From Variimorphobacter saccharofermentans (lineage in GTDB: Bacteria; Bacillota; Clostridia; Lachnospirales; Lachnospiraceae), in the NCBI RefSeq assembly GCF_014174405.1, contig NZ_JACEGA010000001.1, positions 1,889,001 through 1,953,000 of the forward strand: 64,000 bases of DNA. Direction: 5' to 3'. This document shows positions 1-64,000 of this stretch, one piece after another (position 1 is the stretch's first letter; each line of letters starts with the position of its first letter). The position numbers were made by a program, and so were the translations under genes. Under the pieces are notes generated by a model that was not told where the DNA came from, made no database searches, and saw only the letters and a list, made by a program, of their open reading frames with translations.

Positions 1-353
1 TTAATTAAATGATCGGAGGGCAATACGAACATGATGGCATCTTCATATTTCTTGGAGATATGAACGGCGCCAAGACCAATACAAGGTGCGGTATTTCTGC
101 CTACCGGCTCACACAGAATATTCTCAGCAGGAATTTCAGGGAGTTGTTCCAATACCAATGCCTTGTAATCCTTATTCGTTGATATATAAATATCCTCCAT
201 TGCTACAAGAGGAAGAATACGCTCTACAGTTAACTGTATCATTGTTTTACCATCATCCGTTAGCGATAAGAACTGTTTTGGCAGATTCTTTCTACTTTTT
301 GGCCAAAACCGTTCGCCTCGTCCTCCTGCCATAATGAGTGCTGTCATTTTCAT
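1..353 (-). CDS. manC: mannose-1-phosphate guanylyltransferase, N-terminal part (cut by window edge)
   Basis: Reading the minus strand from 353 gives a protein beginning MKMTALIMAGGRGERFWPKS, the nucleotide-sugar pyrophosphorylase signature (GGxGxRxxPxS). It continues with residues typical of GDP-mannose pyrophosphorylase (CEPVGRNTAPCIGL, then FVLPSDH) and runs off the window start after about 117 codons. The family makes GDP-mannose from mannose-1-phosphate and GTP for surface polysaccharide. The start is supported by a reverse-strand GGAGAG about ten bases upstream. It is divergent from the sugar transferase at 559, which fits a polysaccharide locus. The C-terminal part is not visible. Confidence 0.85.
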   Translation of the reverse strand, partial: MKMTALIMAGGRGERFWPKSRKNLPKQFLSLTDDGKTMIQLTVERILPLVAMEDIYISTNKDYKALVLEQLPEIPAENILCEPVGRNTAPCIGLGAVHISKKYEDAIMFVLPSDHLI

Positions 354-472
354 AGTCTGATATCTCTCCTTCGGTGTTTTATTACTCTTGTATGATACAA
401 TATAATGCAATATAATGCAAATAAATTATATTTGTTATCAAATTATGACAGCGTATTTTGTCATCGTTCTTA

Positions 473-501
473 TTGACATCAATCTTTACCTTTGATACAC
501 T
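473..501 (+). promoter_or_regulatory. sigma-A-type promoter for the sugar transferase gene
   Basis: TTGACA at 473-478, a 17-bp spacer and TACACT at 496-501, about 57 bases before the start at 559. Spacing and -35 are canonical and the -10 is fair. The rest of the 205-bp gap back to manC is AT-rich and holds no other feature I can support. Confidence 0.5.
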
Positions 502-558
502 TTAGTAGATGTTTGGAATTGCTTTTTGAACATTATCTTGAACAATTGAGGTATTTTC

Positions 559-1977
559 ATGAGAAAGTTTGATCAATATAAACGTCTAATTGTATTCATT
601 GCTGCATTTGTGATTTTACTTATGCATTCAGTGGTTTTTTGGTTTTTCTGGCATGGGTATTATAATAACGTAATTTGGCAGCCTTTCTTTCGCCGAGGAA
701 GCTGGGTTATGGTTGCGCTATATGCCATGCTTATTTTTGTGTTTACGAAAATATACGGTGGCTTCCGAGTGGGGTATTATAAAAGCTCGGAGGTATTAAT
801 TTCACAGATATTGGGATTACTATTTGTAAATGGTATCACCTATTTACAGATCAGTTTGCTTGCATTGGGATTTGTTAAAGCGGTTCCATTACTAATTATG
901 TCGGCCATTGATGTTGTTATCATAATTATATGGACCTTCATATCGAACGCGATATACAAAAGACTCTTTCCGCCTAGGAAAATGATTTTACTCTATGGTG
1001 ACAGAGCACCTGATACCTTAATCGAGAAGATGAGTACGCGTAAGGATAAGTATCAAATCTGTGCTGCTATGAATGTGAACAAAGGCTATGATGCGATTAT
1101 TAAGGTGATCCATGATTTTGATGCAGTAATTGTATGGGATATACCCTCGTCACTACGTAATCCAATTGTAAAATACTGCTTTGGCCATTCCATACGTACT
1201 TACATTATGCCCAAATTATCGGATATCATTATCATGCGTGCCTCTGATATTAACCTATTTGATACTCCGCTGCTATTATCAAGAAATATCGGCTTAACCT
1301 TTGATCAGAAGATAATGAAAAGAGCTATGGATTTAGTATTGTCAATATTACTTCTAATCCTTACCTCTCCCTTCATGCTGGTGGTGTCTCTTCTGATTAA
1401 GCTATATGATGGGGGACCTGTATTTTATAAGCAGGAACGATATACTATTGACGGAAAAACATTCATGATGTATAAATTTCGAAGTATGATAGTGGATGCG
1501 GAGAAAGATGGAGTTGCCCGACTTGCGGAAGAACATGATGATCGAATCACTCCAATTGGACGTTTCTTACGCTCCATCCGTATGGATGAGCTTCCACAGC
1601 TATTTAATATCATAGCAGGTGATATGTCGATGGTTGGACCGAGGCCAGAACGACCTGAAATTGCTGAGGAATACTTAGCAGAGATGCCGGAATTTGAATA
1701 TCGGTTAAAGATGAAGGCAGGCCTAACTGGATATGCACAAGTATATGGTAATTATAGTACGACTCCCTATGATAAATTGAAGCTTGATATCTGTTACATC
1801 GAAAGTTATTCAATATGGCTGGATATCAAGTTGATTTTGCTTACAGCAAAGATTATATTCCAAAGAGAGAGTACAAAGGGAATTATGGAAGGACAGATTA
1901 CCGCCAAGCAAATAAATGATTCAATAGGGGAGTTAACAAGTGCAATTGATATTGATTTAGAGGAAGATAAAAAATAA
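559..1977 (+). CDS. undecaprenyl-phosphate sugar phosphotransferase (polyprenyl glycosylphosphotransferase, WcaJ/WbaP type)
   Basis: A 472-residue membrane enzyme expected to start a repeat unit of capsule or exopolysaccharide by moving a sugar-1-phosphate from a UDP-sugar to undecaprenyl phosphate. The N-terminal 130 residues form several membrane segments, followed by a CoA-binding-like fold. The C-terminal catalytic domain starts near residue 250 (KRAMDLVLS) and carries the family signatures YKFRSM, RMDELPQL and MVGPRPERPE, then GLTGYAQVYG. Length fits the long WcaJ/CpsE family. It is followed by rfbA and rfbC on the same strand, suggesting a deoxysugar-containing polysaccharide. The sugar used cannot be told from sequence. 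Confidence 0.9.
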   Translation: MRKFDQYKRLIVFIAAFVILLMHSVVFWFFWHGYYNNVIWQPFFRRGSWVMVALYAMLIFVFTKIYGGFRVGYYKSSEVLISQILGLLFVNGITYLQISLLALGFVKAVPLLIMSAIDVVIIIIWTFISNAIYKRLFPPRKMILLYGDRAPDTLIEKMSTRKDKYQICAAMNVNKGYDAIIKVIHDFDAVIVWDIPSSLRNPIVKYCFGHSIRTYIMPKLSDIIIMRASDINLFDTPLLLSRNIGLTFDQKIMKRAMDLVLSILLLILTSPFMLVVSLLIKLYDGGPVFYKQERYTIDGKTFMMYKFRSMIVDAEKDGVARLAEEHDDRITPIGRFLRSIRMDELPQLFNIIAGDMSMVGPRPERPEIAEEYLAEMPEFEYRLKMKAGLTGYAQVYGNYSTTPYDKLKLDICYIESYSIWLDIKLILLTAKIIFQRESTKGIMEGQITAKQINDSIGELTSAIDIDLEEDKK

Positions 1978-2023
1978 CCGGTTTTACCCATTAAGCGCGG
2001 TAAGCTAAAGTAGGAGGCTGAAT

Positions 2024-2902
2024 ATGAAAGGTATTATATTGGCTGGGGGTTCCGGAACAAGGTTATATCCATTAACACTTGTTACGTCAAAACAGTTATT
2101 GCCTGTATACGATAAACCGATGATTTATTACCCGTTATCCACACTTATGTTGGCGGGAATTAAGGAGATACTTATAATTTCTACTCCTAATGACTTACCT
2201 AATTTTAAAAGACTTCTAGGTGATGGTAGTAATATTGGTATAAGTTTATCATATGAAGAACAGCCATCACCGGATGGCTTGGCTCAAGCATTTATTATCG
2301 GTGAGAAGTTTATTGATGGAGACTCCTGCGCCATGGTGCTTGGAGATAATATTTTTTATGGCAATGGACTAACTCGTATATTGAATAATGCAGCAAAGCA
2401 GGATAAAGGAGCTACCATATTCGGCTATTATGTTGAGGATCCGGAACGTTTTGGTATTGTAGAGTTTGATGAGAATGGTAGGGCAATATCTATTGAGGAG
2501 AAACCGGCAAATCCGAAGTCAAATTATTGTGTTACAGGACTTTACTTTTATGATAACAGAGTCTGTGAGTTTGCTAAGCAGATCAAGCCTTCTCATAGAG
2601 GAGAACTTGAAATCACTGATCTGAATAATATGTATCTTAAAGATGGTAGTTTAAATGTAGTTACCCTTGGGCGAGGATATGCATGGCTGGATACGGGTAC
2701 CATGGATGCCTTAAGTGAAGCTTCTGAATTTGTAAAGGTGATTGAACAAAGACAGGGAATCCAGATTGCTGCAATTGAAGAAATTGCCTATAAGAATGGC
2801 TGGATCGACAAAGATAGGCTGATCCAATCAGCTGAGCATTATGGCAAGTCCACGTATGGACAGCATCTGATGAAGGTAGCGAATGGGAAAATCCTGTATT
2901 AG
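2024..2902 (+). CDS. rfbA: glucose-1-phosphate thymidylyltransferase
   Basis: A 292-residue enzyme, full length for RmlA. It makes dTDP-glucose from glucose-1-phosphate and dTTP, the first step to dTDP-L-rhamnose. It begins [18 protein letters not shown], the nucleotide-binding signature, and contains [18 protein letters not shown], the LGDNIFYG metal/nucleotide region and the [11 protein letters not shown] sugar-binding stretch. A TAGGAGG site precedes the start. The gene sits 46 bases after the sugar transferase and 10 bases before rfbC, so the three are probably one transcript. Confidence 0.96.
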
Positions 2903-2912
2903 GAGGAGCATA

Positions 2913-3473
2913 ATGAAGGTAATAAAAACAGATTTACAAGATGTATATATCATAGAACCAAAGGTGTTTGGAGATAATCGAGGATGGTTTATGGAGAGCT
3001 GGTCTGAGAAGACTATGGTGGAGGCAGGACTCCATTATCAATTTGTTCAGGATAATCATTCCTACTCAAGCAAGAAGGGAACACTTCGGGGATTGCATTG
3101 TCAAAAGGGTGATGCAGCACAGGCTAAGTTAATTCGTTGTACAAGAGGTGCAGTGCTGGATGTAGTGGTTGATGTACGAAAAGGTTCACCAACCTATAAA
3201 AAGTGGATTGCTGTTGAACTATCAGCTGAAAACTTTCGACAGATATTGATACCCAGAGGATTTCTTCACGGATATTTAACATTAACTGAGGATGTAGAAT
3301 TTTTATATAAGGCAGATAATTTTTATAATGCTGAAGCAGATCGCTCCATCATGTGGAATGATCCTGATATAGCAGTTAACTGGGGAATTGAGTGTCCAAT
3401 TGTATCGGAGAAAGATGAAAAAGCACCAAGACTTTGTGATAGTGATATTGATTTTATTTATGAAAAGGTATAA
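2913..3473 (+). CDS. rfbC: dTDP-4-dehydrorhamnose 3,5-epimerase
   Basis: A 186-residue cupin enzyme that epimerises C3 and C5 of dTDP-4-keto-6-deoxyglucose. I start it at the ATG at 2913, eight bases after AGGAGG at 2901. A longer frame opening at 2883 overlaps rfbA and lacks a site. Family motifs visible are FGDNRGWFMESWSE, the catalytic-histidine region FVQDNHSYSSKKGTLRGLH and IPRGFLHGY. The pathway partners rfbA (upstream) and rfbD (21326) are in this window, but no rfbB 4,6-dehydratase is. Confidence 0.95.
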   Translation: MKVIKTDLQDVYIIEPKVFGDNRGWFMESWSEKTMVEAGLHYQFVQDNHSYSSKKGTLRGLHCQKGDAAQAKLIRCTRGAVLDVVVDVRKGSPTYKKWIAVELSAENFRQILIPRGFLHGYLTLTEDVEFLYKADNFYNAEADRSIMWNDPDIAVNWGIECPIVSEKDEKAPRLCDSDIDFIYEKV

Positions 3474-3498
3474 ATATATTCTATTAAAATATTTATTA

Positions 3499-3565
3499 TG
3501 GGATAATGATTCTTTCACCACTTGATTTGTAATGTTGTGGAGGAATGATTATCCCTTTTCTTTTT
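3499..3565 (+). terminator. rho-independent terminator after rfbC
   Basis: GGGATAATGATTC...CCAC (3500-3522) pairs with GTGG...GGAATGATTATCCC (3537-3555) and is followed by a T-rich run (3556-3565). It ends the surface-sugar operon. The remaining 180 bp up to the chemoreceptor gene are AT-rich with no clear signal. Confidence 0.7.
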
Positions 3566-3743
3566 GCGTGTACACCAAATAATCCCATATAACGTCACAA
3601 ATATTACTTTTTTGTTAACATAAAGTTATTCTATTGCAACATATTTGCACTTATGGTATATTTTGAATTAATAGAATTAGTAATAAAAAATGTTATTTTC
3701 TTTTTGAGTTTCCATATCACTACATAGTAAAAGGAGATACTAA

Positions 3744-5549
3744 ATGAGATTCTTGAAGTTTAACAGCATCAATAAGAAAATATGTGTATTGGTATCAGCG
3801 GTTGCAATTTACTCACTATTTGTAATATCTATTATGAATTACATAATAGCAAATAATGAATTAAAGCGTTCGAATGAGATTATTTTAAGAAATGCAATAG
3901 AGACAGTAATGGCTGATATTAACCGAAACCATAGTTATACATTGAGTGACTCAGCATGGATGACAGAGGAGACAGCGAAGGAGTCTTCTATAAATATGAT
4001 ACAAAATCTGCTGAATGAGGAAGCTGAGGCAACCTCCGGAGCCACTGTGGAAACGGATGTTGTATCAGCTGCAACGGAAAATTCGGCATATAGAATACAT
4101 ACCCTTGACTTAGGTGAAACGGGATACTTTTATATCTTGAATTCTCAAGGAGATATCATATATCATCCATCTATGGAAGGTAATGTAAGTAATGTGCAAA
4201 CTAAGGATGGAAGACTGATCCTACCTGAGATTATTGATACAGCGAAAAATGGTGGCGGTATCCTAAGCTATACCTTATCTGATAAATCATTAAAGGATAA
4301 GCAGACTGTATATACCATGTATTTTCCTCATTGGGATTGGATTGTATCAGCGGTGACCTATGATAAAGAATTGGCAAGGGGTTCCAGTATCATATTATTA
4401 TCCAACACCATAGCAGTAGTGTTAACGCTGGTACTTGCAATAGCGATTACGATTTTTGTTACCAGAAGAATTACCAAACCAATCAAACAGGTTACTCATA
4501 TCCTGGAGCAAGTATCAAATGGAGATCTAACACAGGAAAAGATAAAGATTAAAGCAAAGGATGAAACAAAAATCCTTGGGGACTCCGTAAATAGATTGCT
4601 TGACAGTTTTAACGATATTCTAAAAACGATGATTACTTCAGGAGATAGAATCAATACATTTTCTTCGGATTTAAGAGAAACCTCGTCATATATGTCCCAG
4701 GCAACCGCTGAGGTAGCTCAGACGATTTCTCATATTGCGGAAGCAACCCAGGAGCAATATAAAGATATTATGGATAGTGTGAGTAAGGTTACGAAACTGG
4801 GAGAGGATATCAATGAGACAGCTGAGGCTAGTAATCAGATCGAAGCATTAGTACAGCAGAATCTAGAACTTAAGGAACAGGGATTATCCTCCGTGAATAA
4901 TCTAAAGGATGCCAACAGACTAAACAAAACAAATGCGAATGAACTGGAAAAGGTAATTGGAAGAATCAGCGAGCACTCACAGGATATTGGTGAGATTACA
5001 ACCATAATTACGAACGTTGCAAAACAAACGAATCTGCTTGCTCTGAATGCGAGTATTGAAGCTTCCAGAGCAGGGGAACACGGTGCTAGCTTTGCAGTAG
5101 TTGCAGAAGAAATACGAAAGCTGGCTAGTGAGATTTCAATATCCACGGAAAAAATCCGAAATCAAATTTCAGATATGCAAAATCAATCAGAAGAAGCAGT
5201 TCGATTCGTTCAAGTCAATAAAAGCGGTGTTAAAAAGATCAATAGTTCTGTGGAAGATACAGAAAATATATTCCAAAAGATTTCTGACAGCTTGCAGCAG
5301 CTGGTTGAGGGTATTAAGGTTATTGCAAATAATAACTATAATATTAACCGCCAAAAGGACGAAGTCTTGACTCTATTACATCATGTTTCTGCAACCGCAG
5401 AAGATAATTCTGCTTCCATTGAGGAAGTTTCCGCTTCGACAGAGGAACAGTCGGCGACAGTTGTTGGTATTTCAGACAGCATCGTACAGCTGAACGAAAT
5501 GACGAAGGAACTGGATAATCTAATCAATCGATTTAAAATTAAGGAATAA
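3744..5549 (+). CDS. methyl-accepting chemotaxis protein
   Basis: A 601-residue chemoreceptor. An N-terminal membrane helix (about residues 10-35) is followed by an extracellular Cache-like sensor domain containing [19 protein letters not shown], a second membrane helix near 220-240, a HAMP domain starting RRITKPIKQ, and a cytoplasmic signalling domain. The hairpin tip reads [20 protein letters not shown], with [20 protein letters not shown], the classic CheA/CheW-binding region. It appears to be a single-gene unit: an AGGAG site precedes it and a terminator follows. The ligand is unknown; GYFYI-type Cache domains often bind small organic ligands. Confidence 0.93.
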
Positions 5550-5551
5550 TT

Positions 5552-5609
5552 AAATACCACTTTCTTGATGAGAATTTGATATGTATATTTTCATCGGAAA
5601 GTGGTTTTA
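5552..5609 (+). terminator. terminator after the chemoreceptor gene
   Basis: ACCACTTTC just after the stop pairs with GAAAGTGGT, followed by TTTTAT. The loop is long, about 33 bases. Confidence 0.6.
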
Positions 5610-5911
5610 TATTGCAATTGTAGTGATTTTCTGGATTATCAATACTCTGGCTATTACCATACCAATCAAAATCTTTGTCCGATAATTCGATAACATCTCC
5701 TATTCATCCTTCATGTGAAAATATAATTTATGGAAAGCAATTAATAGTAAATTGTGTTAGACATTTACAAATTATTACTATATAATAATGGTACAAGTTA
5801 ATTGGTAAATTTCTTACTCAAATTATATAAAATACCAATTTTCAAAATGATAGAAACGAATGAAATAATGATTCAATTGCACTTTTAAAATTGACAGGGA
5901 GATGACGGATT
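5610..5911. other. intergenic region before the agr locus
   Basis: About 300 bp of AT-rich sequence with no gene. A weak promoter can be proposed: TTAGAC at 5757-5762, 18-bp spacer, TATAAT at 5781-5786. An AGGGAGATGA ribosome binding site lies just before the regulator start. I see no convincing LytTR direct repeat here. Confidence 0.4.
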
Positions 5912-6628
5912 ATGCTTAAGATTGCAATATGTGATGATGAAAAGTACTACAGAGATTATATTAAAAGGCTGCTTACAGAATATATGAACAGGAATCAAAT
6001 TGAGTCCTGCATTGATTTATATGAAAATGGGATGCAGTTATTTGAACAGGGAATTAAGCTGGCCAAATATAACATAATATTTCTGGATATTAACATGGAA
6101 GAATTGGATGGCATTAAAACAGCATACAAAATAAGAAAATTTAACCCAGAGGCTTTCATTGTATTTGTTACTGCATTCATTAATTATGTACTGGAAGGAT
6201 ATAAAGTAGATGCAATTCGTTATATTATGAAGGATTCTATACCGATATCTTTAGTTGAATGTATGAATACCATAGTGAAGAAAATGAAGATATTGATGAA
6301 AAAGATGAGCTTTTCCTTTATTGAAGGAGAAAAGCAAATCTTTATAGATAAGATTATTTATGTGGAAAGTCAAAAGCATAAAATTATGTTCAAAGTACTG
6401 GAAGGGAGGATAAATACATATAGCCTATATGATAAGCTGGATAATATGGAAGAACGATTGAAGGAGTATGGCTTTCTACGCATCCATAAAAGTTATCTTG
6501 TGAATATGAAATATATTGAGAAGATTAGTAATTATAGGGCTTATTTAAGCTCGGATGAAATACTACCAATTCCAAAGCAAAAGTTTCAACTGGTGAAGGA
6601 AGCGTTTGTGTTGTATAAGGGGGAATAG
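5912..6628 (+). CDS. LytTR-family response regulator, AgrA-like
   Basis: A 238-residue two-domain regulator. The receiver domain (about 1-120) has the acidic pocket ICDDE near residues 6-10, the phospho-acceptor aspartate in IIFLDIN near residue 59, VTAF and the conserved lysine in YIMKDS. The C-terminal LytTR DNA-binding domain (about 140-235) shows IIYVES, then FLRIHKSYLVN and LPIPKQKF. It lies one base before the kinase gene and upstream of AgrB and AgrD genes, so it is the transcription factor of an agr quorum-sensing circuit. LytTR proteins bind paired direct repeats; its targets here are unproven, but the peptide cluster downstream is the natural candidate. Confidence 0.92.
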   Translation: MLKIAICDDEKYYRDYIKRLLTEYMNRNQIESCIDLYENGMQLFEQGIKLAKYNIIFLDINMEELDGIKTAYKIRKFNPEAFIVFVTAFINYVLEGYKVDAIRYIMKDSIPISLVECMNTIVKKMKILMKKMSFSFIEGEKQIFIDKIIYVESQKHKIMFKVLEGRINTYSLYDKLDNMEERLKEYGFLRIHKSYLVNMKYIEKISNYRAYLSSDEILPIPKQKFQLVKEAFVLYKGE

Positions 6629-6629
6629 G

Positions 6630-7943
6630 ATGATCATTAGTTTATTACAAAGCTTTGTAATAATATTATTTGAAACAGCATGCTGTAAGATATTTGCAGA
6701 TACTTTTTTTCATCGCAAGGAATATATTAATAAGTGGATAAAAAAATACATCTTAGTAATCATGTTTATAGGGTTCTTTGTTATATCAACAATTCTGCTG
6801 AGCTTCGCTTTATTAAAATACATAAGTATCGTTGCCTTCATTATTTTATTATGGAAAATATATTATCATGCAAAACTTAAGCAGATATTGTTTTTTGCTA
6901 TTATATATTTCGGGATTTTGATAAGCATAGATTATTCCTTGCTTACATTATTAAAATTTATATTTTCAAAGGATTATTATTCATTCCTAAATAGTCCATT
7001 AAAGGGTACTTTAATTGCATTACTATGCAAAACCGTCTTATTTATTATCTTCTTTTTTATCAGACGCATATGGAAACCACATGATAGTTTGAATATGATT
7101 ACGAATAAGGAAATGATACGTTTTGCGTACTTTCCATTATTAACATTAGGAACAATATTTGCGTTGATCGCCACAACTGATTATGAAAACATGGTTCAGA
7201 ATATTTCGCTATTATTCATTGCAGTAGGTATGGCCATAATGAATATGGTGATATTTTACTTAATACATGACATTATTGACAGAGAGATACAGATACAGAA
7301 TGATCGATTAGTTCAGGAGAGAACAAAAAATCAGATGCGTCTTTACTATACGATGAAGGAATCCTTTGAGAAACAGAAGAAATATATGCATGATTATAAA
7401 AATCAACTAAACTGTATTAAGGGTTTGTTGATGAACGGCAAGCTTCAGGAGTCGATTGATTATATAACTGGTCTTACTGGAAATATTGATATGGATATGG
7501 ATTCTATACATACGAATAATGTAGTAGCGGATGCAGTCATAAATCAGAAATATCGGGATGCCAAAAGAAATGGAATAATTATTATGATTACGGTTAATGA
7601 TCTGTCAAGATTAATCATAACAGAGCAGGATTTGGTTTCGTTACTTTCTAATCTTTTAGATAATGCAATTGAAGCCTGCCAAAAACTTGAAGAGAATAAA
7701 GTGATTCAGTTTAAGTGCATGAATGATAAAAATCAACTTATTATTGCTGTAAATAATCCGGTAAGGGAGGACATTCAGATTATTGACCAAAGAATTGCAA
7801 CTACAAAAGAGAATAAACAGGATCATGGTATTGGATTACTTAATATTAGGGAAATTATTAATAAATATAATGGAACCAGTGCAATTAAGTGTGAAAATCA
7901 TTGGTTTTACTTTTCAGCGCTCATACCGAATGAAATATTATGA
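6630..7943 (+). CDS. AgrC-like sensor histidine kinase (GHKL ATPase)
   Basis: A 437-residue membrane kinase. The ATG at 6630 is chosen because AAGGGGGAA precedes it; the frame stays open further upstream inside the regulator gene. Six or so hydrophobic segments fill residues 1-215, as in AgrC peptide receptors. Then come a coiled region, the phospho-acceptor box YMHDYKNQL (HPK10 type, His followed by DYKN), an N box NLLDNAIEAC and a G box DHGIGLLNI. It should sense the cyclic peptide made by AgrB/AgrD and phosphorylate the adjacent regulator. A T-rich stretch (CTTTTTTTG) directly follows the stop, without a strong hairpin. Confidence 0.92.
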   Translation: MIISLLQSFVIILFETACCKIFADTFFHRKEYINKWIKKYILVIMFIGFFVISTILLSFALLKYISIVAFIILLWKIYYHAKLKQILFFAIIYFGILISIDYSLLTLLKFIFSKDYYSFLNSPLKGTLIALLCKTVLFIIFFFIRRIWKPHDSLNMITNKEMIRFAYFPLLTLGTIFALIATTDYENMVQNISLLFIAVGMAIMNMVIFYLIHDIIDREIQIQNDRLVQERTKNQMRLYYTMKESFEKQKKYMHDYKNQLNCIKGLLMNGKLQESIDYITGLTGNIDMDMDSIHTNNVVADAVINQKYRDAKRNGIIIMITVNDLSRLIITEQDLVSLLSNLLDNAIEACQKLEENKVIQFKCMNDKNQLIIAVNNPVREDIQIIDQRIATTKENKQDHGIGLLNIREIINKYNGTSAIKCENHWFYFSALIPNEIL

Positions 7944-8114
7944 AGGGGCTTTTTTTGTTTTCGCGCAGTCGGTTTTTGCTATCATGATTGACGTTATTAT
8001 ACTTTAGGATGTTAATATTAGTTGTAGGGATAAATTGAATGCATAGATTAAGTCACCAAGCATATAATATATTAAATAGGATGCTTTGTGATGAAAGGGG
8101 ACAGGCATATATTT

Positions 8115-8714
8115 ATGGTTCATAAAATCGCAGTTCGGATTAGTGAAAGTCTTATTAACAATGGAATGAGTAACCGAGATAATGTAGAGTACTATATTTA
8201 TGGAATTGAAGTTTTTATTGAGAAGATTACTTTTTATCTAATAGTTCTCTCCTTAGCATTGTATTTCAGACTTTTTATTCCGAGTATATTATTTTTAGTA
8301 TTCTTTATTGCTTTGAGAGGGAGAACAGGCGGTTATCATGCAAAACGTTATATTAGTTGCTTATTAGGATCGACCTTATTATTTTTATCATGTTGTAAGG
8401 TGTTTGCTCCTTTTTTGCTAAACAATACGCTCATTATGTATTTATTATGTGCAATTGCAAGTGTTATAATTTTGATATTTGCACCGGTTAATCATCCAAA
8501 TGTAAATATGGACTCGGAGGAACTGAATAGCTATCGGATAAGAGCCAGAGTGGTTCTTGGATTAGAATTATTATATATAGTTACATTATCCATCTTGAGA
8601 ATAAAATCGGTATATATTATATTTCCATCAATGGGGATTATAATGTGTGCTGTTTTATTAATGATTGCAAAAATTATAAAACAGGAGGTAAGCTATGAAA
8701 GAAGATTTGATTAA
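8115..8714 (+). CDS. AgrB-family peptide processing membrane protease
   Basis: A roughly 200-residue integral membrane cysteine protease that trims and cyclises the AgrD propeptide. The catalytic region reads LRGRTGGYHAKRYISCLL, with the conserved His and Cys of AgrB. Multiple hydrophobic helices fill the rest. The start is uncertain: ATG 8115 follows AAAGGGGACAGG, while GTG 8088 and ATG 8091 are in frame but have weaker sites. The gene overlaps the AgrD gene by 20 bases, a normal translational coupling for agrB-agrD. Confidence 0.9.
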   Translation: MVHKIAVRISESLINNGMSNRDNVEYYIYGIEVFIEKITFYLIVLSLALYFRLFIPSILFLVFFIALRGRTGGYHAKRYISCLLGSTLLFLSCCKVFAPFLLNNTLIMYLLCAIASVIILIFAPVNHPNVNMDSEELNSYRIRARVVLGLELLYIVTLSILRIKSVYIIFPSMGIIMCAVLLMIAKIIKQEVSYERRFD

Positions 8715-8844
8715 GAAAAGTGTATTAAGATCAGTTCAAAAGGTAGCAGAAGTGGAGGCAAATATGGCTTGGACACCTTGGCCTCCGAATTGTATGGGGC
8801 TAATTCATCAGCCAAAGAGGCCTCAGAAAAAGAATACGAAATAA
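8695..8844 (+). CDS. AgrD-like cyclic lactone autoinducer propeptide
   Basis: A 49-residue propeptide with an ACAGGAGG site at 8681. It has the three AgrD parts: a charged amphipathic N-terminal helix (MKEDLIKKSVLRSVQKVAEV), a central AIP segment with one cysteine (AWTPWPPNCMGLI), and a polar proline-containing tail (HQPKRPQKKNTK). In staphylococcal AgrD the ring is a thiolactone between Cys and the residue four places downstream. By the same rule the ring here would be CMGLI with an exocyclic tail rich in Trp and Pro. That boundary is inference. The assignment rests on its position overlapping agrB and on this architecture. Confidence 0.85.
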   Translation: MKEDLIKKSVLRSVQKVAEVEANMAWTPWPPNCMGLIHQPKRPQKKNTK

Positions 8845-8872
8845 GAAATAAGAAATAAGAAGTAAGAAGTAC
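8841..8872. repeat. short AT-rich direct repeat after agrD
   Basis: ATAAGAA is repeated as ataagaaataagaaataag and then as agtaagaagta over about 30 bases immediately after the agrD stop. It is probably slippage-prone and I see no function. Confidence 0.4.
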
Positions 8873-8938
8873 ATAGGTACAGATATATAGTTGATAAAGA
8901 ACTGCCATTTGGGGCGGTTATAACTTAATCCCGGAATA

Positions 8939-8986
8939 AATCGGCATAGTATGGTTTGGCTTACCTGCTATGCCGATTATTCTTTT
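8939..8986 (+). terminator. terminator of the agr operon
   Basis: AATCGGCATAG (8939-8949) pairs perfectly with CTATGCCGATT (8968-8978) and is followed by ATTCTTTT. It separates the agr locus from the peptide island. Confidence 0.75.
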
Positions 8987-9141
8987 CCATTATGATTTTT
9001 GATGCTTCCAACAGTATGGCAACTTAATCACCGACTTTTTATGCATTTCAAGAGTGCATTCTTGTCTATGCAATTGTAATGTCAGCCATGAGATTGTATG
9101 CTATAGATGGTAGCCAGGTACTCCACATTTTCTTGTACTTA

Positions 9142-9193
9142 TGAACTATTTTCCCTGTGAATAATGAAAATTGTTTACAGGGAAAATAGTTCA
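9142..9193. repeat. perfect 17-bp inverted repeat, unit A upstream element
   Basis: TGAACTATTTTCCCTGT (9142-9158) and ACAGGGAAAATAGTTCA (9177-9193) are exact reverse complements around an 18-base loop. The right arm continues into CATCAA, giving GAAAATAGTTCACATCAA, which recurs exactly at 9712-9729 in unit B. No T run follows, so it is not an ordinary terminator. Confidence 0.8.
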
Positions 9194-9321
9194 CATCAAT
9201 GACATCATAGTCTACATCAAATTGAGCTAAAGCATAACTTAAAGTAATGTTCAAGCAAAAGATGATGAATACTTAAAACTTTAAATATAAAATAGAATAT
9301 GGTGTGAACTATGAAATGATG

Positions 9322-9415
9322 TGGTAACCATTTGATAATCTGTTCTCTCCAAAATGTTGTTGTGACTATATTATTGCAATTGTAATTTTCAACTTTAAGT
9401 TATCAATGGTTACCA
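9322..9415. repeat. long inverted repeat, unit A downstream element
   Basis: TGGTAACCATTTGATAA (9322-9338) pairs with TTATCAATGGTTACCA (9400-9415), with one bulged T and a loop of about 60 bases. It is preceded by GTGTGAACTAT (9302-9312), which has a counterpart ATGTGAACTAT in unit B at 9934-9944. Confidence 0.7.
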
Positions 9416-9416
9416 T

Positions 9417-9461
9417 AAAAAAATCCGGTAGGGTAAATCAATCATCCTACCGGATTTTTTT
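9417..9461. terminator. strong bidirectional terminator
   Basis: AAAAAAATCCGGTAGG pairs with CCTACCGGATTTTTTT around a 13-base loop. A-tract and T-tract flank the GC-rich stem, so it could work in both directions. It ends unit A and insulates the precursor gene. Confidence 0.85.
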
Positions 9462-9670
9462 ATCGCATAAGGAATTTCTCCGAATTTCCTATACGATAAA
9501 AAAGATAAGTAATAAATAACAGCTATTTAATACACAATTACGCATAATATGCATCAAAACAGTCGATTTGTGTAGTGGAGCGGTATGTTCATGCATCAGG
9601 CATTGAAATATCAGATATCGTGTAGTAAATTTATGTCAATAAGAAGCAAACAAACGAGAATTCAAAGGAT

Positions 9671-9723
9671 TGAGCTATTTTCTTTGCAAATAACAGAAGA
9701 GTGTTTGCAAAGAAAATAGTTCA
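9671..9723. repeat. 20-bp inverted repeat upstream of the precursor gene, unit B
   Basis: TGAGCTATTTTCTTTGCAAA (9671-9690) and TTTGCAAAGAAAATAGTTCA (9704-9723) are reverse complements with one G-T pair around a 13-base loop. It is the counterpart of the unit A repeat at 9142-9193 and lies 48 bases before the precursor start, so it could be an operator or an RNA hairpin in the leader. Confidence 0.75.
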
Positions 9724-9771
9724 CATCAAAGTAACGAAACATATCAATTAAAAATTTAGGAGGTATTGGCC

Positions 9772-9912
9772 ATGGAAGAAAAAAGAATGGATAACACAAT
9801 GGAAATGCAAACTGAGATTTCTGAGAACATCGATTTAGTTACTATGTTTGATGACTGCGAAAGTGGTTTCTTGGCTAAGAAAGATAAGTTAATCACCTGG
9901 TTATTATCATAA
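9772..9912 (+). CDS. candidate RiPP precursor peptide (46 aa)
   Basis: An AGGAGG at 9758-9763 sits eight bases before the ATG. The peptide is 46 residues. Its first half is acidic and hydrophilic (MEEKRMDNTMEMQTEISENI), as expected for a leader. Its second half (DLVTMFDDCESGFLAKKDKL, then ITWLLS) holds the only Cys, two aromatic residues before the Trp, and ends in a C-terminal serine. No family is recognised. The call rests on size, the very good ribosome binding site, leader/core polarity and the following genes for a PqqD-type recognition domain, radical SAM enzyme, kinases and proteases. It could instead be a small regulator. Which residues are modified is unknown. Confidence 0.65.
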   Translation: MEEKRMDNTMEMQTEISENIDLVTMFDDCESGFLAKKDKLITWLLS

Positions 9913-9933
9913 TAAGTTTTAATTAGTAATAAG

Positions 9934-10086
9934 ATGTGAACTATTTGAAAAGTGTGGTAGCACATGGAAAGCTGTTTTCATATGATTGGCTTATGAGTAC
10001 ATATTCAGAAACAATTATTTGCAATAACGCATAGAAAGCTTAATCTGGCAAACTATGCATTCGCTTTCAGGCTGTTACCACACTTT
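9934..10086 (+). ncRNA. possible structured RNA element between precursor and modification genes, unit B downstream element
   Basis: AAAGTGTGGTA (9949-9959) pairs with TACCACACTTT (10076-10086). Nested inside are GGAAAGC with GCTTTC and GCATAG with CTATGC, giving a branched fold of about 140 bases. The sequence starts with ATGTGAACTAT, shared with unit A. There is no long T run, so it may be a partial terminator, an mRNA-stability element separating precursor from enzyme expression, or a small RNA. It contains no ORF worth calling. Confidence 0.4.
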
Positions 10087-10124
10087 CTTTATTGCAATAA
10101 GACTTCAATATTCAATATTTGAGA

Positions 10125-11063
10125 ATGATTTGTCATGAGGATATAGAAAATTGGGTGAATAGAATGAACGAATACGAATTCGGTAAAATTATAATAAAAT
10201 CACTTCAGAATATAACCGAAGAAATGGTTTTATTACATAAGGAGCTTGGAAGTAATCAGGAATTAAACCGATGTAAAAGGCACGTTATCTATATAGAGAA
10301 TTTGGAACGTTGTTTTGAGCGCTACATAGTCGGGATGCAAAGAGTTTACCATAATCCCGTAACTGGACATGAGATATGGAGGGATAAGGAAAAGACCGTT
10401 GATATAACCTCTAATATCATAAGTGTCACAAGGAGCTTCTCCAGTGAGATTTATTATCGAGACAGAGAAGAATTATATGGATGCTTAAGGGGAAAGCTGT
10501 GTGAACTGATTCGTAAGGAGGCCTTGGCTACGTCTCTATATGCCATCCATGCGGCATTACTCCGTAAGGGTGATGATATTATCTTAATAGTAGGGAATAA
10601 GGGATCAGGAAAAACTTCATCTGCGTTGAGAGCTTACTTCAGACATTGGGACATCCTAACGGATGAACTGATCTTTGTGGACAGGGACAAGCAGATTTCA
10701 GCGTTAAAGAGATACCCGGCTCTATCCGGTAAGGTTCTGGAGCGATATTTTTCCAATTACCCAATAGAACGAGTAAGAACTATACGAAGTGCTATTACAG
10801 GTGAACAAAAAGAATTACTGAAGCTTCCAATTCTATACGAGAAAACCGGTATCAATGTGAATTGTATCAGTTCAATTTATATCTTACCCAATAATCGCAA
10901 TTGCTTTATAGAAGAACGGTTTAAAAGGAAAATATTTCTTAATAATTTTATACCCGGTAACCTAGATGATACATTACTATATCAGAATTGCAGCTCACTA
11001 TATGAGAAATGCAAGATGATATTACTTCAGGATGCGGAAACTGTTTTTAGTGACTCTGAATAG
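10125..11063 (+). CDS. HprK-related P-loop kinase, first copy
   Basis: A protein of about 312 residues. Residues 1-135 are unassigned. A P-loop domain follows, with HAALLRKGDDIILIVGNKGS leading into the Walker A GNKGSGKTS near residue 157, and the acidic ILTDELIFVD that matches the second strand of HPr-kinase/PEP-carboxykinase-like folds. Proteins of this kind act in some lasso-peptide clusters as kinases for the precursor C-terminal serine, and the candidate precursor here ends in serine. Start choice is poor: TTG 10119, ATG 10125 and ATG 10164 (after GGGTGAAT) are all possible. It is followed by the nucleotidyltransferase gene after 34 bases. Confidence 0.7.
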   Translation: MICHEDIENWVNRMNEYEFGKIIIKSLQNITEEMVLLHKELGSNQELNRCKRHVIYIENLERCFERYIVGMQRVYHNPVTGHEIWRDKEKTVDITSNIISVTRSFSSEIYYRDREELYGCLRGKLCELIRKEALATSLYAIHAALLRKGDDIILIVGNKGSGKTSSALRAYFRHWDILTDELIFVDRDKQISALKRYPALSGKVLERYFSNYPIERVRTIRSAITGEQKELLKLPILYEKTGINVNCISSIYILPNNRNCFIEERFKRKIFLNNFIPGNLDDTLLYQNCSSLYEKCKMILLQDAETVFSDSE

Positions 11064-11097
11064 GATAAGTAATGCTACACGGTAGGAAGGAACTGCT

Positions 11098-11769
11098 ATG
11101 GTTGATAAAAAGGAGATCTTAGAAGCATATTGCATCAGCAATCACATCGATTATCACTGTATATTATTACATGGCTCCCAGGCAATCGGATTTGCCAACC
11201 AGTATTCAGATTACGATTATCTCATAATAACTCGGGATAAAGGGAAAAAGATAGATACCTTTCTTGATAATACGCATTGTAAGATTCAGCTAGAATTCCT
11301 GGATCTGTCATCATTGGAACAGCTTTTGATGCAATACGAGGATACTCTTTTTGACAGAATATCGGATCTGAATCTGATGGCAGGAAGAATCCATATGAGT
11401 AAAATGGTTGTCAACAGAGATGATGAGGTCGGAAAGCTCATGAAACACTACCGACCATTTAAACAAAGGAGTAAATTAATTGAGAAATTCATATATCAAG
11501 CCATGAATTTTTATTCTGACTCCAAGAGCAGCGATTTTTTATTAAAGAAATACTCTATTGATATGATGCTGCGATCCTTAGGTGTGGCTTATCTGATTTC
11601 CAAGGATATCTATTGGCTTCATCTGAAATGGCAGCATAGATTCATGGAAATACTCCTTCCAGTAGATATGTATGAAATCTATATGAGGCTGTTGTTGGAG
11701 AATGCTTATTATCGAGATGAGGATATCGTGAAATATTCTAAGGATTTAATTCAGCTTATTCAAGAATAA
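11098..11769 (+). CDS. nucleotidyltransferase-domain protein
   Basis: A 223-residue protein with the polymerase-beta nucleotidyltransferase signature LLHGSQAIGFANQYSDYDYL near residues 23-42: GS motif, then SDYD with the two metal-binding aspartates. A third acidic strand follows (CKIQLEFLDL). The remainder is helical, as in aminoglycoside-type and MNT-type enzymes. GGAAGGAA precedes the ATG. Such genes sit beside HprK-like kinase genes in several peptide clusters, where their role is unclear; transfer of a nucleotidyl group to peptide or phosphopeptide is possible. It lacks an antitoxin-type partner, so a toxin-antitoxin role is less likely. Confidence 0.75.
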   Translation: MVDKKEILEAYCISNHIDYHCILLHGSQAIGFANQYSDYDYLIITRDKGKKIDTFLDNTHCKIQLEFLDLSSLEQLLMQYEDTLFDRISDLNLMAGRIHMSKMVVNRDDEVGKLMKHYRPFKQRSKLIEKFIYQAMNFYSDSKSSDFLLKKYSIDMMLRSLGVAYLISKDIYWLHLKWQHRFMEILLPVDMYEIYMRLLLENAYYRDEDIVKYSKDLIQLIQE

Positions 11770-11832
11770 CATGATTCACAATGATAGATTACAATAAAAG
11801 CTTTATGGCTTCAAAGAAAGGAATGATATTCC

Positions 11833-12867
11833 ATGCTTAATCAGATTACTTACTGCATCAACCGTAAGGTATATTCCTTTGATAAAGACCTATTAACCGG
11901 CATTTCGATGAAATATGATACAAATTCAATTCATTATACTTCAATTGTTAATAAGGTGGGCTTGTATTTTACTGCTGGTTCCAGGGAAGTGATAGATACA
12001 ATGAAGAAATACTATCAAGAAATGACCTGGAGTAGCTTCACCGGACCCATTGTACATATTCATTTGATGAAAGCACCCTCCTATGATGATAAAATATTCT
12101 GGATTACAGAGCAGGATAATCTTCTAAAGGGTCAAAATCAGAACGGAGACACCTTCTACTGCTTCAATAATAATATGGCAAAGGTAACGAGTACGGGACA
12201 CCGCATAGAGGTTCATTATGTCGATAAGGAATTTTCATTATTTTTGCCTCTGTTAATCAAGGTGATAGAAGGAGTTGTTATTGAACATCATATTGGACTG
12301 GGCTTTTTTCCGGTTCATGGAGCTTTGATGATTCATGATGTGAAAGTATATATGCTACTTGGGTCATCCCAATCCGGTAAAACCACATTAATGGAGCTTT
12401 TGGCAGAAAGGGGTTACCAGGCATTAAGTGATGATATCATTTTCTTGGATTTACATGGCAGGGCCTATCCATTCGGACATTACGTAAAGCAGAATTGCGA
12501 TGACAGAATGGATAAAAGAGTCTGTGAGGATTTCTATGTGGAGCAAAGTATACATATCACAAGAAGAATTATTCCAATCCCCTCTACACCATATGAGAAT
12601 GGTTTGAATATAGATTGTATTGTATTTCCGAGTATTTCTGCTATTGAAGAGGCAAAACTGTACGAAAGCAGTATGGGCGAGACGATGCTTCATCAGCTGC
12701 TTAGTGATTATCCGAATGGTTATTTTGTAGAAGCAGATTTTAATTATTGTCAGGCGGCAATTATGATTAGCCAGTTGCTAAAGTGCAGGATGCTCGAAAT
12801 GAGATTTGCCTATAACAAGGACAACGGAAGGGTTGTGAAATTATGGGAGAAGAATATGGAACAATAA
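11833..12867 (+). CDS. HprK-related P-loop kinase, second copy
   Basis: A 344-residue protein. The N-terminal half is unassigned. The C-terminal half begins with HHIGLGFFPVHGALMIHD, then the Walker A loop LLGSSQSGKTTLMELLAERG near residues 177-196, followed by YQALSDDIIFLD with the acidic pair typical of HPr-kinase-like and PEPCK-like folds. It shares only this core layout with the first kinase-like protein, so the two are distant paralogues. The last 25 bases overlap the M16 peptidase gene, implying translational coupling. Expected substrate is the cluster peptide, by analogy to paeninodin-type kinases; this is inference. Confidence 0.72.
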   Translation: MLNQITYCINRKVYSFDKDLLTGISMKYDTNSIHYTSIVNKVGLYFTAGSREVIDTMKKYYQEMTWSSFTGPIVHIHLMKAPSYDDKIFWITEQDNLLKGQNQNGDTFYCFNNNMAKVTSTGHRIEVHYVDKEFSLFLPLLIKVIEGVVIEHHIGLGFFPVHGALMIHDVKVYMLLGSSQSGKTTLMELLAERGYQALSDDIIFLDLHGRAYPFGHYVKQNCDDRMDKRVCEDFYVEQSIHITRRIIPIPSTPYENGLNIDCIVFPSISAIEEAKLYESSMGETMLHQLLSDYPNGYFVEADFNYCQAAIMISQLLKCRMLEMRFAYNKDNGRVVKLWEKNMEQ

Positions 12868-14009
12868 TTACTTCCGATGGAACGGGGAGTATGAATATAA
12901 TGGCGGCTGGCTGTTGGTTTGATTCGGGATCCTTTTCTGATCCTTCTAATCTTCCCGGATTACATCATTTCCTGGAGCATATTCTACTGAATATTCCGAA
13001 CATAAAGAAGCAATTTCATAAGCTGAAGGAAAAGGGAATTCTGGTTAATGCATTCACATCCCATGAAATCATGTGCTTCTATGCAGCCTCTCCGGAAGAG
13101 GATATGGAAGAAATTATGGAGTTTATGAAGGAACTTCTTTCTAGCAAAATTGACCCAAATGAAGATTTGGGCTTTGAGAATGAACGTAATATTATCTTAA
13201 GTGAGCTGGAGTACCACAATATTCTCGTGGAACATGCAAGAGAAAGTATTTTAAACAGGATGTTTCCGGAATTACGGGATAGATTTCGTATTCTCGGAAC
13301 AAATGAGGGAATTAAGTCAATAAGGTTGGAGGATGTTTCTGAATTATATAATAATATTGCGAACAGAAGTTGTAGGTTCCTTACTCTGTGTGGCAATGGT
13401 ATCGATCAATGGTTAATGGATAAACAGGAAAGATATCAGGGCTTCAATAAGAATACCTGTCATTCTGGACAGGAAGACAAGTCCATTCATACTAATTTGC
13501 AATATCATCCGGTGCAGAGTGCGGGGGAGGCTCTGCATTATTCGAAGGATAAAATAGTTCACTATACGGCCGGAATGTTTTTTCGTAAAGAATTTCGTAA
13601 AGAAGGGCAGGTTTTCTCTGAATATGTGAAGGAGCAATTAACGGAGGAGCTAAGAGAAAGGCTGAGTATTACTTACCGCGTGGAAACCTCTAATCTGAAT
13701 TTTCGCTCTGGATATGTGACCTTTTGGATGATCAAGACGTTGGGTCAGAATGTCCCACTGATTACAGAGAAGATCCATTTGCTGATCGAGAAAATGAAGG
13801 AGGAACAAGCAGCTCTTCTTAATCAACTGGAACGAAAGATCAGGATAAGAAACAGTATCAAAAACAACAATGTCTTAAGCAGCCTGCTGAAACTGGGATA
13901 TGAGAATACCATCTTAAAGGATGAAACGGATGATTGTGATTTTATCGCATTTATAAAAACAATGCAAAATAGAAAAGGGGACTTTTATCAAAATGTCATT
14001 GAATTATGA
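12843..14009 (+). CDS. M16-family metallopeptidase of the peptide island
   Basis: A 388-residue zinc protease domain of the pitrilysin/PqqF family. The inverted zinc motif HxxEH is present as HFLEH (His42, Glu45, His46) in GLHHFLEHILLN. The downstream helix FENERNIILSELEYH supplies the likely third ligand, Glu114. It is shorter and more divergent than the housekeeping M16 protein at 40486, whose motif is HIIEH. M16 enzymes remove leader peptides in some RiPP pathways such as PQQ. It is coupled by overlap to the kinase before it and the PqqD-domain gene after it, so leader cleavage is the likely role. Confidence 0.85.
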   Translation: MGEEYGTIITSDGTGSMNIMAAGCWFDSGSFSDPSNLPGLHHFLEHILLNIPNIKKQFHKLKEKGILVNAFTSHEIMCFYAASPEEDMEEIMEFMKELLSSKIDPNEDLGFENERNIILSELEYHNILVEHARESILNRMFPELRDRFRILGTNEGIKSIRLEDVSELYNNIANRSCRFLTLCGNGIDQWLMDKQERYQGFNKNTCHSGQEDKSIHTNLQYHPVQSAGEALHYSKDKIVHYTAGMFFRKEFRKEGQVFSEYVKEQLTEELRERLSITYRVETSNLNFRSGYVTFWMIKTLGQNVPLITEKIHLLIEKMKEEQAALLNQLERKIRIRNSIKNNNVLSSLLKLGYENTILKDETDDCDFIAFIKTMQNRKGDFYQNVIEL

Positions 14010-15042
14010 AGCAGCATCAAAATATATCCTTCAGGATAAGCTAATCGTAAAAGAAACGCAGTCCGAGTATATTGTAAAATCACCCAGGGGGGTAGTTCTG
14101 TTAAACCGCTTGCAGTATGAGATCCTTATGCGCTTCTCGGAAACACCGATTACTCTGAACGATATTTATATGCAATACAATAACCTGCCGTCAGATAAAC
14201 TGAAAAATCTCTTAGACAAATTTATCTTTGAAAAGCTGATATTGGACACAAGAACGAATCGATTACAAAAGAAAACGATAGGATACTATTTTCGTATGCT
14301 TACTCGTATTGAATTGCCCAGTAGGAGATTAATCGTCATTATAAAAAAGTGTCTGGCATCCCGTAATATGACATGGAAGGTAGTATCCTCTCTGATTTGT
14401 ATCAGCCTCTCCATCTATTGTAATATTCGGCTAATTCCTTATACTGGATTTTCATGGAATCAGGTAGAACGGTGGTTTGGATTTCTGCTAATTGGTATTG
14501 CGATTGCTTTTTATCATGAGGTCTGGATGGCTGCATTTATTATCCGTTATGGAGGAGAGCATACCATAAAATTTAAATTAAGAATACTCTTAGGTGTCTT
14601 TATCAGTGTAGTTGTTGGTTGGGAATATCTGCTTACCATTGAGAAAAAGAAGACACTCCGTACCTTTTTGCTGGTGGATTTGTTTACGATAGCCCTATGT
14701 TCGAAATTTGCTATCATCGGTTTCCTTTTTATGTGCTTATCAATGAAAAGCCTGGCGTATATGTTTTGTACCTTTTCCATTATTGGCTATTCCTATATGC
14801 TGATTAATCTTTGGCCGTTCTTATTAAAGGGGGACGGATATAATATGTTCTGTATCTATAATAATGTGGCAAGACTTCGGAATTATTTTTTGCGTCTGAT
14901 CTATTCCGTAGTATGCAGAAAACCCATTGATTTTATACCAAAGGGAAAGCTGCTGTTATACCTTTTATGGGGGTTCATGTTTGCTCTATCGTTAGTATTT
15001 ATAGAGTATGCCTTTTATCATGGCTTACGGCTAAGAATTTAG
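13993..15042 (+). CDS. PqqD-like recognition domain fused to an M50-like membrane domain
   Basis: A 349-residue protein in two parts. Residues about 1-90 match the PqqD/RRE fold that binds RiPP leader peptides: RGVVLLNRLQYEILMRFSET and a following helical stretch ending FEKLILDT. Residues about 125-345 are membrane helices with site-2-protease-like features: AFYHEVWMAAF (His175-Glu176, but Met where HExxH needs the second His) and INLWPFLLKGDGYNMF, which fits the NxxPxxxxDG motif of M50 enzymes. It may be a degraded protease kept as a membrane scaffold that brings the precursor to the maturases. It overlaps the M16 gene by 17 bases. Confidence 0.75.
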   Translation: MSLNYEAASKYILQDKLIVKETQSEYIVKSPRGVVLLNRLQYEILMRFSETPITLNDIYMQYNNLPSDKLKNLLDKFIFEKLILDTRTNRLQKKTIGYYFRMLTRIELPSRRLIVIIKKCLASRNMTWKVVSSLICISLSIYCNIRLIPYTGFSWNQVERWFGFLLIGIAIAFYHEVWMAAFIIRYGGEHTIKFKLRILLGVFISVVVGWEYLLTIEKKKTLRTFLLVDLFTIALCSKFAIIGFLFMCLSMKSLAYMFCTFSIIGYSYMLINLWPFLLKGDGYNMFCIYNNVARLRNYFLRLIYSVVCRKPIDFIPKGKLLLYLLWGFMFALSLVFIEYAFYHGLRLRI

Positions 15043-15126
15043 AAAAGAAAACTACATGGGATTAGGCCCTTGACATTATGAATAAATCTATGGTGGATAA
15101 TCTTAGAAGGAAGGGTGGATATACAT

Positions 15127-16944
15127 ATGTATGATATCATACTGGTTAATCCGATAAAAATTAGGGACAGCTATGTGATGCTGCCGCTGGGTACCTTAAC
15201 ATTGGCAACAATATTAGAGGAAAATCATATCAATGTAAAGATAGTAGATTTTAATTATCTTTGGGAAAAAAAGCTTCTTGATAAAGAGAAGAATATAAAG
15301 GCACTTCTGGAGGAAATGTGTGATTATCTGCTTGGTTTATCTCCTGGAATAATTGGCTTCAGCACCAACAGCTCCTGTCATCATGTAGCAATTGAGCTGG
15401 CTCGCTTACTGAAGGAGAAGGGAACCCCAAAGGTGATATTCGGAGGTCATCAGGCCAGTCTGTGTGCGATTGAGACCATGAATCAATTTCCTTGGATTGA
15501 TTTGGTTTCTGTGGGAGAAGGAGAATACAACATTGTTCCAATTACGAAGGCTCTGCTTAATAATGAACCACTGGATCAGATACCAGGTATCGTATTTCGG
15601 GAATCCAATATGATAATAAGTACCGGGGAAGCAAAACTGATGGAAAATCTGGATTTACTTCCAATGTTGCATTACGATCTGATTCCCATGGATATTGAAA
15701 CCAACAGGGCTAATAAAATAGCATTTCCCATTGAAGTAGGCAGAAGCTGTCCATTTCAATGCACATTCTGCTGTACGAAGACCTTCTGGAAGCAGAAGCC
15801 CCGAATGAAGAGCACGGAGCGATTAATTTCGGAGATAGAATTTATCATTGAGAAGTATGGAATATATGATTTCCATTTTCTTCATGATTTATTTACCTTT
15901 CATCAGCAAAAGGTCATTGATTTTTGCAATCAGGTAATTGCAAAGCAGCTTCCAATACGCTGGATCTGCAGTATTCGAGTAGATACAGTCAACGAAAGCC
16001 TGATACGAATTATGAAGGAGGCAGGATGTCAAAAGGTCTTCTTAGGAATTGAGACAGCCTCTGCAAAGCTACAGAAAGTAATCAGGAAGAACCTGAACAT
16101 ATCAAATATATGGGAAAAGGTTCAGCTTCTGCAAAAATACCATATAAAAGTAGAAGCAGGCTTTATGTATGGATTTCCGGAAGAAGAGGAGGAGGATCTA
16201 AATCAGACGCTGAATATGATGCTGCGCGGTGCCGGCCTCGGTTATTGGTTCCCGGAAATCGGAGTTTTGAATGTGGAAAATGGTACGGAAATACACGACC
16301 AGATCAAAGATCGCTTATATATCAAGAAAAATCTGGACAATATTTATCTGTGTGGATACGAGGAATTTGAATATTTCTATCCCATGTTTTCGAAGCACAA
16401 GGATATCTTTCCGCATTTTTGCGATTTTGACAGTATTACAAGACAACAGTATGCATATTTAGATCGATTTGTCTGGATATTAGTTAGTATGCTATTCCTT
16501 GGCTTTAAGACCTCCATCAGTATGCTGATTAAGTTATATGAGAATAATATCCTAGCCATTTATACAGATTTAGTAACAGAATGCAGCGAGAAGTTCCAGA
16601 GTATATTCGTTGAGAATTTTGCAGTAACCAATAGCACGGATCGGGATTCTATTGAGAAAAGAATTGACTTATTAAATACTTTTGCAGAGATTATTGCGCA
16701 GAATAAAGAGTATGGATCCGTTATTACTGAGATATTTGAATTAGACCAGCAGATCGTAATGCTTCGTTTGTATGGAGAAATCGGAGAGAGTGTGGAGTTA
16801 AATTTCCAATATGATTTGCTTCAGATCAAACAATCTGGTAAAATGAATACAGATATTGGAAAATACAGGATAATACTAGAAAAAACAGAAGGTAATCGAA
16901 TTAAGATGGAGGGTTTCTCAAAGAATATCCAGCCTGTTTGTTAG
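15127..16944 (+). CDS. B12-binding-domain radical SAM enzyme, putative peptide maturase
   Basis: A 605-residue enzyme started at the ATG at 15127, which lies after AAGGAAGGGTGG; a GTG at 15115 is in frame inside that site. Residues 1-160 form a cobalamin-binding-type Rossmann domain (MYDIILVNPIK, IIGFSTNSSCHHV, KVIFGGHQASL, VSVGEGE). The radical SAM barrel follows, with the CxxxCxxC cluster motif CPFQCTFC at about 208-215 and downstream KVFLGIETAS. The last 150 residues (about 450-605) are not recognised. Class-B enzymes methylate or cyclise unreactive carbons. Next to a candidate precursor and a PqqD-domain protein, a role in peptide modification is likely; the reaction cannot be predicted. 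Confidence 0.85.
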   Translation: MYDIILVNPIKIRDSYVMLPLGTLTLATILEENHINVKIVDFNYLWEKKLLDKEKNIKALLEEMCDYLLGLSPGIIGFSTNSSCHHVAIELARLLKEKGTPKVIFGGHQASLCAIETMNQFPWIDLVSVGEGEYNIVPITKALLNNEPLDQIPGIVFRESNMIISTGEAKLMENLDLLPMLHYDLIPMDIETNRANKIAFPIEVGRSCPFQCTFCCTKTFWKQKPRMKSTERLISEIEFIIEKYGIYDFHFLHDLFTFHQQKVIDFCNQVIAKQLPIRWICSIRVDTVNESLIRIMKEAGCQKVFLGIETASAKLQKVIRKNLNISNIWEKVQLLQKYHIKVEAGFMYGFPEEEEEDLNQTLNMMLRGAGLGYWFPEIGVLNVENGTEIHDQIKDRLYIKKNLDNIYLCGYEEFEYFYPMFSKHKDIFPHFCDFDSITRQQYAYLDRFVWILVSMLFLGFKTSISMLIKLYENNILAIYTDLVTECSEKFQSIFVENFAVTNSTDRDSIEKRIDLLNTFAEIIAQNKEYGSVITEIFELDQQIVMLRLYGEIGESVELNFQYDLLQIKQSGKMNTDIGKYRIILEKTEGNRIKMEGFSKNIQPVC

Positions 16945-17010
16945 CAGATCGTCATTAATCACTTGTCTGTTACCCAAAGTCAGCAGATATTAGGAAAGGA
17001 AATTGAATTC

Positions 17011-17772
17011 ATGGAAGGTATAAAAAGAGCACCGATGCTTTCTTTTATCTTAAAGTTTATTATTTTTCTACTCATCTACTCAGCAATAAGTACCCTGACG
17101 GATGAAGCTGTGTATGTCAAGCGAATTGCACAGTTTTTCCTGTATGTGTTATTTGCCTTTATATTACACAGAGAAAAAGGAGTGGAGTTTCATTATAAAT
17201 TCCATTTTCATATTCTGGACTTTATCATAGCATTTTTGCTATTATTTTCATCGATTATTTTTTATGAGGGAACCATCGAGAAACTGATTGATACTTATTT
17301 TAATTATGAGATATCCCTTCCGGAGAGCGAAGGTGTTATGGATGAGATGTTTCGTTATCCGATCCCTCTTTTTCTGCAAATCTGTGTCACTGCTCCGGTC
17401 TTTGAAGAGCTTTTGATGAGGGGTTATTTACTAAAGACAGTAAGCGTAAAATATTCTGTAGGTGTAGGAATTTTACTAAACAGCTTATTTTTCTCCTTCT
17501 TGCATTTTGATTTTGTAAATACCTTATTCTATTTTATGATTGGTATCCTGTTAAGCTACATTTATCTGAAAACAGGTTCCTTACTACATTGTATTCTACT
17601 GCATTTTTCCATTAATTTCACCGCTTTGCTGTCCTATTATTTAGAATTTGAAATGCCCGGTCAGAATATCAGTATTTCTATGCTGCTCCTTATGGGGGTA
17701 ATTATCGTAATAACTATGTTTTATTTTATCCGAAAACCCCAACAAAAGATTGCTGTATTATCTGTAAAATAA
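17011..17772 (+). CDS. CPBP-family intramembrane metalloprotease
   Basis: A 253-residue membrane protein with the CAAX-protease/bacteriocin-processing (CPBP/Abi) motifs: APVFEELLMRGYLL (EExxxR), SFLHFDF (FxxxH) and LLHFSINFTAL. About seven hydrophobic segments are visible. I start at the ATG at 17011, ten bases after TAGGAAAGGA; a TTG at 16963 in the same frame has no site. In peptide clusters these proteins process precursors or give self-immunity. It is the last gene of the island and no dedicated exporter follows. Confidence 0.88.
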   Translation: MEGIKRAPMLSFILKFIIFLLIYSAISTLTDEAVYVKRIAQFFLYVLFAFILHREKGVEFHYKFHFHILDFIIAFLLLFSSIIFYEGTIEKLIDTYFNYEISLPESEGVMDEMFRYPIPLFLQICVTAPVFEELLMRGYLLKTVSVKYSVGVGILLNSLFFSFLHFDFVNTLFYFMIGILLSYIYLKTGSLLHCILLHFSINFTALLSYYLEFEMPGQNISISMLLLMGVIIVITMFYFIRKPQQKIAVLSVK

Positions 17773-17865
17773 TAATCCACTCAATAATTCCTGTTGAAAT
17801 TAGCACATCATTATGGTAATATGGTAAAGTGCTAAATGAAAAATGGTATTTATGAGGAGGATTTT

Positions 17866-18672
17866 ATGAAGAAACTATTCAGTTTGATTATGGTTACTCT
17901 AATGATAATAAGTCTGACAGCTTGCCAGAAGAGTACCGGTAGTGACGAATCTCTTAAGTACATACAGGATAATGGGAAATTAATCCTGGGTCTGGATGAT
18001 TCATTTCCGCCGATGGGCTTTCGTGATGATGCCGATAATATAGTAGGATTTGATGTTGATCTTGCGCAGGCGGTATGTGATAAACTGGGAGTAGAATTAG
18101 TACTTCAGCCGATTGAATGGGATGCTAAGGAGCAGGAATTAAATACGAAGAACATTGACTGTATCTGGAACGGTTTCTCTGTAACCCCGGATCGTCTTGA
18201 GAAGTTAACAATGTCGAAGCCATATATGTTAAATAACATAACTCTGGTAGTAACAAAGAATAGTGATATTACCAAGTTTGATGATATGGCAGGAAAGCGC
18301 CTCGCTGTACAGAGCGGTTCTTCTGCGGAAGAAACCTTAAATAGCGAAGAGAATAAAGACTTCAAGGATTCCTTGGGTCAGGTGAATCCGTTCAGCGATT
18401 ATGTAACTGCTTTAATGGATCTTGAGACAGGGAACTCCGATGCGGTATTGATGGATTCGGTTGTAGCAAATTATATGATTACAGAAGCAGGAAAAGATTT
18501 TGTTGTATTAGATGAGACTTTATTAAAAGACGAATATGCCATCGGCTTCCGCAAAGGGGATACCGCTTTATGTGAAGCAGTGGAAAAAGCGTTAAAGGAA
18601 CTTAAGGCTGACGGAACTGTGGAGAAGCTTGCAGTCAAATGGTTTGGTTCGGATATTACGACAATCGAATAA
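17866..18672 (+). CDS. amino-acid-type ABC transporter substrate-binding lipoprotein
   Basis: A 268-residue family 3 solute-binding protein. It starts at the ATG after GAGGAGG, has an N-terminal lipoprotein signal ending LTAC with Cys20 as the lipidation site, and then the binding-protein core: GKLILGLDDSFPPMGFRDD, VGFDVDLAQAV, a central LAVQSGSSAEE and the C-terminal KELKADGTVEKLAVKWFG. It serves the permease and ATPase downstream (19760, 20425). The ligand should be polar amino-acid-like. A hairpin with a short T run after it would lower expression of the downstream genes relative to the binding protein. Confidence 0.93.
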   Translation: MKKLFSLIMVTLMIISLTACQKSTGSDESLKYIQDNGKLILGLDDSFPPMGFRDDADNIVGFDVDLAQAVCDKLGVELVLQPIEWDAKEQELNTKNIDCIWNGFSVTPDRLEKLTMSKPYMLNNITLVVTKNSDITKFDDMAGKRLAVQSGSSAEETLNSEENKDFKDSLGQVNPFSDYVTALMDLETGNSDAVLMDSVVANYMITEAGKDFVVLDETLLKDEYAIGFRKGDTALCEAVEKALKELKADGTVEKLAVKWFGSDITTIE

Positions 18673-18695
18673 TGAGATAGTAGGATAATGTTGAT

Positions 18696-18734
18696 AAAAA
18701 GCTCCTAAATATGATAGAATATCTAGGAGCTTTT
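18696..18734 (+). terminator. attenuating hairpin after the binding-protein gene
   Basis: AAAAAGCTCCTA (18696-18707) pairs with TAGGAGCTTTT (18724-18734). The T run is only four long, so partial read-through into the kinase and permease genes is plausible, a common arrangement in ABC importer operons. Confidence 0.65.
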
Positions 18735-18773
18735 AGTATTATATGGATGTTACATTATATTGGAGGATGCAAT

Positions 18774-19679
18774 ATGCATGATATTTATTTATACGGATCT
18801 ACTCTTGTAACCGATTCCTTTATTCTTGAGGGTGAATTCCCTCAGAAAAATCAATATGCAGAGTTCACGGAGCACCATTGTACGATCGGTGGAGAAACCG
18901 GAATATGCCTGGCAATACTATCGGAGTATGGAATTAGGGTAAAAGCCGATGGATATCATCTTGGTACATATACTGCACCGAAACTATTTGAGTATTTTAA
19001 GGGCAGAAGTGTAGATCTGAGTGCAATGACGGTCAGAGATGATTTTGAAGGCTTTCATGATTATGTGTTAATAGATCGAATTAATAATACCCGTAACTGC
19101 TTCGGACCATTTGGAACCTTACCAAGGATAATGGATCATCCATATAACATGCCCATAGAAAGTGACATCGCTGATGTGAAATGTGCAGCGATAGATCCGT
19201 TCTTACCGGATGCAGCAGAGGCTACAGCAAAATACGCTGTAAAGTATAAGGTTCCCTATATTACGATTGATTGTCGATACGATAGCTATCTAGCGGAAAA
19301 TTGTGCTGTTGCTGCAATTTCAGAGGAGTTTTTGTCCAGTGAATTTCAGGGAGAGAATCCTGAACAGCTTATGAAGGAATATATGAAACGTGGGGACGGA
19401 CTATATATATTCACCTTTGGCTCCCACGAGGTTATCTATGGCCGGAAAGGAAAGATATCACGCTACGAGCCATTCCATGTGAAAGCACTTTCAACATTGG
19501 GTGCTGGAGATACCTTTAAGTGTGGATGTATATATGCGTATTATAGTGGAATGAGCGATGAAGAAATAGTTGCTTTTGCATGTGCCATAGCGGGTGTTGC
19601 GTGTTCTGTGTATCCGTTGGCTGATAACCTGCCTACATTAAAGCAGATACAGGAATTACTGGATACCAGAAAGAAGTAG
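18774..19679 (+). CDS. PfkB-family carbohydrate kinase (fructosamine-kinase-like)
   Basis: A 301-residue ribokinase-type enzyme started at the ATG after TGGAGGATG; a frame reaching back to 18711 overlaps the terminator and is rejected. The PfkB signature is STLGAGDTFKCGCIYAY, with the catalytic aspartate in GAGD, and the N-terminal part has HHCTIGGETGICLAI. Sitting between the binding protein and permease of an amino-acid-type importer, it may phosphorylate a sugar-amine or sugar-amino-acid adduct after uptake, as fructoselysine kinases do. No deglycase gene is adjacent, so substrate assignment is inference. Confidence 0.85.
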   Translation: MHDIYLYGSTLVTDSFILEGEFPQKNQYAEFTEHHCTIGGETGICLAILSEYGIRVKADGYHLGTYTAPKLFEYFKGRSVDLSAMTVRDDFEGFHDYVLIDRINNTRNCFGPFGTLPRIMDHPYNMPIESDIADVKCAAIDPFLPDAAEATAKYAVKYKVPYITIDCRYDSYLAENCAVAAISEEFLSSEFQGENPEQLMKEYMKRGDGLYIFTFGSHEVIYGRKGKISRYEPFHVKALSTLGAGDTFKCGCIYAYYSGMSDEEIVAFACAIAGVACSVYPLADNLPTLKQIQELLDTRKK

Positions 19680-19759
19680 AGACGCAGAGCGATCAATCAA
19701 AAATAATATAAATAAGTAATGTAATAGTGCCGTACTAAGACGGCAGATGGAGGTTTCCT

Positions 19760-20419
19760 ATGAGAATCGACAACGTACCGATGGACTTATTCCTACCGAA
19801 TATGTTATCCGCCACCGTTACGGTACTAAAAATATTTTTCCTTACTATCTTATTCTCAATACCGTTAGGTTTTATCGTAGCCCTTGCAAGGAGAAGTAAA
19901 TACAAATTCATCAGTGTACCGGTTCGTATTTATCAGTTGATATTCCGGGGTACGCCGTTAATGCTGCAATTGTTTTTCTTTATGTATGGTCCTTATTACA
20001 TATTTGATTCCAGCCTTGACCGTTTTGTAGCTTGTATCCTTGCTTTTACAGTAAATTATGCGGCTTATTTCGGAGAGATTTTCCGCGGAGGAATTGCTTC
20101 AATTCCAAAGGGACAGTATGAAGCGGCAAAGGTACTTGGATACACTAAATTTCAGACCTTTATGAGGATTATTTTACCCCAGGTAATTAAGCAGGTCATT
20201 CCGGCAACTGGTAATGAATTAATGACCTTGGTAAAGGATACTTCTCTGGCACAGGTAATCTCGGTAGTAGAATTATTCCGTGTTGCTTCTGCAGCAGGCT
20301 CCAAATATTTCTCCACAGTACCGATTATTGTTGCTGCCGTATTCTATTTAGTTATGAACACCGTAGTTGAGATATCCTTTAAATTGATTGAAAAGAAATT
20401 CGATTACTATAAAAATTAG
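19760..20419 (+). CDS. amino-acid ABC transporter permease
   Basis: A 219-residue inner-membrane subunit of the HisM/GlnP family. It carries the N-terminal family region [39 protein letters not shown] and the EAA loop [20 protein letters not shown], which contacts the ATPase. About five transmembrane helices. AGATGGAGG precedes the ATG. The stop lies five bases before the ATPase gene, so the two are co-translated. Confidence 0.95.
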
Positions 20420-20424
20420 AGATA

Positions 20425-21207
20425 ATGGACGAGGAGGCAGCTGATCATATTATGTTATTGAAGGCAGAAAAAATACGGAAAGAGTTTGATAATACAAGCG
20501 TGCTGAAGGACATTTCTCTTGAAGTGAATGAGGGGGAGGTGGTTGCAATTATTGGACCCTCCGGTTCAGGAAAGTCTACATTACTTAGATGCCTTACACA
20601 GCTGGAGAAGGTAGACAGTGGTAGAATTGAAGTGTGTGACAACGTGATGGTAGATACTTATTCGGGCTTCGGATATGCGGATAATAAGACGCTTCATAAA
20701 ATTATACTGGAGGTAGGCCTGGTATTTCAGAACTTCAATCTATTTCCTCATTATTCCGTACTCCGTAATATTGTGGATGCGCAGGTTAAAGTCCTTGGTA
20801 TCGATAAGAATACAGCCAAAGAGAAAGCGTTGTCTCTTTTGGAAAAGATGAATTTACGTGACCGTGCGAATGCTTATCCCTGTGAGTTGTCGGGTGGACA
20901 ACAGCAAAGAATTGCCATAGCACGAGCACTAGCACTGAATCCTCGGATTCTATTCTTTGATGAACCAACCTCAGCTTTGGATCCGGAATTAACCGGTGAG
21001 ATATTAAAGGTAATTCGTTCCTTGGCAGAGGAGCATATGACAATGGTAATTGTTACTCATGAAATGGCTTTTGCCAGGGATGTGGCAGACCGTGTAATCT
21101 TCATGGATGAGGGTGTAATCGTGGAGCAGGGTACTCCGGACGAGGTATTTGGTAATACAGTAAATGAAAGAACCAAGAGCTTCCTGCAAAGATTTAATCA
21201 AAATTAA
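20425..21207 (+). CDS. amino-acid ABC transporter ATP-binding protein
   Basis: A GlnQ/HisP-family ATPase of 260 residues from ATG 20425, or 251 from ATG 20452 ([12 protein letters not shown]), which follows GAGGAGG at a long spacing. Walker A is [11 protein letters not shown], the Q loop [12 protein letters not shown], the signature [15 protein letters not shown], Walker [15 protein letters not shown] and the switch His in VIVTHEM. It powers the importer formed with the genes at 17866 and 19760. Confidence 0.96.
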
Positions 21208-21325
21208 GGATTATGTCCTGATTGTATTTATGTAAATATGTATTAGTATTAAGGTTAGAGAGAATAATCAATTACAGATAGGTAACTTTACGATCTAAAT
21301 ATAATGCTATCAAATGGAGAATAAT

Positions 21326-22198
21326 ATGCAAAAAATCATGATTACAGGAGCAGCCGGTCAGCTTGGATTGGCACTACATCGGCTGTTAAGAGATGACAAG
21401 CAATATAAGCTATTTCGTACGGATGCATTTGCCACTGAAGATGGAATGGTGAAGGCACTTGACATCACCAACGAAGCAGCAGTGAATGATTATATCAGTG
21501 AGAATAAGCCAGACATCATCATAAACTGTGCTGCCATGACGGCAGTTGATTTATGTGAAAGTGAAGAGGAGAAGGCATATCGAATAAATGCGCTCGGACC
21601 CAAATATCTAGCCATGGCGGCAGAGATAACCGGAGCTAAATTGGTGCATGTTTCAACAGATTATGTATTCGATGGTCTAGCTTCATCCCCATATATCGAA
21701 AGTGATGCTACCAATCCCATTAGTGTATACGGTACAACAAAGCTAGAGGGAGAAAAATTCGTTCAGGAATATTGTAAGAAATACTATATACTTCGAACTG
21801 CTTGGGTTTACGGTGAAGGAAAGAATTTTGTTAAAACAATGCTGCGTCTGGCAGAACAGAATTCGAAGGTAAGAGTGGTAGCAGATCAGTACGGAACACC
21901 TACCAGTGCTTTGGAGTTGGCAAGGGCTATTCTATTTATAATGAATACGGAAAGCTATGGTATATACCATGCTACCTGCGAGGGTAGTACGAACTGGTAT
22001 GAATTTGCGGTTACGATATTTAAAGAAGCAGGTAAAAATGTAGAGGTTGAAGCAATTACATCAGAGCAGTATCCGACTCCTGCAAAAAGACCAATGTATT
22101 CTATTCTGGAAAACAGAGCATTTCACCAGCGTCACGGTTATTATATGAAAGAGTGGACAGATGCGTTCCGGGAATATATGAGAGAATTGAATTCATAA
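21326..22198 (+). CDS. rfbD: dTDP-4-dehydrorhamnose reductase
   Basis: A 290-residue NAD(P)H-dependent short-chain-type enzyme, last step of dTDP-L-rhamnose synthesis. It starts MQKIMITGAAGQLGLAL with the Rossmann glycine motif; the ATG at 21326 follows TGGAGA, and an ATG at 21314 lacks a site. Motifs include PDIIINCAAMTAVDLCE, the catalytic region LVHVSTDYVFDG, YGTTKLEGE (YxxxK) and TAWVYGEGKNFV. It stands alone, 18 kb from rfbA and rfbC, with unrelated genes between. It may have been part of that operon before the accessory block entered; this is inference. Confidence 0.93.
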   Translation: MQKIMITGAAGQLGLALHRLLRDDKQYKLFRTDAFATEDGMVKALDITNEAAVNDYISENKPDIIINCAAMTAVDLCESEEEKAYRINALGPKYLAMAAEITGAKLVHVSTDYVFDGLASSPYIESDATNPISVYGTTKLEGEKFVQEYCKKYYILRTAWVYGEGKNFVKTMLRLAEQNSKVRVVADQYGTPTSALELARAILFIMNTESYGIYHATCEGSTNWYEFAVTIFKEAGKNVEVEAITSEQYPTPAKRPMYSILENRAFHQRHGYYMKEWTDAFREYMRELNS

Positions 22199-22221
22199 TA
22201 GGAAGAAATCAAAATTAACGC

Positions 22222-22250
22222 TTGCAATATTTGGTTACTTTTGATATAAT
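22222..22250 (+). promoter_or_regulatory. promoter of the rimP-nusA-infB operon
   Basis: TTGCAA at 22222-22227, a 17-bp spacer and TATAAT at 22245-22250. It lies about 190 bases before rimP, so the transcript has a long leader. Confidence 0.6.
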
Positions 22251-22281
22251 AACAAATGTGCTAAATGATAAGACTATGAAG

Positions 22282-22406
22282 GAGTGGACGAAAGTCCACT
22301 CTTATTATTTGTGCGAAGGCAAAGTGAAGTATTAACAAAGCGATGATTTATTAATACGAACGAGCCCGTGAATGCCGGAGAAACTCACGAAGCATGTTTC
22401 TTCCGG
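22282..22406 (+). promoter_or_regulatory. structured leader of rimP
   Basis: A stable hairpin GAGTGGAC-GAAA-GTCCACTC with a GNRA loop at 22282-22301 is followed by a second stem CCGGAGAAAC (22375-22384) with GTTTCTTCCGG (22396-22406). Structured leaders in front of rimP are known in other bacteria as regulatory RNAs; this one has no T run. Its function is unproven. Confidence 0.45.
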
Positions 22407-22438
22407 GGTGATGAAATATAAAGAAAGCAGGGATTTGA

Positions 22439-22906
22439 ATGGCAAAGCATGAAGAATATGAACAAAAAACGGCAAAATTACTTGAGCCGATTTTGGAAGC
22501 AAATCATTTTGAACTGTATGATGTAGAGTATGTGAAAGAAGGTGGAAGCTGGTATCTGCGGGCATACATTGACAAAGAAAATGGTGTTACTGTGGATGAT
22601 TGTGTACTGGTTAGCCGGGAATTAAGTGATTTGTTAGATCAACATGATTTCATTTCAGATTCCTATGTATTAGAAGTAAGCTCACCCGGTCTAGGAAGAC
22701 AGTTGAAGAAAGATAAGCATTTTGAAAAAAGCATCGGGGAAGAAGTAGAAATCAAACTATACAAGGCTGTGAATAAGAAGAAGGAGTTTGCTGGAAAGCT
22801 TCTCTCTTTTGATCAGAAGTCAATCACCATTGAACTTGAGGATGGAACTACAATGGAGATCTTGAGGTCGGATATTGCGACGGCCAGATTAACCTTTGAT
22901 TTTTAA
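22439..22906 (+). CDS. rimP: ribosome maturation factor RimP
   Basis: A 155-residue factor for late 30S assembly. Family motifs are FELYDVEYVKEGGSWYLRAY, IDKENGVTVDDC, LEVSSPGLGRQLKKDKHF and EIKLYKAVNKKKEFAGKL, in two domains (about 1-85 and 86-155). Length is normal. It opens the conserved Firmicute operon rimP-nusA-rnpM-ylxQ-infB. Confidence 0.96.
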   Translation: MAKHEEYEQKTAKLLEPILEANHFELYDVEYVKEGGSWYLRAYIDKENGVTVDDCVLVSRELSDLLDQHDFISDSYVLEVSSPGLGRQLKKDKHFEKSIGEEVEIKLYKAVNKKKEFAGKLLSFDQKSITIELEDGTTMEILRSDIATARLTFDF

Positions 22907-22945
22907 GTTGTTATATTCAATAGAGTAATGCAAAATATTAATTTA

Positions 22946-23013
22946 AAGGAGGAAAATCCTCCTTGCCAAAGTAGCAAGAAAATATAGATTTATAAGGGAG
23001 GATACATCCTCCT
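22946..23013 (+). repeat. two tandem hairpins with Shine-Dalgarno-like stems before nusA
   Basis: AAGGAGG-AAAAT-CCTCCTT at 22946-22964 and GGGAGGAT-AC-ATCCTCCT at 22996-23013. Each stem contains an AGGAGG-like sequence paired with its complement, and the two units share flanking text (TTGCCAAA and AAGGCAAA). The true nusA site is a third AGGAGG at 23045. Confidence 0.6.
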
Positions 23014-23063
23014 ATTCAAGGCAAATCATTATTTTAGTAAATTAAGGAGGATATGAAAACAAA

Positions 23064-24110
23064 ATGGATGGGAACAGAGAACTTATTGAGGCTTTAAACC
23101 AGATTGAGAAGGAAAAGGACATTAGTAAGGAAATATTACTTGAAGCATTGGAAAACTCGCTGGTTGCAGCATGTAAGAATAATTTTGGCAGAGCTGATAA
23201 TATAAAGGTGAATATTGATAGAGTGTCCGGTGAAGTTAACGTATTTGCAATGAAAGAGGTTGTAGAAGAGGTTACTGATCCGATTATGCAGATTAGCCTG
23301 GCTCAAGCTAAAATGAAGGACGTTAAGAAAGAAATCGGGGACTTAGTAGCGATTGAAGTTACTCCGAAGAATTTTGGTCGAATCGCTGCTCAGAAGGCAA
23401 AGCAGGTAGTTGTTCAGAAAATCCGTGAAGAAGAGAGAAAAGTTTTATATACTCAATATAGCGCAAAGGAAAAAGACATCGTTACCGGTATCGTACAGCG
23501 ATATGTGGGAAATAATGTTAGCATTAATCTGGGTAAAGTGGATGCAATACTTACGGAAAATGAACAGGTAAGAGGAGAGGTATTCCGCCCTACTGATCGT
23601 ATTAAGCTTTATGTATTGGAAGTAAAGGATACAACGAAGGGACCAAGGATCACAGTATCCAGAACACATCCGGAACTGGTTAAAAGGCTCTTTGAGGCAG
23701 AGGTTACAGAAATTCAGGATGGAACGGTTGAGATTAAGAGTATTTCCAGAGAAGCCGGTTCAAGAACCAAGATGGCAGTATGGAGTAATGATCCGGATGT
23801 TGATGCTGTAGGAGCATGTGTCGGTTTGAATGGTGCGAGAGTAAATGCAATTGTGCATGAGCTTCGTAATGAGAAAATTGACATTATTAATTGGAGTGAG
23901 GATCCGGCAACCTTAATTGAAAATGCATTGAGTCCGGCAAAGGTAGTATCCGTTACAGTGGATGAATACGAGAAGAGTGCCAGAGTGATTGTACCGGATT
24001 ATCAGTTATCCCTTGCAATTGGTAAGGAGGGACAGAATGCACGACTAGCTGCAAAGCTGACCGGCTATAAAATCGATATTAAGAGTGAATCACAAACCAT
24101 GGGTTATTAA
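23064..24110 (+). CDS. nusA: transcription termination/antitermination factor NusA
   Basis: A 348-residue RNA-polymerase-binding factor of the short Gram-positive type without the C-terminal acidic repeats. An N-terminal polymerase-binding domain (1-125) is followed by an S1 domain (DIVTGIVQRYVGNNVSINLG), then two KH domains (DPDVDAVGACVGLNGARVNA; the second ends LSLAIGKEGQNARLAAKLTG). AAGGAGG lies ahead of the ATG, beyond two decoy-like hairpins. Confidence 0.97.
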   Translation: MDGNRELIEALNQIEKEKDISKEILLEALENSLVAACKNNFGRADNIKVNIDRVSGEVNVFAMKEVVEEVTDPIMQISLAQAKMKDVKKEIGDLVAIEVTPKNFGRIAAQKAKQVVVQKIREEERKVLYTQYSAKEKDIVTGIVQRYVGNNVSINLGKVDAILTENEQVRGEVFRPTDRIKLYVLEVKDTTKGPRITVSRTHPELVKRLFEAEVTEIQDGTVEIKSISREAGSRTKMAVWSNDPDVDAVGACVGLNGARVNAIVHELRNEKIDIINWSEDPATLIENALSPAKVVSVTVDEYEKSARVIVPDYQLSLAIGKEGQNARLAAKLTGYKIDIKSESQTMGY

Positions 24111-24123
24111 GGATGGAGATTAG

Positions 24124-24411
24124 ATGGCGAAGAAGTTACCGTTAAGAATGTGTACCGGCTGCGGAGAAATGAAAGCAAAAAAAGAGATGATCCGTGTGTT
24201 GAAAACTCCGGAGGATGAGATTGTCATAGATACTACTGGCAAAAAGAATGGCAGGGGAGCCTATGTATGCTGCAGTCTGGATTGTTTACAGAAAGCAATT
24301 AAGACGAGAGGATTGGAGCGTTCGTTGAAGGTAAGCATTCCAAAGGAATTAGTAGAGACATTGGAGAAGGAGATGATTTTGCTTGAGTCCGGAAAAAAAG
24401 AAGGTATATAA
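24124..24411 (+). CDS. rnpM: YlxR family RNase P modulator
   Basis: A 95-residue DUF448 protein. It begins MAKKLPLRMCTGCGEMKAKK with the RxCxxC(G) motif and has GRGAYVCCSLDCLQKAIKTR. In Bacillus this protein (YlxR/RnpM) binds RNase P RNA. It lies 13 bases after nusA and overlaps the next gene by 29 bases. Confidence 0.93.
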   Translation: MAKKLPLRMCTGCGEMKAKKEMIRVLKTPEDEIVIDTTGKKNGRGAYVCCSLDCLQKAIKTRGLERSLKVSIPKELVETLEKEMILLESGKKEGI

Positions 24412-24721
24412 TCTGTTAGGAATTGCAACAAAATCACGTAACTTAGTAAGTGGAGAATTCTCTACGGAGAAAGCCGTAAAAGAACGGAAAGCGGCCTTGG
24501 TTATCGTAGCGGAAGATGCTTCGGATAATACGAAAAAAATGTTTACCAACACCTGTACTTACTATAATGTACCAATTTACTTTTTTGGTGAAAAAAATGA
24601 TTTGGGTCATGCAATTGGTAAAGAGTTTCGCGCTTCTTTGGCAGTGTTTGACAAGGGCTTGGCAGACGCAATTGAAAAGCAACTGAAAATGAGCAGTGAT
24701 ATAAACGGAGGTAGTAAGTAG
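24383..24721 (+). CDS. L7Ae-family ribosomal-associated protein YlxQ
   Basis: A 112-residue RNA-binding protein of the L7Ae/L30e family that recognises kink turns. It starts at a TTG (MSPEKKKVYNLLGIATKSRN) placed after GGAGAAGGAGATG, and carries ALVIVAEDASDNTKKMFTN and YNVPIYFFGEKNDLGHAIGK. It is coupled to rnpM by overlap and ends one base before infB. Confidence 0.92.
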   Translation: MSPEKKKVYNLLGIATKSRNLVSGEFSTEKAVKERKAALVIVAEDASDNTKKMFTNTCTYYNVPIYFFGEKNDLGHAIGKEFRASLAVFDKGLADAIEKQLKMSSDINGGSK

Positions 24722-27700
24722 ATGGCAAAAATGAAGATATTTGAGTTAAAAAATGAAATAAATGAAATAATACCTAATAAAATTGAGAGTAAGGACATCC
24801 TGGACTATTTGGAGAGAAGTTTTGGGGTGAAGAAAACTCACAGTAGTAACCTGGAGGACAATGAGGTTCAGGTTGTTAAAAACCACTTTGTCCAGGCTAG
24901 TAAAGCTGCTCAGGCTGCTGCCCAAGCAAAGGTTCAAAAACCTGCAGCTCAGACTGCATCAAAATCACCAGAAAAGCAGGAAGTACATCAGAAAACGGTA
25001 TCAACAGGTTCTAAAACTGTTGCTGGGCAGACAGAAAATACTGGAGCAAACGCACATAAACCCGCTGATAGTGTGGCAGGAGCAAATCAAAATATACATG
25101 CTGGACAAAAATCTACAACTGGGCAAAGTACAGTAAGACAGCCTATGCAAAGCAGTAATCAAAGACCTTCCGTAGAACAAGGTCATCAAGGTACACCAGC
25201 GCAGAGACCGGCAGGAGGACAGGGCACAATGAGACAAGGACAGCAAGGTATGGTTGGAAGCAGTAGACAAGGAGTAGAGCAAGGTCAGACGAATACTGCA
25301 GCTGGACAGAGACCGACAGGGCAGGGCTATCAGGGACAAAGACCTGCCAGTGGATATCAAGGAAACAGACCAAACAGTGGATATCAGGGACAAAGACCGC
25401 AGGGAGAAGGCTATCAGGGACAAAGACCAGGCGGTGGATACCAGGGAAACAGACCAAACAGTGGATATCAGGGACAGAGACCAAGTGGTGGATACCAGGG
25501 GAATAGACCACAGGGAGAAGGCTACCAGGGACAAAGACCAAGTGGTGGATACCAGGGGAATAGACCGCAGGGAGAAGGCTACCAGGGACAGAGACCAAGT
25601 GGTGGATACCAGGGGAATAGACCGCAGGGAGAAGGCTACCAGGGACAAAGATCAACTGGTGGTTATCAAGGAAATAGACCTCAATCTTCAGGTCAAGGCT
25701 ATCAAGGAAATCGTCCATCTGGGCAGGGTGGCTCTTATGGAGCAAACCGTACTCAGAGCGGAGCACGCCCTTCAGCACAGGGAAGTCAACAGGGAAGAGG
25801 AGGTTTTGGTGGAAATAACTACTCAAGACCTGCTAATAGTCAAAAACCTTCCGGTGGATATGGATCCCGTGGTTTTGAGGATATGAATAAGGATGACGAT
25901 GATAAACCAAGCTATGGCAACAGATCGGGCCAGGCTGGAAGAAAAGGCAGTTCTGGTCGTGGTGAGCGTAAGAACTTTGATCAACAGATTTTAGATCAAA
26001 AGGTTGCTGAGAAGAATGATAACAGCAATAAGAGAAACAGAGATCGCATCAACAAGGAAAAGAATTATAAGGATAAGAACCTGCTTGATCGGGATGAACT
26101 GGATGATGTAGAAATCAAAAAGCTTGCTCCGAAAAAGGGACAGTTTATTCAGCCTAAGCCGGTAGTGGTTGTAGAGGATGACATCAAAGTTATCACAATT
26201 CCGGAGGTTCTTACAATTAAAGAACTGGCTGATAAGATGAAAAAGCCGTCTGCAGCATTAATTAAGAAGCTGTTCCTGGAAGGCAAAATTGTAACCTTAA
26301 ATCAGGAAATAACTTTTGAAGAAGCAGAAGAGATTGCACTGGAATATGATATTATAGCCGAAAAAGAAGTTAAGATAAATGAAGTAGAAGAGCTTTTGAA
26401 GGAAGAGGAAGAAGATCCTAATACTATGGAAAAGCGTCCTGCGGTAGTATGTGTTATGGGTCATGTTGACCATGGTAAAACTTCATTACTTGATGCAATC
26501 AGGGAGACGAATGTTACCTCCAGAGAAGCAGGTGGAATTACACAGCACATCGGTGCCTATGTGGTAGATGTTAACGGTGAGAAAATCACATTCCTGGATA
26601 CTCCTGGACATGAGGCATTTACCTCAATGCGTCTACGTGGAGCAAAATCAACGGATATTGCAATCCTTGTTGTAGCAGCAGATGATGGTGTAATGCCGCA
26701 GACAGTTGAGGCAATCAGTCATGCGAAAGCAGCTGGAGTACAGATTATTGTAGCAATCAACAAAATCGATAAACCAAGTGCTAATATAGAACGTGTAAAG
26801 CAGGAATTAACGGAATATGAATTAATTGCTGAGGATTGGGGCGGTGATACCATATTTGTTCCGGTATCTGCTCATACCAAGGAAGGTATTGATCAATTGC
26901 TGGAAATGATCCTGTTAACCGCAGAAATGCTGGAACTGAAGGCTAATCCCAACCGAAATGCAAGAGGTATTGTTATTGAAGCAGAGCTCGATAAGGGAAG
27001 AGGTCCGGTTGCAACGATATTAGTTCAAAAAGGAACACTTCATGTGGGAGATAATGTTGCGGTAGGTTCTTCCTTTGGTAAGGTTCGTGCAATGATGGAC
27101 CATACTGGTAGAAGAGTGAAGGAAGCTACGCCTTCTACACCAGTAGAAATACTAGGCTTAAATGAAGTACCGGATGCCGGTGAGATATTCCTTTCTACTG
27201 ATAGTGAGAAAGAAGCAAGAACAATTGCTGAAGCATATTTGACACAAAGCAAAGAGAAATTAATTGCTGACACCAAAGCAAAATTGTCGTTGGATGGTTT
27301 ATTCTCTCAGATTCAGGCAGGTAATATTAAGGACCTGAACTTAATTATTAAGGCTGATGTACAGGGATCTGTGGAAGCAATGAAGCAAAGTCTATTAAAG
27401 CTCAGCAACGATGAGGTAGCTGTTCGGGTAATCCATGGTGGTGTTGGTGCTATTAATGAATCCGACGTAATACTTGCAAGTACCTCCAATGCCATTGTTA
27501 TAGGCTTTAATGTAAAACCGGATAACGCAGCGAAGGAAAGAGCAGACCGTGAGAATGTGGATATTAAGCTATATCGAGTTATTTATAATGCGATAAGTGA
27601 TGTTGAAGCAGCGATGAAAGGTATGTTGGATCCTGTATTCGAGGAACAAGTCATTGGCCACGCAGAGGTACGTATGACCTTCAAGGCTTCCGGTGTTGGT

Positions 27701-27934
27701 ACAATTGCAGGCTCCTATGTTCTGGATGGTAAAATAGTAAGAGGCTGCAAGGCACGTATCTACAGAGAGAACGATATGATCTATGAAGGTAATTTAGCAT
27801 CCTTAAAGAGATTCCAGGATGATGTTAAGGAAGTTGCTACCGGATACGAATGTGGACTTGTATTTGAGAAATTTAACGATGTTAAGGAAGGCGACAGAGT
27901 AGAGCTCTATATTATGGCAGAGGTTCCTAGATAG
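24722..27934 (+). CDS. infB: translation initiation factor IF-2, with a long repetitive N-terminal region
   Basis: A 1070-residue GTPase that places initiator tRNA on the 30S subunit; the Bacillus protein is about 716 residues. After an N-terminal IF2N-like domain (1-45) comes a low-complexity region to about residue 440. Residues 201-333 consist of [14 protein letters not shown] repeats, including three near-exact copies of a 19-residue unit. A second IF2N domain (about 490-555) precedes the G domain: GHVDHGKT near 580-587, then DTPGHEAF and NKIDKP, and the IF2 C-terminal domains. GGAGGTAGTAAGTAG precedes the ATG. Confidence 0.97.
25322..25720 (+). repeat. tandem coding repeats in infB
   Basis: The DNA for [19 protein letters not shown] is a 57-bp unit present three times almost identically (about 25490-25660), surrounded by diverged half units of about 27-30 bp. 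The repeat stays in frame and changes only the length of the disordered linker. Confidence 0.85.
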
Positions 27935-28070
27935 AGCGAAGCATCCTGAGAAGGCAATACAGGGAATTATCTAACCTGATATAATACTTGCGTGGTAAGG
28001 AATACGATGCGAATTCAATAGTCTGTTATTACCCGGGCATCATGCAGGACAGAAAGGTATAGGTGAATTT

Positions 28071-28499
28071 ATGAGGAAAAACAGTATTAAGAATACCAGA
28101 ATAAATGGCGAAGTTCAAAAAGAATTAAGTACGTTGATTAGTAGGGAGATTAAGGACCCAAGAATCAGTCCTATGACATCAGTAGTGGATGTTGAAGTAT
28201 CTCCTGACCTAAAGACAGCCAAGGTATATATCAGTGTATTGGGTGATTCAGAAGCAAAGGAATCCACCCTGAAAGGGTTAAAAAGCGCCGCTTCCTTTAT
28301 AAGAGGACAGTTAGCGAAATCGTTAAATTTACGAAACACCCCTGAACTCACCTTTATCATTGATAATTCCATTGAATATGGTGTAAACATGTCAAAATTA
28401 ATCGATGAAATCAGCAAGAAATCATCGGATACATCAGAGAACTTAGTGGATGAGAAAGAGGATGAAGAGGAACTCTCTGACTTTGATGATAATGAGTAA
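28071..28499 (+). CDS. rbfA: ribosome-binding factor A
   Basis: A 142-residue 30S maturation factor with one KH-like domain: NTRINGEVQKELSTLISREI, KDPRISPMTSVVDVEVSPDL, KTAKVYISVLG. The tail is very acidic (EKEDEEELSDFDDNE), an extension beyond the usual 115-120 residues. It lies 136 bases after infB, and nrnA follows 51 bases downstream. Confidence 0.95.
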   Translation: MRKNSIKNTRINGEVQKELSTLISREIKDPRISPMTSVVDVEVSPDLKTAKVYISVLGDSEAKESTLKGLKSAASFIRGQLAKSLNLRNTPELTFIIDNSIEYGVNMSKLIDEISKKSSDTSENLVDEKEDEEELSDFDDNE

Positions 28500-28550
28500 G
28501 TAATCAAAAATGACAGTAAGATAAGCACACAAGAAAAGGAAGAATAGCCT

Positions 28551-29537
28551 ATGAATAATATTAATGCAGAAGTAATCGGTGCTAAAAAGATTGCAATTGC
28601 AGGTCATATAAGACCGGATGGTGATTGCATTGGCTCTTGTACCGCTTTATATCTATATCTGAAGCAATACCAGGAGGAGCTTGGTATTGATCAAGTGGAT
28701 GTATATTTAGAGCGCTTTGGTAATGAATTTCGTATTTTAGCCGGAGTCGATAACATCCTTCATTCCTATGACAATGAGGAATGCTATGATGTATTCATTT
28801 CTCTTGATTGTGGCAGCTTGGATCGATTGGGTAATGCATTGAAATATTATAATCAAGCTAAGAAAACAATAAATATAGACCACCACATCAGCAACCAATC
28901 CTTTGCTATGGTGAACCATGTGGTGGCAGATGCTTCCTCGACCTGTGAAGTACTATACTCCCTGATGGAGGAAGATCACATTACAAAAGAAATTGCAGAA
29001 GCTCTGTATGTCGGAATAATTCACGATACTGGCGTTTTCAAGCACTCCAACACATCAGAGAAAACCATGCAGATTGCCGGCAAGTTAATCAGTAAAGGGA
29101 TCGCTTTTTCGAAATTGATAGACGAGTCCTTTTATTCTAAAACCTATGTGCAGAATCAGATTTTAGGACGTTGTTTGATGGAAAGTCTTCTGATTATGAA
29201 CGGTAAGGTAGTGGTATCCTCAATCAGCCGGAAAATGCTTGACTTTTATGAGGCCACCCATAGTGACTTAGATGGAATTATTGATCAGCTTCGGATTATC
29301 AAAGGTGTCGAGGTAGCCATTTTTATTTCTGAAACGGATGTTCAGGATTATAAAGTGAGCATGAGATCAAATGGGGAGGTTAATGTTAGCAAAATAGCTG
29401 TGTATTTTGGTGGCGGAGGTCATATCAAAGCAGCAGGATGCAGCATGAAAGGTTCTCTTCATGATGTAATTAATAACCTGACCCCTCATATCGAGGCCCA
29501 GTTAAAGCAAATTAAGGAAAAGAAATCTCAGGCTTAA
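28551..29537 (+). CDS. nrnA: DHH-family bifunctional oligoribonuclease/PAP phosphatase
   Basis: A 328-residue manganese enzyme that degrades nano-RNA and 3'-phosphoadenosine 5'-phosphate. It shows GHIRPDGDCIGSC (DHH motif I), VFISLDCGSLDRLG, the namesake NIDHHISN, ADASSTCEVLY and the DHHA1 C-terminal signature FGGGGHIKAAG. Length fits NrnA. It lies between rbfA and truB as in many Firmicutes. Confidence 0.94.
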   Translation: MNNINAEVIGAKKIAIAGHIRPDGDCIGSCTALYLYLKQYQEELGIDQVDVYLERFGNEFRILAGVDNILHSYDNEECYDVFISLDCGSLDRLGNALKYYNQAKKTINIDHHISNQSFAMVNHVVADASSTCEVLYSLMEEDHITKEIAEALYVGIIHDTGVFKHSNTSEKTMQIAGKLISKGIAFSKLIDESFYSKTYVQNQILGRCLMESLLIMNGKVVVSSISRKMLDFYEATHSDLDGIIDQLRIIKGVEVAIFISETDVQDYKVSMRSNGEVNVSKIAVYFGGGGHIKAAGCSMKGSLHDVINNLTPHIEAQLKQIKEKKSQA

Positions 29538-29612
29538 GCCTTGATTTAGTTGATAATAGCAAAGGTTATAGCATAAGCGCGAATAATTAAACTGAGTAAG
29601 GAGCGCATTCAA

Positions 29613-30515
29613 TTGATAAATGGAATTATTAATGTATATAAAGAACAAGGATATACCTCTCATGATGTTGTAGCAAAAATGAGAGGTATATTAAAAATGA
29701 AAAAAATCGGTCATACGGGCACATTGGATCCAGAAGCACAGGGGGTATTACCTGTATGTATCGGGAAAGCAACAAAGCTTGTGGATTTGATTACGGATAA
29801 GGATAAAACCTATATGGCTGTTCTTAAGCTTGGTATTACAACCGATACTCAGGACATGACGGGACAGATATTAGCAACCTCGGAAGTAACAGTTGGCCTG
29901 GAACAGATTCAGGAAGTTATGAAGCATTATATTGGTGAATATCTGCAATTACCTCCTATGTATTCCGCAATTAAGGTGGGTGGTAAAAAGCTGTATGAAT
30001 TGGCTAGACAGGGGAAGGAAATTGAGAGGGAACGACGTAAGGTGATTATCAAGGACATTAAAATTCTTGATTATTCGGAACAGGACCACGAAGTTACGGT
30101 ATCTGTGGACTGTGGCAAAGGAACCTATATCAGAACCTTACTTCATGATATCGGAGCCGAATTGGGATGTGGCGGAGCTATGAAAAGCCTGCTTCGGACT
30201 GCAGTTGGCAATTTCCATATGGAACAGGCACTAACCCTTGCCCAGATAGAAGAGAAAGTAAAAGAAAATGTACTGGATGAGTATATAGTACCGATTGATC
30301 GTATGTTCGACACCTTTAATAAAGTAAAAGTAGACAAACTGTATCATAAGCTGATATATAATGGAAATCCATTTTCAAAAGCGCATTTAACAGAAAGGCC
30401 TGATGTCTATTCATCAGATATGGTAAGGGTATATGATGCGGATGATATTTTTATTGGAATATACCGGTACGATACGGCCGAGAAGCAATATAAGCCGGTT
30501 AAGCTTTTTCTCTAA
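29613..30515 (+). CDS. truB: tRNA pseudouridine(55) synthase
   Basis: A 300-residue enzyme that makes pseudouridine 55 in the T-loop of tRNA. It starts at a TTG (MINGIINVYKEQGYTSHDVV) after AAGGAG. It has KKIGHTGTLDPEAQGVLPVC with the catalytic aspartate in TLDP, then PPMYSAIKVGGKKLYELARQ and GTYIRTLLHDIG. The C-terminal domain resembles the PUA-like extension. Confidence 0.95.
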   Translation: MINGIINVYKEQGYTSHDVVAKMRGILKMKKIGHTGTLDPEAQGVLPVCIGKATKLVDLITDKDKTYMAVLKLGITTDTQDMTGQILATSEVTVGLEQIQEVMKHYIGEYLQLPPMYSAIKVGGKKLYELARQGKEIERERRKVIIKDIKILDYSEQDHEVTVSVDCGKGTYIRTLLHDIGAELGCGGAMKSLLRTAVGNFHMEQALTLAQIEEKVKENVLDEYIVPIDRMFDTFNKVKVDKLYHKLIYNGNPFSKAHLTERPDVYSSDMVRVYDADDIFIGIYRYDTAEKQYKPVKLFL

Positions 30516-30555
30516 AGAGTAAGTTGAATGTTGTACAGGTAGATTTGGAGGAAGC

Positions 30556-31482
30556 ATGGAATATATTGAAGGAAAGACTGAGTTTGAATATAAAAATTGC
30601 GTAGTTACCCTTGGAAAGTTCGATGGGCTTCATAAGGGACATCAAAAGCTGATTAATCAAGTCATATCCTACAAACAACAGGGATACACAGCGGTTATGT
30701 TTAGCTTTATGCTTCATCCCGGTAACTTGTTTTCTGAGAAAGAATTTGAAGTCCTTTATACAGAAGAAGAAAAGCTGGCTAAACTAAAGAGATGTGGTAT
30801 TGATGTATTGATTTCTTATCCGTTTACCAATGAGACCAGAATGATGGAGCCAGAGGACTTTATTAAAGAAATACTGGTTAAGAAGCTAGATACGAAGATT
30901 ATTGTGGTTGGGAAGGACTTTCGTTTTGGTTACCAACGGAAAGGAAATGTCGAACTACTTCAGAAGTATGAAGAACTCTATGGATATCGCGTTATTGCTT
31001 GTGACAAAAGCACCTGGAGAAATGAAATTATCAGTAGTTCCGCTATTCGAAAGGCACTTAAGGAAGGCGATTTGGATTCCGTCAATGCAATGCTGGGACA
31101 GCCGTTTACGATTAGGGGTGAAGTGGTTCACGGAAGGAGATTGGGCCGAACCATGGGAGTACCCACGACAAACTTAATTCCTCCGTCTTCTAAGCTGCTT
31201 CCACCTAATGGAGTCTACGCATCAAGAGTTAGAATTGGTGAAGAATATCAAAATGGAGTAACCAATATAGGGTATAAACCAACGGTTGGAGAAGAGAAAT
31301 TTATCGGGGTAGAGACCTTTATCTTTGACTATGATAATGATTTATATGGAGAAATCATTGAGGTTGAACTTCATAATTACATTCGACCGGAATTGAAATT
31401 TGGTACTCTTGAAGAACTGACTCAAAAAATGCAGGAAGATATTTTTACCGTGAAGCATTACTTTAAGAGCATAGAAAATTAA
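30556..31482 (+). CDS. ribF: bifunctional riboflavin kinase/FAD synthetase
   Basis: A 308-residue enzyme that converts riboflavin to FMN and FAD. The N-terminal nucleotidyltransferase domain has VTLGKFDGLHKGHQKLINQV, VVGKDFRFGYQRKGNVELL and ISSSAIRKAL. The C-terminal kinase domain has GRRLGRTMGVPTTNL, PPNGVYASRV, NIGYKPTVG and VETFIFDYDNDLYG. A GGAGGAAGC site precedes the ATG. It is the last gene before a terminator. Confidence 0.96.
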   Translation: MEYIEGKTEFEYKNCVVTLGKFDGLHKGHQKLINQVISYKQQGYTAVMFSFMLHPGNLFSEKEFEVLYTEEEKLAKLKRCGIDVLISYPFTNETRMMEPEDFIKEILVKKLDTKIIVVGKDFRFGYQRKGNVELLQKYEELYGYRVIACDKSTWRNEIISSSAIRKALKEGDLDSVNAMLGQPFTIRGEVVHGRRLGRTMGVPTTNLIPPSSKLLPPNGVYASRVRIGEEYQNGVTNIGYKPTVGEEKFIGVETFIFDYDNDLYGEIIEVELHNYIRPELKFGTLEELTQKMQEDIFTVKHYFKSIEN

Positions 31483-31514
31483 TAAACGGTATCCTTCATA
31501 TCTTAAAATATGAT

Positions 31515-31554
31515 TAAAAAAGCTGGTAGCTGTATACAGTACCGGTTTTTTTAT
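31515..31554 (+). terminator. terminator after ribF
   Basis: CTGGTA pairs with TACCGG around GCTGTATACAG, with an A run before the stem and TTTTTTTATTG after it. Confidence 0.75.
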
Positions 31555-31602
31555 TGTATAATGGAATAAATTTATTGATGAAACAAAATCTGGAGGATAA
31601 AT

Positions 31603-32325
31603 ATGCTATCAGTAATTGACGTAACGAAAAAGTACGGTAAACTCATTGCCAATGATCATGTCAGCTTTGAGGTTCATCCAGGAGATATATCAATTCTGCT
31701 CGGCCCGAATGGTGCGGGGAAATCTACTATTATAAAATGTATCGCTGGATTATTAAAATTCAATGGAATGATACTGATTAATAAAAACGAGAATAAGTCG
31801 CTGCCGGCTAAAAGAGATTTGGGGTACATACCGGAGATGCCGGCTCTTTACGATATGTTAACAGTATGGGAACACATGGAGTTTATTGCAAGAGCTTATT
31901 CTCTCACGGACTGGAAGGATAGAGCTGAGATGCTGTTGGAACGACTTGAGCTGGACGATAAGAAGAAAAAGCTTGGAAGCGATTTATCAAAAGGAATGCA
32001 ACAGAAGGTCAGTATTTGCTGCGGACTTCTACCGCAACCGAAGGTAATCTTGCTGGATGAGCCTCTGGTAGGCCTGGATCCTCATGCCATTAAGGAATTA
32101 AAGAACATGATTGTTGAGTATAAAAATGAAGGTGCTGCTATTTTAATCAGTACTCATATGCTTGATAGCGTAGCTGATTTCTGGGATAGCACGAATATTA
32201 TGATGGATGGCCGTATTGCAGCTAAGAGAACTCGGAAAGAAATTGAAGGAAGCGGAGAAAATCTAGAGGATCTCTTCTTTAAAATCACTGAAAAAGAAAA
32301 AAGCACAGTGGGAGAGGAGAGATAG
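31603..32325 (+). CDS. ABC transporter ATP-binding protein (exporter type)
   Basis: A 240-residue ATPase: Walker A GPNGAGKSTIIKC, Q-loop region DLGYIPEMPALYD, signature DLSKGMQQKVSICCGL, Walker B VILLDEPLVGLDPHAI and switch ISTHML. This pattern belongs to the drug/lantibiotic/Na-type exporter family rather than importers. TGGAGGAT precedes the start and the permease gene begins two bases after its stop, so the pair forms one transporter. The substrate is unknown. Confidence 0.93.
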   Translation: MLSVIDVTKKYGKLIANDHVSFEVHPGDISILLGPNGAGKSTIIKCIAGLLKFNGMILINKNENKSLPAKRDLGYIPEMPALYDMLTVWEHMEFIARAYSLTDWKDRAEMLLERLELDDKKKKLGSDLSKGMQQKVSICCGLLPQPKVILLDEPLVGLDPHAIKELKNMIVEYKNEGAAILISTHMLDSVADFWDSTNIMMDGRIAAKRTRKEIEGSGENLEDLFFKITEKEKSTVGEER

Positions 32326-32326
32326 T

Positions 32327-33925
32327 ATGAATGCTCTGGCATATTTATTGCTAACCCAATTGAAAAACAGAATACTATCTCTTAGAAAAAAACCTGGATT
32401 GCTGATCCTGTACCTGATAACAGCTGCATTTTTAATCCTATGTTTTGTTGTATTGTTGATCAGTGATTATAAACCAAGCCATCTAGGCTATGCAGATGAG
32501 CGTATTATATTTTCCATTATCGCAGGCATTGGATTATTGTTTCTATGGTCCTTTGTCTCAAATGGCTTATCCAATGGTTCCAGTCTGTTTTCCATGTCCG
32601 ATGTGGGATTATTATTTGTAGCTCCCATATCAACGAAAAAAATACTGATGTATGGATTAATCAGCTCACTTGGTAAGGCTATGCTTGCTAATATCTTTGT
32701 AATTTTTCAGATGAGTAACCTTAGAAGTAACTTTGGATATGGCTTAAAGGAAGTATTCGCCTTATTTATCATATGTGCTGTAATGACACTGTTTTGCCAG
32801 CTGATGTCCATTGGAATATATATTATTTCCAATGGGAATCCGGCCAGAAAAAATATAATTAAAGGAATTATAATTGCATTATTCAGCAGCATTGCCATCA
32901 TGGTGCTTATCATACAACGACAGGAGGGCCTGAGTTTAATTAAAGCTGTGTTAAGTCTTCCTGATACAAAATGGTTTGGATACATACCGGTTGCAGGCTG
33001 GTCCATGATGTTCTTTATCGGTATTGCACAAGGATCCGTTGTCACCATGCTCATACCATTAATCTTATATTTCATATCAGGAAGTATCATTATACTACTT
33101 CTAACCTCTGGAACAGCAGATTATTATGAAGATGTTTTGCTATCAACTGAGATAACATATCAGACGCAGAAGACAATTAAGGAAGAGGGCAAAACCATTC
33201 AAAACCGGAAGAAGAAAATAAAGGTTTCAGAAAAAGCAATGGGGCTAAACAAGGGAATGGGAGCCATGACCATAGCCTATAAGCATCTTCTGGAACTTAA
33301 GAGAACCAGTAAGCTAATGTTTATAGACAGCTTTACGCTATTTGCCGCATTCGGTGTAGGAGCAGCAGCTTACTATATGGTTAAGGTCACTCATTTAGCA
33401 TCCTATATTATATTGGCAACAGCCATTTATCTTCAATTTTTTATGACGGTTATGGGTAAACTGAAATCAGAATTATTAAAACCATATATTTACTTGATTC
33501 CTGAGAAATCGGTAAAAAAATTATTCGCTGCTTCGTTTACTTCCATTGTAAAGCCATGCATTGATGGTATCATCATGTTTTCTGTTCTTGTGGTAATGGG
33601 AGGAACAGACCCTCTGACCGGCTTATTTTATGCGCTCGCTTATGCTTCATCCGGTGCGTTGTTTGTCGGATTTACCATACTCTATCAAAGAGTTTTAGGA
33701 GGTCAGCCTAATAATTATGTGAAAATGTTATTTGGTGTAGGCTTTTTCCTCATTATCATATCACCGGCAATTATATCCTCCATTGCAGTATCCTTCTTGC
33801 TGCCGGAAGCTTTGGACTTTTTATGTACACTTCCATATTCCATTTGTTGCATGGTGTTTACCGGTTTGATTTTCCTAACCTGTGGTGGCTTGCTCGATAA
33901 AGCAGAATATACCGGCAAGTCTTAA
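32327..33925 (+). CDS. ABC exporter permease (putative ABC exporter family)
   Basis: A 532-residue membrane protein with about 12 hydrophobic segments in two blocks joined by a charged stretch near residues 280-310 (KEEGKTIQNRKKKIKVSEKA). The early GLSNGSSLFSMSDVGLLFVA segment is characteristic of the putative ABC exporter family common in Clostridia. GGAGAGGAGAG precedes its ATG inside the end of the ATPase gene. It forms the transmembrane partner of that ATPase; cargo unknown. Confidence 0.85.
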   Translation: MNALAYLLLTQLKNRILSLRKKPGLLILYLITAAFLILCFVVLLISDYKPSHLGYADERIIFSIIAGIGLLFLWSFVSNGLSNGSSLFSMSDVGLLFVAPISTKKILMYGLISSLGKAMLANIFVIFQMSNLRSNFGYGLKEVFALFIICAVMTLFCQLMSIGIYIISNGNPARKNIIKGIIIALFSSIAIMVLIIQRQEGLSLIKAVLSLPDTKWFGYIPVAGWSMMFFIGIAQGSVVTMLIPLILYFISGSIIILLLTSGTADYYEDVLLSTEITYQTQKTIKEEGKTIQNRKKKIKVSEKAMGLNKGMGAMTIAYKHLLELKRTSKLMFIDSFTLFAAFGVGAAAYYMVKVTHLASYIILATAIYLQFFMTVMGKLKSELLKPYIYLIPEKSVKKLFAASFTSIVKPCIDGIIMFSVLVVMGGTDPLTGLFYALAYASSGALFVGFTILYQRVLGGQPNNYVKMLFGVGFFLIIISPAIISSIAVSFLLPEALDFLCTLPYSICCMVFTGLIFLTCGGLLDKAEYTGKS

Positions 33926-33945
33926 ATTGAAAAGAATTGAGAAGG

Positions 33946-34130
33946 ACTGATGCATATATACTAGTAGTGATTGTGACTTACCATAATGCACTGTCAGAAG
34001 AACATATTGCTGTGTTTTGTAAGAATTAGGTGAATATTCATATTCGCATGAGACTTACAAAAGCAGTAATGTGTTCTTCTGTCTGTGTGTGAGGTAAGTC
34101 ACAATCACTACCTAGTATATCTTGTATCAG
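33946..34130. repeat. palindromic intergenic repeat, family 1, copy 1
   Basis: Terminal arms CTGATGCATATATACTAG.. and ..CTAGTATATCTTGTATCAG enclose GTGATTGTGACTTACC and its reverse complement GGTAAGTCACAATCAC. Inner text CATAATGCACTGTCAGAAGAAC and TTCTTCTGTCTGTGTGTGAG is shared with the copies at 38693 and 42607. It fills most of the 364-bp gap between the ABC permease gene and rpsO. The rest of that gap is AT-rich leader. Confidence 0.8.
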
Positions 34131-34289
34131 CCCATTCAACTCGCTAATATAAATTAGAATTCAAAATTTTGTTTACAATAATAAAAGAATATGTTAATAT
34201 ACCTAGGTACAGATGAGCCATTACTCAGAATTTGGACACTCCGACCTTTTTCTTGGTATTAGGCGTTTAATTGAAAGGAGAATTTTATT

Positions 34290-34556
34290 ATGATTAGCAA
34301 AGAAAAAAAACAGGAAATCATCAAGAATTTCGGAAGAACACCTGAGGATACAGGATCTCCGGAAGTACAGATTGCACTATTAACTGAAAGAATTACAGAG
34401 TTAACAGAGCACTTAAAGAGCAATAAGAAGGATCATCACTCCAGAAGAGGACTTCTTAAGATGGTTGGTCAAAGAAGAGGCTTACTTGAATACCTAAAGA
34501 AGACGAATATCGAAGGATATCGTGAACTGATTGAACGTTTAGGTTTAAGAAAATAG
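34290..34556 (+). CDS. rpsO: 30S ribosomal protein S15
   Basis: An 88-residue protein of standard length: [60 protein letters not shown] and a tail [12 protein letters not shown]. It binds the central domain of 16S rRNA. GAAAGGAGAA precedes the ATG. In many bacteria rpsO is followed by pnp; here a MATE gene lies between. Confidence 0.98.
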
Positions 34557-34573
34557 TAAAATTCGATTTGATT

Positions 34574-34618
34574 ATGCTGTCCCTTATGCAGCTGTGCTGA
34601 AAAGGGGCAGCTTTTTCT
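34574..34618 (+). terminator. terminator after rpsO
   Basis: GCTGTCCCTT pairs with AAAAGGGGCAGC across a short loop and ends in CTTTTTCT. The stem is strong. Confidence 0.75.
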
Positions 34619-34756
34619 AACGTTATTTTCATGCATAACAAATAGGAGTAATTATAGGACCAGTTATTAAGGTAAACTAGTTATAAGGATGATATGGATA
34701 ATATGAGAAAAGAAAGGCTGTATATAACAATGTTATAAACAGAATGGGATATCGAC

Positions 34757-36151
34757 ATGAAGCAATTACGTACTATAATGAATGATAGAGAATTCGTTAA
34801 AAAAGCTTTAGCAATTACCATTCCGGTAGCGTTGCAAAATATGTTAAATAATTTATTGAATTTAGTAGATACCTTAATGATCGGTCAGCTGGGAGATACT
34901 TCGATTGCTGCCGTTGGACTCGCTAACAAACTGTTTTTTGTGTTTTGTCTACTGATGTTCGGTGTATGCAGTGGTTCGAGTATACTTGCTTCCCAATATT
35001 TCGGAAAAAGAGAAATGTGGAACATTAAAAGAGTGCTTCGTATCTCGCTGATACTTGGTATAGGAGGTTCATTCCTGTTCATGATCCCGGCACTGATCGC
35101 ACCGGAATTAGTGATGCGAATTTTTACACCCCAGGCTGGTACCATTGCCATCGGTTCAGCATACTTAGTTATTGTTGCAATCAGTTATCCGCTTACAGCA
35201 ATAACGAATGCATATGTTGCGATCCTACGAAGTATGAATTATGTTGTTCTTCCGGTTATTATTACATCCGTTTCAATCTTAGTAAATGTGGTTTTGAATT
35301 ACGGTCTGATATTCGGAAAATTAGGATTACCTGAGATGGGAGTGGCAGGAGCGGCACTGGCAACTTTAATTGCCAGAATTGTAGAGTGTGTTTTACTTTT
35401 GATTATCATTTACAGATATAAAGCTGGTGATGGTGGAATTGGTGATTTTGTTCATCAGAAATATATAAAAGTAAAAGGGAATTCATTGTTTCAGAAGGAA
35501 TTTATAGTAAGATATTTTCGTACTGCTTCTCCGGTAATTATTAATGAATTTATGTGGGGGCTTGGTGTCACTATGTATGCCCTTGTCTATGGAAGAATGG
35601 GAGATGAGGCGACGGCTGCTATTACGATTACGAGTTCGATGGAGCAAATTGCATCGGTGTTTTTCTTCGGAATATGTCACGCAGCAGCGGTAATCCTTGG
35701 TAATGAATTAGGTGCAAATCGATTAGAAAAAGCGAAAGAGTATGCTAAGAATTTTATCTTTATTCAATTTTTAGTATCTGTGGTGGGTGCAGTTCTATTA
35801 TTCTTTATGAAGGATTCAATTATCGGACTGTTTCAGGTGTCAGAGATTGTATCGGAGTATATCCGGTTAAGTGTCGTTGTCTTTACTCTTTATATGCCGC
35901 TGAGAATGTTGAATGCGTTATTCATTGTGGCTGTTCTGCGAAGTGGTGGGGACACGGTTGCATCGCTGTTTTTAGATATCACTGGAGTCTGGTTCATTGG
36001 TATTCCTATGGCAATCATCGGTGGTTTGGTATTACAGTTACCGATTTATATTGTATATGCAATGATATCAATGGAAGAAATATATAAATTGATTCTAAGC
36101 TATATACGATATCGTCAGGGAAAATGGGTAAAAAATATTGTAACTGAATAA
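34757..36151 (+). CDS. MATE-family multidrug/toxin efflux transporter
   Basis: A 464-residue membrane protein with about 12 helices. It starts with the usual FVKKALAITIPVALQNMLNN and has the family signatures LVDTLMIGQLGDTSIAAVGL and, at the start of the second half, PVIINEFMWGLGVTMYALVY. Family members exchange Na+ or H+ for organic cations. It is a single-gene unit between rpsO and pnp; the ribosome site is weak (TGGGATATCGAC). Confidence 0.92.
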   Translation: MKQLRTIMNDREFVKKALAITIPVALQNMLNNLLNLVDTLMIGQLGDTSIAAVGLANKLFFVFCLLMFGVCSGSSILASQYFGKREMWNIKRVLRISLILGIGGSFLFMIPALIAPELVMRIFTPQAGTIAIGSAYLVIVAISYPLTAITNAYVAILRSMNYVVLPVIITSVSILVNVVLNYGLIFGKLGLPEMGVAGAALATLIARIVECVLLLIIIYRYKAGDGGIGDFVHQKYIKVKGNSLFQKEFIVRYFRTASPVIINEFMWGLGVTMYALVYGRMGDEATAAITITSSMEQIASVFFFGICHAAAVILGNELGANRLEKAKEYAKNFIFIQFLVSVVGAVLLFFMKDSIIGLFQVSEIVSEYIRLSVVVFTLYMPLRMLNALFIVAVLRSGGDTVASLFLDITGVWFIGIPMAIIGGLVLQLPIYIVYAMISMEEIYKLILSYIRYRQGKWVKNIVTE

Positions 36152-36189
36152 TTTACGAAATATTCAGCCTTTATGAATGTATCAGAATA

Positions 36190-36252
36190 TTTGGGTGATG
36201 TATCAGTGAAATGCTTTCTATTATGCATTACACGGCATCACCCGTATTTTAT
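36190..36252 (+). terminator. possible terminator after the MATE gene
   Basis: GGGTGATG (36193-36200) pairs with CATCACCC (36236-36243), with an inner stem TGAAATG/GCATTACA, followed by GTATTTTAT. The T tract is interrupted. Confidence 0.5.
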
Positions 36253-36431
36253 ACTACAGATATCTAATAAATTAATCATTGAATGACTAAGAATCAGGTT
36301 ATCGGTGGATAATGTTAATATAAATCTTATTATTTCAATGTGTACCTATTATATACAGCTTTATGAATCGTAGCAGTGAATGAGTGGTGGCATGATTAAA
36401 AAAAACGGTAGCATGTTGGAAATAATTATGC

Positions 36432-36560
36432 TATAATAATAAAGTTAGAGTGATTGGGGGACAACCCGAGACTACTGAAAAGGTTATCGAAGAATGTAAT
36501 TCGGTAGGTTTTTCAGTTGTTTCGGTTCCTCCGACTCTGAAAAATTGTGATTTTATGTAA
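36432..36560 (+). promoter_or_regulatory. pnp promoter -10 and structured leader
   Basis: TATAAT at 36432-36437 (no good -35) is followed by a leader in which ACTGAAAA (36474-36481) pairs with TTTTCAGT (36510-36517), with ATCGA/TCGGTA inside, and then TCGGTTCCTCCGA forms a smaller hairpin. pnp mRNAs of other bacteria are autoregulated through leader hairpins, so this is a candidate. The other 170 bp of this 440-bp gap show nothing clear. Confidence 0.4.
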
Positions 36561-36591
36561 ATCATGGATATTATGAAAAGGAGAACAGAGT

Positions 36592-38679
36592 ATGTACAAA
36601 AGTTTTTCAATGGAATTAGCCGGAAGAACCTTAACCGTTGATATCGGTAGAGTTGCTGCGCAGGCTAATGGTGCTGCATTTATGCACTATGGTGATACAG
36701 TTGTACTATCAACAGCGACTGCGTCAGATAAACCAAGAGAAGGAATTGATTTTTTCCCTTTAAGTGTTGAATATGAAGAAAAATTATATGCGGTTGGTAA
36801 AATACCCGGAGGATTTATAAAAAGAGAAGGAAAGGCATCAGAAAATGCAATTCTTACCTCCCGCGTTATTGACCGTCCTATGAGACCCTTATTTCCAAAG
36901 GATTATCGTAATGACGTGACCTTGAATAATTTGGTATTATGCGTTGACCAGGACTGCTCACCTGAATTGACTGCTATGCTGGGCTCAGCAATTGCAACCT
37001 GTATTTCGGACATTCCGTTTGATGGACCAACAGCCTCTACAATGGTTGGTATGGTAGATGGTGAATTTGTATTCAATCCCACCTCAGCGCAAAGAGAGAA
37101 GTCCACATTAGCACTAACCGTTGCATCAACCAGAGAAAAAGTAATTATGATTGAAGCAGGTGCAAATGAACTTCCAGAAGATAAAATGATTGAAGCAATC
37201 TTTGCAGCTCATGAAATGAATAAGAAAGTAATTGAATTTATTGATACTATTGTAGCAGAATGCGGTAAGCCAAAGCATGATTATGTTAAGTTTGACACTC
37301 CTCAGGAGTTATATGATGATATGGTTAACTTCATTACACAGGAGGCAATGGAAGAGGCTGTATTTACCGATGTAAAGCAGGTTAGAGAAGCAAATATTAA
37401 AGAAATTACAGAACGGTTAACTACTCGTTATGAGGAGATGAACCCGGATTGGCTTCCATATCTGAGTGAAGCAGTATATAAATTCCAGAAAAAGACCGTA
37501 CGTAAGATGATCTTAAAAGACAAAAAACGTCCGGACGGAAGAGGTATGACTGAAATCAGAAAATTAGCAGCGGAAATCGATGTATTACCAAGAACACACG
37601 GTTCTGGTATGTTTACCCGTGGTCAGACTCAGGTGCTTACAATTACAACCTTAGGTGCGTTAGCAGAGACACAGAGACTGGATGGTATCGATGAGAATGA
37701 AACCGGCAAGAGATATATGCATCACTATAATTTCCCTTCTTACTCTGTGGGTGAAACCAAACCTTCCAGAGGCCCGGGCAGACGTGAAATTGGACATGGT
37801 GCACTGGCTGTGAGAGCGCTCGTTCCAGTTCTTCCAAGTGAAGAGGAGTTCCCTTATGCAATCCGTACCGTATCCGAGGTATTAGAATCGAATGGTTCCA
37901 CATCCCAGGGTAGTATCTGTGCCTCCACGTTATCCTTAATGGCTGCCGGAGTACCGATTAAGGCTATGGTTGCAGGTATATCCGTAGGTCTTGTAACTGG
38001 AGATACCGATGATGATTATATTATTTTAACTGATATACAAGGTTTGGAAGACTTCTTTGGAGACATGGACTTTAAGGTAGCAGGAACTCATAAGGGTATC
38101 ACTGCAATTCAAATGGATATTAAGATTCATGGCTTGACCAGAGAAATTATTGAAAAAGCCATCTACAGAACGAAAGAGGCTAGAACCTATATTCTTGATG
38201 AGGTTATGGCTCCTGTCATTTCACAGCCGAGACCTGAAGTTGGTCCTTATTCACCGAAGATTGTACAGATCAAGATTGATCCTACTAAGATCGGTGATGT
38301 GGTTGGACAGAGAGGTAAAACAATTAATGCTATCATTGAACAGACTGGTGTTAAGATTGATATAACCGATGACGGTGCAGTATCCGTATGTGGTGTAGAT
38401 AAAGAAAGCATCCAGAAAGCTGTAGAAATGGTTAAGATGATAGTTACCGACTTCGAAGAAGGTAAAACTTATACTGGTAAGGTTATCAGTATTAAAGACT
38501 TTGGAGCATTTATTGAGTTTGCACCAGGAAAAGAAGGCATGGTTCACATTTCTAAGATTGCAAAGCATAGAGTCGAGCATATAGAAGATGAGCTGACCTT
38601 AGGTGATGTTGTGACGGTTGTATGCCTTGGTCAGGATAAGATGGGACGTATTAGCTTTAGTATTAAAGATGTTCAATAA
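36592..38679 (+). CDS. pnp: polyribonucleotide nucleotidyltransferase
   Basis: A 695-residue phosphorolytic 3'-5' exoribonuclease. Two RNase PH domains (about 10-230 and 310-545) carry KREGKASENAILTSRVIDRP and GSGMFTRGQTQVLTITTLG with PSRGPGRREIGHGALA. A KH domain (GQRGKTINAIIEQTGVKIDI) and an S1 domain (GKTYTGKVISIKDFGAFIEF) close the protein. Length is standard. AAAAGGAGAA precedes the ATG. Confidence 0.98.
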   Translation: MYKSFSMELAGRTLTVDIGRVAAQANGAAFMHYGDTVVLSTATASDKPREGIDFFPLSVEYEEKLYAVGKIPGGFIKREGKASENAILTSRVIDRPMRPLFPKDYRNDVTLNNLVLCVDQDCSPELTAMLGSAIATCISDIPFDGPTASTMVGMVDGEFVFNPTSAQREKSTLALTVASTREKVIMIEAGANELPEDKMIEAIFAAHEMNKKVIEFIDTIVAECGKPKHDYVKFDTPQELYDDMVNFITQEAMEEAVFTDVKQVREANIKEITERLTTRYEEMNPDWLPYLSEAVYKFQKKTVRKMILKDKKRPDGRGMTEIRKLAAEIDVLPRTHGSGMFTRGQTQVLTITTLGALAETQRLDGIDENETGKRYMHHYNFPSYSVGETKPSRGPGRREIGHGALAVRALVPVLPSEEEFPYAIRTVSEVLESNGSTSQGSICASTLSLMAAGVPIKAMVAGISVGLVTGDTDDDYIILTDIQGLEDFFGDMDFKVAGTHKGITAIQMDIKIHGLTREIIEKAIYRTKEARTYILDEVMAPVISQPRPEVGPYSPKIVQIKIDPTKIGDVVGQRGKTINAIIEQTGVKIDITDDGAVSVCGVDKESIQKAVEMVKMIVTDFEEGKTYTGKVISIKDFGAFIEFAPGKEGMVHISKIAKHRVEHIEDELTLGDVVTVVCLGQDKMGRISFSIKDVQ

Positions 38680-38692
38680 CAAGAGCTGAAGT

Positions 38693-38879
38693 GATGAATA
38701 CGTAACGATTAACAGGGAACTATGACTTACTTCACACACAGACAGAATGACAGATTGCAAATTTGTATATATCAGACGAACTTAATAGTTCGCCTCATCC
38801 ATACAAATTTCACAATAAGTTCTTCTGACAGTGCATTATGGTAAGTCATAGTTCCCTGGTGTTACATTACGCATTCGTC
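38693..38879. repeat. palindromic intergenic repeat, family 1, copy 2
   Basis: CAGGGAACTATGACTTAC and GTAAGTCATAGTTCCCTG are the central parts of long arms that extend to GATGAATACGTAA.. and ..ATTACGCATTCGTC. Inside are TTCACACACAGACAGAA, a smaller palindrome CGAACTTAATAGTTCG and TTCTTCTGACAGTGCATTATG. It begins 14 bases after the pnp stop. Confidence 0.85.
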
Positions 38880-38929
38880 CCATTATTGCACTTGAAAGCA
38901 TATATTTAATTTGAAATATTTCTTGAAGG

Positions 38930-38970
38930 AAAAGAATCAGACGGTTTGCTGTCTGATTCTTTTCCTTTTT
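38930..38970 (+). terminator. terminator of pnp
   Basis: AAAAGAATCAGAC pairs with GTCTGATTCTTTT around GGTTTGCT, followed by CCTTTTT. Beyond it about 150 AT-rich bases lead to the LCP gene with no firm promoter. Confidence 0.8.
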
Positions 38971-39119
38971 GTGGGAGAGTGTTAATAATGCAAGAAATAG
39001 CGAGTACGAAATATTATTTTTGTTAATGTATTTTATAGATTATAAAAAATGGGTATGCTAGTATTATTAAATGTAAACATTTAACATTTTATTAATTTAT
39101 CTGATAAGGAGCATTAAAA

Positions 39120-40319
39120 ATGGATCAAAGAGATAAAATAAAAAAAGTGATAAGACTGATTGTGATATGTTTCGCATCCATTTTGATCATCGGATTGTTT
39201 TCCACCTATATGCTGTTTCATAATTATATTAGCAAAATAAATATTGCAAAATCAAAAGAACTGGAGCCATCTGAACTCCTCACGGCTCAGGAGAAAATAA
39301 CGGAATCGTTAGTGGAAGATACACCATTTATAAAGAATGAAACAGAGTACAAGGACGAAGTACTGGAAGCGGTGGATAATAGTAATGTTCTGAATCCGGA
39401 AGAAGAGACGGAAGCAATGGCTTTCGATGAGGAGTTGTCCGTATCTGAGACTACTAACAGGGAAATTGAAATGCTGGAAGCTGCAATTGAGAAAAATAGG
39501 AATAGTGATGTAGAAGTATTACATGATAAAAAGGTCCTGAATATTCTGCTGATCGGCAGCGATACCAGGAATATCAACGAGCGCGGCCGTTCCGATACGA
39601 TGATTCTTATTACGCTCAATAAGAATACGAAAAAAATCATAGCAACCTCCTTCTTACGTGATATTTATCTCAGCATCCCTAACCGTAAGAATAATCGTCT
39701 AAATGCTGCATTTGCTTATGGTGGTGCAGATCTGCTGATGGATACCATGGAGCAAAACTTTAAGATTCAAGTGGATCGATATATAATGGTGGATTTTTAT
39801 TCATTTATTGATATTGTTGATACGATCGGAGGAATTACAATGGAGATCGAAGAGGAGGAGCTTGATGATCTTAATCGCATCATACGGGGATTAAATGTAA
39901 TATTGAAGGATGAGAAGGATTCCGATCAGATACCTGCAGCTGGAAAATGCGTATTGAATGGGAAACAGGCTCTCAGTTATGCCAGAAATCGAACTACCGG
40001 AAACGGGGATTTTGAAAGAACAAATCGTCAGAGAAAGGTACTAACCGCTATATTCAATAAAGTAAAGAAGCAGGACATTCTGATTCTAAATAAATTACTT
40101 AATATTATCCTTCCAAAAGTAACCACCAACTTTTCTGAGGTTGAAATCCTTGAGCAGTTATTATCATTTCCGTCCTATATCGGATATGATCTAGAGCAAT
40201 GGAGCATTCCCATGTCAAATACGTATTCTAATATTAAAATCGAGAATATGTCAGTATTAGGTATTGATTTTGATATGAATATTGCGGAGATAAAAAGGCG
40301 TCTATATAGTACAAAATAA
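39120..40319 (+). CDS. LytR-CpsA-Psr (LCP) family cell-wall ligase
   Basis: A 399-residue type II membrane protein. One N-terminal helix (about 12-32) is followed by an acidic extracytoplasmic linker and the LCP domain from about residue 140: ILLIGSDTRNINERGRSDTM, ATSFLRDIYLSIPNRKNNRL, VDFYSFIDIVDTIGGI and QALSYARNRTTGNGDFERTN with the conserved arginines. Family members attach teichoic acids or polysaccharides to peptidoglycan. It could act on the polysaccharide made by the genes at the window start, but is not linked to them. Confidence 0.9.
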   Translation: MDQRDKIKKVIRLIVICFASILIIGLFSTYMLFHNYISKINIAKSKELEPSELLTAQEKITESLVEDTPFIKNETEYKDEVLEAVDNSNVLNPEEETEAMAFDEELSVSETTNREIEMLEAAIEKNRNSDVEVLHDKKVLNILLIGSDTRNINERGRSDTMILITLNKNTKKIIATSFLRDIYLSIPNRKNNRLNAAFAYGGADLLMDTMEQNFKIQVDRYIMVDFYSFIDIVDTIGGITMEIEEEELDDLNRIIRGLNVILKDEKDSDQIPAAGKCVLNGKQALSYARNRTTGNGDFERTNRQRKVLTAIFNKVKKQDILILNKLLNIILPKVTTNFSEVEILEQLLSFPSYIGYDLEQWSIPMSNTYSNIKIENMSVLGIDFDMNIAEIKRRLYSTK

Positions 40320-40485
40320 TCTATGTTTCGATACAATGTATTCTATTTCATGCTTGAAGGTGTGAAGAATGTTGTAAACTGAAGGGTGGTATGGTAGAAT
40401 CAAGACATATTAATACGAATATGAGCGGTTAACAGAAAAGATAAACTTATTATAATATGCATAATGAAAAAGAGAGGGACCTCCT

Positions 40486-41742
40486 ATGACAAATATTAAT
40501 CAGTTATCCAATCGTATCACCGTCATTACCGAAGTATTGCCTTACTTAAAGAGTGCTTCCTTTGGAGTTTGGGTTAAAGCAGGTTCCGCTAATGAGAATG
40601 AGAATAATAACGGAATAGCTCATATCATTGAGCATATGCTGTTTAAAGGGACAAAAACCAGGGATGCCAAGCAAATAGCTGATGAAATGGCTAAAATCGG
40701 TGGCAATATGAATGCATTCACCAGCAAGGAATGCACATCTTATTATGCCACTACATTAAGTGAGCACCTGCCTATAGCGATTGATATTATAGCAGATATG
40801 CTAAATAATTCACTGATTGATGAGAAAGCGCTTAAGAAAGAAAAGGGAGTTATTCTTGAAGAAATTGATATGTACGATGATTCACCGGAGGATCTTGTTC
40901 ATGAAATGCTTCAGCAAAGGGTGTGGAAGGATCATCCTCTGGGATATATGATTTCCGGAACCAAGAAAATTGTACGCAGAGTTACGAGAGAACAGATTCT
41001 GGATTTTATGGATACTTTTTATGTTGGTGAGAATATATTCATATCTGTTGCTGGTAATTTTAATGAAAAGGATATACTAAAGCTATTGGAAGATAAATTC
41101 GGTATGATAAAGGCTAAGAGTACAAAGATAAATCAAAGCCTGAGAGAACCAGAATATCATCGAGTACTCTGCAATAGGGATAAGGATATTGAACAGCTTC
41201 ATTGTAACATTGCTTTTAACTGTATATCCTATCTATCACAGGAACGATATATATTATCCGTATTAAATTCCATACTGGGTGGCAGTATTAATTCAAGATT
41301 GTTTCAGAAAATCAGAGAAAATAGTGGGCTGACGTATTCTATATACTCATATGGAAGCTCCTATCGAAATACTGGTTTATTTCATATATATGCTGCTATG
41401 AATCCCATGCAATTAAGCACAGTTGTCAGAAAAATATATATGATTATTAAGGAATTGAAGAAAAAAGGGGTTACATCGGATGAACTAAGCATGACAAAGG
41501 AGCAAATCAAAACAGAATTGATTCTCGGCAGTGAAAGTACGAAAAGCAGAATGAATTCCAACGGAAAATCCTTTATGAATCGCGGCAGAGTCGTACCCTT
41601 GGAAGAACATATTGCAAATATTGATAATGTGAAGCTGAGTGATGTGAAAGAATTTGCTAACCAGTATTTAGATCTTTCTAATGCTTCAATCTCTCTGGTG
41701 GGAAATATAAAAGAAGTTAGTTTAAAGGAGTTTGGATTTTAA
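40486..41742 (+). CDS. M16-family zinc peptidase (YmxG/PqqL-like)
   Basis: A 418-residue protease with AHIIEHMLFKGTKTRDAKQI (zinc motif HIIEH) and the third-ligand helix ALKKEKGVILEEIDMYDDSP. The C-terminal half ends the usual way (SRLFQKIRENSGLTYSIYSY). Genomes of this group keep this housekeeping enzyme near pnp, as here. It is clearly different from the shorter M16 protein in the peptide island (12843). GAGAGGGACCTCCT precedes the ATG. Confidence 0.92.
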   Translation: MTNINQLSNRITVITEVLPYLKSASFGVWVKAGSANENENNNGIAHIIEHMLFKGTKTRDAKQIADEMAKIGGNMNAFTSKECTSYYATTLSEHLPIAIDIIADMLNNSLIDEKALKKEKGVILEEIDMYDDSPEDLVHEMLQQRVWKDHPLGYMISGTKKIVRRVTREQILDFMDTFYVGENIFISVAGNFNEKDILKLLEDKFGMIKAKSTKINQSLREPEYHRVLCNRDKDIEQLHCNIAFNCISYLSQERYILSVLNSILGGSINSRLFQKIRENSGLTYSIYSYGSSYRNTGLFHIYAAMNPMQLSTVVRKIYMIIKELKKKGVTSDELSMTKEQIKTELILGSESTKSRMNSNGKSFMNRGRVVPLEEHIANIDNVKLSDVKEFANQYLDLSNASISLVGNIKEVSLKEFGF

Positions 41743-41887
41743 TAAAAGGTCACAAATATAACCATTATGAGGAAAAAAATTACTTGAATACTTTCCCAAA
41801 TAATACTATAATTGTCGTTAATGGGAGAATTTTATTACTTAATAGAATTCTTTCATGAAATATAATAGAATGGGAGGAAACACAAAA

Positions 41888-42568
41888 ATGAGGTACGAAA
41901 TAATAGGGGAACCATTGCCTGTTGTTACATGTTATGTTAATGCAGGCGAAACACTGATTACGGAAAGAGGCTCAATGAGTTGGATGAGCCCAAACATGAA
42001 GATGGAGACATCAACTAATGGCGGTATTGGAAAAGCATTAGGAAGAATGTTCTCAGGAGAAGCTATTTTCCAGAACAAATATACTGCTGTTGGTGGGGAA
42101 GGAATGATTGCGTTTGCATCCAGCTTTCCTGGTTCAATTCGCGCACTTGAAATCACTCCTGGTAACTCCATGGTCGTTCAAAAATCAGCTTTTCTTGCAT
42201 CTGAGACAGGAGTTGAATTATCCGTTCATTTCCAGAAGAAGTTTGGAGCAGGCCTCTTCGGAGGAGAAGGCTTTATCATGCAGAAGCTATCCGGTAACGG
42301 TATTGCTTTTATTGAAATCGATGGTAAGGCAGTTGAATATGAATTACAACCAGGACAGCAGATGGTTATAGATACCGGATATCTTGCTGCTATGACAGAA
42401 AGCTGTAAGATGGATATCCAAAAAGTTCCCGGTGTCAAGAATATGCTTCTTGGTGGAGAAGGAATCTTCAATACAGTAGTAACCGGACCTGGAAAGATTA
42501 TATTACAGACCATGCCGGTTAGCAATGTAGCAGCTACCCTTCGTCCTTTTTTACCTAGTGCTAAATAA
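41888..42568 (+). CDS. AIM24/TIGR00266-family protein
   Basis: A 226-residue protein of beta-sheet type. It starts MRYEIIGEPLPVVTCYVNAG after TGGGAGGAAAC; an in-frame ATG at 41855 has no site. It shows GESLITERGSMSWMSPN-like text (here GETLITERGSMSWMSPNMKM) and repeated glycine-rich stretches (FGAGLFGGEGFIMQKLSGNG and GVKNMLLGGEGIFNTVVTGP) typical of this family. Function in bacteria is unknown; the eukaryotic homologue is a mitochondrial biogenesis protein. Confidence 0.88.
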   Translation: MRYEIIGEPLPVVTCYVNAGETLITERGSMSWMSPNMKMETSTNGGIGKALGRMFSGEAIFQNKYTAVGGEGMIAFASSFPGSIRALEITPGNSMVVQKSAFLASETGVELSVHFQKKFGAGLFGGEGFIMQKLSGNGIAFIEIDGKAVEYELQPGQQMVIDTGYLAAMTESCKMDIQKVPGVKNMLLGGEGIFNTVVTGPGKIILQTMPVSNVAATLRPFLPSAK

Positions 42569-42606
42569 TTAGATTAAATCTTTATAGAATTTTATTACAT
42601 AACTGT

Positions 42607-42799
42607 GGGCTGTAGCATAATGTATCAACAGGGATTTATGACTTACCTCACACACAGACAGAAGTACAAATTGCTGAACTCTGTATGTCTCAGACGAACT
42701 TAATAGTTCGTCCTATCCATACAGAATTCAACAATATTGTTCTTCTGACAGTGTATTATGGTAAGTCATAATCCCTGCATACACATTATGCCACAGCCC
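42607..42799. repeat. palindromic intergenic repeat, family 1, copy 3
   Basis: Terminal GGGCTGTAGCATAATGT and ACATTATGCCACAGCCC frame CAGGGATTTATGACTTACC and GGTAAGTCATAATCCCTG. The inside has CACACACAGACAGAA, CGAACTTAATAGTTCG and TTCTTCTGACAGTGTATTATG, matching copy 2 almost base for base in these blocks. Confidence 0.85.
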
Positions 42800-42800
42800 T

Positions 42801-42843
42801 ATTTCTATAATAAGAAATTCTGAGAATTTCTTATTATAGAAAT
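42801..42843. repeat. perfect 20-bp inverted repeat
   Basis: ATTTCTATAATAAGAAATTC (42801-42820), loop TGA, then its exact reverse complement (42824-42843). It sits directly after the family 1 repeat. AT-rich with no T run outside the stem, so a terminator is not certain. Confidence 0.75.
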
Positions 42844-42966
42844 ATCCTTAAGGTGGGATGCACCTCTTTGTGGTTAAATTAGGTTTGACTAGAGCCATAA
42901 TACTATAGTATCGGAGCCCAATCAAATCCTAATGCAACTATACGCAATCGAATCTTTTCTTGTGTC

Positions 42967-42994
42967 TTGACAATAATCAGAAGAATGATATAAT
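42967..42994 (+). promoter_or_regulatory. promoter of the thrS leader
   Basis: TTGACA at 42967-42972, 16-bp spacer, TATAAT at 42989-42994. It lies about 45 bases before the T-box leader. Confidence 0.75.
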
Positions 42995-43040
42995 TAACCC
43001 TATATTAAGCTTTAAGCATAATAAGTAATATAATATGAAC

Positions 43041-43245
43041 ACGTTGAAGAGAAGAGTAATATGTGGAGCATTACAGAGAGAGATATGATTTGGTGTGAAT
43101 ATCTTATTAGGAAGCATATGAAAACTAACTCTGAGTGGCCCCAATCCGGTCCGGTGATTCCGTTATCAATCGAATGAAGTGGGTGTCATACACCAATAAG
43201 GGTGGAACCGCGACGTATAGATTACGCTCGTCCCTTTCGGTTTGC
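43041..43245 (+). promoter_or_regulatory. T-box riboswitch, threonine type
   Basis: The diagnostic T-box AAGGGTGGAACCGCGA occurs at 43198-43213, followed by CTCGTCCCTTTCGG, the usual terminator 3' side. Upstream, GAGTAATATGTGG.. (from about 43054) pairs with the stem I 3' side ACTCTGAGTGG. The specifier position just before it reads GAAAACTAACTC, consistent with ACU, a threonine codon. Stem III is GGGTGT-CAT-ACACC. It senses uncharged tRNA-Thr and should switch thrS on under threonine limitation. The gap to the thrS ATG is unusually long because a palindromic element lies in between. Confidence 0.92.
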
Positions 43246-43286
43246 AAAATAAGCAGGTCGGAAGAGATGAGCTTTTATTTTGCAAA
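43240..43286 (+). terminator. hairpin after the T-box
   Basis: TTTGCAAAATAA (43241-43252) pairs with TTTATTTTGCAAA (43274-43286). It may serve as, or replace, the T-box terminator, whose own T run is poor. Confidence 0.45.
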
Positions 43287-43310
43287 TAGAGCTTAGGTAA
43301 AGATAGAGAT

Positions 43311-43474
43311 TAAATAGACAATTGCAAAACGAAATAATTGAAGTAATTGTGTATACAGTGGATACATGTTCCGAAGCAAACCATAGCGGAGGGAGCGGGT
43401 TTGCGTAGGAATATGTATCTGTAAAATACACAATTAGGATATTTTCCGAGTTTGCAATTGCCTATAGAGATTTA
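43311..43474. repeat. palindromic repeat, family 2, copy 1 (before thrS)
   Basis: TAAATAGACAATTGCAAA and TTTGCAATTGCCTATAGAGATTTA form the outer arms. Inside, TAATTGTGTATACAGTGGATAC pairs with ATGTATCTGTAAAATACACAATTA, and CCGAAGCAAACC with GGGTTTGCG. The copy at 45475 has the same order and shares ATGTTCCGAAGCAAACCATAG exactly apart from length. It is transcribed as part of the thrS leader. Confidence 0.8.
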
Positions 43475-43494
43475 ATTATGAAAGGAGAAGCATT

Positions 43495-45453
43495 ATGAAG
43501 ATTACATTAAAAGATGGATCTATGAAAGAGTATGAGAAATCCATGACAGCCTATGAGATCGCATGTGACATTAGTGAAGGGTTAGGCAGAATGGCATGTG
43601 CAGCTGAATTAAATGGTAAGGTGGTGGATCTTCGAACCGTAGTGGACATGGATTGCGATTTAAATATATTGACCTTTAACGATGAGGCAGGTAAGGCGGC
43701 ATATCGCCATACAACCTCCCATGTTCTTGCTCAGGCTGTAAAACGTCTTTATCCCAATGCCAAATTGGCTATTGGACCTTCTATCGATACTGGTTTTTAT
43801 TATGATTTTGATATTGAGCCATTGGATCGTGCCGCACTGGATGAAATAGAGAAGGAAATGAAGAAAATTATTAAAGAAGGTAATGATTTGGTTCGTTTTA
43901 CCTTACCTCGTGCAGAAGCAATTGCTCTTATGAAGGAGAAGGATGAGCCTTACAAGGTGGAATTAATTGAAGATCTTCCGGAAGATGCAGAGATATCCTT
44001 CTATCAGCAAGGAGATTTTGTTGATCTATGTGCAGGACCTCATTTGATGAGTACTAAGGGTATTAAAGCCATCAAATTAATCTCCTCCTCAGGTGCATAC
44101 TGGAGAGGTTCTGAAAAGAATAAGATGCTGACTCGTGTATATGGTACTTCCTATACCAAGAATGCCGAATTGGAAGAATTCCTTGCGCATTTGGAAGATA
44201 TTAAGAAACGTGATCATAACAAATTGGGTCGTGAGATGGAATTGTTTACTACAGTAGATGTCATTGGACAGGGACTCCCTCTGATTATGCCAAAGGGCAA
44301 TAAAATCATCCAGACTATGCAAAGATGGATTGAGGATGAAGAAGAAAAACGTGGCTATGTCAGAACCAGAACACCATTTATGGCAAAGAGCGACTTATAT
44401 AAGATCTCCGGTCACTGGGATCATTATAAGGAAGGCATGTTTGTTCTTGGAGATGAGAAGGTGGATAAAGAAGTATTTGCTCTTCGTCCTATGACCTGTC
44501 CGTTCCAGTATTATGTGTATAAAGCAAGCCAGAAATCCTATCGTGATTTACCAATCAGATATGCTGAAACCTCTACCTTATTCAGAAATGAGGATTCTGG
44601 TGAAATGCATGGATTAACTCGTGTTCGTCAGTTTACGATTTCAGAAGGCCATTTAATCGTCCGTCCGGATCAGATGGATGAAGAATTTAAGGGCTGTTTG
44701 GATCTGGCAAGATATTGTCTGGTTACCTTAGGACTCAATGATGATGTTACTTATCGTCTGTCAAAATGGGATCCTAATAATAAAGATAAATATATCGGTA
44801 GCGAAGAAGTGTGGGAGGATACACAGAATCGAATCCGTCAGATATTAAATGAGTTGGGAATACCATTTACGGAAGCAGAAGGGGAAGCTGCATTCTATGG
44901 TCCTAAGGTTGATATTCAAGCAAAGAATGTATATGGAAAAGAAGATACTATGATTACCATTCAATGGGATGCGATTTTAGCAGACCAATATGATATGTAT
45001 TATGTGGACCAGAATGGCGAAAAGGTTCGCCCGTATATTATTCACCGTACCAGTATGGGATGCTATGAAAGAACCCTGGCTTGGTTGATTGAAAAGTATG
45101 CCGGATTGTTCCCGACCTGGTTATGCCCGGAACAGGTTCGCGTACTTCCGATATCAGAAAAGTATCATGATTATGCAAATAAAGTAAAGGAAGAGCTGCA
45201 GAAGAATAATGTTCTGGTAACGGTGGACGAGAGAGCAGAGAAGATTGGCTACAAGATTCGAGAAGCAAGACTGGATCGCATTCCTTATATGCTAGTCGTT
45301 GGACAGAAGGAAGAGGAAGAAGGAGTAGTATCAGTAAGAAGTCGTTATCTTGGTGATGAAGGACAAAAGCCTCTGAATATCTTTATTGATGAAATCTGTA
45401 AGGAAATTAGAACAAAAGAAATTCGCAAAATTGAGGTCGAGCAGAATAACTAA
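43495..45453 (+). CDS. thrS: threonyl-tRNA synthetase
   Basis: A 652-residue class II synthetase. Domain order: TGS (1-60), the editing-type domain with HTTSHVLAQAVKRLYP and YYDFDIEPL (about 65-225), and the catalytic core with motif 2 NEDSGEMHGLTRVRQFTISE, then FYGPKVDIQAKNVYGKEDTM and motif 3 IIHRTSMGCYERTLAWLIE. The C-terminal anticodon domain starts PEQVRVLPISEKYHDYA. AAAGGAGAAGC precedes the ATG. Expression should be controlled by the T-box upstream. Confidence 0.98.
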   Translation: MKITLKDGSMKEYEKSMTAYEIACDISEGLGRMACAAELNGKVVDLRTVVDMDCDLNILTFNDEAGKAAYRHTTSHVLAQAVKRLYPNAKLAIGPSIDTGFYYDFDIEPLDRAALDEIEKEMKKIIKEGNDLVRFTLPRAEAIALMKEKDEPYKVELIEDLPEDAEISFYQQGDFVDLCAGPHLMSTKGIKAIKLISSSGAYWRGSEKNKMLTRVYGTSYTKNAELEEFLAHLEDIKKRDHNKLGREMELFTTVDVIGQGLPLIMPKGNKIIQTMQRWIEDEEEKRGYVRTRTPFMAKSDLYKISGHWDHYKEGMFVLGDEKVDKEVFALRPMTCPFQYYVYKASQKSYRDLPIRYAETSTLFRNEDSGEMHGLTRVRQFTISEGHLIVRPDQMDEEFKGCLDLARYCLVTLGLNDDVTYRLSKWDPNNKDKYIGSEEVWEDTQNRIRQILNELGIPFTEAEGEAAFYGPKVDIQAKNVYGKEDTMITIQWDAILADQYDMYYVDQNGEKVRPYIIHRTSMGCYERTLAWLIEKYAGLFPTWLCPEQVRVLPISEKYHDYANKVKEELQKNNVLVTVDERAEKIGYKIREARLDRIPYMLVVGQKEEEEGVVSVRSRYLGDEGQKPLNIFIDEICKEIRTKEIRKIEVEQNN

Positions 45454-45474
45454 TTACCAGACCTTTAAATACAG

Positions 45475-45625
45475 ATAGGTAATTGCGAAACTTAATAATT
45501 GTGGCGATTGTGTACAGTGGATACCATGTTCCGAAGCAAACCATAGAGTAAGGAGTGCTTTGCGCAGGAATATGTAACTGCTGTATACATAATTAAGATA
45601 TCTTCAGAATTTCGCAATTGCCTAT
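45475..45625. repeat. palindromic repeat, family 2, copy 2 (after thrS)
   Basis: ATAGGTAATTGCGAAA and TTTCGCAATTGCCTAT are the outer arms. Inner blocks GTGTACAGTGGATACCATGT, TCCGAAGCAAACCATAG and GCGCAGGAATATGTA repeat those of the copy before thrS, in the same orientation. Together the two copies bracket the thrS gene. It ends about 30 bases before the metY start. Confidence 0.8.
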
Positions 45626-45655
45626 TTTAATAAAGATAGTGGGAGGATGAAAGGA

Positions 45656-46930
45656 ATGTCGAATTACCATATTGAAACCAAATGTATTCAGGAGGGATTT
45701 AAGCCTGGGAATGGGGAACCCAGAGTGCTTCCGATTTATCAAAGCACCACATTCAAATATGATTCCAGTGAACATGTGGGAAAGTTATTTGATTTGACAG
45801 AGGAAGGCTTTTTCTATACAAGACTTGCAAATCCTACGGTTGATAGTGTGGAGAGAAAAATAGCCGCATTGGAAGGGGGCATCAGTGCGATGTGTACCTC
45901 TTCCGGTCAGGCAGCGAATTTAATAGCTGTTATTAACATCTGCAATGCCGGAGATCATATGATTGTCTCTAATGCAATCTATGGAGGTACGATTAATCTC
46001 TTTGCGGTGACTCTAAAACGTATGGGAATTGAAGTGTCCTTTGTGAATCCGGACGCATCTTTGGAGGAGTTGCAGAAAGAGGTTAAGGAGAACACAAAGC
46101 TTGTATTTGCAGAAACAATTGCGAATCCTACATTGATTGTTACAGATCTTGAGAAATTTGCTACATTAGCTCATAACAATCAAATTCCTCTCATCATAGA
46201 TAATACCTTTGCTACACCGATTAATTGCAGACCCTTTGAATTTGGAGCAGATATTGTTACTCATTCTACATCAAAATATATGGATGGGCATGCGGTAGCT
46301 CTTGGTGGAGTAATAGTTGACAGTGGTAATTTTAACTGGGATAATGGTAAATTCTCTGGTTTGTCCACTCCTGATGAATCCTATCACGGTATGGTATATA
46401 CCAGAGATTGTGGAAAGAATGCATATATCACAAAGGCGAGAGTACAATTGATGAGAGATCTAGGTTCAGCACCGACACCGAATAATGCATTTTTGCTCAA
46501 TCTGGGGCTTGAAACCTTGCATCTTCGAATGGAACGGCATTGCAGTAATGCATTAAAGGTTGCTGAATATCTTGAGAAAAATGATAAGATTGCCTGGGTT
46601 AATTATCCGGGATTAAAGAGTAATAAATATTATGATTTGGCTCAAAAATACATGCCGAAGGGTTCCAGTGGTGTAATTTCTTATGGAATTAAGGGTGGCA
46701 GAGAAGCAGCTGTGAAATTCATGGATAGCTTGAAGCTTGCAGCGATTGTAGTACATGTGGCAGATGCGAGGACAGGAGTGCTGCATCCTGCTAGTACGAC
46801 ACATCGTCAGCTTAGTGACCAACAACTGTTGGATGCTGGTATTACACCTGATTTGATTCGTATGTCCATAGGAATCGAGAATGTGGATGATATCATTGCG
46901 GATATCGAACAGGCACTTTCTTCTTTATAA
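45656..46930 (+). CDS. metY: O-acetylhomoserine sulfhydrylase / Cys-Met metabolism PLP enzyme
   Basis: A 424-residue PLP enzyme. The ATG at 45656 lies nine bases after GGGAGG; an earlier ATG at 45647 touches that site. It begins MSNYHIETKCIQEGFKPGNG and has YTRLANPTVDSVERKIAALE, the phosphate-binding SSGQAANL, PLIIDNTFATPINCRPFEFG, HSTSKYMDGHAVALGG with the PLP lysine, and VARTG-like text (HVADARTGVLHPASTTH). Its length, over 420, favours MetY (homocysteine synthesis from O-acetylhomoserine) over MetB or MetC, which are nearer 380. No SAM or T-box leader is seen. Confidence 0.88.
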   Translation: MSNYHIETKCIQEGFKPGNGEPRVLPIYQSTTFKYDSSEHVGKLFDLTEEGFFYTRLANPTVDSVERKIAALEGGISAMCTSSGQAANLIAVINICNAGDHMIVSNAIYGGTINLFAVTLKRMGIEVSFVNPDASLEELQKEVKENTKLVFAETIANPTLIVTDLEKFATLAHNNQIPLIIDNTFATPINCRPFEFGADIVTHSTSKYMDGHAVALGGVIVDSGNFNWDNGKFSGLSTPDESYHGMVYTRDCGKNAYITKARVQLMRDLGSAPTPNNAFLLNLGLETLHLRMERHCSNALKVAEYLEKNDKIAWVNYPGLKSNKYYDLAQKYMPKGSSGVISYGIKGGREAAVKFMDSLKLAAIVVHVADARTGVLHPASTTHRQLSDQQLLDAGITPDLIRMSIGIENVDDIIADIEQALSSL

Positions 46931-46953
46931 GTGGTTTGGTAAAGAATTCATCA

Positions 46954-47012
46954 TATGATCAGAGTTTCTCTTATTCAGCTTTGCTGTATAGGAGAACTCT
47001 GATCATTTTTTA
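46954..47012 (+). terminator. terminator after metY
   Basis: ATGATCAGAGTTTCTC pairs with GGAGAACTCTGATCAT, followed by TTTTTTA. The next 240 bases before the signalling gene are AT-rich with no feature I can support. Confidence 0.85.
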
Positions 47013-47253
47013 CATTCCAGTTTACCCTAAAGTCCAAAATGTTAAAAAAATATCATAATACTCATAAATTGCACTTTTATAGTAGACACTGGAAGAAATT
47101 TGAATTATAATATATTTACATTACAAAATGTTACATAAAAAGACGAAATAATTCTTTTTTCGGTAATAAGTAATTCCTTTACATTATGTCACAATCATTT
47201 CAGGAATTGGTATTAAGACTACAAATTATTTATTTGCTAAGTGAGGATAACGA

Positions 47254-49575
47254 ATGAAAAGTATCAAAACAAAAGCAATGATAGTAGCCACATGTCTGAT
47301 TCTGATTTGCATGTCTGCATTCGGTGCGAATACCTATGTCCATTTCCGAGCAATCCTAATTGATGAAATCAATAATGCAGTAGTAAGAATAGCGGATGAA
47401 TCTGCAGAGTATCTTACGAATTATATCAATCAGTTTCTCATGCCACTTAATGCTATTTCCGAGCATGAGTATATTCAGAGTATGGACTGGGAGAAGCAAA
47501 AGGATATCCTCATGTATCAAATAAATCCATATTATCAAAGTATTGCGTTGGTGGATACCAATGGAATTGCCCGCTATGTGGATGATTCTGAATTAGATCT
47601 AAGTGATAGAACCTATATAAAGAATACTCTATCGGGAAAGACATCGTTTTCTGAAGTGATTATCAGTCGAAAGACGAATCAACCGGCCATCATGGTAGGT
47701 GTACCCATCCGTCAGGGAGAAGAAATCAAAGGGGCCTTAATTGCAAGACTGGATGTTGACTTCCTGGCTGATTTTGCCTTAAGTCGGGGATATGGTAAGA
47801 ATGGCAGAGCTTATATAATAAGTGAAGAGGGGACCTTAATATCCAGAAATAATGATGAGATTTTATCGGACAGCTATAATCTGTATGAATTGGCATCGGA
47901 AGATCAACGATATGAGGCCTTCGCCAGGTATGTGAAGGAAAGTCATGAGAATTCTTCCGGTTATGGTTCCTATAAGTATGATGGTAAGCAGATTCTCATG
48001 GGATACGCTTCTATAGAAGAGACAAATTGGAAAATCTATATCGGGACCTATGAAAAGGAAGCATTGAACGGTCTCACCGGCTTGCGCAGGACCATGTATA
48101 TTGGATTACTGATATCGGTTCTATCGAGTATCCTGGCATGTTGGATATTTATTTGTAAGCTTGTGAAGCCAATCCTTGAGATGGATCATTTATTTGCAAA
48201 AGGAGCCAAGGGAGATCTTACCATTCGTATCAAATCCAAATCCAGGGATGAACTGGGTAGACTCGGTAACAGCTTTAACCGATTGATGGATAAGATTAAG
48301 ACATTAACCTATTTTGATCCATTAACATCGCTTTTGAATCAGTATGTTCTCGAAAAGGATTTGGATATTCTGATCAAAAAAGAAGAACCGCAGGATTTCT
48401 CCTTAATCATGGTTGAAATTGATAAGTTCAATTTCCTTAACGAGACCTATGGCTTTACAGTAAGTGATATTGTACTGTGTGAAACGGCTAGAAGAATATT
48501 ATCCTGTATCGACGAAGAGGATCGTGTTTATCGTTATAAAGGTGACGAATTTGTAGTATTAATCAGAACTTGTACAGAAGAGAATATCATTCTTCAAAAA
48601 GCACAGGAACTATTAGCTTCAATAAAAGATTGCTATATTATAGATGGAAAAACCATAGATATTAATTTTAATATTGGAGTATTCCGGTGGTATGAGGATA
48701 CTCATACGGTAACACCGTTAAAAGCATTAACTCAAGCTAAAAATTATGCGAAATATATGGGAACTAACCAGTTCCAGTTATATAACAAAGAGATACATGA
48801 AAAACTCATGACTATGAATGAACTGCAGGCTGATATTTTGACGGGATTGGAGAAGAATGAATTCTTCCTAGTATATCAACCCTTATTCTATATACAGGAT
48901 GAAAGAATAGCTGAAATAGAAGCTTTAATTCGATGGAAGCATCCAGAGAAAGGATTGCTGTATCCAGATCGATTTATAGAGCTTGCGGAACAGGCAGGAA
49001 CTATCATTAATATTGATTATTGGGTACTGGAAACTGCTTGTAAGCAGCTTAAAAGTTGGCGAGATCGTAATCAAAAGCCCGTATTACTATCAATCAATAT
49101 ATCAGCAAAGTCCTTTGAGACAAAGAGCTTTGTACCCGATATTACAAGTATAATCAATCAGTATGAAGTTAATCCTGAATATCTTCAGCTTGAAATCACG
49201 GAACGTATGGTAATAAAGAATGTGGAGGAAAGTATACAAAAGCTTTGTCAATTAAGAGATATGGGTATTAGGGTAGCAATTGATGACTTTGGTATCGGTT
49301 ATTCGTCACTCAGTTATATTGTACGATTACCGATTGACAGCATCAAAATTGATAAATCCTTTGTACAAAATATTACCTCCAGCAAGGAATCAAAGGCAAT
49401 CGTAACCACCATCATTAACTTATGTAAGATTTTAAGATTAAATGTAATTGCAGAAGGAATCGAAAGTAAATTTGAGTTAGATTACCTGAAATCGAACCAG
49501 TGTGAGATTGGTCAGGGATATTATTTCTCCAAGCCAGTACATATTGAAGAAATCGAACGACTTCTCATGGAATAG
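47254..49575 (+). CDS. dCache-HAMP-GGDEF-EAL protein, likely c-di-GMP phosphodiesterase
   Basis: A 773-residue membrane signalling protein. One N-terminal helix, an extracellular Cache sensor (about 35-275, with YQSIALVDTNGIARYVDDSE and LSDRTYIKNTLSGKTSFSEV), a second helix near 283-305, HAMP, then GGDEF and EAL domains. The cyclase site reads RYKGDEF, with Lys in place of the first Gly, so cyclase activity is doubtful. The EAL domain looks complete: EIEALIRWKHP, LEITERMV, IDDFGIGYSSLSY, KIDKSFVQ and EGIE. It probably hydrolyses c-di-GMP in response to an external ligand, influencing motility or biofilm. Confidence 0.92.
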   Translation: MKSIKTKAMIVATCLILICMSAFGANTYVHFRAILIDEINNAVVRIADESAEYLTNYINQFLMPLNAISEHEYIQSMDWEKQKDILMYQINPYYQSIALVDTNGIARYVDDSELDLSDRTYIKNTLSGKTSFSEVIISRKTNQPAIMVGVPIRQGEEIKGALIARLDVDFLADFALSRGYGKNGRAYIISEEGTLISRNNDEILSDSYNLYELASEDQRYEAFARYVKESHENSSGYGSYKYDGKQILMGYASIEETNWKIYIGTYEKEALNGLTGLRRTMYIGLLISVLSSILACWIFICKLVKPILEMDHLFAKGAKGDLTIRIKSKSRDELGRLGNSFNRLMDKIKTLTYFDPLTSLLNQYVLEKDLDILIKKEEPQDFSLIMVEIDKFNFLNETYGFTVSDIVLCETARRILSCIDEEDRVYRYKGDEFVVLIRTCTEENIILQKAQELLASIKDCYIIDGKTIDINFNIGVFRWYEDTHTVTPLKALTQAKNYAKYMGTNQFQLYNKEIHEKLMTMNELQADILTGLEKNEFFLVYQPLFYIQDERIAEIEALIRWKHPEKGLLYPDRFIELAEQAGTIINIDYWVLETACKQLKSWRDRNQKPVLLSINISAKSFETKSFVPDITSIINQYEVNPEYLQLEITERMVIKNVEESIQKLCQLRDMGIRVAIDDFGIGYSSLSYIVRLPIDSIKIDKSFVQNITSSKESKAIVTTIINLCKILRLNVIAEGIESKFELDYLKSNQCEIGQGYYFSKPVHIEEIERLLME

Positions 49576-49586
49576 CTATAGGTATA

Positions 49587-50477
49587 TTACTGGAAGAGGG
49601 ATAGCTGCTGATATTGATATTTTTTCTTGTAAGCAGCTATAATCTCTTCCATTTTATATAAGATTCCGAGCTTTTTGCATTCCTGGGCAAATAAAGGATA
49701 CAGCTTTGGTGAATTAGGACTGTGGCATACATAGGAAGAGCCGTATAAACGAACATAAGTCTGCCTTAAGGATAATTCAGGAAACAATTCATCCAGCTTT
49801 TGATACAGATATTCTCTTTGCCCATTTCGTAAAGATAAACCAAACATTGGATAAATGAATCTAGCTCCGCTGTTTTTGGCGGCATGTATGATTGCCATAA
49901 CATTATCCATGGTATCTGTCAGGCCAGGTAATAGGGGCATCATAAGAATACCAGTAAAAATACCAGCCTCGGATAACTCTTGAACTGCTTTGAAGCGTCT
50001 TGAGGACACACATGCTCCCGGTTCAATTTTACCTGCCAGTTCATCGTCTAAAGTAGTTATCGTAATTTTACAGATAGCGGGAGAATGACTTTGAATTCGT
50101 TGTAACAGGTCAATATCCCTGCAGATCAGATCGCTTTTTGTAGCAATCGAAATACCAAAATGATATTCATCAATATATTCTAACGCTTGTCTGGTTAATC
50201 TATGTTTCTCCTCGAAGGGATTATAGGGATCACTCATAGAGCCGGTACCGATGACACCCGTTTTAGTTTTCTTTCTAAGCTCATCCCTGATTAATATTAC
50301 TGCATTTTCTTTGGCACGAACTGTATCAAAATCCTGTATCTGATAACAGTCACTTCTACTGTCACAGTAGATACAACCGTGACAACAGCCTTTATAAATA
50401 TTCATATTATAATCTGTTCCGAACCAAGAGGTGTTCTGAGTGCGGCCTATAATGGTTTTAGCGGGTATTGTCTGCAT
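49587..50477 (-). CDS. radical SAM protein, spore-photoproduct-lyase-like (SPL family)
   Basis: A 296-residue minus-strand protein. The cluster motif is GCCHGCIYCD (Cys31, Cys35, Cys38, CxxxCxxC) in NIYKGCCHGCIYCDSRSDCY, followed by GVIGTGSMSDPYNPFEEKHR, ISIATKSDLICRDIDLL and ICKITITTLDD. It matches the short SPL-family radical SAM proteins of Firmicutes, whose substrate is unknown. It lies 102 bases downstream of the WYL regulator gene and has its own palindrome TATGAC-N8-GTCATA upstream. Confidence 0.88.
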   Translation of the reverse strand: MQTIPAKTIIGRTQNTSWFGTDYNMNIYKGCCHGCIYCDSRSDCYQIQDFDTVRAKENAVILIRDELRKKTKTGVIGTGSMSDPYNPFEEKHRLTRQALEYIDEYHFGISIATKSDLICRDIDLLQRIQSHSPAICKITITTLDDELAGKIEPGACVSSRRFKAVQELSEAGIFTGILMMPLLPGLTDTMDNVMAIIHAAKNSGARFIYPMFGLSLRNGQREYLYQKLDELFPELSLRQTYVRLYGSSYVCHSPNSPKLYPLFAQECKKLGILYKMEEIIAAYKKKYQYQQLSLFQ

Positions 50478-50564
50478 AATTTCCCTCCAGTTATTAACTT
50501 ATTTTATCTTTGATTTGCCTTTGCCATCGACCATGATAAAGTGCATCTTTGGTATGTTTATTAA

Positions 50565-50584
50565 TATGACATCAGTATGTCATA
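50565..50584. promoter_or_regulatory. candidate WYL-regulator operator, site 1
   Basis: TATGAC-ATCAGTAT-GTCATA, a perfect palindrome with an 8-base spacer about 88 bases upstream of the radical SAM start. The same half-sites and spacing occur at 51581-51600. Confidence 0.6.
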
Positions 50585-51488
50585 TATTATATTTTTTTAG
50601 TACCTTCTGATATCTATGAATAATTTCCTCACGCAAGAAAGCAGGTTCGATAACTTCAATGTGATCCTCATAGGACATGATATAGCTATAAAGCCATCCC
50701 CTATCTAACAAATCCGAATGGATCAGAAAGGCTCCATCCTCTTTTCTCTCAATAGCTTCCGAAGGAAATTCATCATAGATTCGATATGCCATTTCAGCAT
50801 CGATTTTGAACACTACATGAATCAAGGAGCCGGTTTGTTCCGGATTCATGGGAAGCTGAGTATCTGGCAGTGGGGTGAATTCAAATACTTCTTGTGATAC
50901 CTTTAGATCCGTCATTCTTGATATCTTAAAATAACGAAATTCCTTTTTCTCTCTACAAAAACCATATAGATACCAGGCCTGTCCTTTAAATATCAATTTT
51001 CTTGGCTCTACTGTGCGATGAGACTCCCGACCATAGGAATTAAAGTAGTGGTATTCTATGACATTTCGATTTAAAATAGCTTCCTTTAGCTGTTGAAATT
51101 TAAGGTTGTCCTCCTCTTTGTGATTCCAATAAGAAAAATCAACTTCAATCCAATCACCTGCATTATTACCAAAGAGTGAACTGAGCTTTGATAACACATG
51201 ATCTGTTTGGAGATAACTGGTTGCCTGAATACCCTTCAGCGCAGTCAGAATATCGTTTTGCTCCTGCTCTGAAAGAACCGATTTGTTAAGAATAAAGCGG
51301 TCCATTAATCCAATTCCACCGCCTTTTCCTTTTGTGGCATAGATGGGGATGCCGGACTGGCAAAGTATTTCGATATCGCGGTAAATCGTTCTTTGGGAAA
51401 CCTCGAAATGCTCTGCCAGTTCCTTGGCTGTTGTAGTTTTTTTATTTAATAATAGATATACGATCTCAAATAAACGGCTAATCTGCAT
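50580..51488 (-). CDS. WYL-domain HTH transcriptional regulator
   Basis: A 302-residue regulator. I start at the ATG at 51488, after AAGGGAGAAT on the minus strand, giving MQISRLFEIVYLLLNKKTTT; a longer frame to 51599 lacks a site. An HTH_11 DNA-binding domain (TAKELAEHFEVSQRTIYRDI, residues about 20-40) is followed by the WYL domain (WYLYGFCREKKEFRYFKISR) and a C-terminal WCX extension. WYL proteins sense small ligands, often nucleotides. The palindromes on both sides of the gene suggest autoregulation and control of the radical SAM gene. Confidence 0.92.
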   Translation of the reverse strand: MQISRLFEIVYLLLNKKTTTAKELAEHFEVSQRTIYRDIEILCQSGIPIYATKGKGGGIGLMDRFILNKSVLSEQEQNDILTALKGIQATSYLQTDHVLSKLSSLFGNNAGDWIEVDFSYWNHKEEDNLKFQQLKEAILNRNVIEYHYFNSYGRESHRTVEPRKLIFKGQAWYLYGFCREKKEFRYFKISRMTDLKVSQEVFEFTPLPDTQLPMNPEQTGSLIHVVFKIDAEMAYRIYDEFPSEAIERKEDGAFLIHSDLLDRGWLYSYIMSYEDHIEVIEPAFLREEIIHRYQKVLKKYNI

Positions 51489-51580
51489 AGTATTCTCCCT
51501 TCTGTCGACAACTCGCGAATTAAGCTCTCGCAAGCATTTAACTTCGGTAGTAGTCCTGATTTTAATTCTATCAAATAAAA

Positions 51581-51600
51581 TATGACAATTCAACGTCATA
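51581..51600. promoter_or_regulatory. candidate WYL-regulator operator, site 2
   Basis: TATGAC-AATTCAAC-GTCATA, with one further paired base on each side (AATATGAC..GTCATATT), about 93 bases upstream of the regulator's start. It matches site 1 in all 12 half-site bases and in spacing, while the spacer differs. Confidence 0.65.
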
Positions 51601-51715
51601 TTAAAGAATTAAGAAGAGCTGGATATTGAATCAGGCGAATAACTTAATTTATTAATAAAATAACAATTAGGTCATATACAGAAATAGCCACAACTTCAGA
51701 AAATATTAATGTGCA

Positions 51716-53080
51716 TTATGATGTCCTGGTAACCCTCCATATTACTCCTGTATATGGGATAAAGCGGTTAGGATCCTCCAGAGTATTCAATCCGGTATCA
51801 AGAATATACATTGCTTCATCTGGACCGAAGACTACATCACTTGGCCGTCCAAATCCACCCCCTCCTGTCACATAGGATGGAAAACCAGAACGGTTCACAG
51901 CAAAGGAGGTTACGGATCCAGTAAACATATCAATTCTAGAAACCCGATGTCCGACGTTGGTGTATTGTGGTATTACATCTGTATAAGTAAAGGGCCTGAT
52001 ACTACCAAACTCTGCTATATATACATCACCAGGAGGTCCAAATAAACCTTCATTATCAAAATCAAACCCTACGATTGTTGCGTCAGGAGGAAATGAAGCA
52101 TAGGGAGCAGGAGGAACGTTGGGATGATTTGTTAATAAAAACTGAGGTGGTTCCCCGGCTGCTGGTCGAAAAATAGTGGAGGTTACGGGCTGTCCACTGG
52201 CATAATCCGGCCAGCCGTACCAAAGACCGGGATGAAGCAAGTGAAATTCGTCCGGAGCATTTGCAATGGGTCTACTTCCACGAATATCATAGCCATTATT
52301 GCATAGGAATAATCGATTCAGCTGATCGAATTTCATATAGGAGATGCTGCGTAACCCCCATGAAACAAGCTCAAGCTCAGAACCATCAGGATTTGATCTC
52401 ATTACTCCACCGGAGGCCTTGATCACTCCCTTTCGGGTCTCATATGGGATATTCATTTCTCCAAATGGGGAGAAAGCACCTGTCTGTGTTGATTCATGGG
52501 AGGCTTTTATTAGAACATTATTCGAAGTAAAATTCTGACCGTTAAGAATTATATAATCACCAGGATAATCATGAAATTGAGGGTAATCCTTTACCCATAG
52601 ATTATCCGCTCCCACAACACCTGAATTAGTTGCCGTTCCTATTCCGAAATACATCTTATTATCTATATCAAATGCAACCCTGCTATTTGAATAGTCACCA
52701 AAGCTGGGTAATCCGGTAATTATGTCCTCCTGAGTACCATCCCTTCTGATTACGCTGACAGTTCCCCTATGTGCTACATAGATATCACCATTATGATATG
52801 TGATTCCAATTAACGGGATATGAAACTGATTCGATATCAATCCCAGACGACCATCGACAAGACGGGATACGGAAGGATATCCAAAAATATATCCCGAAGT
52901 AGCTATGATCATCTCACCCTCATCCGTAAATAGAAGACTGGAAGGCTCATTTAACCCCTCTGCATATACTTCTATGGTAAAACCTGGTGGTAAGTTGATA
53001 TCCTCCGGGTTCAAATACCGGGTAACTGTTCTTTCTTGATTACAGGCCTTGATATACTGGTTATAATAATTATCATCCAT
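51716..53080 (-). CDS. beta-propeller protein similar to PQQ-type glucose/sorbosone dehydrogenases
   Basis: A 454-residue protein with the pattern of soluble sugar dehydrogenase-like propellers: INLPPGFTIEVYAEGLNEPS, SSLLFTDEGEMIIATSGYIF, LIGITYHNGDIYVAHRGTVS, FDIDNKMYFGIGTATNSG and, near the end, GFGRPSDVVFGPDEAMYILD. No signal peptide is visible, which is odd because relatives usually work outside the cytoplasm, and no PQQ genes are present. It may be a sugar or lactone-binding enzyme or a surface protein exported another way. Enzyme activity is not shown. Confidence 0.7.
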   Translation of the reverse strand: MDDNYYNQYIKACNQERTVTRYLNPEDINLPPGFTIEVYAEGLNEPSSLLFTDEGEMIIATSGYIFGYPSVSRLVDGRLGLISNQFHIPLIGITYHNGDIYVAHRGTVSVIRRDGTQEDIITGLPSFGDYSNSRVAFDIDNKMYFGIGTATNSGVVGADNLWVKDYPQFHDYPGDYIILNGQNFTSNNVLIKASHESTQTGAFSPFGEMNIPYETRKGVIKASGGVMRSNPDGSELELVSWGLRSISYMKFDQLNRLFLCNNGYDIRGSRPIANAPDEFHLLHPGLWYGWPDYASGQPVTSTIFRPAAGEPPQFLLTNHPNVPPAPYASFPPDATIVGFDFDNEGLFGPPGDVYIAEFGSIRPFTYTDVIPQYTNVGHRVSRIDMFTGSVTSFAVNRSGFPSYVTGGGGFGRPSDVVFGPDEAMYILDTGLNTLEDPNRFIPYTGVIWRVTRTS

Positions 53081-53186
53081 CTTTATACTTACCTATCTCA
53101 ATATTCTGCATTGGTATAATATATGATGTTGATTTCAAACTAATTCTTTGGCATACTGTAATAAATAATGAATAAGGAGGAGGATT

Positions 53187-54263
53187 ATGAGTATAAAGAA
53201 ATTATTAAAGTCGGTGAATTTATTATTTCTGTTAAAAGTCGGAATAGGATCAGCGGTATCCATTCTACTTGCTGAGAGTATTGGACTATTATATAGTCCT
53301 TCTGCCGGTATCATTACGCTTTTAACCATTCAGAATACCAAGAAGGAGACCATAGCGCTTGCTATTAAAAGAATGGTAGCTTTTTTCCTTGCAACAGGAA
53401 TTATCTATTTGCTGTTTCAAATGATTGGATATACAGCTGTTGCTTTTGGTGGATTTGTTATAATCTTCGTTGCACTTTGCTTTCTTTTTGATTTAAAGGA
53501 AGCAATTTCTATGAATGCTGTATTAATGACGCATTTTCTTATTGAAAAGAGGATGGATATTCCTTTACTTCTTAATGAAATATCGCTCTTATTAATAGGT
53601 ATGGGTATTGGGATCGTTATAAATCTGATTATGCCGAGATATCGACAAAAGATAAGAACTGAGCAGCATAAGCTGGAGGAAGAGATGAAGATGGCGTTGT
53701 ATTCCTTAGGAGAGTTATTAAGGAATAAGGACAGTTGTCTGATACAGGGGACTGCAAATAGTCAGATACCGAATAGGGATGTACAATACAAGCTTTCCCA
53801 AATAAATGCGGAAACACTGGACGTTCAATTTCATCGATTGGAACATTTACTGGAGGAACTCTTAAAAAGTGCATATGAGGATGCGGGCAATACATTACTT
53901 AACAATACCAGATATCTTGTATCATATTTGGAAATGAGGAAGCTTCAGATTGGTGTATTGAAGGAAATAAGAAAGCATATCGACCTTATTCCCGTGCTGT
54001 TAAATCAGACATTTCCCATAGCTGATTTTTTTGATAAAACAGCAGAATCCTTTCATGAAATGAATAATGTGATTGGACTCCTTACAAAGCTGGAAGAACT
54101 TCATCAGGGATTTAAAAAAGACACATTACCGATAACCAGAGAAGAATTTGAATATCGCGCAATCCTATATCAGATTTTAAAGGATATGGAGTATTTTCTT
54201 ATGATAAAACGTAATTTTATTCTGGAGCTTGAAAAAAAGAATATGAAATCCTATTGGTCATAA
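53187..54263 (+). CDS. aromatic-acid exporter family (ArAE/FUSC-like) membrane protein
   Basis: A 358-residue protein. About four hydrophobic helices in residues 10-150 (KVGIGSAVSILLAESIGLLY, SPSAGIITLLTIQNTKKETI, then FGGFVIIFVALCFLFDLKEA and GMGIGIVINLIMPRY) are followed by a helical cytoplasmic domain. This matches the Gram-positive ArAE_1 (DUF939) group. AAGGAGGAGGA precedes the ATG. Function in Firmicutes is not established. It is divergent from the beta-propeller gene. Confidence 0.85.
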   Translation: MSIKKLLKSVNLLFLLKVGIGSAVSILLAESIGLLYSPSAGIITLLTIQNTKKETIALAIKRMVAFFLATGIIYLLFQMIGYTAVAFGGFVIIFVALCFLFDLKEAISMNAVLMTHFLIEKRMDIPLLLNEISLLLIGMGIGIVINLIMPRYRQKIRTEQHKLEEEMKMALYSLGELLRNKDSCLIQGTANSQIPNRDVQYKLSQINAETLDVQFHRLEHLLEELLKSAYEDAGNTLLNNTRYLVSYLEMRKLQIGVLKEIRKHIDLIPVLLNQTFPIADFFDKTAESFHEMNNVIGLLTKLEELHQGFKKDTLPITREEFEYRAILYQILKDMEYFLMIKRNFILELEKKNMKSYWS

Positions 54264-54355
54264 TCGAATAAAACCAATGATCCTTTTACATAATATCATT
54301 AGAAAAGAATCGGCCTCAATTTTATGTGGCATAGACAGAAAGAAAAGGAGCAGCC

Positions 54356-55156
54356 ATGCAGAAAGAAGATAAATTAATGGAAGAGGATCAGGATCAAACT
54401 CATCAAAAGGATGATAATAGTAGAGAGGATAAGGAACGAAAAACACCAAAGGATGAGGAAAATGAAAAGGTCATAAAGGAAAACGAGAATTTAAAGGATC
54501 AGAAAATAAGTGAGTACGGCCAGACGGTTCTGGAAAACGGAAATAATGAACATAAAATACATCTATTGTCCGTCATCGGAGAGATTGAAGGACATGAAGT
54601 ACTTCCCCAGCACAATAAAACAACAAAATATGAGCATGTCCTTCCTCAATTAGCTGCCATTGAAGACAGTACTGACATAGACGGGTTATTAATATTAATC
54701 AATACCGTTGGAGGGGATGTAGAGGCAGGATTGGCAATTGCTGAGATGATTGCCTCCCTAAGTAAACCTACGGTGTCCTTGGTTCTTGGGGGATCACACT
54801 CTATAGGAGTACCGCTAGCAACATCAGCAGACTATAGCTTTATCGTACCAACAGGAACTATGATAATTCATCCTGTCAGAATGAATGGAACGGTTATCGG
54901 GGTAACACAAACCTTTGAATATTTTGAAAAAATACAGGACCGTATCATTCGATTCGTAGTGTCCCATTCGAAAATAGAATATGAACATTTTCGAGGATTA
55001 ATGCTGGATACAAAGCAGCTGGCGAAGGATGTAGGGTCCATTCTGGTAGGTGCTGAGGCTGTGGAAAAGGGTATAATTGATGAAGTCGGAGGAATTAAGG
55101 AAGCACTGAATAAAATCAATGAATTAATTGATGCGAAAAAAGCGGAAAGCTCTTAA
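54356..55156 (+). CDS. tepA: ClpP-class protease TepA
   Basis: A 266-residue serine-protease-fold protein. A charged, lysine/glutamate-rich N-terminal tail (1-55) is followed by the Clp/crotonase domain: IHLLSVIGEIEGHEVLPQHN, LLILINTVGGDVEAGLAIAE, GGSHSIGVPLATSADYSFIV (nucleophile serine region) and TMIIHPVRMNG (histidine region). In Bacillus TepA lies next to ylzJ and spoIIIE, the same neighbourhood as here, and is linked to protein translocation or sporulation. AAAAGGAGCAGCC precedes the ATG. Confidence 0.92.
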   Translation: MQKEDKLMEEDQDQTHQKDDNSREDKERKTPKDEENEKVIKENENLKDQKISEYGQTVLENGNNEHKIHLLSVIGEIEGHEVLPQHNKTTKYEHVLPQLAAIEDSTDIDGLLILINTVGGDVEAGLAIAEMIASLSKPTVSLVLGGSHSIGVPLATSADYSFIVPTGTMIIHPVRMNGTVIGVTQTFEYFEKIQDRIIRFVVSHSKIEYEHFRGLMLDTKQLAKDVGSILVGAEAVEKGIIDEVGGIKEALNKINELIDAKKAESS

Positions 55157-55195
55157 TGAGCCACATAGACAGCTAAGGAAGGAGGGTGATCCCAA

Positions 55196-55429
55196 ATGCT
55201 CTATACGGTAATGCCACTGGAGCGTATCTATTCGAACCGAAATGAAGCAATTCCGAAAGACAAAACAATGATACCGACGGAAGCGGAATATAAAGAGATT
55301 AGTTTACCCCATGGAAGAATTGTTACCAGGAGAGAAGGGGACAGTTATATCATCGAAAGAATAAACTCCACCGATATGAAGGACTACCTATGTGATGAAT
55401 ATTCCCCTGGAAAAAAGTATTATCATTAA
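55196..55429 (+). CDS. YlzJ-like protein
   Basis: A 77-residue protein matching the YlzJ-like family: MLYTVMPLERIYSNRNEAIP, then YKEISLPHGRIVTRREGDSY and IIERINSTD. AAGGAGGGTGA precedes the ATG. The family is almost always beside tepA and spoIIIE in spore-formers; its function is unknown. Confidence 0.88.
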   Translation: MLYTVMPLERIYSNRNEAIPKDKTMIPTEAEYKEISLPHGRIVTRREGDSYIIERINSTDMKDYLCDEYSPGKKYYH

Positions 55430-55489
55430 ATCATTATAATGAAAAACTTCAGATACCTTTGATTACCTATAGAATTCAAATAAATCTAA

Positions 55490-55578
55490 TAAGAGTCTTC
55501 CGACTCTTTTCATAATTTACTAAAATAATCTATTGATAGCAGGTGATTTCTCAGAAAGAGTCACCTGTTTTTATTTTT
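55490..55578 (+). terminator. two terminators after ylzJ
   Basis: AAGAGTC-TTCC-GACTCTTTTC (about 55492-55511) and CAGGTGA-loop-TCACCTG (55540-55567) followed by TTTTTATTTTT. The second is strong. Confidence 0.8.
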
Positions 55579-55638
55579 CCTGAACTGATTTAAACAGGAT
55601 TGGAGCTGGATTCATCTAGATGGGTATACACATGACTT

Positions 55639-55946
55639 GGTACTTGGATTCTGTAATATAGAGAACTCTATGTAACACATAAGTACCGATAGGATGTGAG
55701 CGAGCACAGGGAGTGTATATTTATAAATAGCGGGGCTCTATTATGGACGGTACTTGGACTCTGTGTTCAGAGTCCTATGTACCGTGAAGAACCGCTAGAA
55801 TAGGTGGGAATATATCCATAACGGAGCATTTGCACTAGTCGGTACTTAGGCTCTGTATTTTAGAGCCTTATGTACCGTTACTAAATGCAATTAAGCGCGA
55901 GCGGCTCCGTGGCGGATATATTCCCACCTAGATTCAGCGGTTCTTC
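55639..55946. repeat. nested palindromic repeat, family 3
   Basis: Three related hairpins: GGTACTT..AAGTACC (55639-55687), CGGTACTTGGACTCTG..CAGAGTCCTATGTACCG (55748-55784) and CGGTACTTAGGCTCTG..AGAGCCTTATGTACCG (55840-55877). The third is enclosed by an outer arm GAAGAACCGCT..AGGTGGGAATATATCC (55786-55817) that matches GGATATATTCCCACCTAGATTCAGCGGTTCTTC-type sequence at 55914-55946, with GGAGC/GGCTCC and GCATTT/AAATGC stems between. It fills the 611-bp gap before the spoIIIE-type gene together with the terminators. Confidence 0.75.
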
Positions 55947-56040
55947 ATAAACAGTATTCTTTATTTTGACTTGCATATCATTTTTAGGAAAGGTATAATG
56001 AACTGTGGGAATATTATTGTAATGGAGGATTTGATAGCAA

Positions 56041-58677
56041 ATGGCTCCCAAATCGAAAACGAAAAAACGAGCAAATACACAAAAGAAGAATTATAATAAA
56101 GAGAGACAAAAAAATGTTAAAGAAAGCGGTGCTATTCAGGATGAGATTATCCTGGTGATTACATTAGTTGTCTCAATTTTATTATTCTTAAGCAACTTTG
56201 ATTTAAGTGGGAAAGTGGGTAAGTATGTAAGCGGCTTTACCTTCGGTGTTATTGGAATGGAAGCCTATATATTACCCTTTATTATATTTTTTCTGACTGC
56301 GTTTCATCTCTCGAATGTAGGAAGCAAGAAAGCCGGACGTAAAATAATTAGTGTGATTGTATTCTTTGTTGCACTATCTGCTTTGCTGCAATTAATTTCC
56401 ATGGGATCCTATGACGGGACAATCAAGATTTATGAATATTACACCATTTCCTCCAAAGAACGGATCGGTGGTGGAATACTCGGTGGTATTCAGGTAATGA
56501 TATTATGCGGTTTATTTGAAGAGGTTGCCACATATATCATTTTAATTTCTGTTATGCTGATTTCGTTTATTGTGATCTCTGGTAAAGCAATATTCACATA
56601 TATTGCAGGCAAAAGTAAGGTATCATATGAAGAAAGAAAGGAATATCAAAGGCTTCGTAGAGAAGAACAGGAAGAACTTGAGAGAAGGATGCCTGCCCAC
56701 GATCAAGGGAGAAGACCGCCAAAGACCTTTATATTGGATCCATCAATACAGACGGCAGGTCCCACTGCGAAAGGAAAATCGACAGAGAATGCTGCCGTGG
56801 TTTCGATGAATGATCGAAAGGCTAGGAAAGGTCAGAAAGTTGAGAATACGGAAAAGCCTTCTTTTAATTTTCATACTCTATTTGAAGGACATGCACATAA
56901 TGTTACGGAAAAAAGCAATCAATCACTTGAGCAGACTGGTCCAATTCCTCTATATGAGGAAGAACTCCGGAATAAATTCGGCACCGATTCTATGGATTTT
57001 GAAGAAGAACCGGTAGAAATAGATACCAGTACTCCTTATATCAAAACTCCTGAAATAGAGAATATATCATTCTCAGATCCTGTTGAACCAGTTCCGGACA
57101 TGACTACAGACGTAGTACCACCGGAACAACATTCCGTTAAACAACAGGAAAAGATTACGAAAAGTACTACAGAAGTAGAAAATATAGAAATTGACCAGAC
57201 ATCCAAACAAAAGGAATATATCTTCCCGCCAACTAATCTACTTGCAGCTCCAAAGATGAAAAGTAACAAAGGCGTATCCCCTGAAAGAGAACTGAAGGAA
57301 ACGGCGATGAAGCTTCAGAACACACTGGAAAGCTTTGGAGTACATGTTACCATAACAAATGTAAGCTGTGGTCCTGCGGTTACCCGTTATGAGCTTCAGC
57401 CAGAACAGGGTGTTAAGGTAAGTCGAATTACCGCACTGGCGGACGATATCAAACTGAACTTGGCTGCGGCAGATATAAGAATTGAAGCGCCGATTCCCGG
57501 TAAAGCGGCAGTCGGTATCGAGGTCCCTAATAAAGAGAACTCGATGGTTGCCTTTAGAGAGCTTATAGAAAGCAGGGAATTTACCGGACACCCATCGGAT
57601 ATTGCATTTGCAGTAGGTAAGGATATCGGAGGACAGACGATTATTACGGATATTGCCAAGATGCCACATCTATTAATCGCCGGCGCTACCGGTTCCGGTA
57701 AATCAGTCTGTATCAATACTTTAGTAATGAGTATTTTATATAAGGCGAAGCCCTCCGATGTGCGATTAATCATGGTGGACCCTAAGGTGGTAGAGTTAAG
57801 TGTCTATAATGGAATACCACATTTGCTAATACCGGTAGTCACAGACCCCAAAAAGGCTTCAGCAGCATTAAACTGGGCCGTTATGGAGATGACGGAGAGA
57901 TATAAGAAATTTGCTGATGCCGGAGTAAGAGACCTGAAAGGATATAATGAGAAGGTAGCTCAGGTAGCACACTTAAATGATGAAAGCTGTCAGAAGCTTC
58001 CACAGATTGTAATTATTATTGACGAGTTAGCGGATCTTATGATGGTTGCTCCAGGAGAAGTGGAGGATGCTATCTGTCGTCTTGCCCAGATGGCAAGAGC
58101 AGCCGGTCTGCATCTGATTATAGCTACACAAAGGCCTTCGGTTAATGTAATAACAGGATTAATTAAAGCAAACATTCCTTCAAGAATTGCCTTTGCGGTA
58201 TCCTCTGCCATTGATTCCAGAACCATTCTTGATGGTTCCGGAGCTGAGAAGCTGCTTGGTAAGGGTGATATGCTGTTTTTCCCTTCCGGATATCCAAAGC
58301 CAGTTCGTATTCAGGGAGCATTTATATCGGATAAAGAGGTAAGCTCCGTTGTTGAGTTTTTAAAGAAGAACAATAATGAAGCCCAGTATAGTGATGATAT
58401 TCATGAGAAAATAAATAATGCGAAGCCTGGTGAAACATCACTTAGTGGTGGGGATGACAGGGATGAATATTTTGCCGAAGCAGGAAAATTCATTATTGAA
58501 AAGGATAAGGCATCCATTGGTATGCTGCAAAGAGTATATAAGATTGGATTTAATCGTGCTGCAAGAATTATGGATCAGCTTGCCGAAGCAGGAGTGGTTG
58601 GGCCGGAGGAAGGAACGAAACCCAGAAAGGTACTGATGACCCAAGAGGAGTTTGAGCAGTATCTGGAGGAGTATTAG
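56041..58677 (+). CDS. FtsK/SpoIIIE-family DNA translocase
   Basis: An 878-residue membrane DNA pump that moves chromosome through the division or sporulation septum. A basic N-terminus is followed by about four membrane helices (residues 35-190), a charged linker (200-400), and the motor from about 415: [20 protein letters not shown], Walker [18 protein letters not shown] near 548-555, Walker [14 protein letters not shown] and [20 protein letters not shown]. The C-terminal gamma winged helix ([20 protein letters not shown]) reads KOPS/SRS-type DNA. TepA and YlzJ upstream support the SpoIIIE identity. TGGAGGATTTG precedes the ATG. Confidence 0.95.
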
Positions 58678-58683
58678 AATACG

Positions 58684-59559
58684 ATGAAGGGCATATTGGT
58701 AATTAACGAATTTTTACGTACAAATAAGTTCAATGAAATTCACAATTGGCTTCTGGAAGCAGCTAAGCGCCAGAATATTGAACTTCAGATTAAGACGAAT
58801 GCGGAGATCATGATTGATATTGCAGGAAACAGTAAGCCACAGGAGGAGCGAGTTGCGGATTTTGTTCTTTTCTGGGATAAAGATATTAAGCTTGCATATT
58901 ATTTGGAGCAATTAGGCTATCCGGTCTTTAATTCCTCGAAGGCCATTGAAATCTGTGATAACAAAGCCTTAACCCATTTGACCTTAATGAATGCCGGATT
59001 ACCAATGCCAAGAACAATCGTAGCTCCGTATACCTTTGCGAATATTGGTTATACGAATTATATTTTCCTTGATAACATAGCGAAATCGCTGAGCTTTCCA
59101 ATTATCATAAAAGAAAGCTTTGGCTCCTTCGGACAACAGGTCTACCTGGCGAAAAATAAAGAAGAACTGAAACAAAAGGTAAAAAAACTCGGAACGAAAT
59201 CAATGATTTTTCAGGAATATATTGCATCCAGTTATGGCAGGGATATTCGATTACAGGTAGTGGGGAATAAAGTAGTGGCTGCCATGTATCGATATTCCGA
59301 AGAGGGGGACTTTCGTGCGAATGTAACCATTGGAGGTAAAATGAAGCCCTATCAGCCAACAATGACAGAATGTGATCTGGCAATACGTTGCTGTGAAATA
59401 ATAGGGCTCGATTTTGCCGGAGTTGATATATTATTCGGGGAACAGGGAGAACCTATCCTCTGTGAAGTGAATTCCAATGCCCATTTTAAAAACATATATG
59501 ATTGCACAGGTGTTAACGCAGCGGATTATATTATTTCACATATTAAAAGTAAGCGATAG
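58684..59559 (+). CDS. RimK-type ATP-grasp ligase, first copy
   Basis: A 291-residue ATP-grasp protein: KALTHLTLMNAGLPMPRTIV, FPIIIKESFGSFGQQVYLAK (ATP-binding loop), FQEYIASSYGRDIRLQVVGN and LCEVNSNAHFKNIYDCTGVN with metal-binding Glu and Asn. The fold resembles RimK-type glutamate ligases, which form peptide-like bonds with amino acids. It starts six bases after the spoIIIE stop, so it is probably co-transcribed. The substrate is unknown. A related gene follows at 59660. Confidence 0.88.
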   Translation: MKGILVINEFLRTNKFNEIHNWLLEAAKRQNIELQIKTNAEIMIDIAGNSKPQEERVADFVLFWDKDIKLAYYLEQLGYPVFNSSKAIEICDNKALTHLTLMNAGLPMPRTIVAPYTFANIGYTNYIFLDNIAKSLSFPIIIKESFGSFGQQVYLAKNKEELKQKVKKLGTKSMIFQEYIASSYGRDIRLQVVGNKVVAAMYRYSEEGDFRANVTIGGKMKPYQPTMTECDLAIRCCEIIGLDFAGVDILFGEQGEPILCEVNSNAHFKNIYDCTGVNAADYIISHIKSKR

Positions 59560-59659
59560 AAAGTACACTTTACGAACTTCCTATTAAAAGTATATAAATA
59601 GAAAATACGCTTTGTAAATTATCTATTGTCATGAATTGTGGTGAGAAAGTGATAACGTT

Positions 59660-60637
59660 ATGATAGCATGGATTATTTATTTTCGCGATAATGCTGATTA
59701 TAATGCACAATATATTCAGTATTATATGGAGGAAGGAAAAAAGCTTGGCATTACAGTCAGGCTTATTCTTGTTGAGGAGCTTGAATATGGCGTCAGAAAT
59801 AATCAGTGGTTTGTTACCTATCAGAATAAAGAGATTGAGAAACCCGATTTTATTATTAATCGCACCATATATCCTTTACTATCGAAGCAATTTGAATATA
59901 TGGGGATTCCGGTATTCAATAATTCCTTTGTTTCAGAGATATGTAATGATAAGGCAAGAACCTATCAGCACTTAGCAAGAACTGGAATCTCCATGATAGA
60001 CACCTGTTTCTATAAGAATACACGGATTAAGGAACTACTCAACCGAAGAGATGGAGCTTCATCGACAGTGATCAAATCGGTAGATGGCCATGGTGGACAG
60101 CAAGTATTTTTATTAAGTGATTGCATTCGTTCCGGGAATAATAAAAAACAAGAAGATATGATACAAAGACTGGGACACTCCGATGTGGTGGTACAGCCCC
60201 TTATCGGAGGACGACATCAGGATTTGAGGGTATATGTCATCGGTACTGAGATTATTGCAGCCGTTCTTCGAACCGCCAAAGAGGGCTTTAAATCCAACTT
60301 TTCCCTCGGTGGAGATGTCAGAAGCTATGAGCTTTCGCCTGATGAAATAGAGATCGTTCAAAAAATTATTAATGAATTTGAGTTTGGGTTAGTAGGAATT
60401 GATTTTATCATAGGAGATAAAGGTGAGCTAATCTTTAATGAGATTGAGGATGTAGTAGGGTCAAGAATGCTTTATCGATGCTCTGACATTAATATTGTGG
60501 AGTTGTATTTAAAGCATATCCTTAAAAACATTAAATCAATGTTAGTAACTCCTTGGGAGTATCAATCAGATAGTCAGCACCCGCATTTCGTAAAACTTCA
60601 CGACAACGAAAACCCCAAGTCACTCCGATACATGTGA
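59660..60637 (+). CDS. RimK-type ATP-grasp ligase, second copy
   Basis: A 325-residue ATP-grasp protein related to its neighbour: ARTYQHLARTGISMIDTCFY, STVIKSVDGHGGQQVFLLSD, VVQPLIGGRHQDLRVYVIGT, FGLVGIDFIIGDKGELIFNE and IEDVVGSRMLYRCSDINIVE. It has Glu-Ile-Glu-Asp where the first copy has Glu-Val-Asn-Ser, so the metal site differs. The last 107 bases overlap the end of the convergent HAD gene. The pair may act on two related substrates; this is inference. Confidence 0.87.
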   Translation: MIAWIIYFRDNADYNAQYIQYYMEEGKKLGITVRLILVEELEYGVRNNQWFVTYQNKEIEKPDFIINRTIYPLLSKQFEYMGIPVFNNSFVSEICNDKARTYQHLARTGISMIDTCFYKNTRIKELLNRRDGASSTVIKSVDGHGGQQVFLLSDCIRSGNNKKQEDMIQRLGHSDVVVQPLIGGRHQDLRVYVIGTEIIAAVLRTAKEGFKSNFSLGGDVRSYELSPDEIEIVQKIINEFEFGLVGIDFIIGDKGELIFNEIEDVVGSRMLYRCSDINIVELYLKHILKNIKSMLVTPWEYQSDSQHPHFVKLHDNENPKSLRYM

Positions 60638-61175
60638 TTCCGGCATTTTTGGCAGTCTGTACATCGGTTTCTGAATCTCCTACCAATACAGTACTTTCTA
60701 GATTAGAGCCCAGTTGCTCAATTGCAGTAAATATGCTATCCGGAGCAGGCTTACGTCTGATTTCAGCAGTTTCACCGATTGCAACGGGAATCATAGAACC
60801 AAAGTATGTTTTGGAAAGAGACTTCACTGCAGTATCATATTTATTCGAAACAATCGCCAGTTTGTAATTGAATCGGTATAAGTCTAAAAGCAGTTCCATA
60901 ATACCGTCATAGGGTCTGGTTTTGTTTTGCATATTATGACTATAATGCTCTTTAAATTCCATAAGAATTTGATCTACTTCCTCCTCGTTGCAAGAGGTTG
61001 GAACGGAAAGACGAACCAGATTTCTCACTCCATTTCCGACAAATGAACGAACATCCTCTATGGTTCTCGGAGAGAACCCCTTTAATATTAATATCTCATT
61101 TAAACTATCACGCAAATCATCTAATGTATTTAATAAAGTTCCATCCAAATCAAATATTATGGTATTGTATTTCAT
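60531..61175 (-). CDS. HAD-family phosphatase (phosphoglycolate phosphatase/pyrophosphatase PpaX-like)
   Basis: A 214-residue HAD hydrolase on the minus strand: IIFDLDGTLLNTLDDLRDSL (nucleophile Asp in DLDGT), YKLAIVSNKYDTAVKSLSKT (motif II Ser), EIRRKPAPDSIFTAIEQLGS (Lys of motif III) and TVLVGDSETDVQTAKNAGIT (acid pair). It fits phosphoglycolate phosphatase or PpaX. Its 3' end overlaps the ATP-grasp gene by 107 bases tail to tail. Confidence 0.92.
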   Translation of the reverse strand: MKYNTIIFDLDGTLLNTLDDLRDSLNEILILKGFSPRTIEDVRSFVGNGVRNLVRLSVPTSCNEEEVDQILMEFKEHYSHNMQNKTRPYDGIMELLLDLYRFNYKLAIVSNKYDTAVKSLSKTYFGSMIPVAIGETAEIRRKPAPDSIFTAIEQLGSNLESTVLVGDSETDVQTAKNAGITCIGVTWGFRCREVLRNAGADYLIDTPKELLTLI

Positions 61176-61541
61176 GAACTACATCCTTTCGTTATACTAA
61201 ATATCAGTTTAAAAAAGTGTTTTATATTAACTAATTAGAAGCAATTGACATTATTTTAAATAAACACATCTGTAGTATATACATAAAGCATTTCGAAACG
61301 CAAGTAGTTTTTATGTTTCAAATTATTTTCAAAGAATTCCTTTAAGCAGTCCTGATATATTTCTATTGAAATATGGAAGGGGAATCCTTATAATAAACTT
61401 TGTGCCTATGTTTTGATGATACAATACGAATCAACTGTTTACGATGTAAAATCTAATAAAATAATTTATACATACTTCGGCTTATTTAACATTAGTTAAT
61501 GAATATAAAGCGATTATTAATTTTGAAAGGCGGGTATCGGT
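61176..61541. other. intergenic region between the HAD gene and fhs
   Basis: About 366 AT-rich bases between divergent genes. It contains CAATTGACATT near 61247 with no matching -10, and a hairpin ATATTTC-TATT-GAAATAT near 61357-61374. I looked for a tetrahydrofolate riboswitch and did not find one. The fhs start is preceded by GAAAGGCGGG. Confidence 0.5.
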
Positions 61542-63212
61542 ATGAAATCGGATATTGAAATTGCACAGGGAGCGAATTTAGTCCATATTAAGGAAGTAGC
61601 AGCTAAACTTAACATCGCTGAAGATGATCTGGAGTTCTACGGAAAATATAAAGCAAAGCTTTCTGATGAGTTGTGGGACAAGGTAAAGGATAGACCGGAC
61701 GGCAAACTGGTACTAGTTACAGCAATTAATCCGACTCCGGCAGGTGAAGGAAAGACCACAACCACGGTAGGTCTTGGACAGGCATTGGGTAAAATGAATA
61801 TAAAGTCCGTTATTGCGTTACGCGAGCCGTCCTTAGGGCCATGCTTTGGTATAAAGGGAGGAGCAGCCGGTGGCGGTAATGCACAGGTGGTTCCGATGGA
61901 GGATTTGAATTTACATTTTACCGGTGATTTTCATGCAATTACATCAGCAAATAATTTATTGGCTGCTATGCTGGACAATCATATACAACAGGGAAATGCT
62001 TTAAACATCGATACGAATCAGGTGGTATGGAAACGATGCGTGGATATGAATGACCGAGTATTACGCAATATCGTCGTGGGATTAGGACGTAAAGCCGATG
62101 GTGTGGTAAGAGAGGATCATTTTATAATTACAGTGGCATCGGAGATAATGGCGGTACTATGTCTTGCTGAGAATATGACGGATTTAAAGGAACGTTTAGG
62201 ACGAATTGTTATTGCCTATACTTATGACGGTAAGCCTGTCACAGCGAAGCAAATTAATGCGGTTGGTGCTATGGCAGCACTCTTAAAGGATGCTCTTAAG
62301 CCGAATTTGATACAGACTCTTGAGAATACTCCTGCAATCATTCACGGGGGACCCTTCGCTAATATTGCACATGGCTGCAACAGCGTAAGAGCAACAAAAA
62401 CAGCACTTAAGCTAGCCGATGTAGTAGTTACGGAAGCAGGATTTGGAGCGGATCTCGGTGCAGAGAAATTCCTCGATATTAAATGCCGTATGGCCGGATT
62501 AAAACCGGATGCTATTGTATTGGTAGCTACCATCAGAGCGTTGAAATATAATGGCGGTGTACCCAAGACAGAGCTATCCAAAGAAAATCTACAGGCACTT
62601 AAGAGTGGTATTGTAAATCTGGAAAAGCATATTGAAAACCTGCAAAAATACGGTGTACCGGTAATTGTGAGCCTGAATCGTTTTATTACAGATACAGAAG
62701 CAGAGCTATCCTTTGTGAAGGAATTCTGCGAAAGCCGTAATTGTGAATTCTCTCTTTGTGAAGTATGGGAGAAAGGTGGAGAGGGTGGCATCGATCTGGC
62801 AAATAAGGTTCTTACTACCATTAAGACGAAGGAAAGTAATTATAAACCACTTTATGATGTAAAGCTATCCATCAAAGAAAAAATTGAAACAATAGCTAAG
62901 GAAATTTACGGTGCAGAGGGAGTTACCTATGATCCTGCTGCCGAAGCGGCAATAAAATCTATTGAATCACTGGGTTATAAGGAACTGCCAGTATGTATGG
63001 CAAAGAACCAATACTCCTTATCGGATGATCCTACAAAGCTGGGAAGACCAACCGGATTTACTATCAATATTCGTGAGGTTTATGTTTCTGCCGGTGCAGG
63101 ATTTGTGGTAGCAATCACAGGCACAATAATGACAATGCCTGGATTGCCTAAAATTCCTGCTGCTGAAGGAATTGATGTGGATGAGAACGGTAGAATAACA
63201 GGGCTATTCTAA
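61542..63212 (+). CDS. fhs: formate-tetrahydrofolate ligase
   Basis: A 556-residue enzyme that makes 10-formyl-THF from formate, THF and ATP; standard length. The P-loop is [18 protein letters not shown] near residue 65. Other family blocks are [59 protein letters not shown] and [20 protein letters not shown]. It serves one-carbon metabolism, and the Wood-Ljungdahl pathway in acetogens. No other acetogenesis gene is in the window. Confidence 0.98.
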
Positions 63213-63223
63213 AGGGATTTGTA

Positions 63224-63434
63224 CAAGGTAAGATTGAATATTAGGTAGGGATGGGGATACGGTAATGATATGTATTTCCTTACCTCTACATCCATCCGTA
63301 CATTGTCCGTAACTGATTTGACATATAATGAATGTCAATCCGTTACGGACAATTTTTGTACGTCTGTAACGGTAAAGGAAATACATTTATCATTACCGTA
63401 CCCCTTCACCTACCTAATATTCAATCTTACCTTG
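63224..63434. repeat. palindromic intergenic repeat, family 4
   Basis: CAAGGTAAGATTGAATATTA.. at 63224 pairs with ..TAATATTCAATCTTACCTTG ending at 63434, and the pairing continues inward through GGTAGG/CCTACC, TACGGTAATGATATGTATTTCC/ GGAAATACATTTATCATTACCGTA-type arms and a central TTGTCCGTAAC/GTTACGGACAA. The element is about 211 bp and starts 12 bases after the fhs stop. The remaining 300 bases before the last gene are AT-rich without a clear signal. Confidence 0.85.
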
Positions 63435-63734
63435 GGATATAGGTAATGCAAAAAAATACTGATAGATAGAGAATTATGGTGGGAGATACATTGATTAATA
63501 TATATTTATGCGTTTTATAAAGTTAAAAAATATATTAAAAGATTACTTGTTTAATATGATTTTGGCCATACAGGGGGAGTTGCTACTTTTTGTATAATTA
63601 TGCCAATTTTATATTTATAGTAAATTATAACTAATTATACATAAATTATTGACTTAACTAAATTAAGAGTATAAAGTCTTTAATGGTAACATATGTAAGA
63701 ATGAACTAGATACAAAAGTAGCAGGAGGACAGAT

Positions 63735-64000
63735 ATGAAAAGAGTTATTAGCACAATCATGATTATCATTGTTTCTATGCTGTTAGCTGTGCCAGGAGTA
63801 AACATTCAGGCAAGTGAAAATACTACTAAGAAAGGTATTTCCAACTATATTCCCAAGGATGCTTCACAGATGCTCTTAGCGAATGAACAGTCTGAGTTAA
63901 TTCCGGATTTGCTTCAGACAGAAAAGGATTTTGCAGCATTTGATAGTTATTATAAAGTGAATTTTCCAGAGTCTACGAAAGAGCTTGTAATGCCAATCAA
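63735..64000 (+). CDS. secreted or lipid-anchored protein of unknown function, N-terminal part (cut by window edge)
   Basis: An open frame from the ATG at 63735, seven bases after CAGGAGGAC, runs to the window end (about 88 codons). The N-terminus is a Sec signal peptide: MKRV, a hydrophobic core ISTIMIIIVSMLLAV, and a likely cleavage after IQA (NIQASEN). The visible mature part (NYIPKDASQMLLANEQSELI) has no motif I recognise. Confidence 0.7.
   Translation, partial: MKRVISTIMIIIVSMLLAVPGVNIQASENTTKKGISNYIPKDASQMLLANEQSELIPDLLQTEKDFAAFDSYYKVNFPESTKELVMPI

Follow-up and report, generated by a model that had tools for sequence, protein, structure and literature searches.

The published families nearest to the gene cluster described here are the paeninodin lasso peptides and the Linear Polyphosphorylated Peptides (LPPs, 2026). 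According to the accessible parts of the respective reports, HPr kinase is located in lasso clusters (PMC4289311), HPr kinase and nucleotidyltransferase genes are both reported from lasso clusters of rumen Lachnospiraceae (PMC7533575), and the LppK of LPPs phosphorylates a linear precursor on a Ser residue (Popov et al. 2026, PMC13381572). ApyD of aminopyruvatide is a B12 radical SAM C-methyltransferase that methylates Tyr C-beta, as given in the available part of PMC11117315, and a cutting and exporting role is proposed for the membrane protein EpeP in the available part of PMC10885120. From our analysis, it was revealed that the cluster fits none of the peptide families compared, with the paeninodin lasso peptides and the LPPs each failing some of the defining features tested.

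The window (the whole stretch of DNA analyzed, 64,000 nucleotides of Variimorphobacter saccharofermentans) harbors eight ORFs in series at 9772–17772, all on the + strand, in agreement with the eight consecutive same-strand genes of the earlier note. A precursor ORF (9772–9912; 46 aa counted from ATG, the mechanical ORF beginning at TTG 9766) with AGGAGG immediately upstream is followed by kinase A, of HprK/PEPCK-like fold (10119–11063), a pol-beta-type nucleotidyltransferase (11098–11769), the HprK-like kinase B (11833–12867), an M16 metallopeptidase with HxxEH kept (12843–14009), a fusion of a PqqD-type RRE domain with an M50/S2P-like membrane domain (13993–15042), a B12-binding radical SAM enzyme (15115–16944) and a CPBP (Rce1/MroQ-like) intramembrane protease (16963–17772). 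The kinase B and M16 genes overlap by 25 bases (12843–12867) and the M16 and RRE-M50 genes by 17 bases (13993–14009), just as that note had read them. Alignment with the two orthologues suggests that the true starts of kinase A (ATG 10164), the radical SAM enzyme (ATG 15127) and the CPBP protease (ATG 17011) are probably later. The gene content, conservation, kinase B homology, folds, kept or lost catalytic motifs and regulator proximity presented below were obtained directly.

In the single-sequence search, matches over the curated Pfam cut-offs were obtained for the M16 peptidase (PF00675, 2.4e-14), the radical SAM enzyme (PF04055, 1.2e-19; B12-binding PF02310, 4.7e-9) and the CPBP protease (PF02517, 1.6e-20); the precursor, kinases A and B, the nucleotidyltransferase and the RRE-M50 protein had nothing over cut-off, and these five were named from profile or fold comparison. 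For the nucleotidyltransferase, the sub-cut-off matches to PF18765 (E 1e-3) and PF01909 (E 3e-3) were joined by the motif HGS...G...SD.D, invariant in 3/3 sequences. Invariant in all three sequences were also H162, G.SQ.GKTT and SDD of kinase B, H42, E45, H46, E114 and E121 of the M16 peptidase, the EExxxR, FxxxH and HxxxN residues of the CPBP protease, and CxxxCxxC of the radical SAM enzyme. Judged by these alignments, the M16 and CPBP proteases have intact motifs. The top NCBIfam model for the radical SAM enzyme is ApyD (residues 24–401, E 1.4e-74), which scores 251.7 bits where the cut-off is 750.

A three-orthologue profile of kinase B detected the kinases of PF13471 loci with a best E of 4.8e-12 (ORFs of seven loci), and hhalign of kinase B against seven lasso-locus kinases gave a probability of 98.4 and an E of 4.9e-15 over 100 columns, with the M16 profile as control reaching 0.2 percent. 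PF13471, the B2 protease, is present in 9/200 family genomes; loci were fetched from seven of these nine, and five loci provided the seven kinases, with none in two. These profile comparisons make kinase B a homologue of the HprK-like kinases from lasso loci. In the 349-residue membrane protein, the RRE occupies about residues 9–89, and fold comparison points to an RRE plus a putative S2P-like fold. The HExxH reads HE(V/L/M)(W/C)(M/L) in all 12 RRE-M50 sequences, window included, so that the second zinc His is absent, with M or L at the fifth position, and DG is kept. With HExxH altered in this way, the protein is possibly not a regular, active M50 protease, though an invariant Cys could stand in for the missing His. 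All domain identities of the earlier note were retained, and the one refined was its M50-like protein, now an RRE plus a putative S2P-like fold with altered HExxH.

The profile search with the precursor yielded 44 database matches. Counting the window precursor, whose C-terminus is ...FDDCESGFLAKKDKLITWLLS, LS closes 41 of the 45 sequences, and GFLAK is present in 44. Of those 44, 41 retain the C-terminal S, the remaining three being cut short or running on; 35 have S before GFLAK, and 41 have a GFLAK-to-end length of 15, 18 or 19 residues. The conserved section is the C-terminal FDxCESGFLAK...WxLS, which is near-invariant from genus to genus, with drift in the N-terminal half. Between the window and Anaerocolumna, the core differs by seven synonymous and no non-synonymous codons over 21 codons, and it appears to be under purifying selection. 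Bacilli relatives were found by profile search in Lysinibacillus (P0049, E 1.7e-4) and Leuconostoc citreum (P0056, E 0.021). Three metagenome precursor matches have a longest contig of 50,850 each and differ in tail type; since longest contigs of 19,506, 50,850 and 6,242 are common to the metagenome RRE-M50 and precursor matches, the two genes are suggested to lie on the same contigs.

Anaerocolumna sp. AGMB13025 and Herbinix hemicellulosilytica both carry all eight genes in identical order, with different flanks. In the three genomes the precursor matches are located only at the cluster, in one copy in Anaerocolumna and as two in tandem in Herbinix. The earlier note had read the region as a RiPP-like island whose neighbors and small ORF should recur together elsewhere, and both results support it. 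Among 397 sampled family genomes, the cluster was seen in its own genome only, and it is rare and patchy; the nucleotidyltransferase was matched in 1/250 family genomes (its own). A weak RRE-M50 match in genome G068 was by eye a sugar transferase and no relative; other weak matches were in G110 and G299:C28. Viral contigs gave no precursor by exact pattern and no RRE-M50 relative among 55 stretches, and the one viral stretch found by a looser pattern reads as no precursor, with cluster genes absent nearby. Plasmids gave no RRE-M50 protein and no Bacilli-type precursor, save one match of E=5 and 34.9 percent. In literature searches with subscription journals largely outside their coverage, the gene set occurred in no title or abstract start among those listed, and none of the three precursor peptide strings was found.

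In comparison with the paeninodin/pseudomycoidin lasso peptides, the cluster shares an HprK-like kinase (kinase B being homologous), an RRE and, going by the available part of PMC8498205, the C-terminal Ser of the precursor; a nucleotidyltransferase is present on both sides, of the same superfamily at most and likened by description. However, PF13471 is absent from the V. saccharofermentans genome and no asparagine-synthetase-like macrolactam cyclase domain occurs among the eight proteins, and in this the earlier note was right to see no lasso hallmarks. The [Y/W]xxP leader motif is also absent from the window precursor (Y/WxxP precedes GFLAK in 1/44 GFLAK-bearing precursors), and the radical SAM, M16 and M50-like proteins are extra here. 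Like the LPPs in the accessible part of their description (PMC13381572), the cluster has an HprK-like kinase without lasso cyclase, an RRE, between one and three precursors in each cluster, a patchy distribution in Bacillota and perhaps an NTP transferase of the LppN kind, the last likened by description, with pol-beta-type motifs and sub-cut-off Pfam matches here. A further mark of the LPPs is the presence of multiple phosphates on a single Ser. Unlike the cluster, the LPPs of the same partial source have an archaeal-type SpI leader peptidase and an MsbA-like transporter, neither of which is found among the eight proteins, a discrete RRE in place of one fused to an M50-like fold, and a conserved N-terminal YxxPxVLxHQ leader with variable C-termini where here the C-terminal half is conserved; on its side, the cluster has a B12 radical SAM enzyme along with the M16 and CPBP proteases.

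The radical SAM enzyme distantly resembles ApyD, its top NCBIfam match, but the MNIO that defines the aminopyruvatide class and the P450 and methyltransferase domains are absent among the eight proteins, and the window precursor ends in WLLS instead of YLYD (aminopyruvatide side from the available part of PMC11117315). A membrane M50-type protein within a RiPP cluster is also found in the epipeptides and pearlins (EpeP, TglG), whereas here the RRE lies within the M50-like protein and the second His of HExxH is missing (PMC10885120, available part). A match to a PEARL-type domain is absent among the eight proteins. In PQQ-type clusters, the PqqA core contains Glu and Tyr, and PqqE is a SPASM radical SAM enzyme. 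By contrast, the window precursor has no Tyr, the radical SAM enzyme belongs to the B12-binding type and has no SPASM match, and the Pfam PqqD model PF05402 has zero matches across the V. saccharofermentans genome.

An agr-type operon spans 5912–8844 (+) and consists of a LytTR regulator (5912–6628, PF04397), a GHKL kinase (6606–7943, PF14501), AgrB (8088–8714, PF04647) and AgrD (8695–8844, TIGR04223 over cut-off). In 3/3 genomes, a LytTR regulator is encoded no more than 5 kb from the cluster (per-genome Poisson probability of this by chance 0.046, 0.034 and 0.018), and the operon is a possible regulator of the cluster. A hairpin precedes the precursor (9671–9690/9704–9723, +) and an exact 14-base inverted pair surrounds it (9714–9727/9933–9946, +); Herbinix has a like layout of unrelated sequence (5752–5803; 5793–5805/6190–6202), and the layout is absent in Anaerocolumna. 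The sequence AGTTCACATC has 17 genome copies versus 8 for the reversed control, three of the 17 at the cluster locus, and the 9132–9414 stretch has no match beyond itself, its inverted arm and the element preceding the precursor; on both grounds a genome-wide repeat or mobile element was set aside. Rfam gave no match at gathering score in 8000–19000. The promoter scan was uninformative because its 38 sites are about the 38.6 expected.

We consider it rather likely that the cluster is a RiPP pathway combining a phosphorylated C-terminal Ser, elaboration by the nucleotidyltransferase and a radical SAM carbon change. In the pathway that we infer, which covers the chemical steps, their order, the phosphorylation site, secretion, the product and the biological role of the cluster, the membrane-bound RRE-M50 protein would recruit the precursor through its RRE domain, and one or both HprK-like kinases would phosphorylate the well-kept C-terminal Ser after the manner of paeninodin-type kinases, upon which phosphate the nucleotidyltransferase would build a nucleotidyl or phosphosugar group. 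In the conserved part, one carbon would be changed by the B12 radical SAM enzyme; C-methylation is the likeliest change, as ApyD, the closest named relative of the enzyme, methylates a Tyr beta-carbon. The M16 protease would take off the leader, the M50-like protein would anchor, present or export the peptide with no cutting by a standard zinc site, and the CPBP protease would complete processing or confer self-protection. The agr-type quorum-sensing regulator probably turns the cluster on.

That the small ORF is no precursor and eight unrelated housekeeping or regulatory genes stand side by side by chance might be argued from the five of eight products, small ORF included, without an over-cut-off match in the single-sequence search. 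This extremely improbable reading is already disfavored by the ordered recurrence of 8/8 genes between different flanks, the confinement of precursor matches to the cluster and the apparent purifying selection on the core; the recurrence, the small-ORF family and the mainly synonymous core changes together indicate that the gene set is more than chance. The near-invariant C-terminal half beside a drifting N-terminal half would also suit a fixed peptide-derived cofactor like PQQ, where the RRE-M50, M16 and radical SAM proteins would excise a unit from a scaffold precursor and the product would be intracellular; the RRE with an M16 protease resembles PQQ synthesis, and a dedicated transporter is absent among the eight genes. 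Such a cofactor is quite unlikely, given the tandem precursors of Herbinix, the differing tails of the three metagenome matches with the 50,850 longest contig, the three GFLAK-to-end distances, the rare and patchy distribution and the LytTR regulator near all three clusters.

That same agr or LytTR neighbor would fit a secreted bacteriocin-like or signal peptide under agr, with self-protective kinases whose phosphate would keep the peptide inactive inside the cell, and CPBP proteins are often immunity factors. A small membrane protein adjoins the radical SAM gene in two of the three clusters, which would agree with this, but it has no counterpart in the window. The helical moment of the precursor tail was reached by 2515 of 5000 self-shuffles; the tail is no more amphipathic than its own shuffles and so gives no indication of a simple membrane-active helix, and the core conservation seems above what an arms race would be expected to leave; we hold this explanation to be distinctly doubtful.

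An extension of the favored RiPP pathway, put forward tentatively and in our view unlikely, is a new RiPP class in which C-terminal Ser phosphorylation, capping and a B12 radical SAM step act, with agr in control, on a linear peptide that serves as a shared interspecies signal. If true, the class would belong to Lachnospiraceae, and would extend to Bacilli should the precursors of Lysinibacillus and Leuconostoc prove to lie in like clusters; the Ser phosphorylation would be lasso-type and the capping group nucleotidyl or phosphosugar. Because the C-terminal half is near-invariant across genera while the leader drifts, one extracellular signal might be read by many species, with the tandem variants as a second dialect.

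Under the favored RiPP pathway, two tailoring chemistries known separately, namely HprK-type Ser phosphorylation with a nucleotidyltransferase and B12 radical SAM chemistry, would meet on one peptide, and the cluster is a compact, testable system. The near-invariant C-terminal half is unusual among RiPP precursors and marks what the enzymes must recognize, and the RRE-M50 fusion minus a zinc ligand suggests a membrane scaffold for RiPP assembly. Control by agr, if true, would mean that quorum sensing in anaerobic Clostridia is tied to a metabolite not yet known.

The ORF listing of the window bore out the eight same-strand ORFs of the earlier note and their overlaps, and the 46-aa precursor ORF has an ATG start with an AGGAGG shortly 5′ of it. 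Orthologue alignments suggest that the true starts of the kinase A, radical SAM and CPBP genes are 10164, 15127 and 17011, respectively, later than the mechanical ORF starts. The earlier note had read these neighbours as one peptide maturation cluster, and they do recur together. A profile of the RRE-M50 protein (13993–15042, a PqqD-type RRE domain fused to an M50/S2P-like membrane domain) was built from 12 sequences and searched against 84,980 species genomes, a collection that may leave out the own genome; 68 stretches fit the pattern, two of them being relatives, from Anaerocolumna sp. AGMB13025 (L004) and Herbinix hemicellulosilytica (L005). Both harbor all eight window genes in the same order and on the same strand, with identities of 33 to 74 percent. 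The flanks are not the same, L004 having a glycoside hydrolase-like gene (by eye) upstream and an HTH gene followed by agr genes downstream, and L005 a divergent LytTR regulator upstream and a NUDIX-like gene (by eye) downstream. The eight-gene set is rare: the RRE-M50 profile matched two of 34 genomes of the genus (the own and one other) and only the own genome among 397 of the family and 392 of the order, and the precursor profile only the own among 398 of the phylum, these samples being overlapping draws from larger groups.

Between RRE-M50 and the radical SAM gene, L004 (11119–11463) and L005 (11125–11385) each encode a small membrane protein, possibly for immunity; the two are related to each other (31 percent identity in a 65-residue alignment, E 2.6e-5), and no counterpart was found in the window. 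On the 3′ side of the cluster, 17836–21207 reads by eye as a set of amino-acid ABC transporter genes, with a PfkB-like sugar kinase placed among those for the binding protein, the permease and the ATPase; none of them has an L004 or L005 match at E 0.01. Sugar transferase, RfbA-like nucleotidyl and RfbC-like dTDP-sugar epimerase genes are located at 559–3473, 6 kb upstream; polysaccharide loci are also reported near Linear Polyphosphorylated Peptide (LPP) and paeninodin clusters (PMC13381572).

A total of 10 precursor relatives were obtained by single-sequence search and 44 matches by profile search. Of the 44, 39 reached E ≤ 1e-3 and the remaining five (P0054–P0058) scored less well, up to E 0.42, with Anaerocolumna, Acetatifactor, Lysinibacillus (E 1.7e-4) and Leuconostoc citreum (E 0.021) among the named sources. 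Several matches have equal-sized longest contigs, one size (50,850) occurring three times, and three such sizes are common to precursor and RRE-M50 matches. P0018 is almost the window sequence but a shortened copy, and may derive from the window's own species. Across all 44 matches and the window (n = 45), the GFLAK motif is present in 44 (P0058 is without it and is probably not a precursor), and an LS C-terminus in 41, the exceptions being P0018, P0038, P0055 and P0058. Among the 44 GFLAK sequences, F stands six before the motif in all, Cys three before it in 42 (Ala in P0056 and Gly in P0057), S immediately before it in 35, and Trp falls within the last eight residues in 42. S is final in 41 of 44, whereas a T or S before the Trp is kept in 25, and 38 have a further S, T or Y at varying positions between GFLAK and the C-terminal residue. 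Among hydroxyl residues, the C-terminal Ser is therefore the most consistently retained, though not the sole one. A second precursor type, with the tail KIPxWLxFxLS or alike, was observed in P0037 and P0041–P0044, and for P0037, P0041 and P0044 the longest contig has the same size as that of a type-one precursor. Herbinix contains a tandem pair of precursors.

The C-terminal half of the precursor is conserved and the N-terminal half drifts, opposite to the pattern usual in RiPP precursors. Between the window and Anaerocolumna, the 21-codon core differs by seven synonymous and no non-synonymous codons; random placement of the eight base changes gave a mean of six non-synonymous, and none of 20,000 simulations was as low as the observed zero. 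In the four other pairs simulated, one to three non-synonymous codons were counted where 7.3 to 9.7 were expected, and no more than 4 of 20,000 simulations fell that low.

Exact inverted arms enclose the precursor gene or genes at window 9714–9727/9933–9946 and L005 5793–5805/6190–6202, in the same layout with unrelated sequences; this layout was not seen in Anaerocolumna. In both, the 5′ arm is at the same time part of a hairpin further upstream, so the two pairings are mutually exclusive, and the arms might act as an RNA switch. The precursor region folds better than all 100 shuffles in the window and in Herbinix; the Anaerocolumna fold is not better than shuffles (16 of 100 as good). The window stretch 9132–9470 is also strongly structured (z −10.1, 0 of 100 shuffles as good), with a 24-base hairpin (9142–9193), an antisense arm (9300–9312) and, at 9415–9463, a perfect 18-bp stem that terminates in a run of T. 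Its hairpin is 85 percent identical across 34 bases to the element directly before the precursor, as if the stretch were the trace of a second, lost precursor unit.

A complete agr-type operon (5912–8844) ends 0.9 kb upstream of the precursor. Anaerocolumna has one that begins 0.8 kb downstream of the cluster; Pfam models match its regulator and AgrB, its kinase resembles that of the window, and its AgrD was recognised by eye. Herbinix has a single LytTR regulator 0.23 kb upstream, with no AgrB or sensor kinase match within the L005 stretch. The window's genome, Anaerocolumna and Herbinix have 11, 13 and 3 LytTR genes, so that a randomly placed 8-kb stretch would have such a gene no more than 5 kb away with a Poisson probability of 0.046, 0.034 and 0.018, respectively.

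In the most likely pathway, which agr would control, the RRE would recruit the precursor to the membrane protein, the C-terminal Ser would be phosphorylated, the nucleotidyltransferase would cap the phosphorylated peptide, the radical SAM enzyme would modify a carbon, and M16, possibly with CPBP, would remove the leader. The kinase and nucleotidyltransferase steps are proposed by analogy with lasso and LPP work (PMC8498205 and PMC13381572), and the radical SAM step on the model of ApyD, the aminopyruvatide C-methyltransferase (PMC11117315); the M50 protein may be the exporter, on the model of EpeP (PMC10885120). In the LPP study (PMC13381572), lppN deletion changed nothing detectable. LPPs carry the phosphate on an internal residue, and it is from conservation that the C-terminal site is suggested here.

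The cluster was compared with lasso peptides, LPPs and aminopyruvatide, and it lacks one or more of the defining features tested for each. The presumed phosphate part resembles the LPP or paeninodin pathway in its working; the cluster is neither of them. Two Lachnospiraceae loci with the lasso B2 leader peptidase PF13471 carry two HprK-like kinases each (L026 3224–4198 and 8182–9102; L027 639–1562 and 2016–2939), one of which in each locus adjoins a small Ser-ending ORF, in a listing that took in only ORFs ending in S. No description of the gene set or the peptide motif was found in the literature searched, in which the one paper to mention radical SAM alongside both HPr kinase and RiPP (PMC4289311) treats them apart. 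The cluster is probably a variant within a known kind, the RiPPs, and could fairly be argued to form a class of its own once its product is known.
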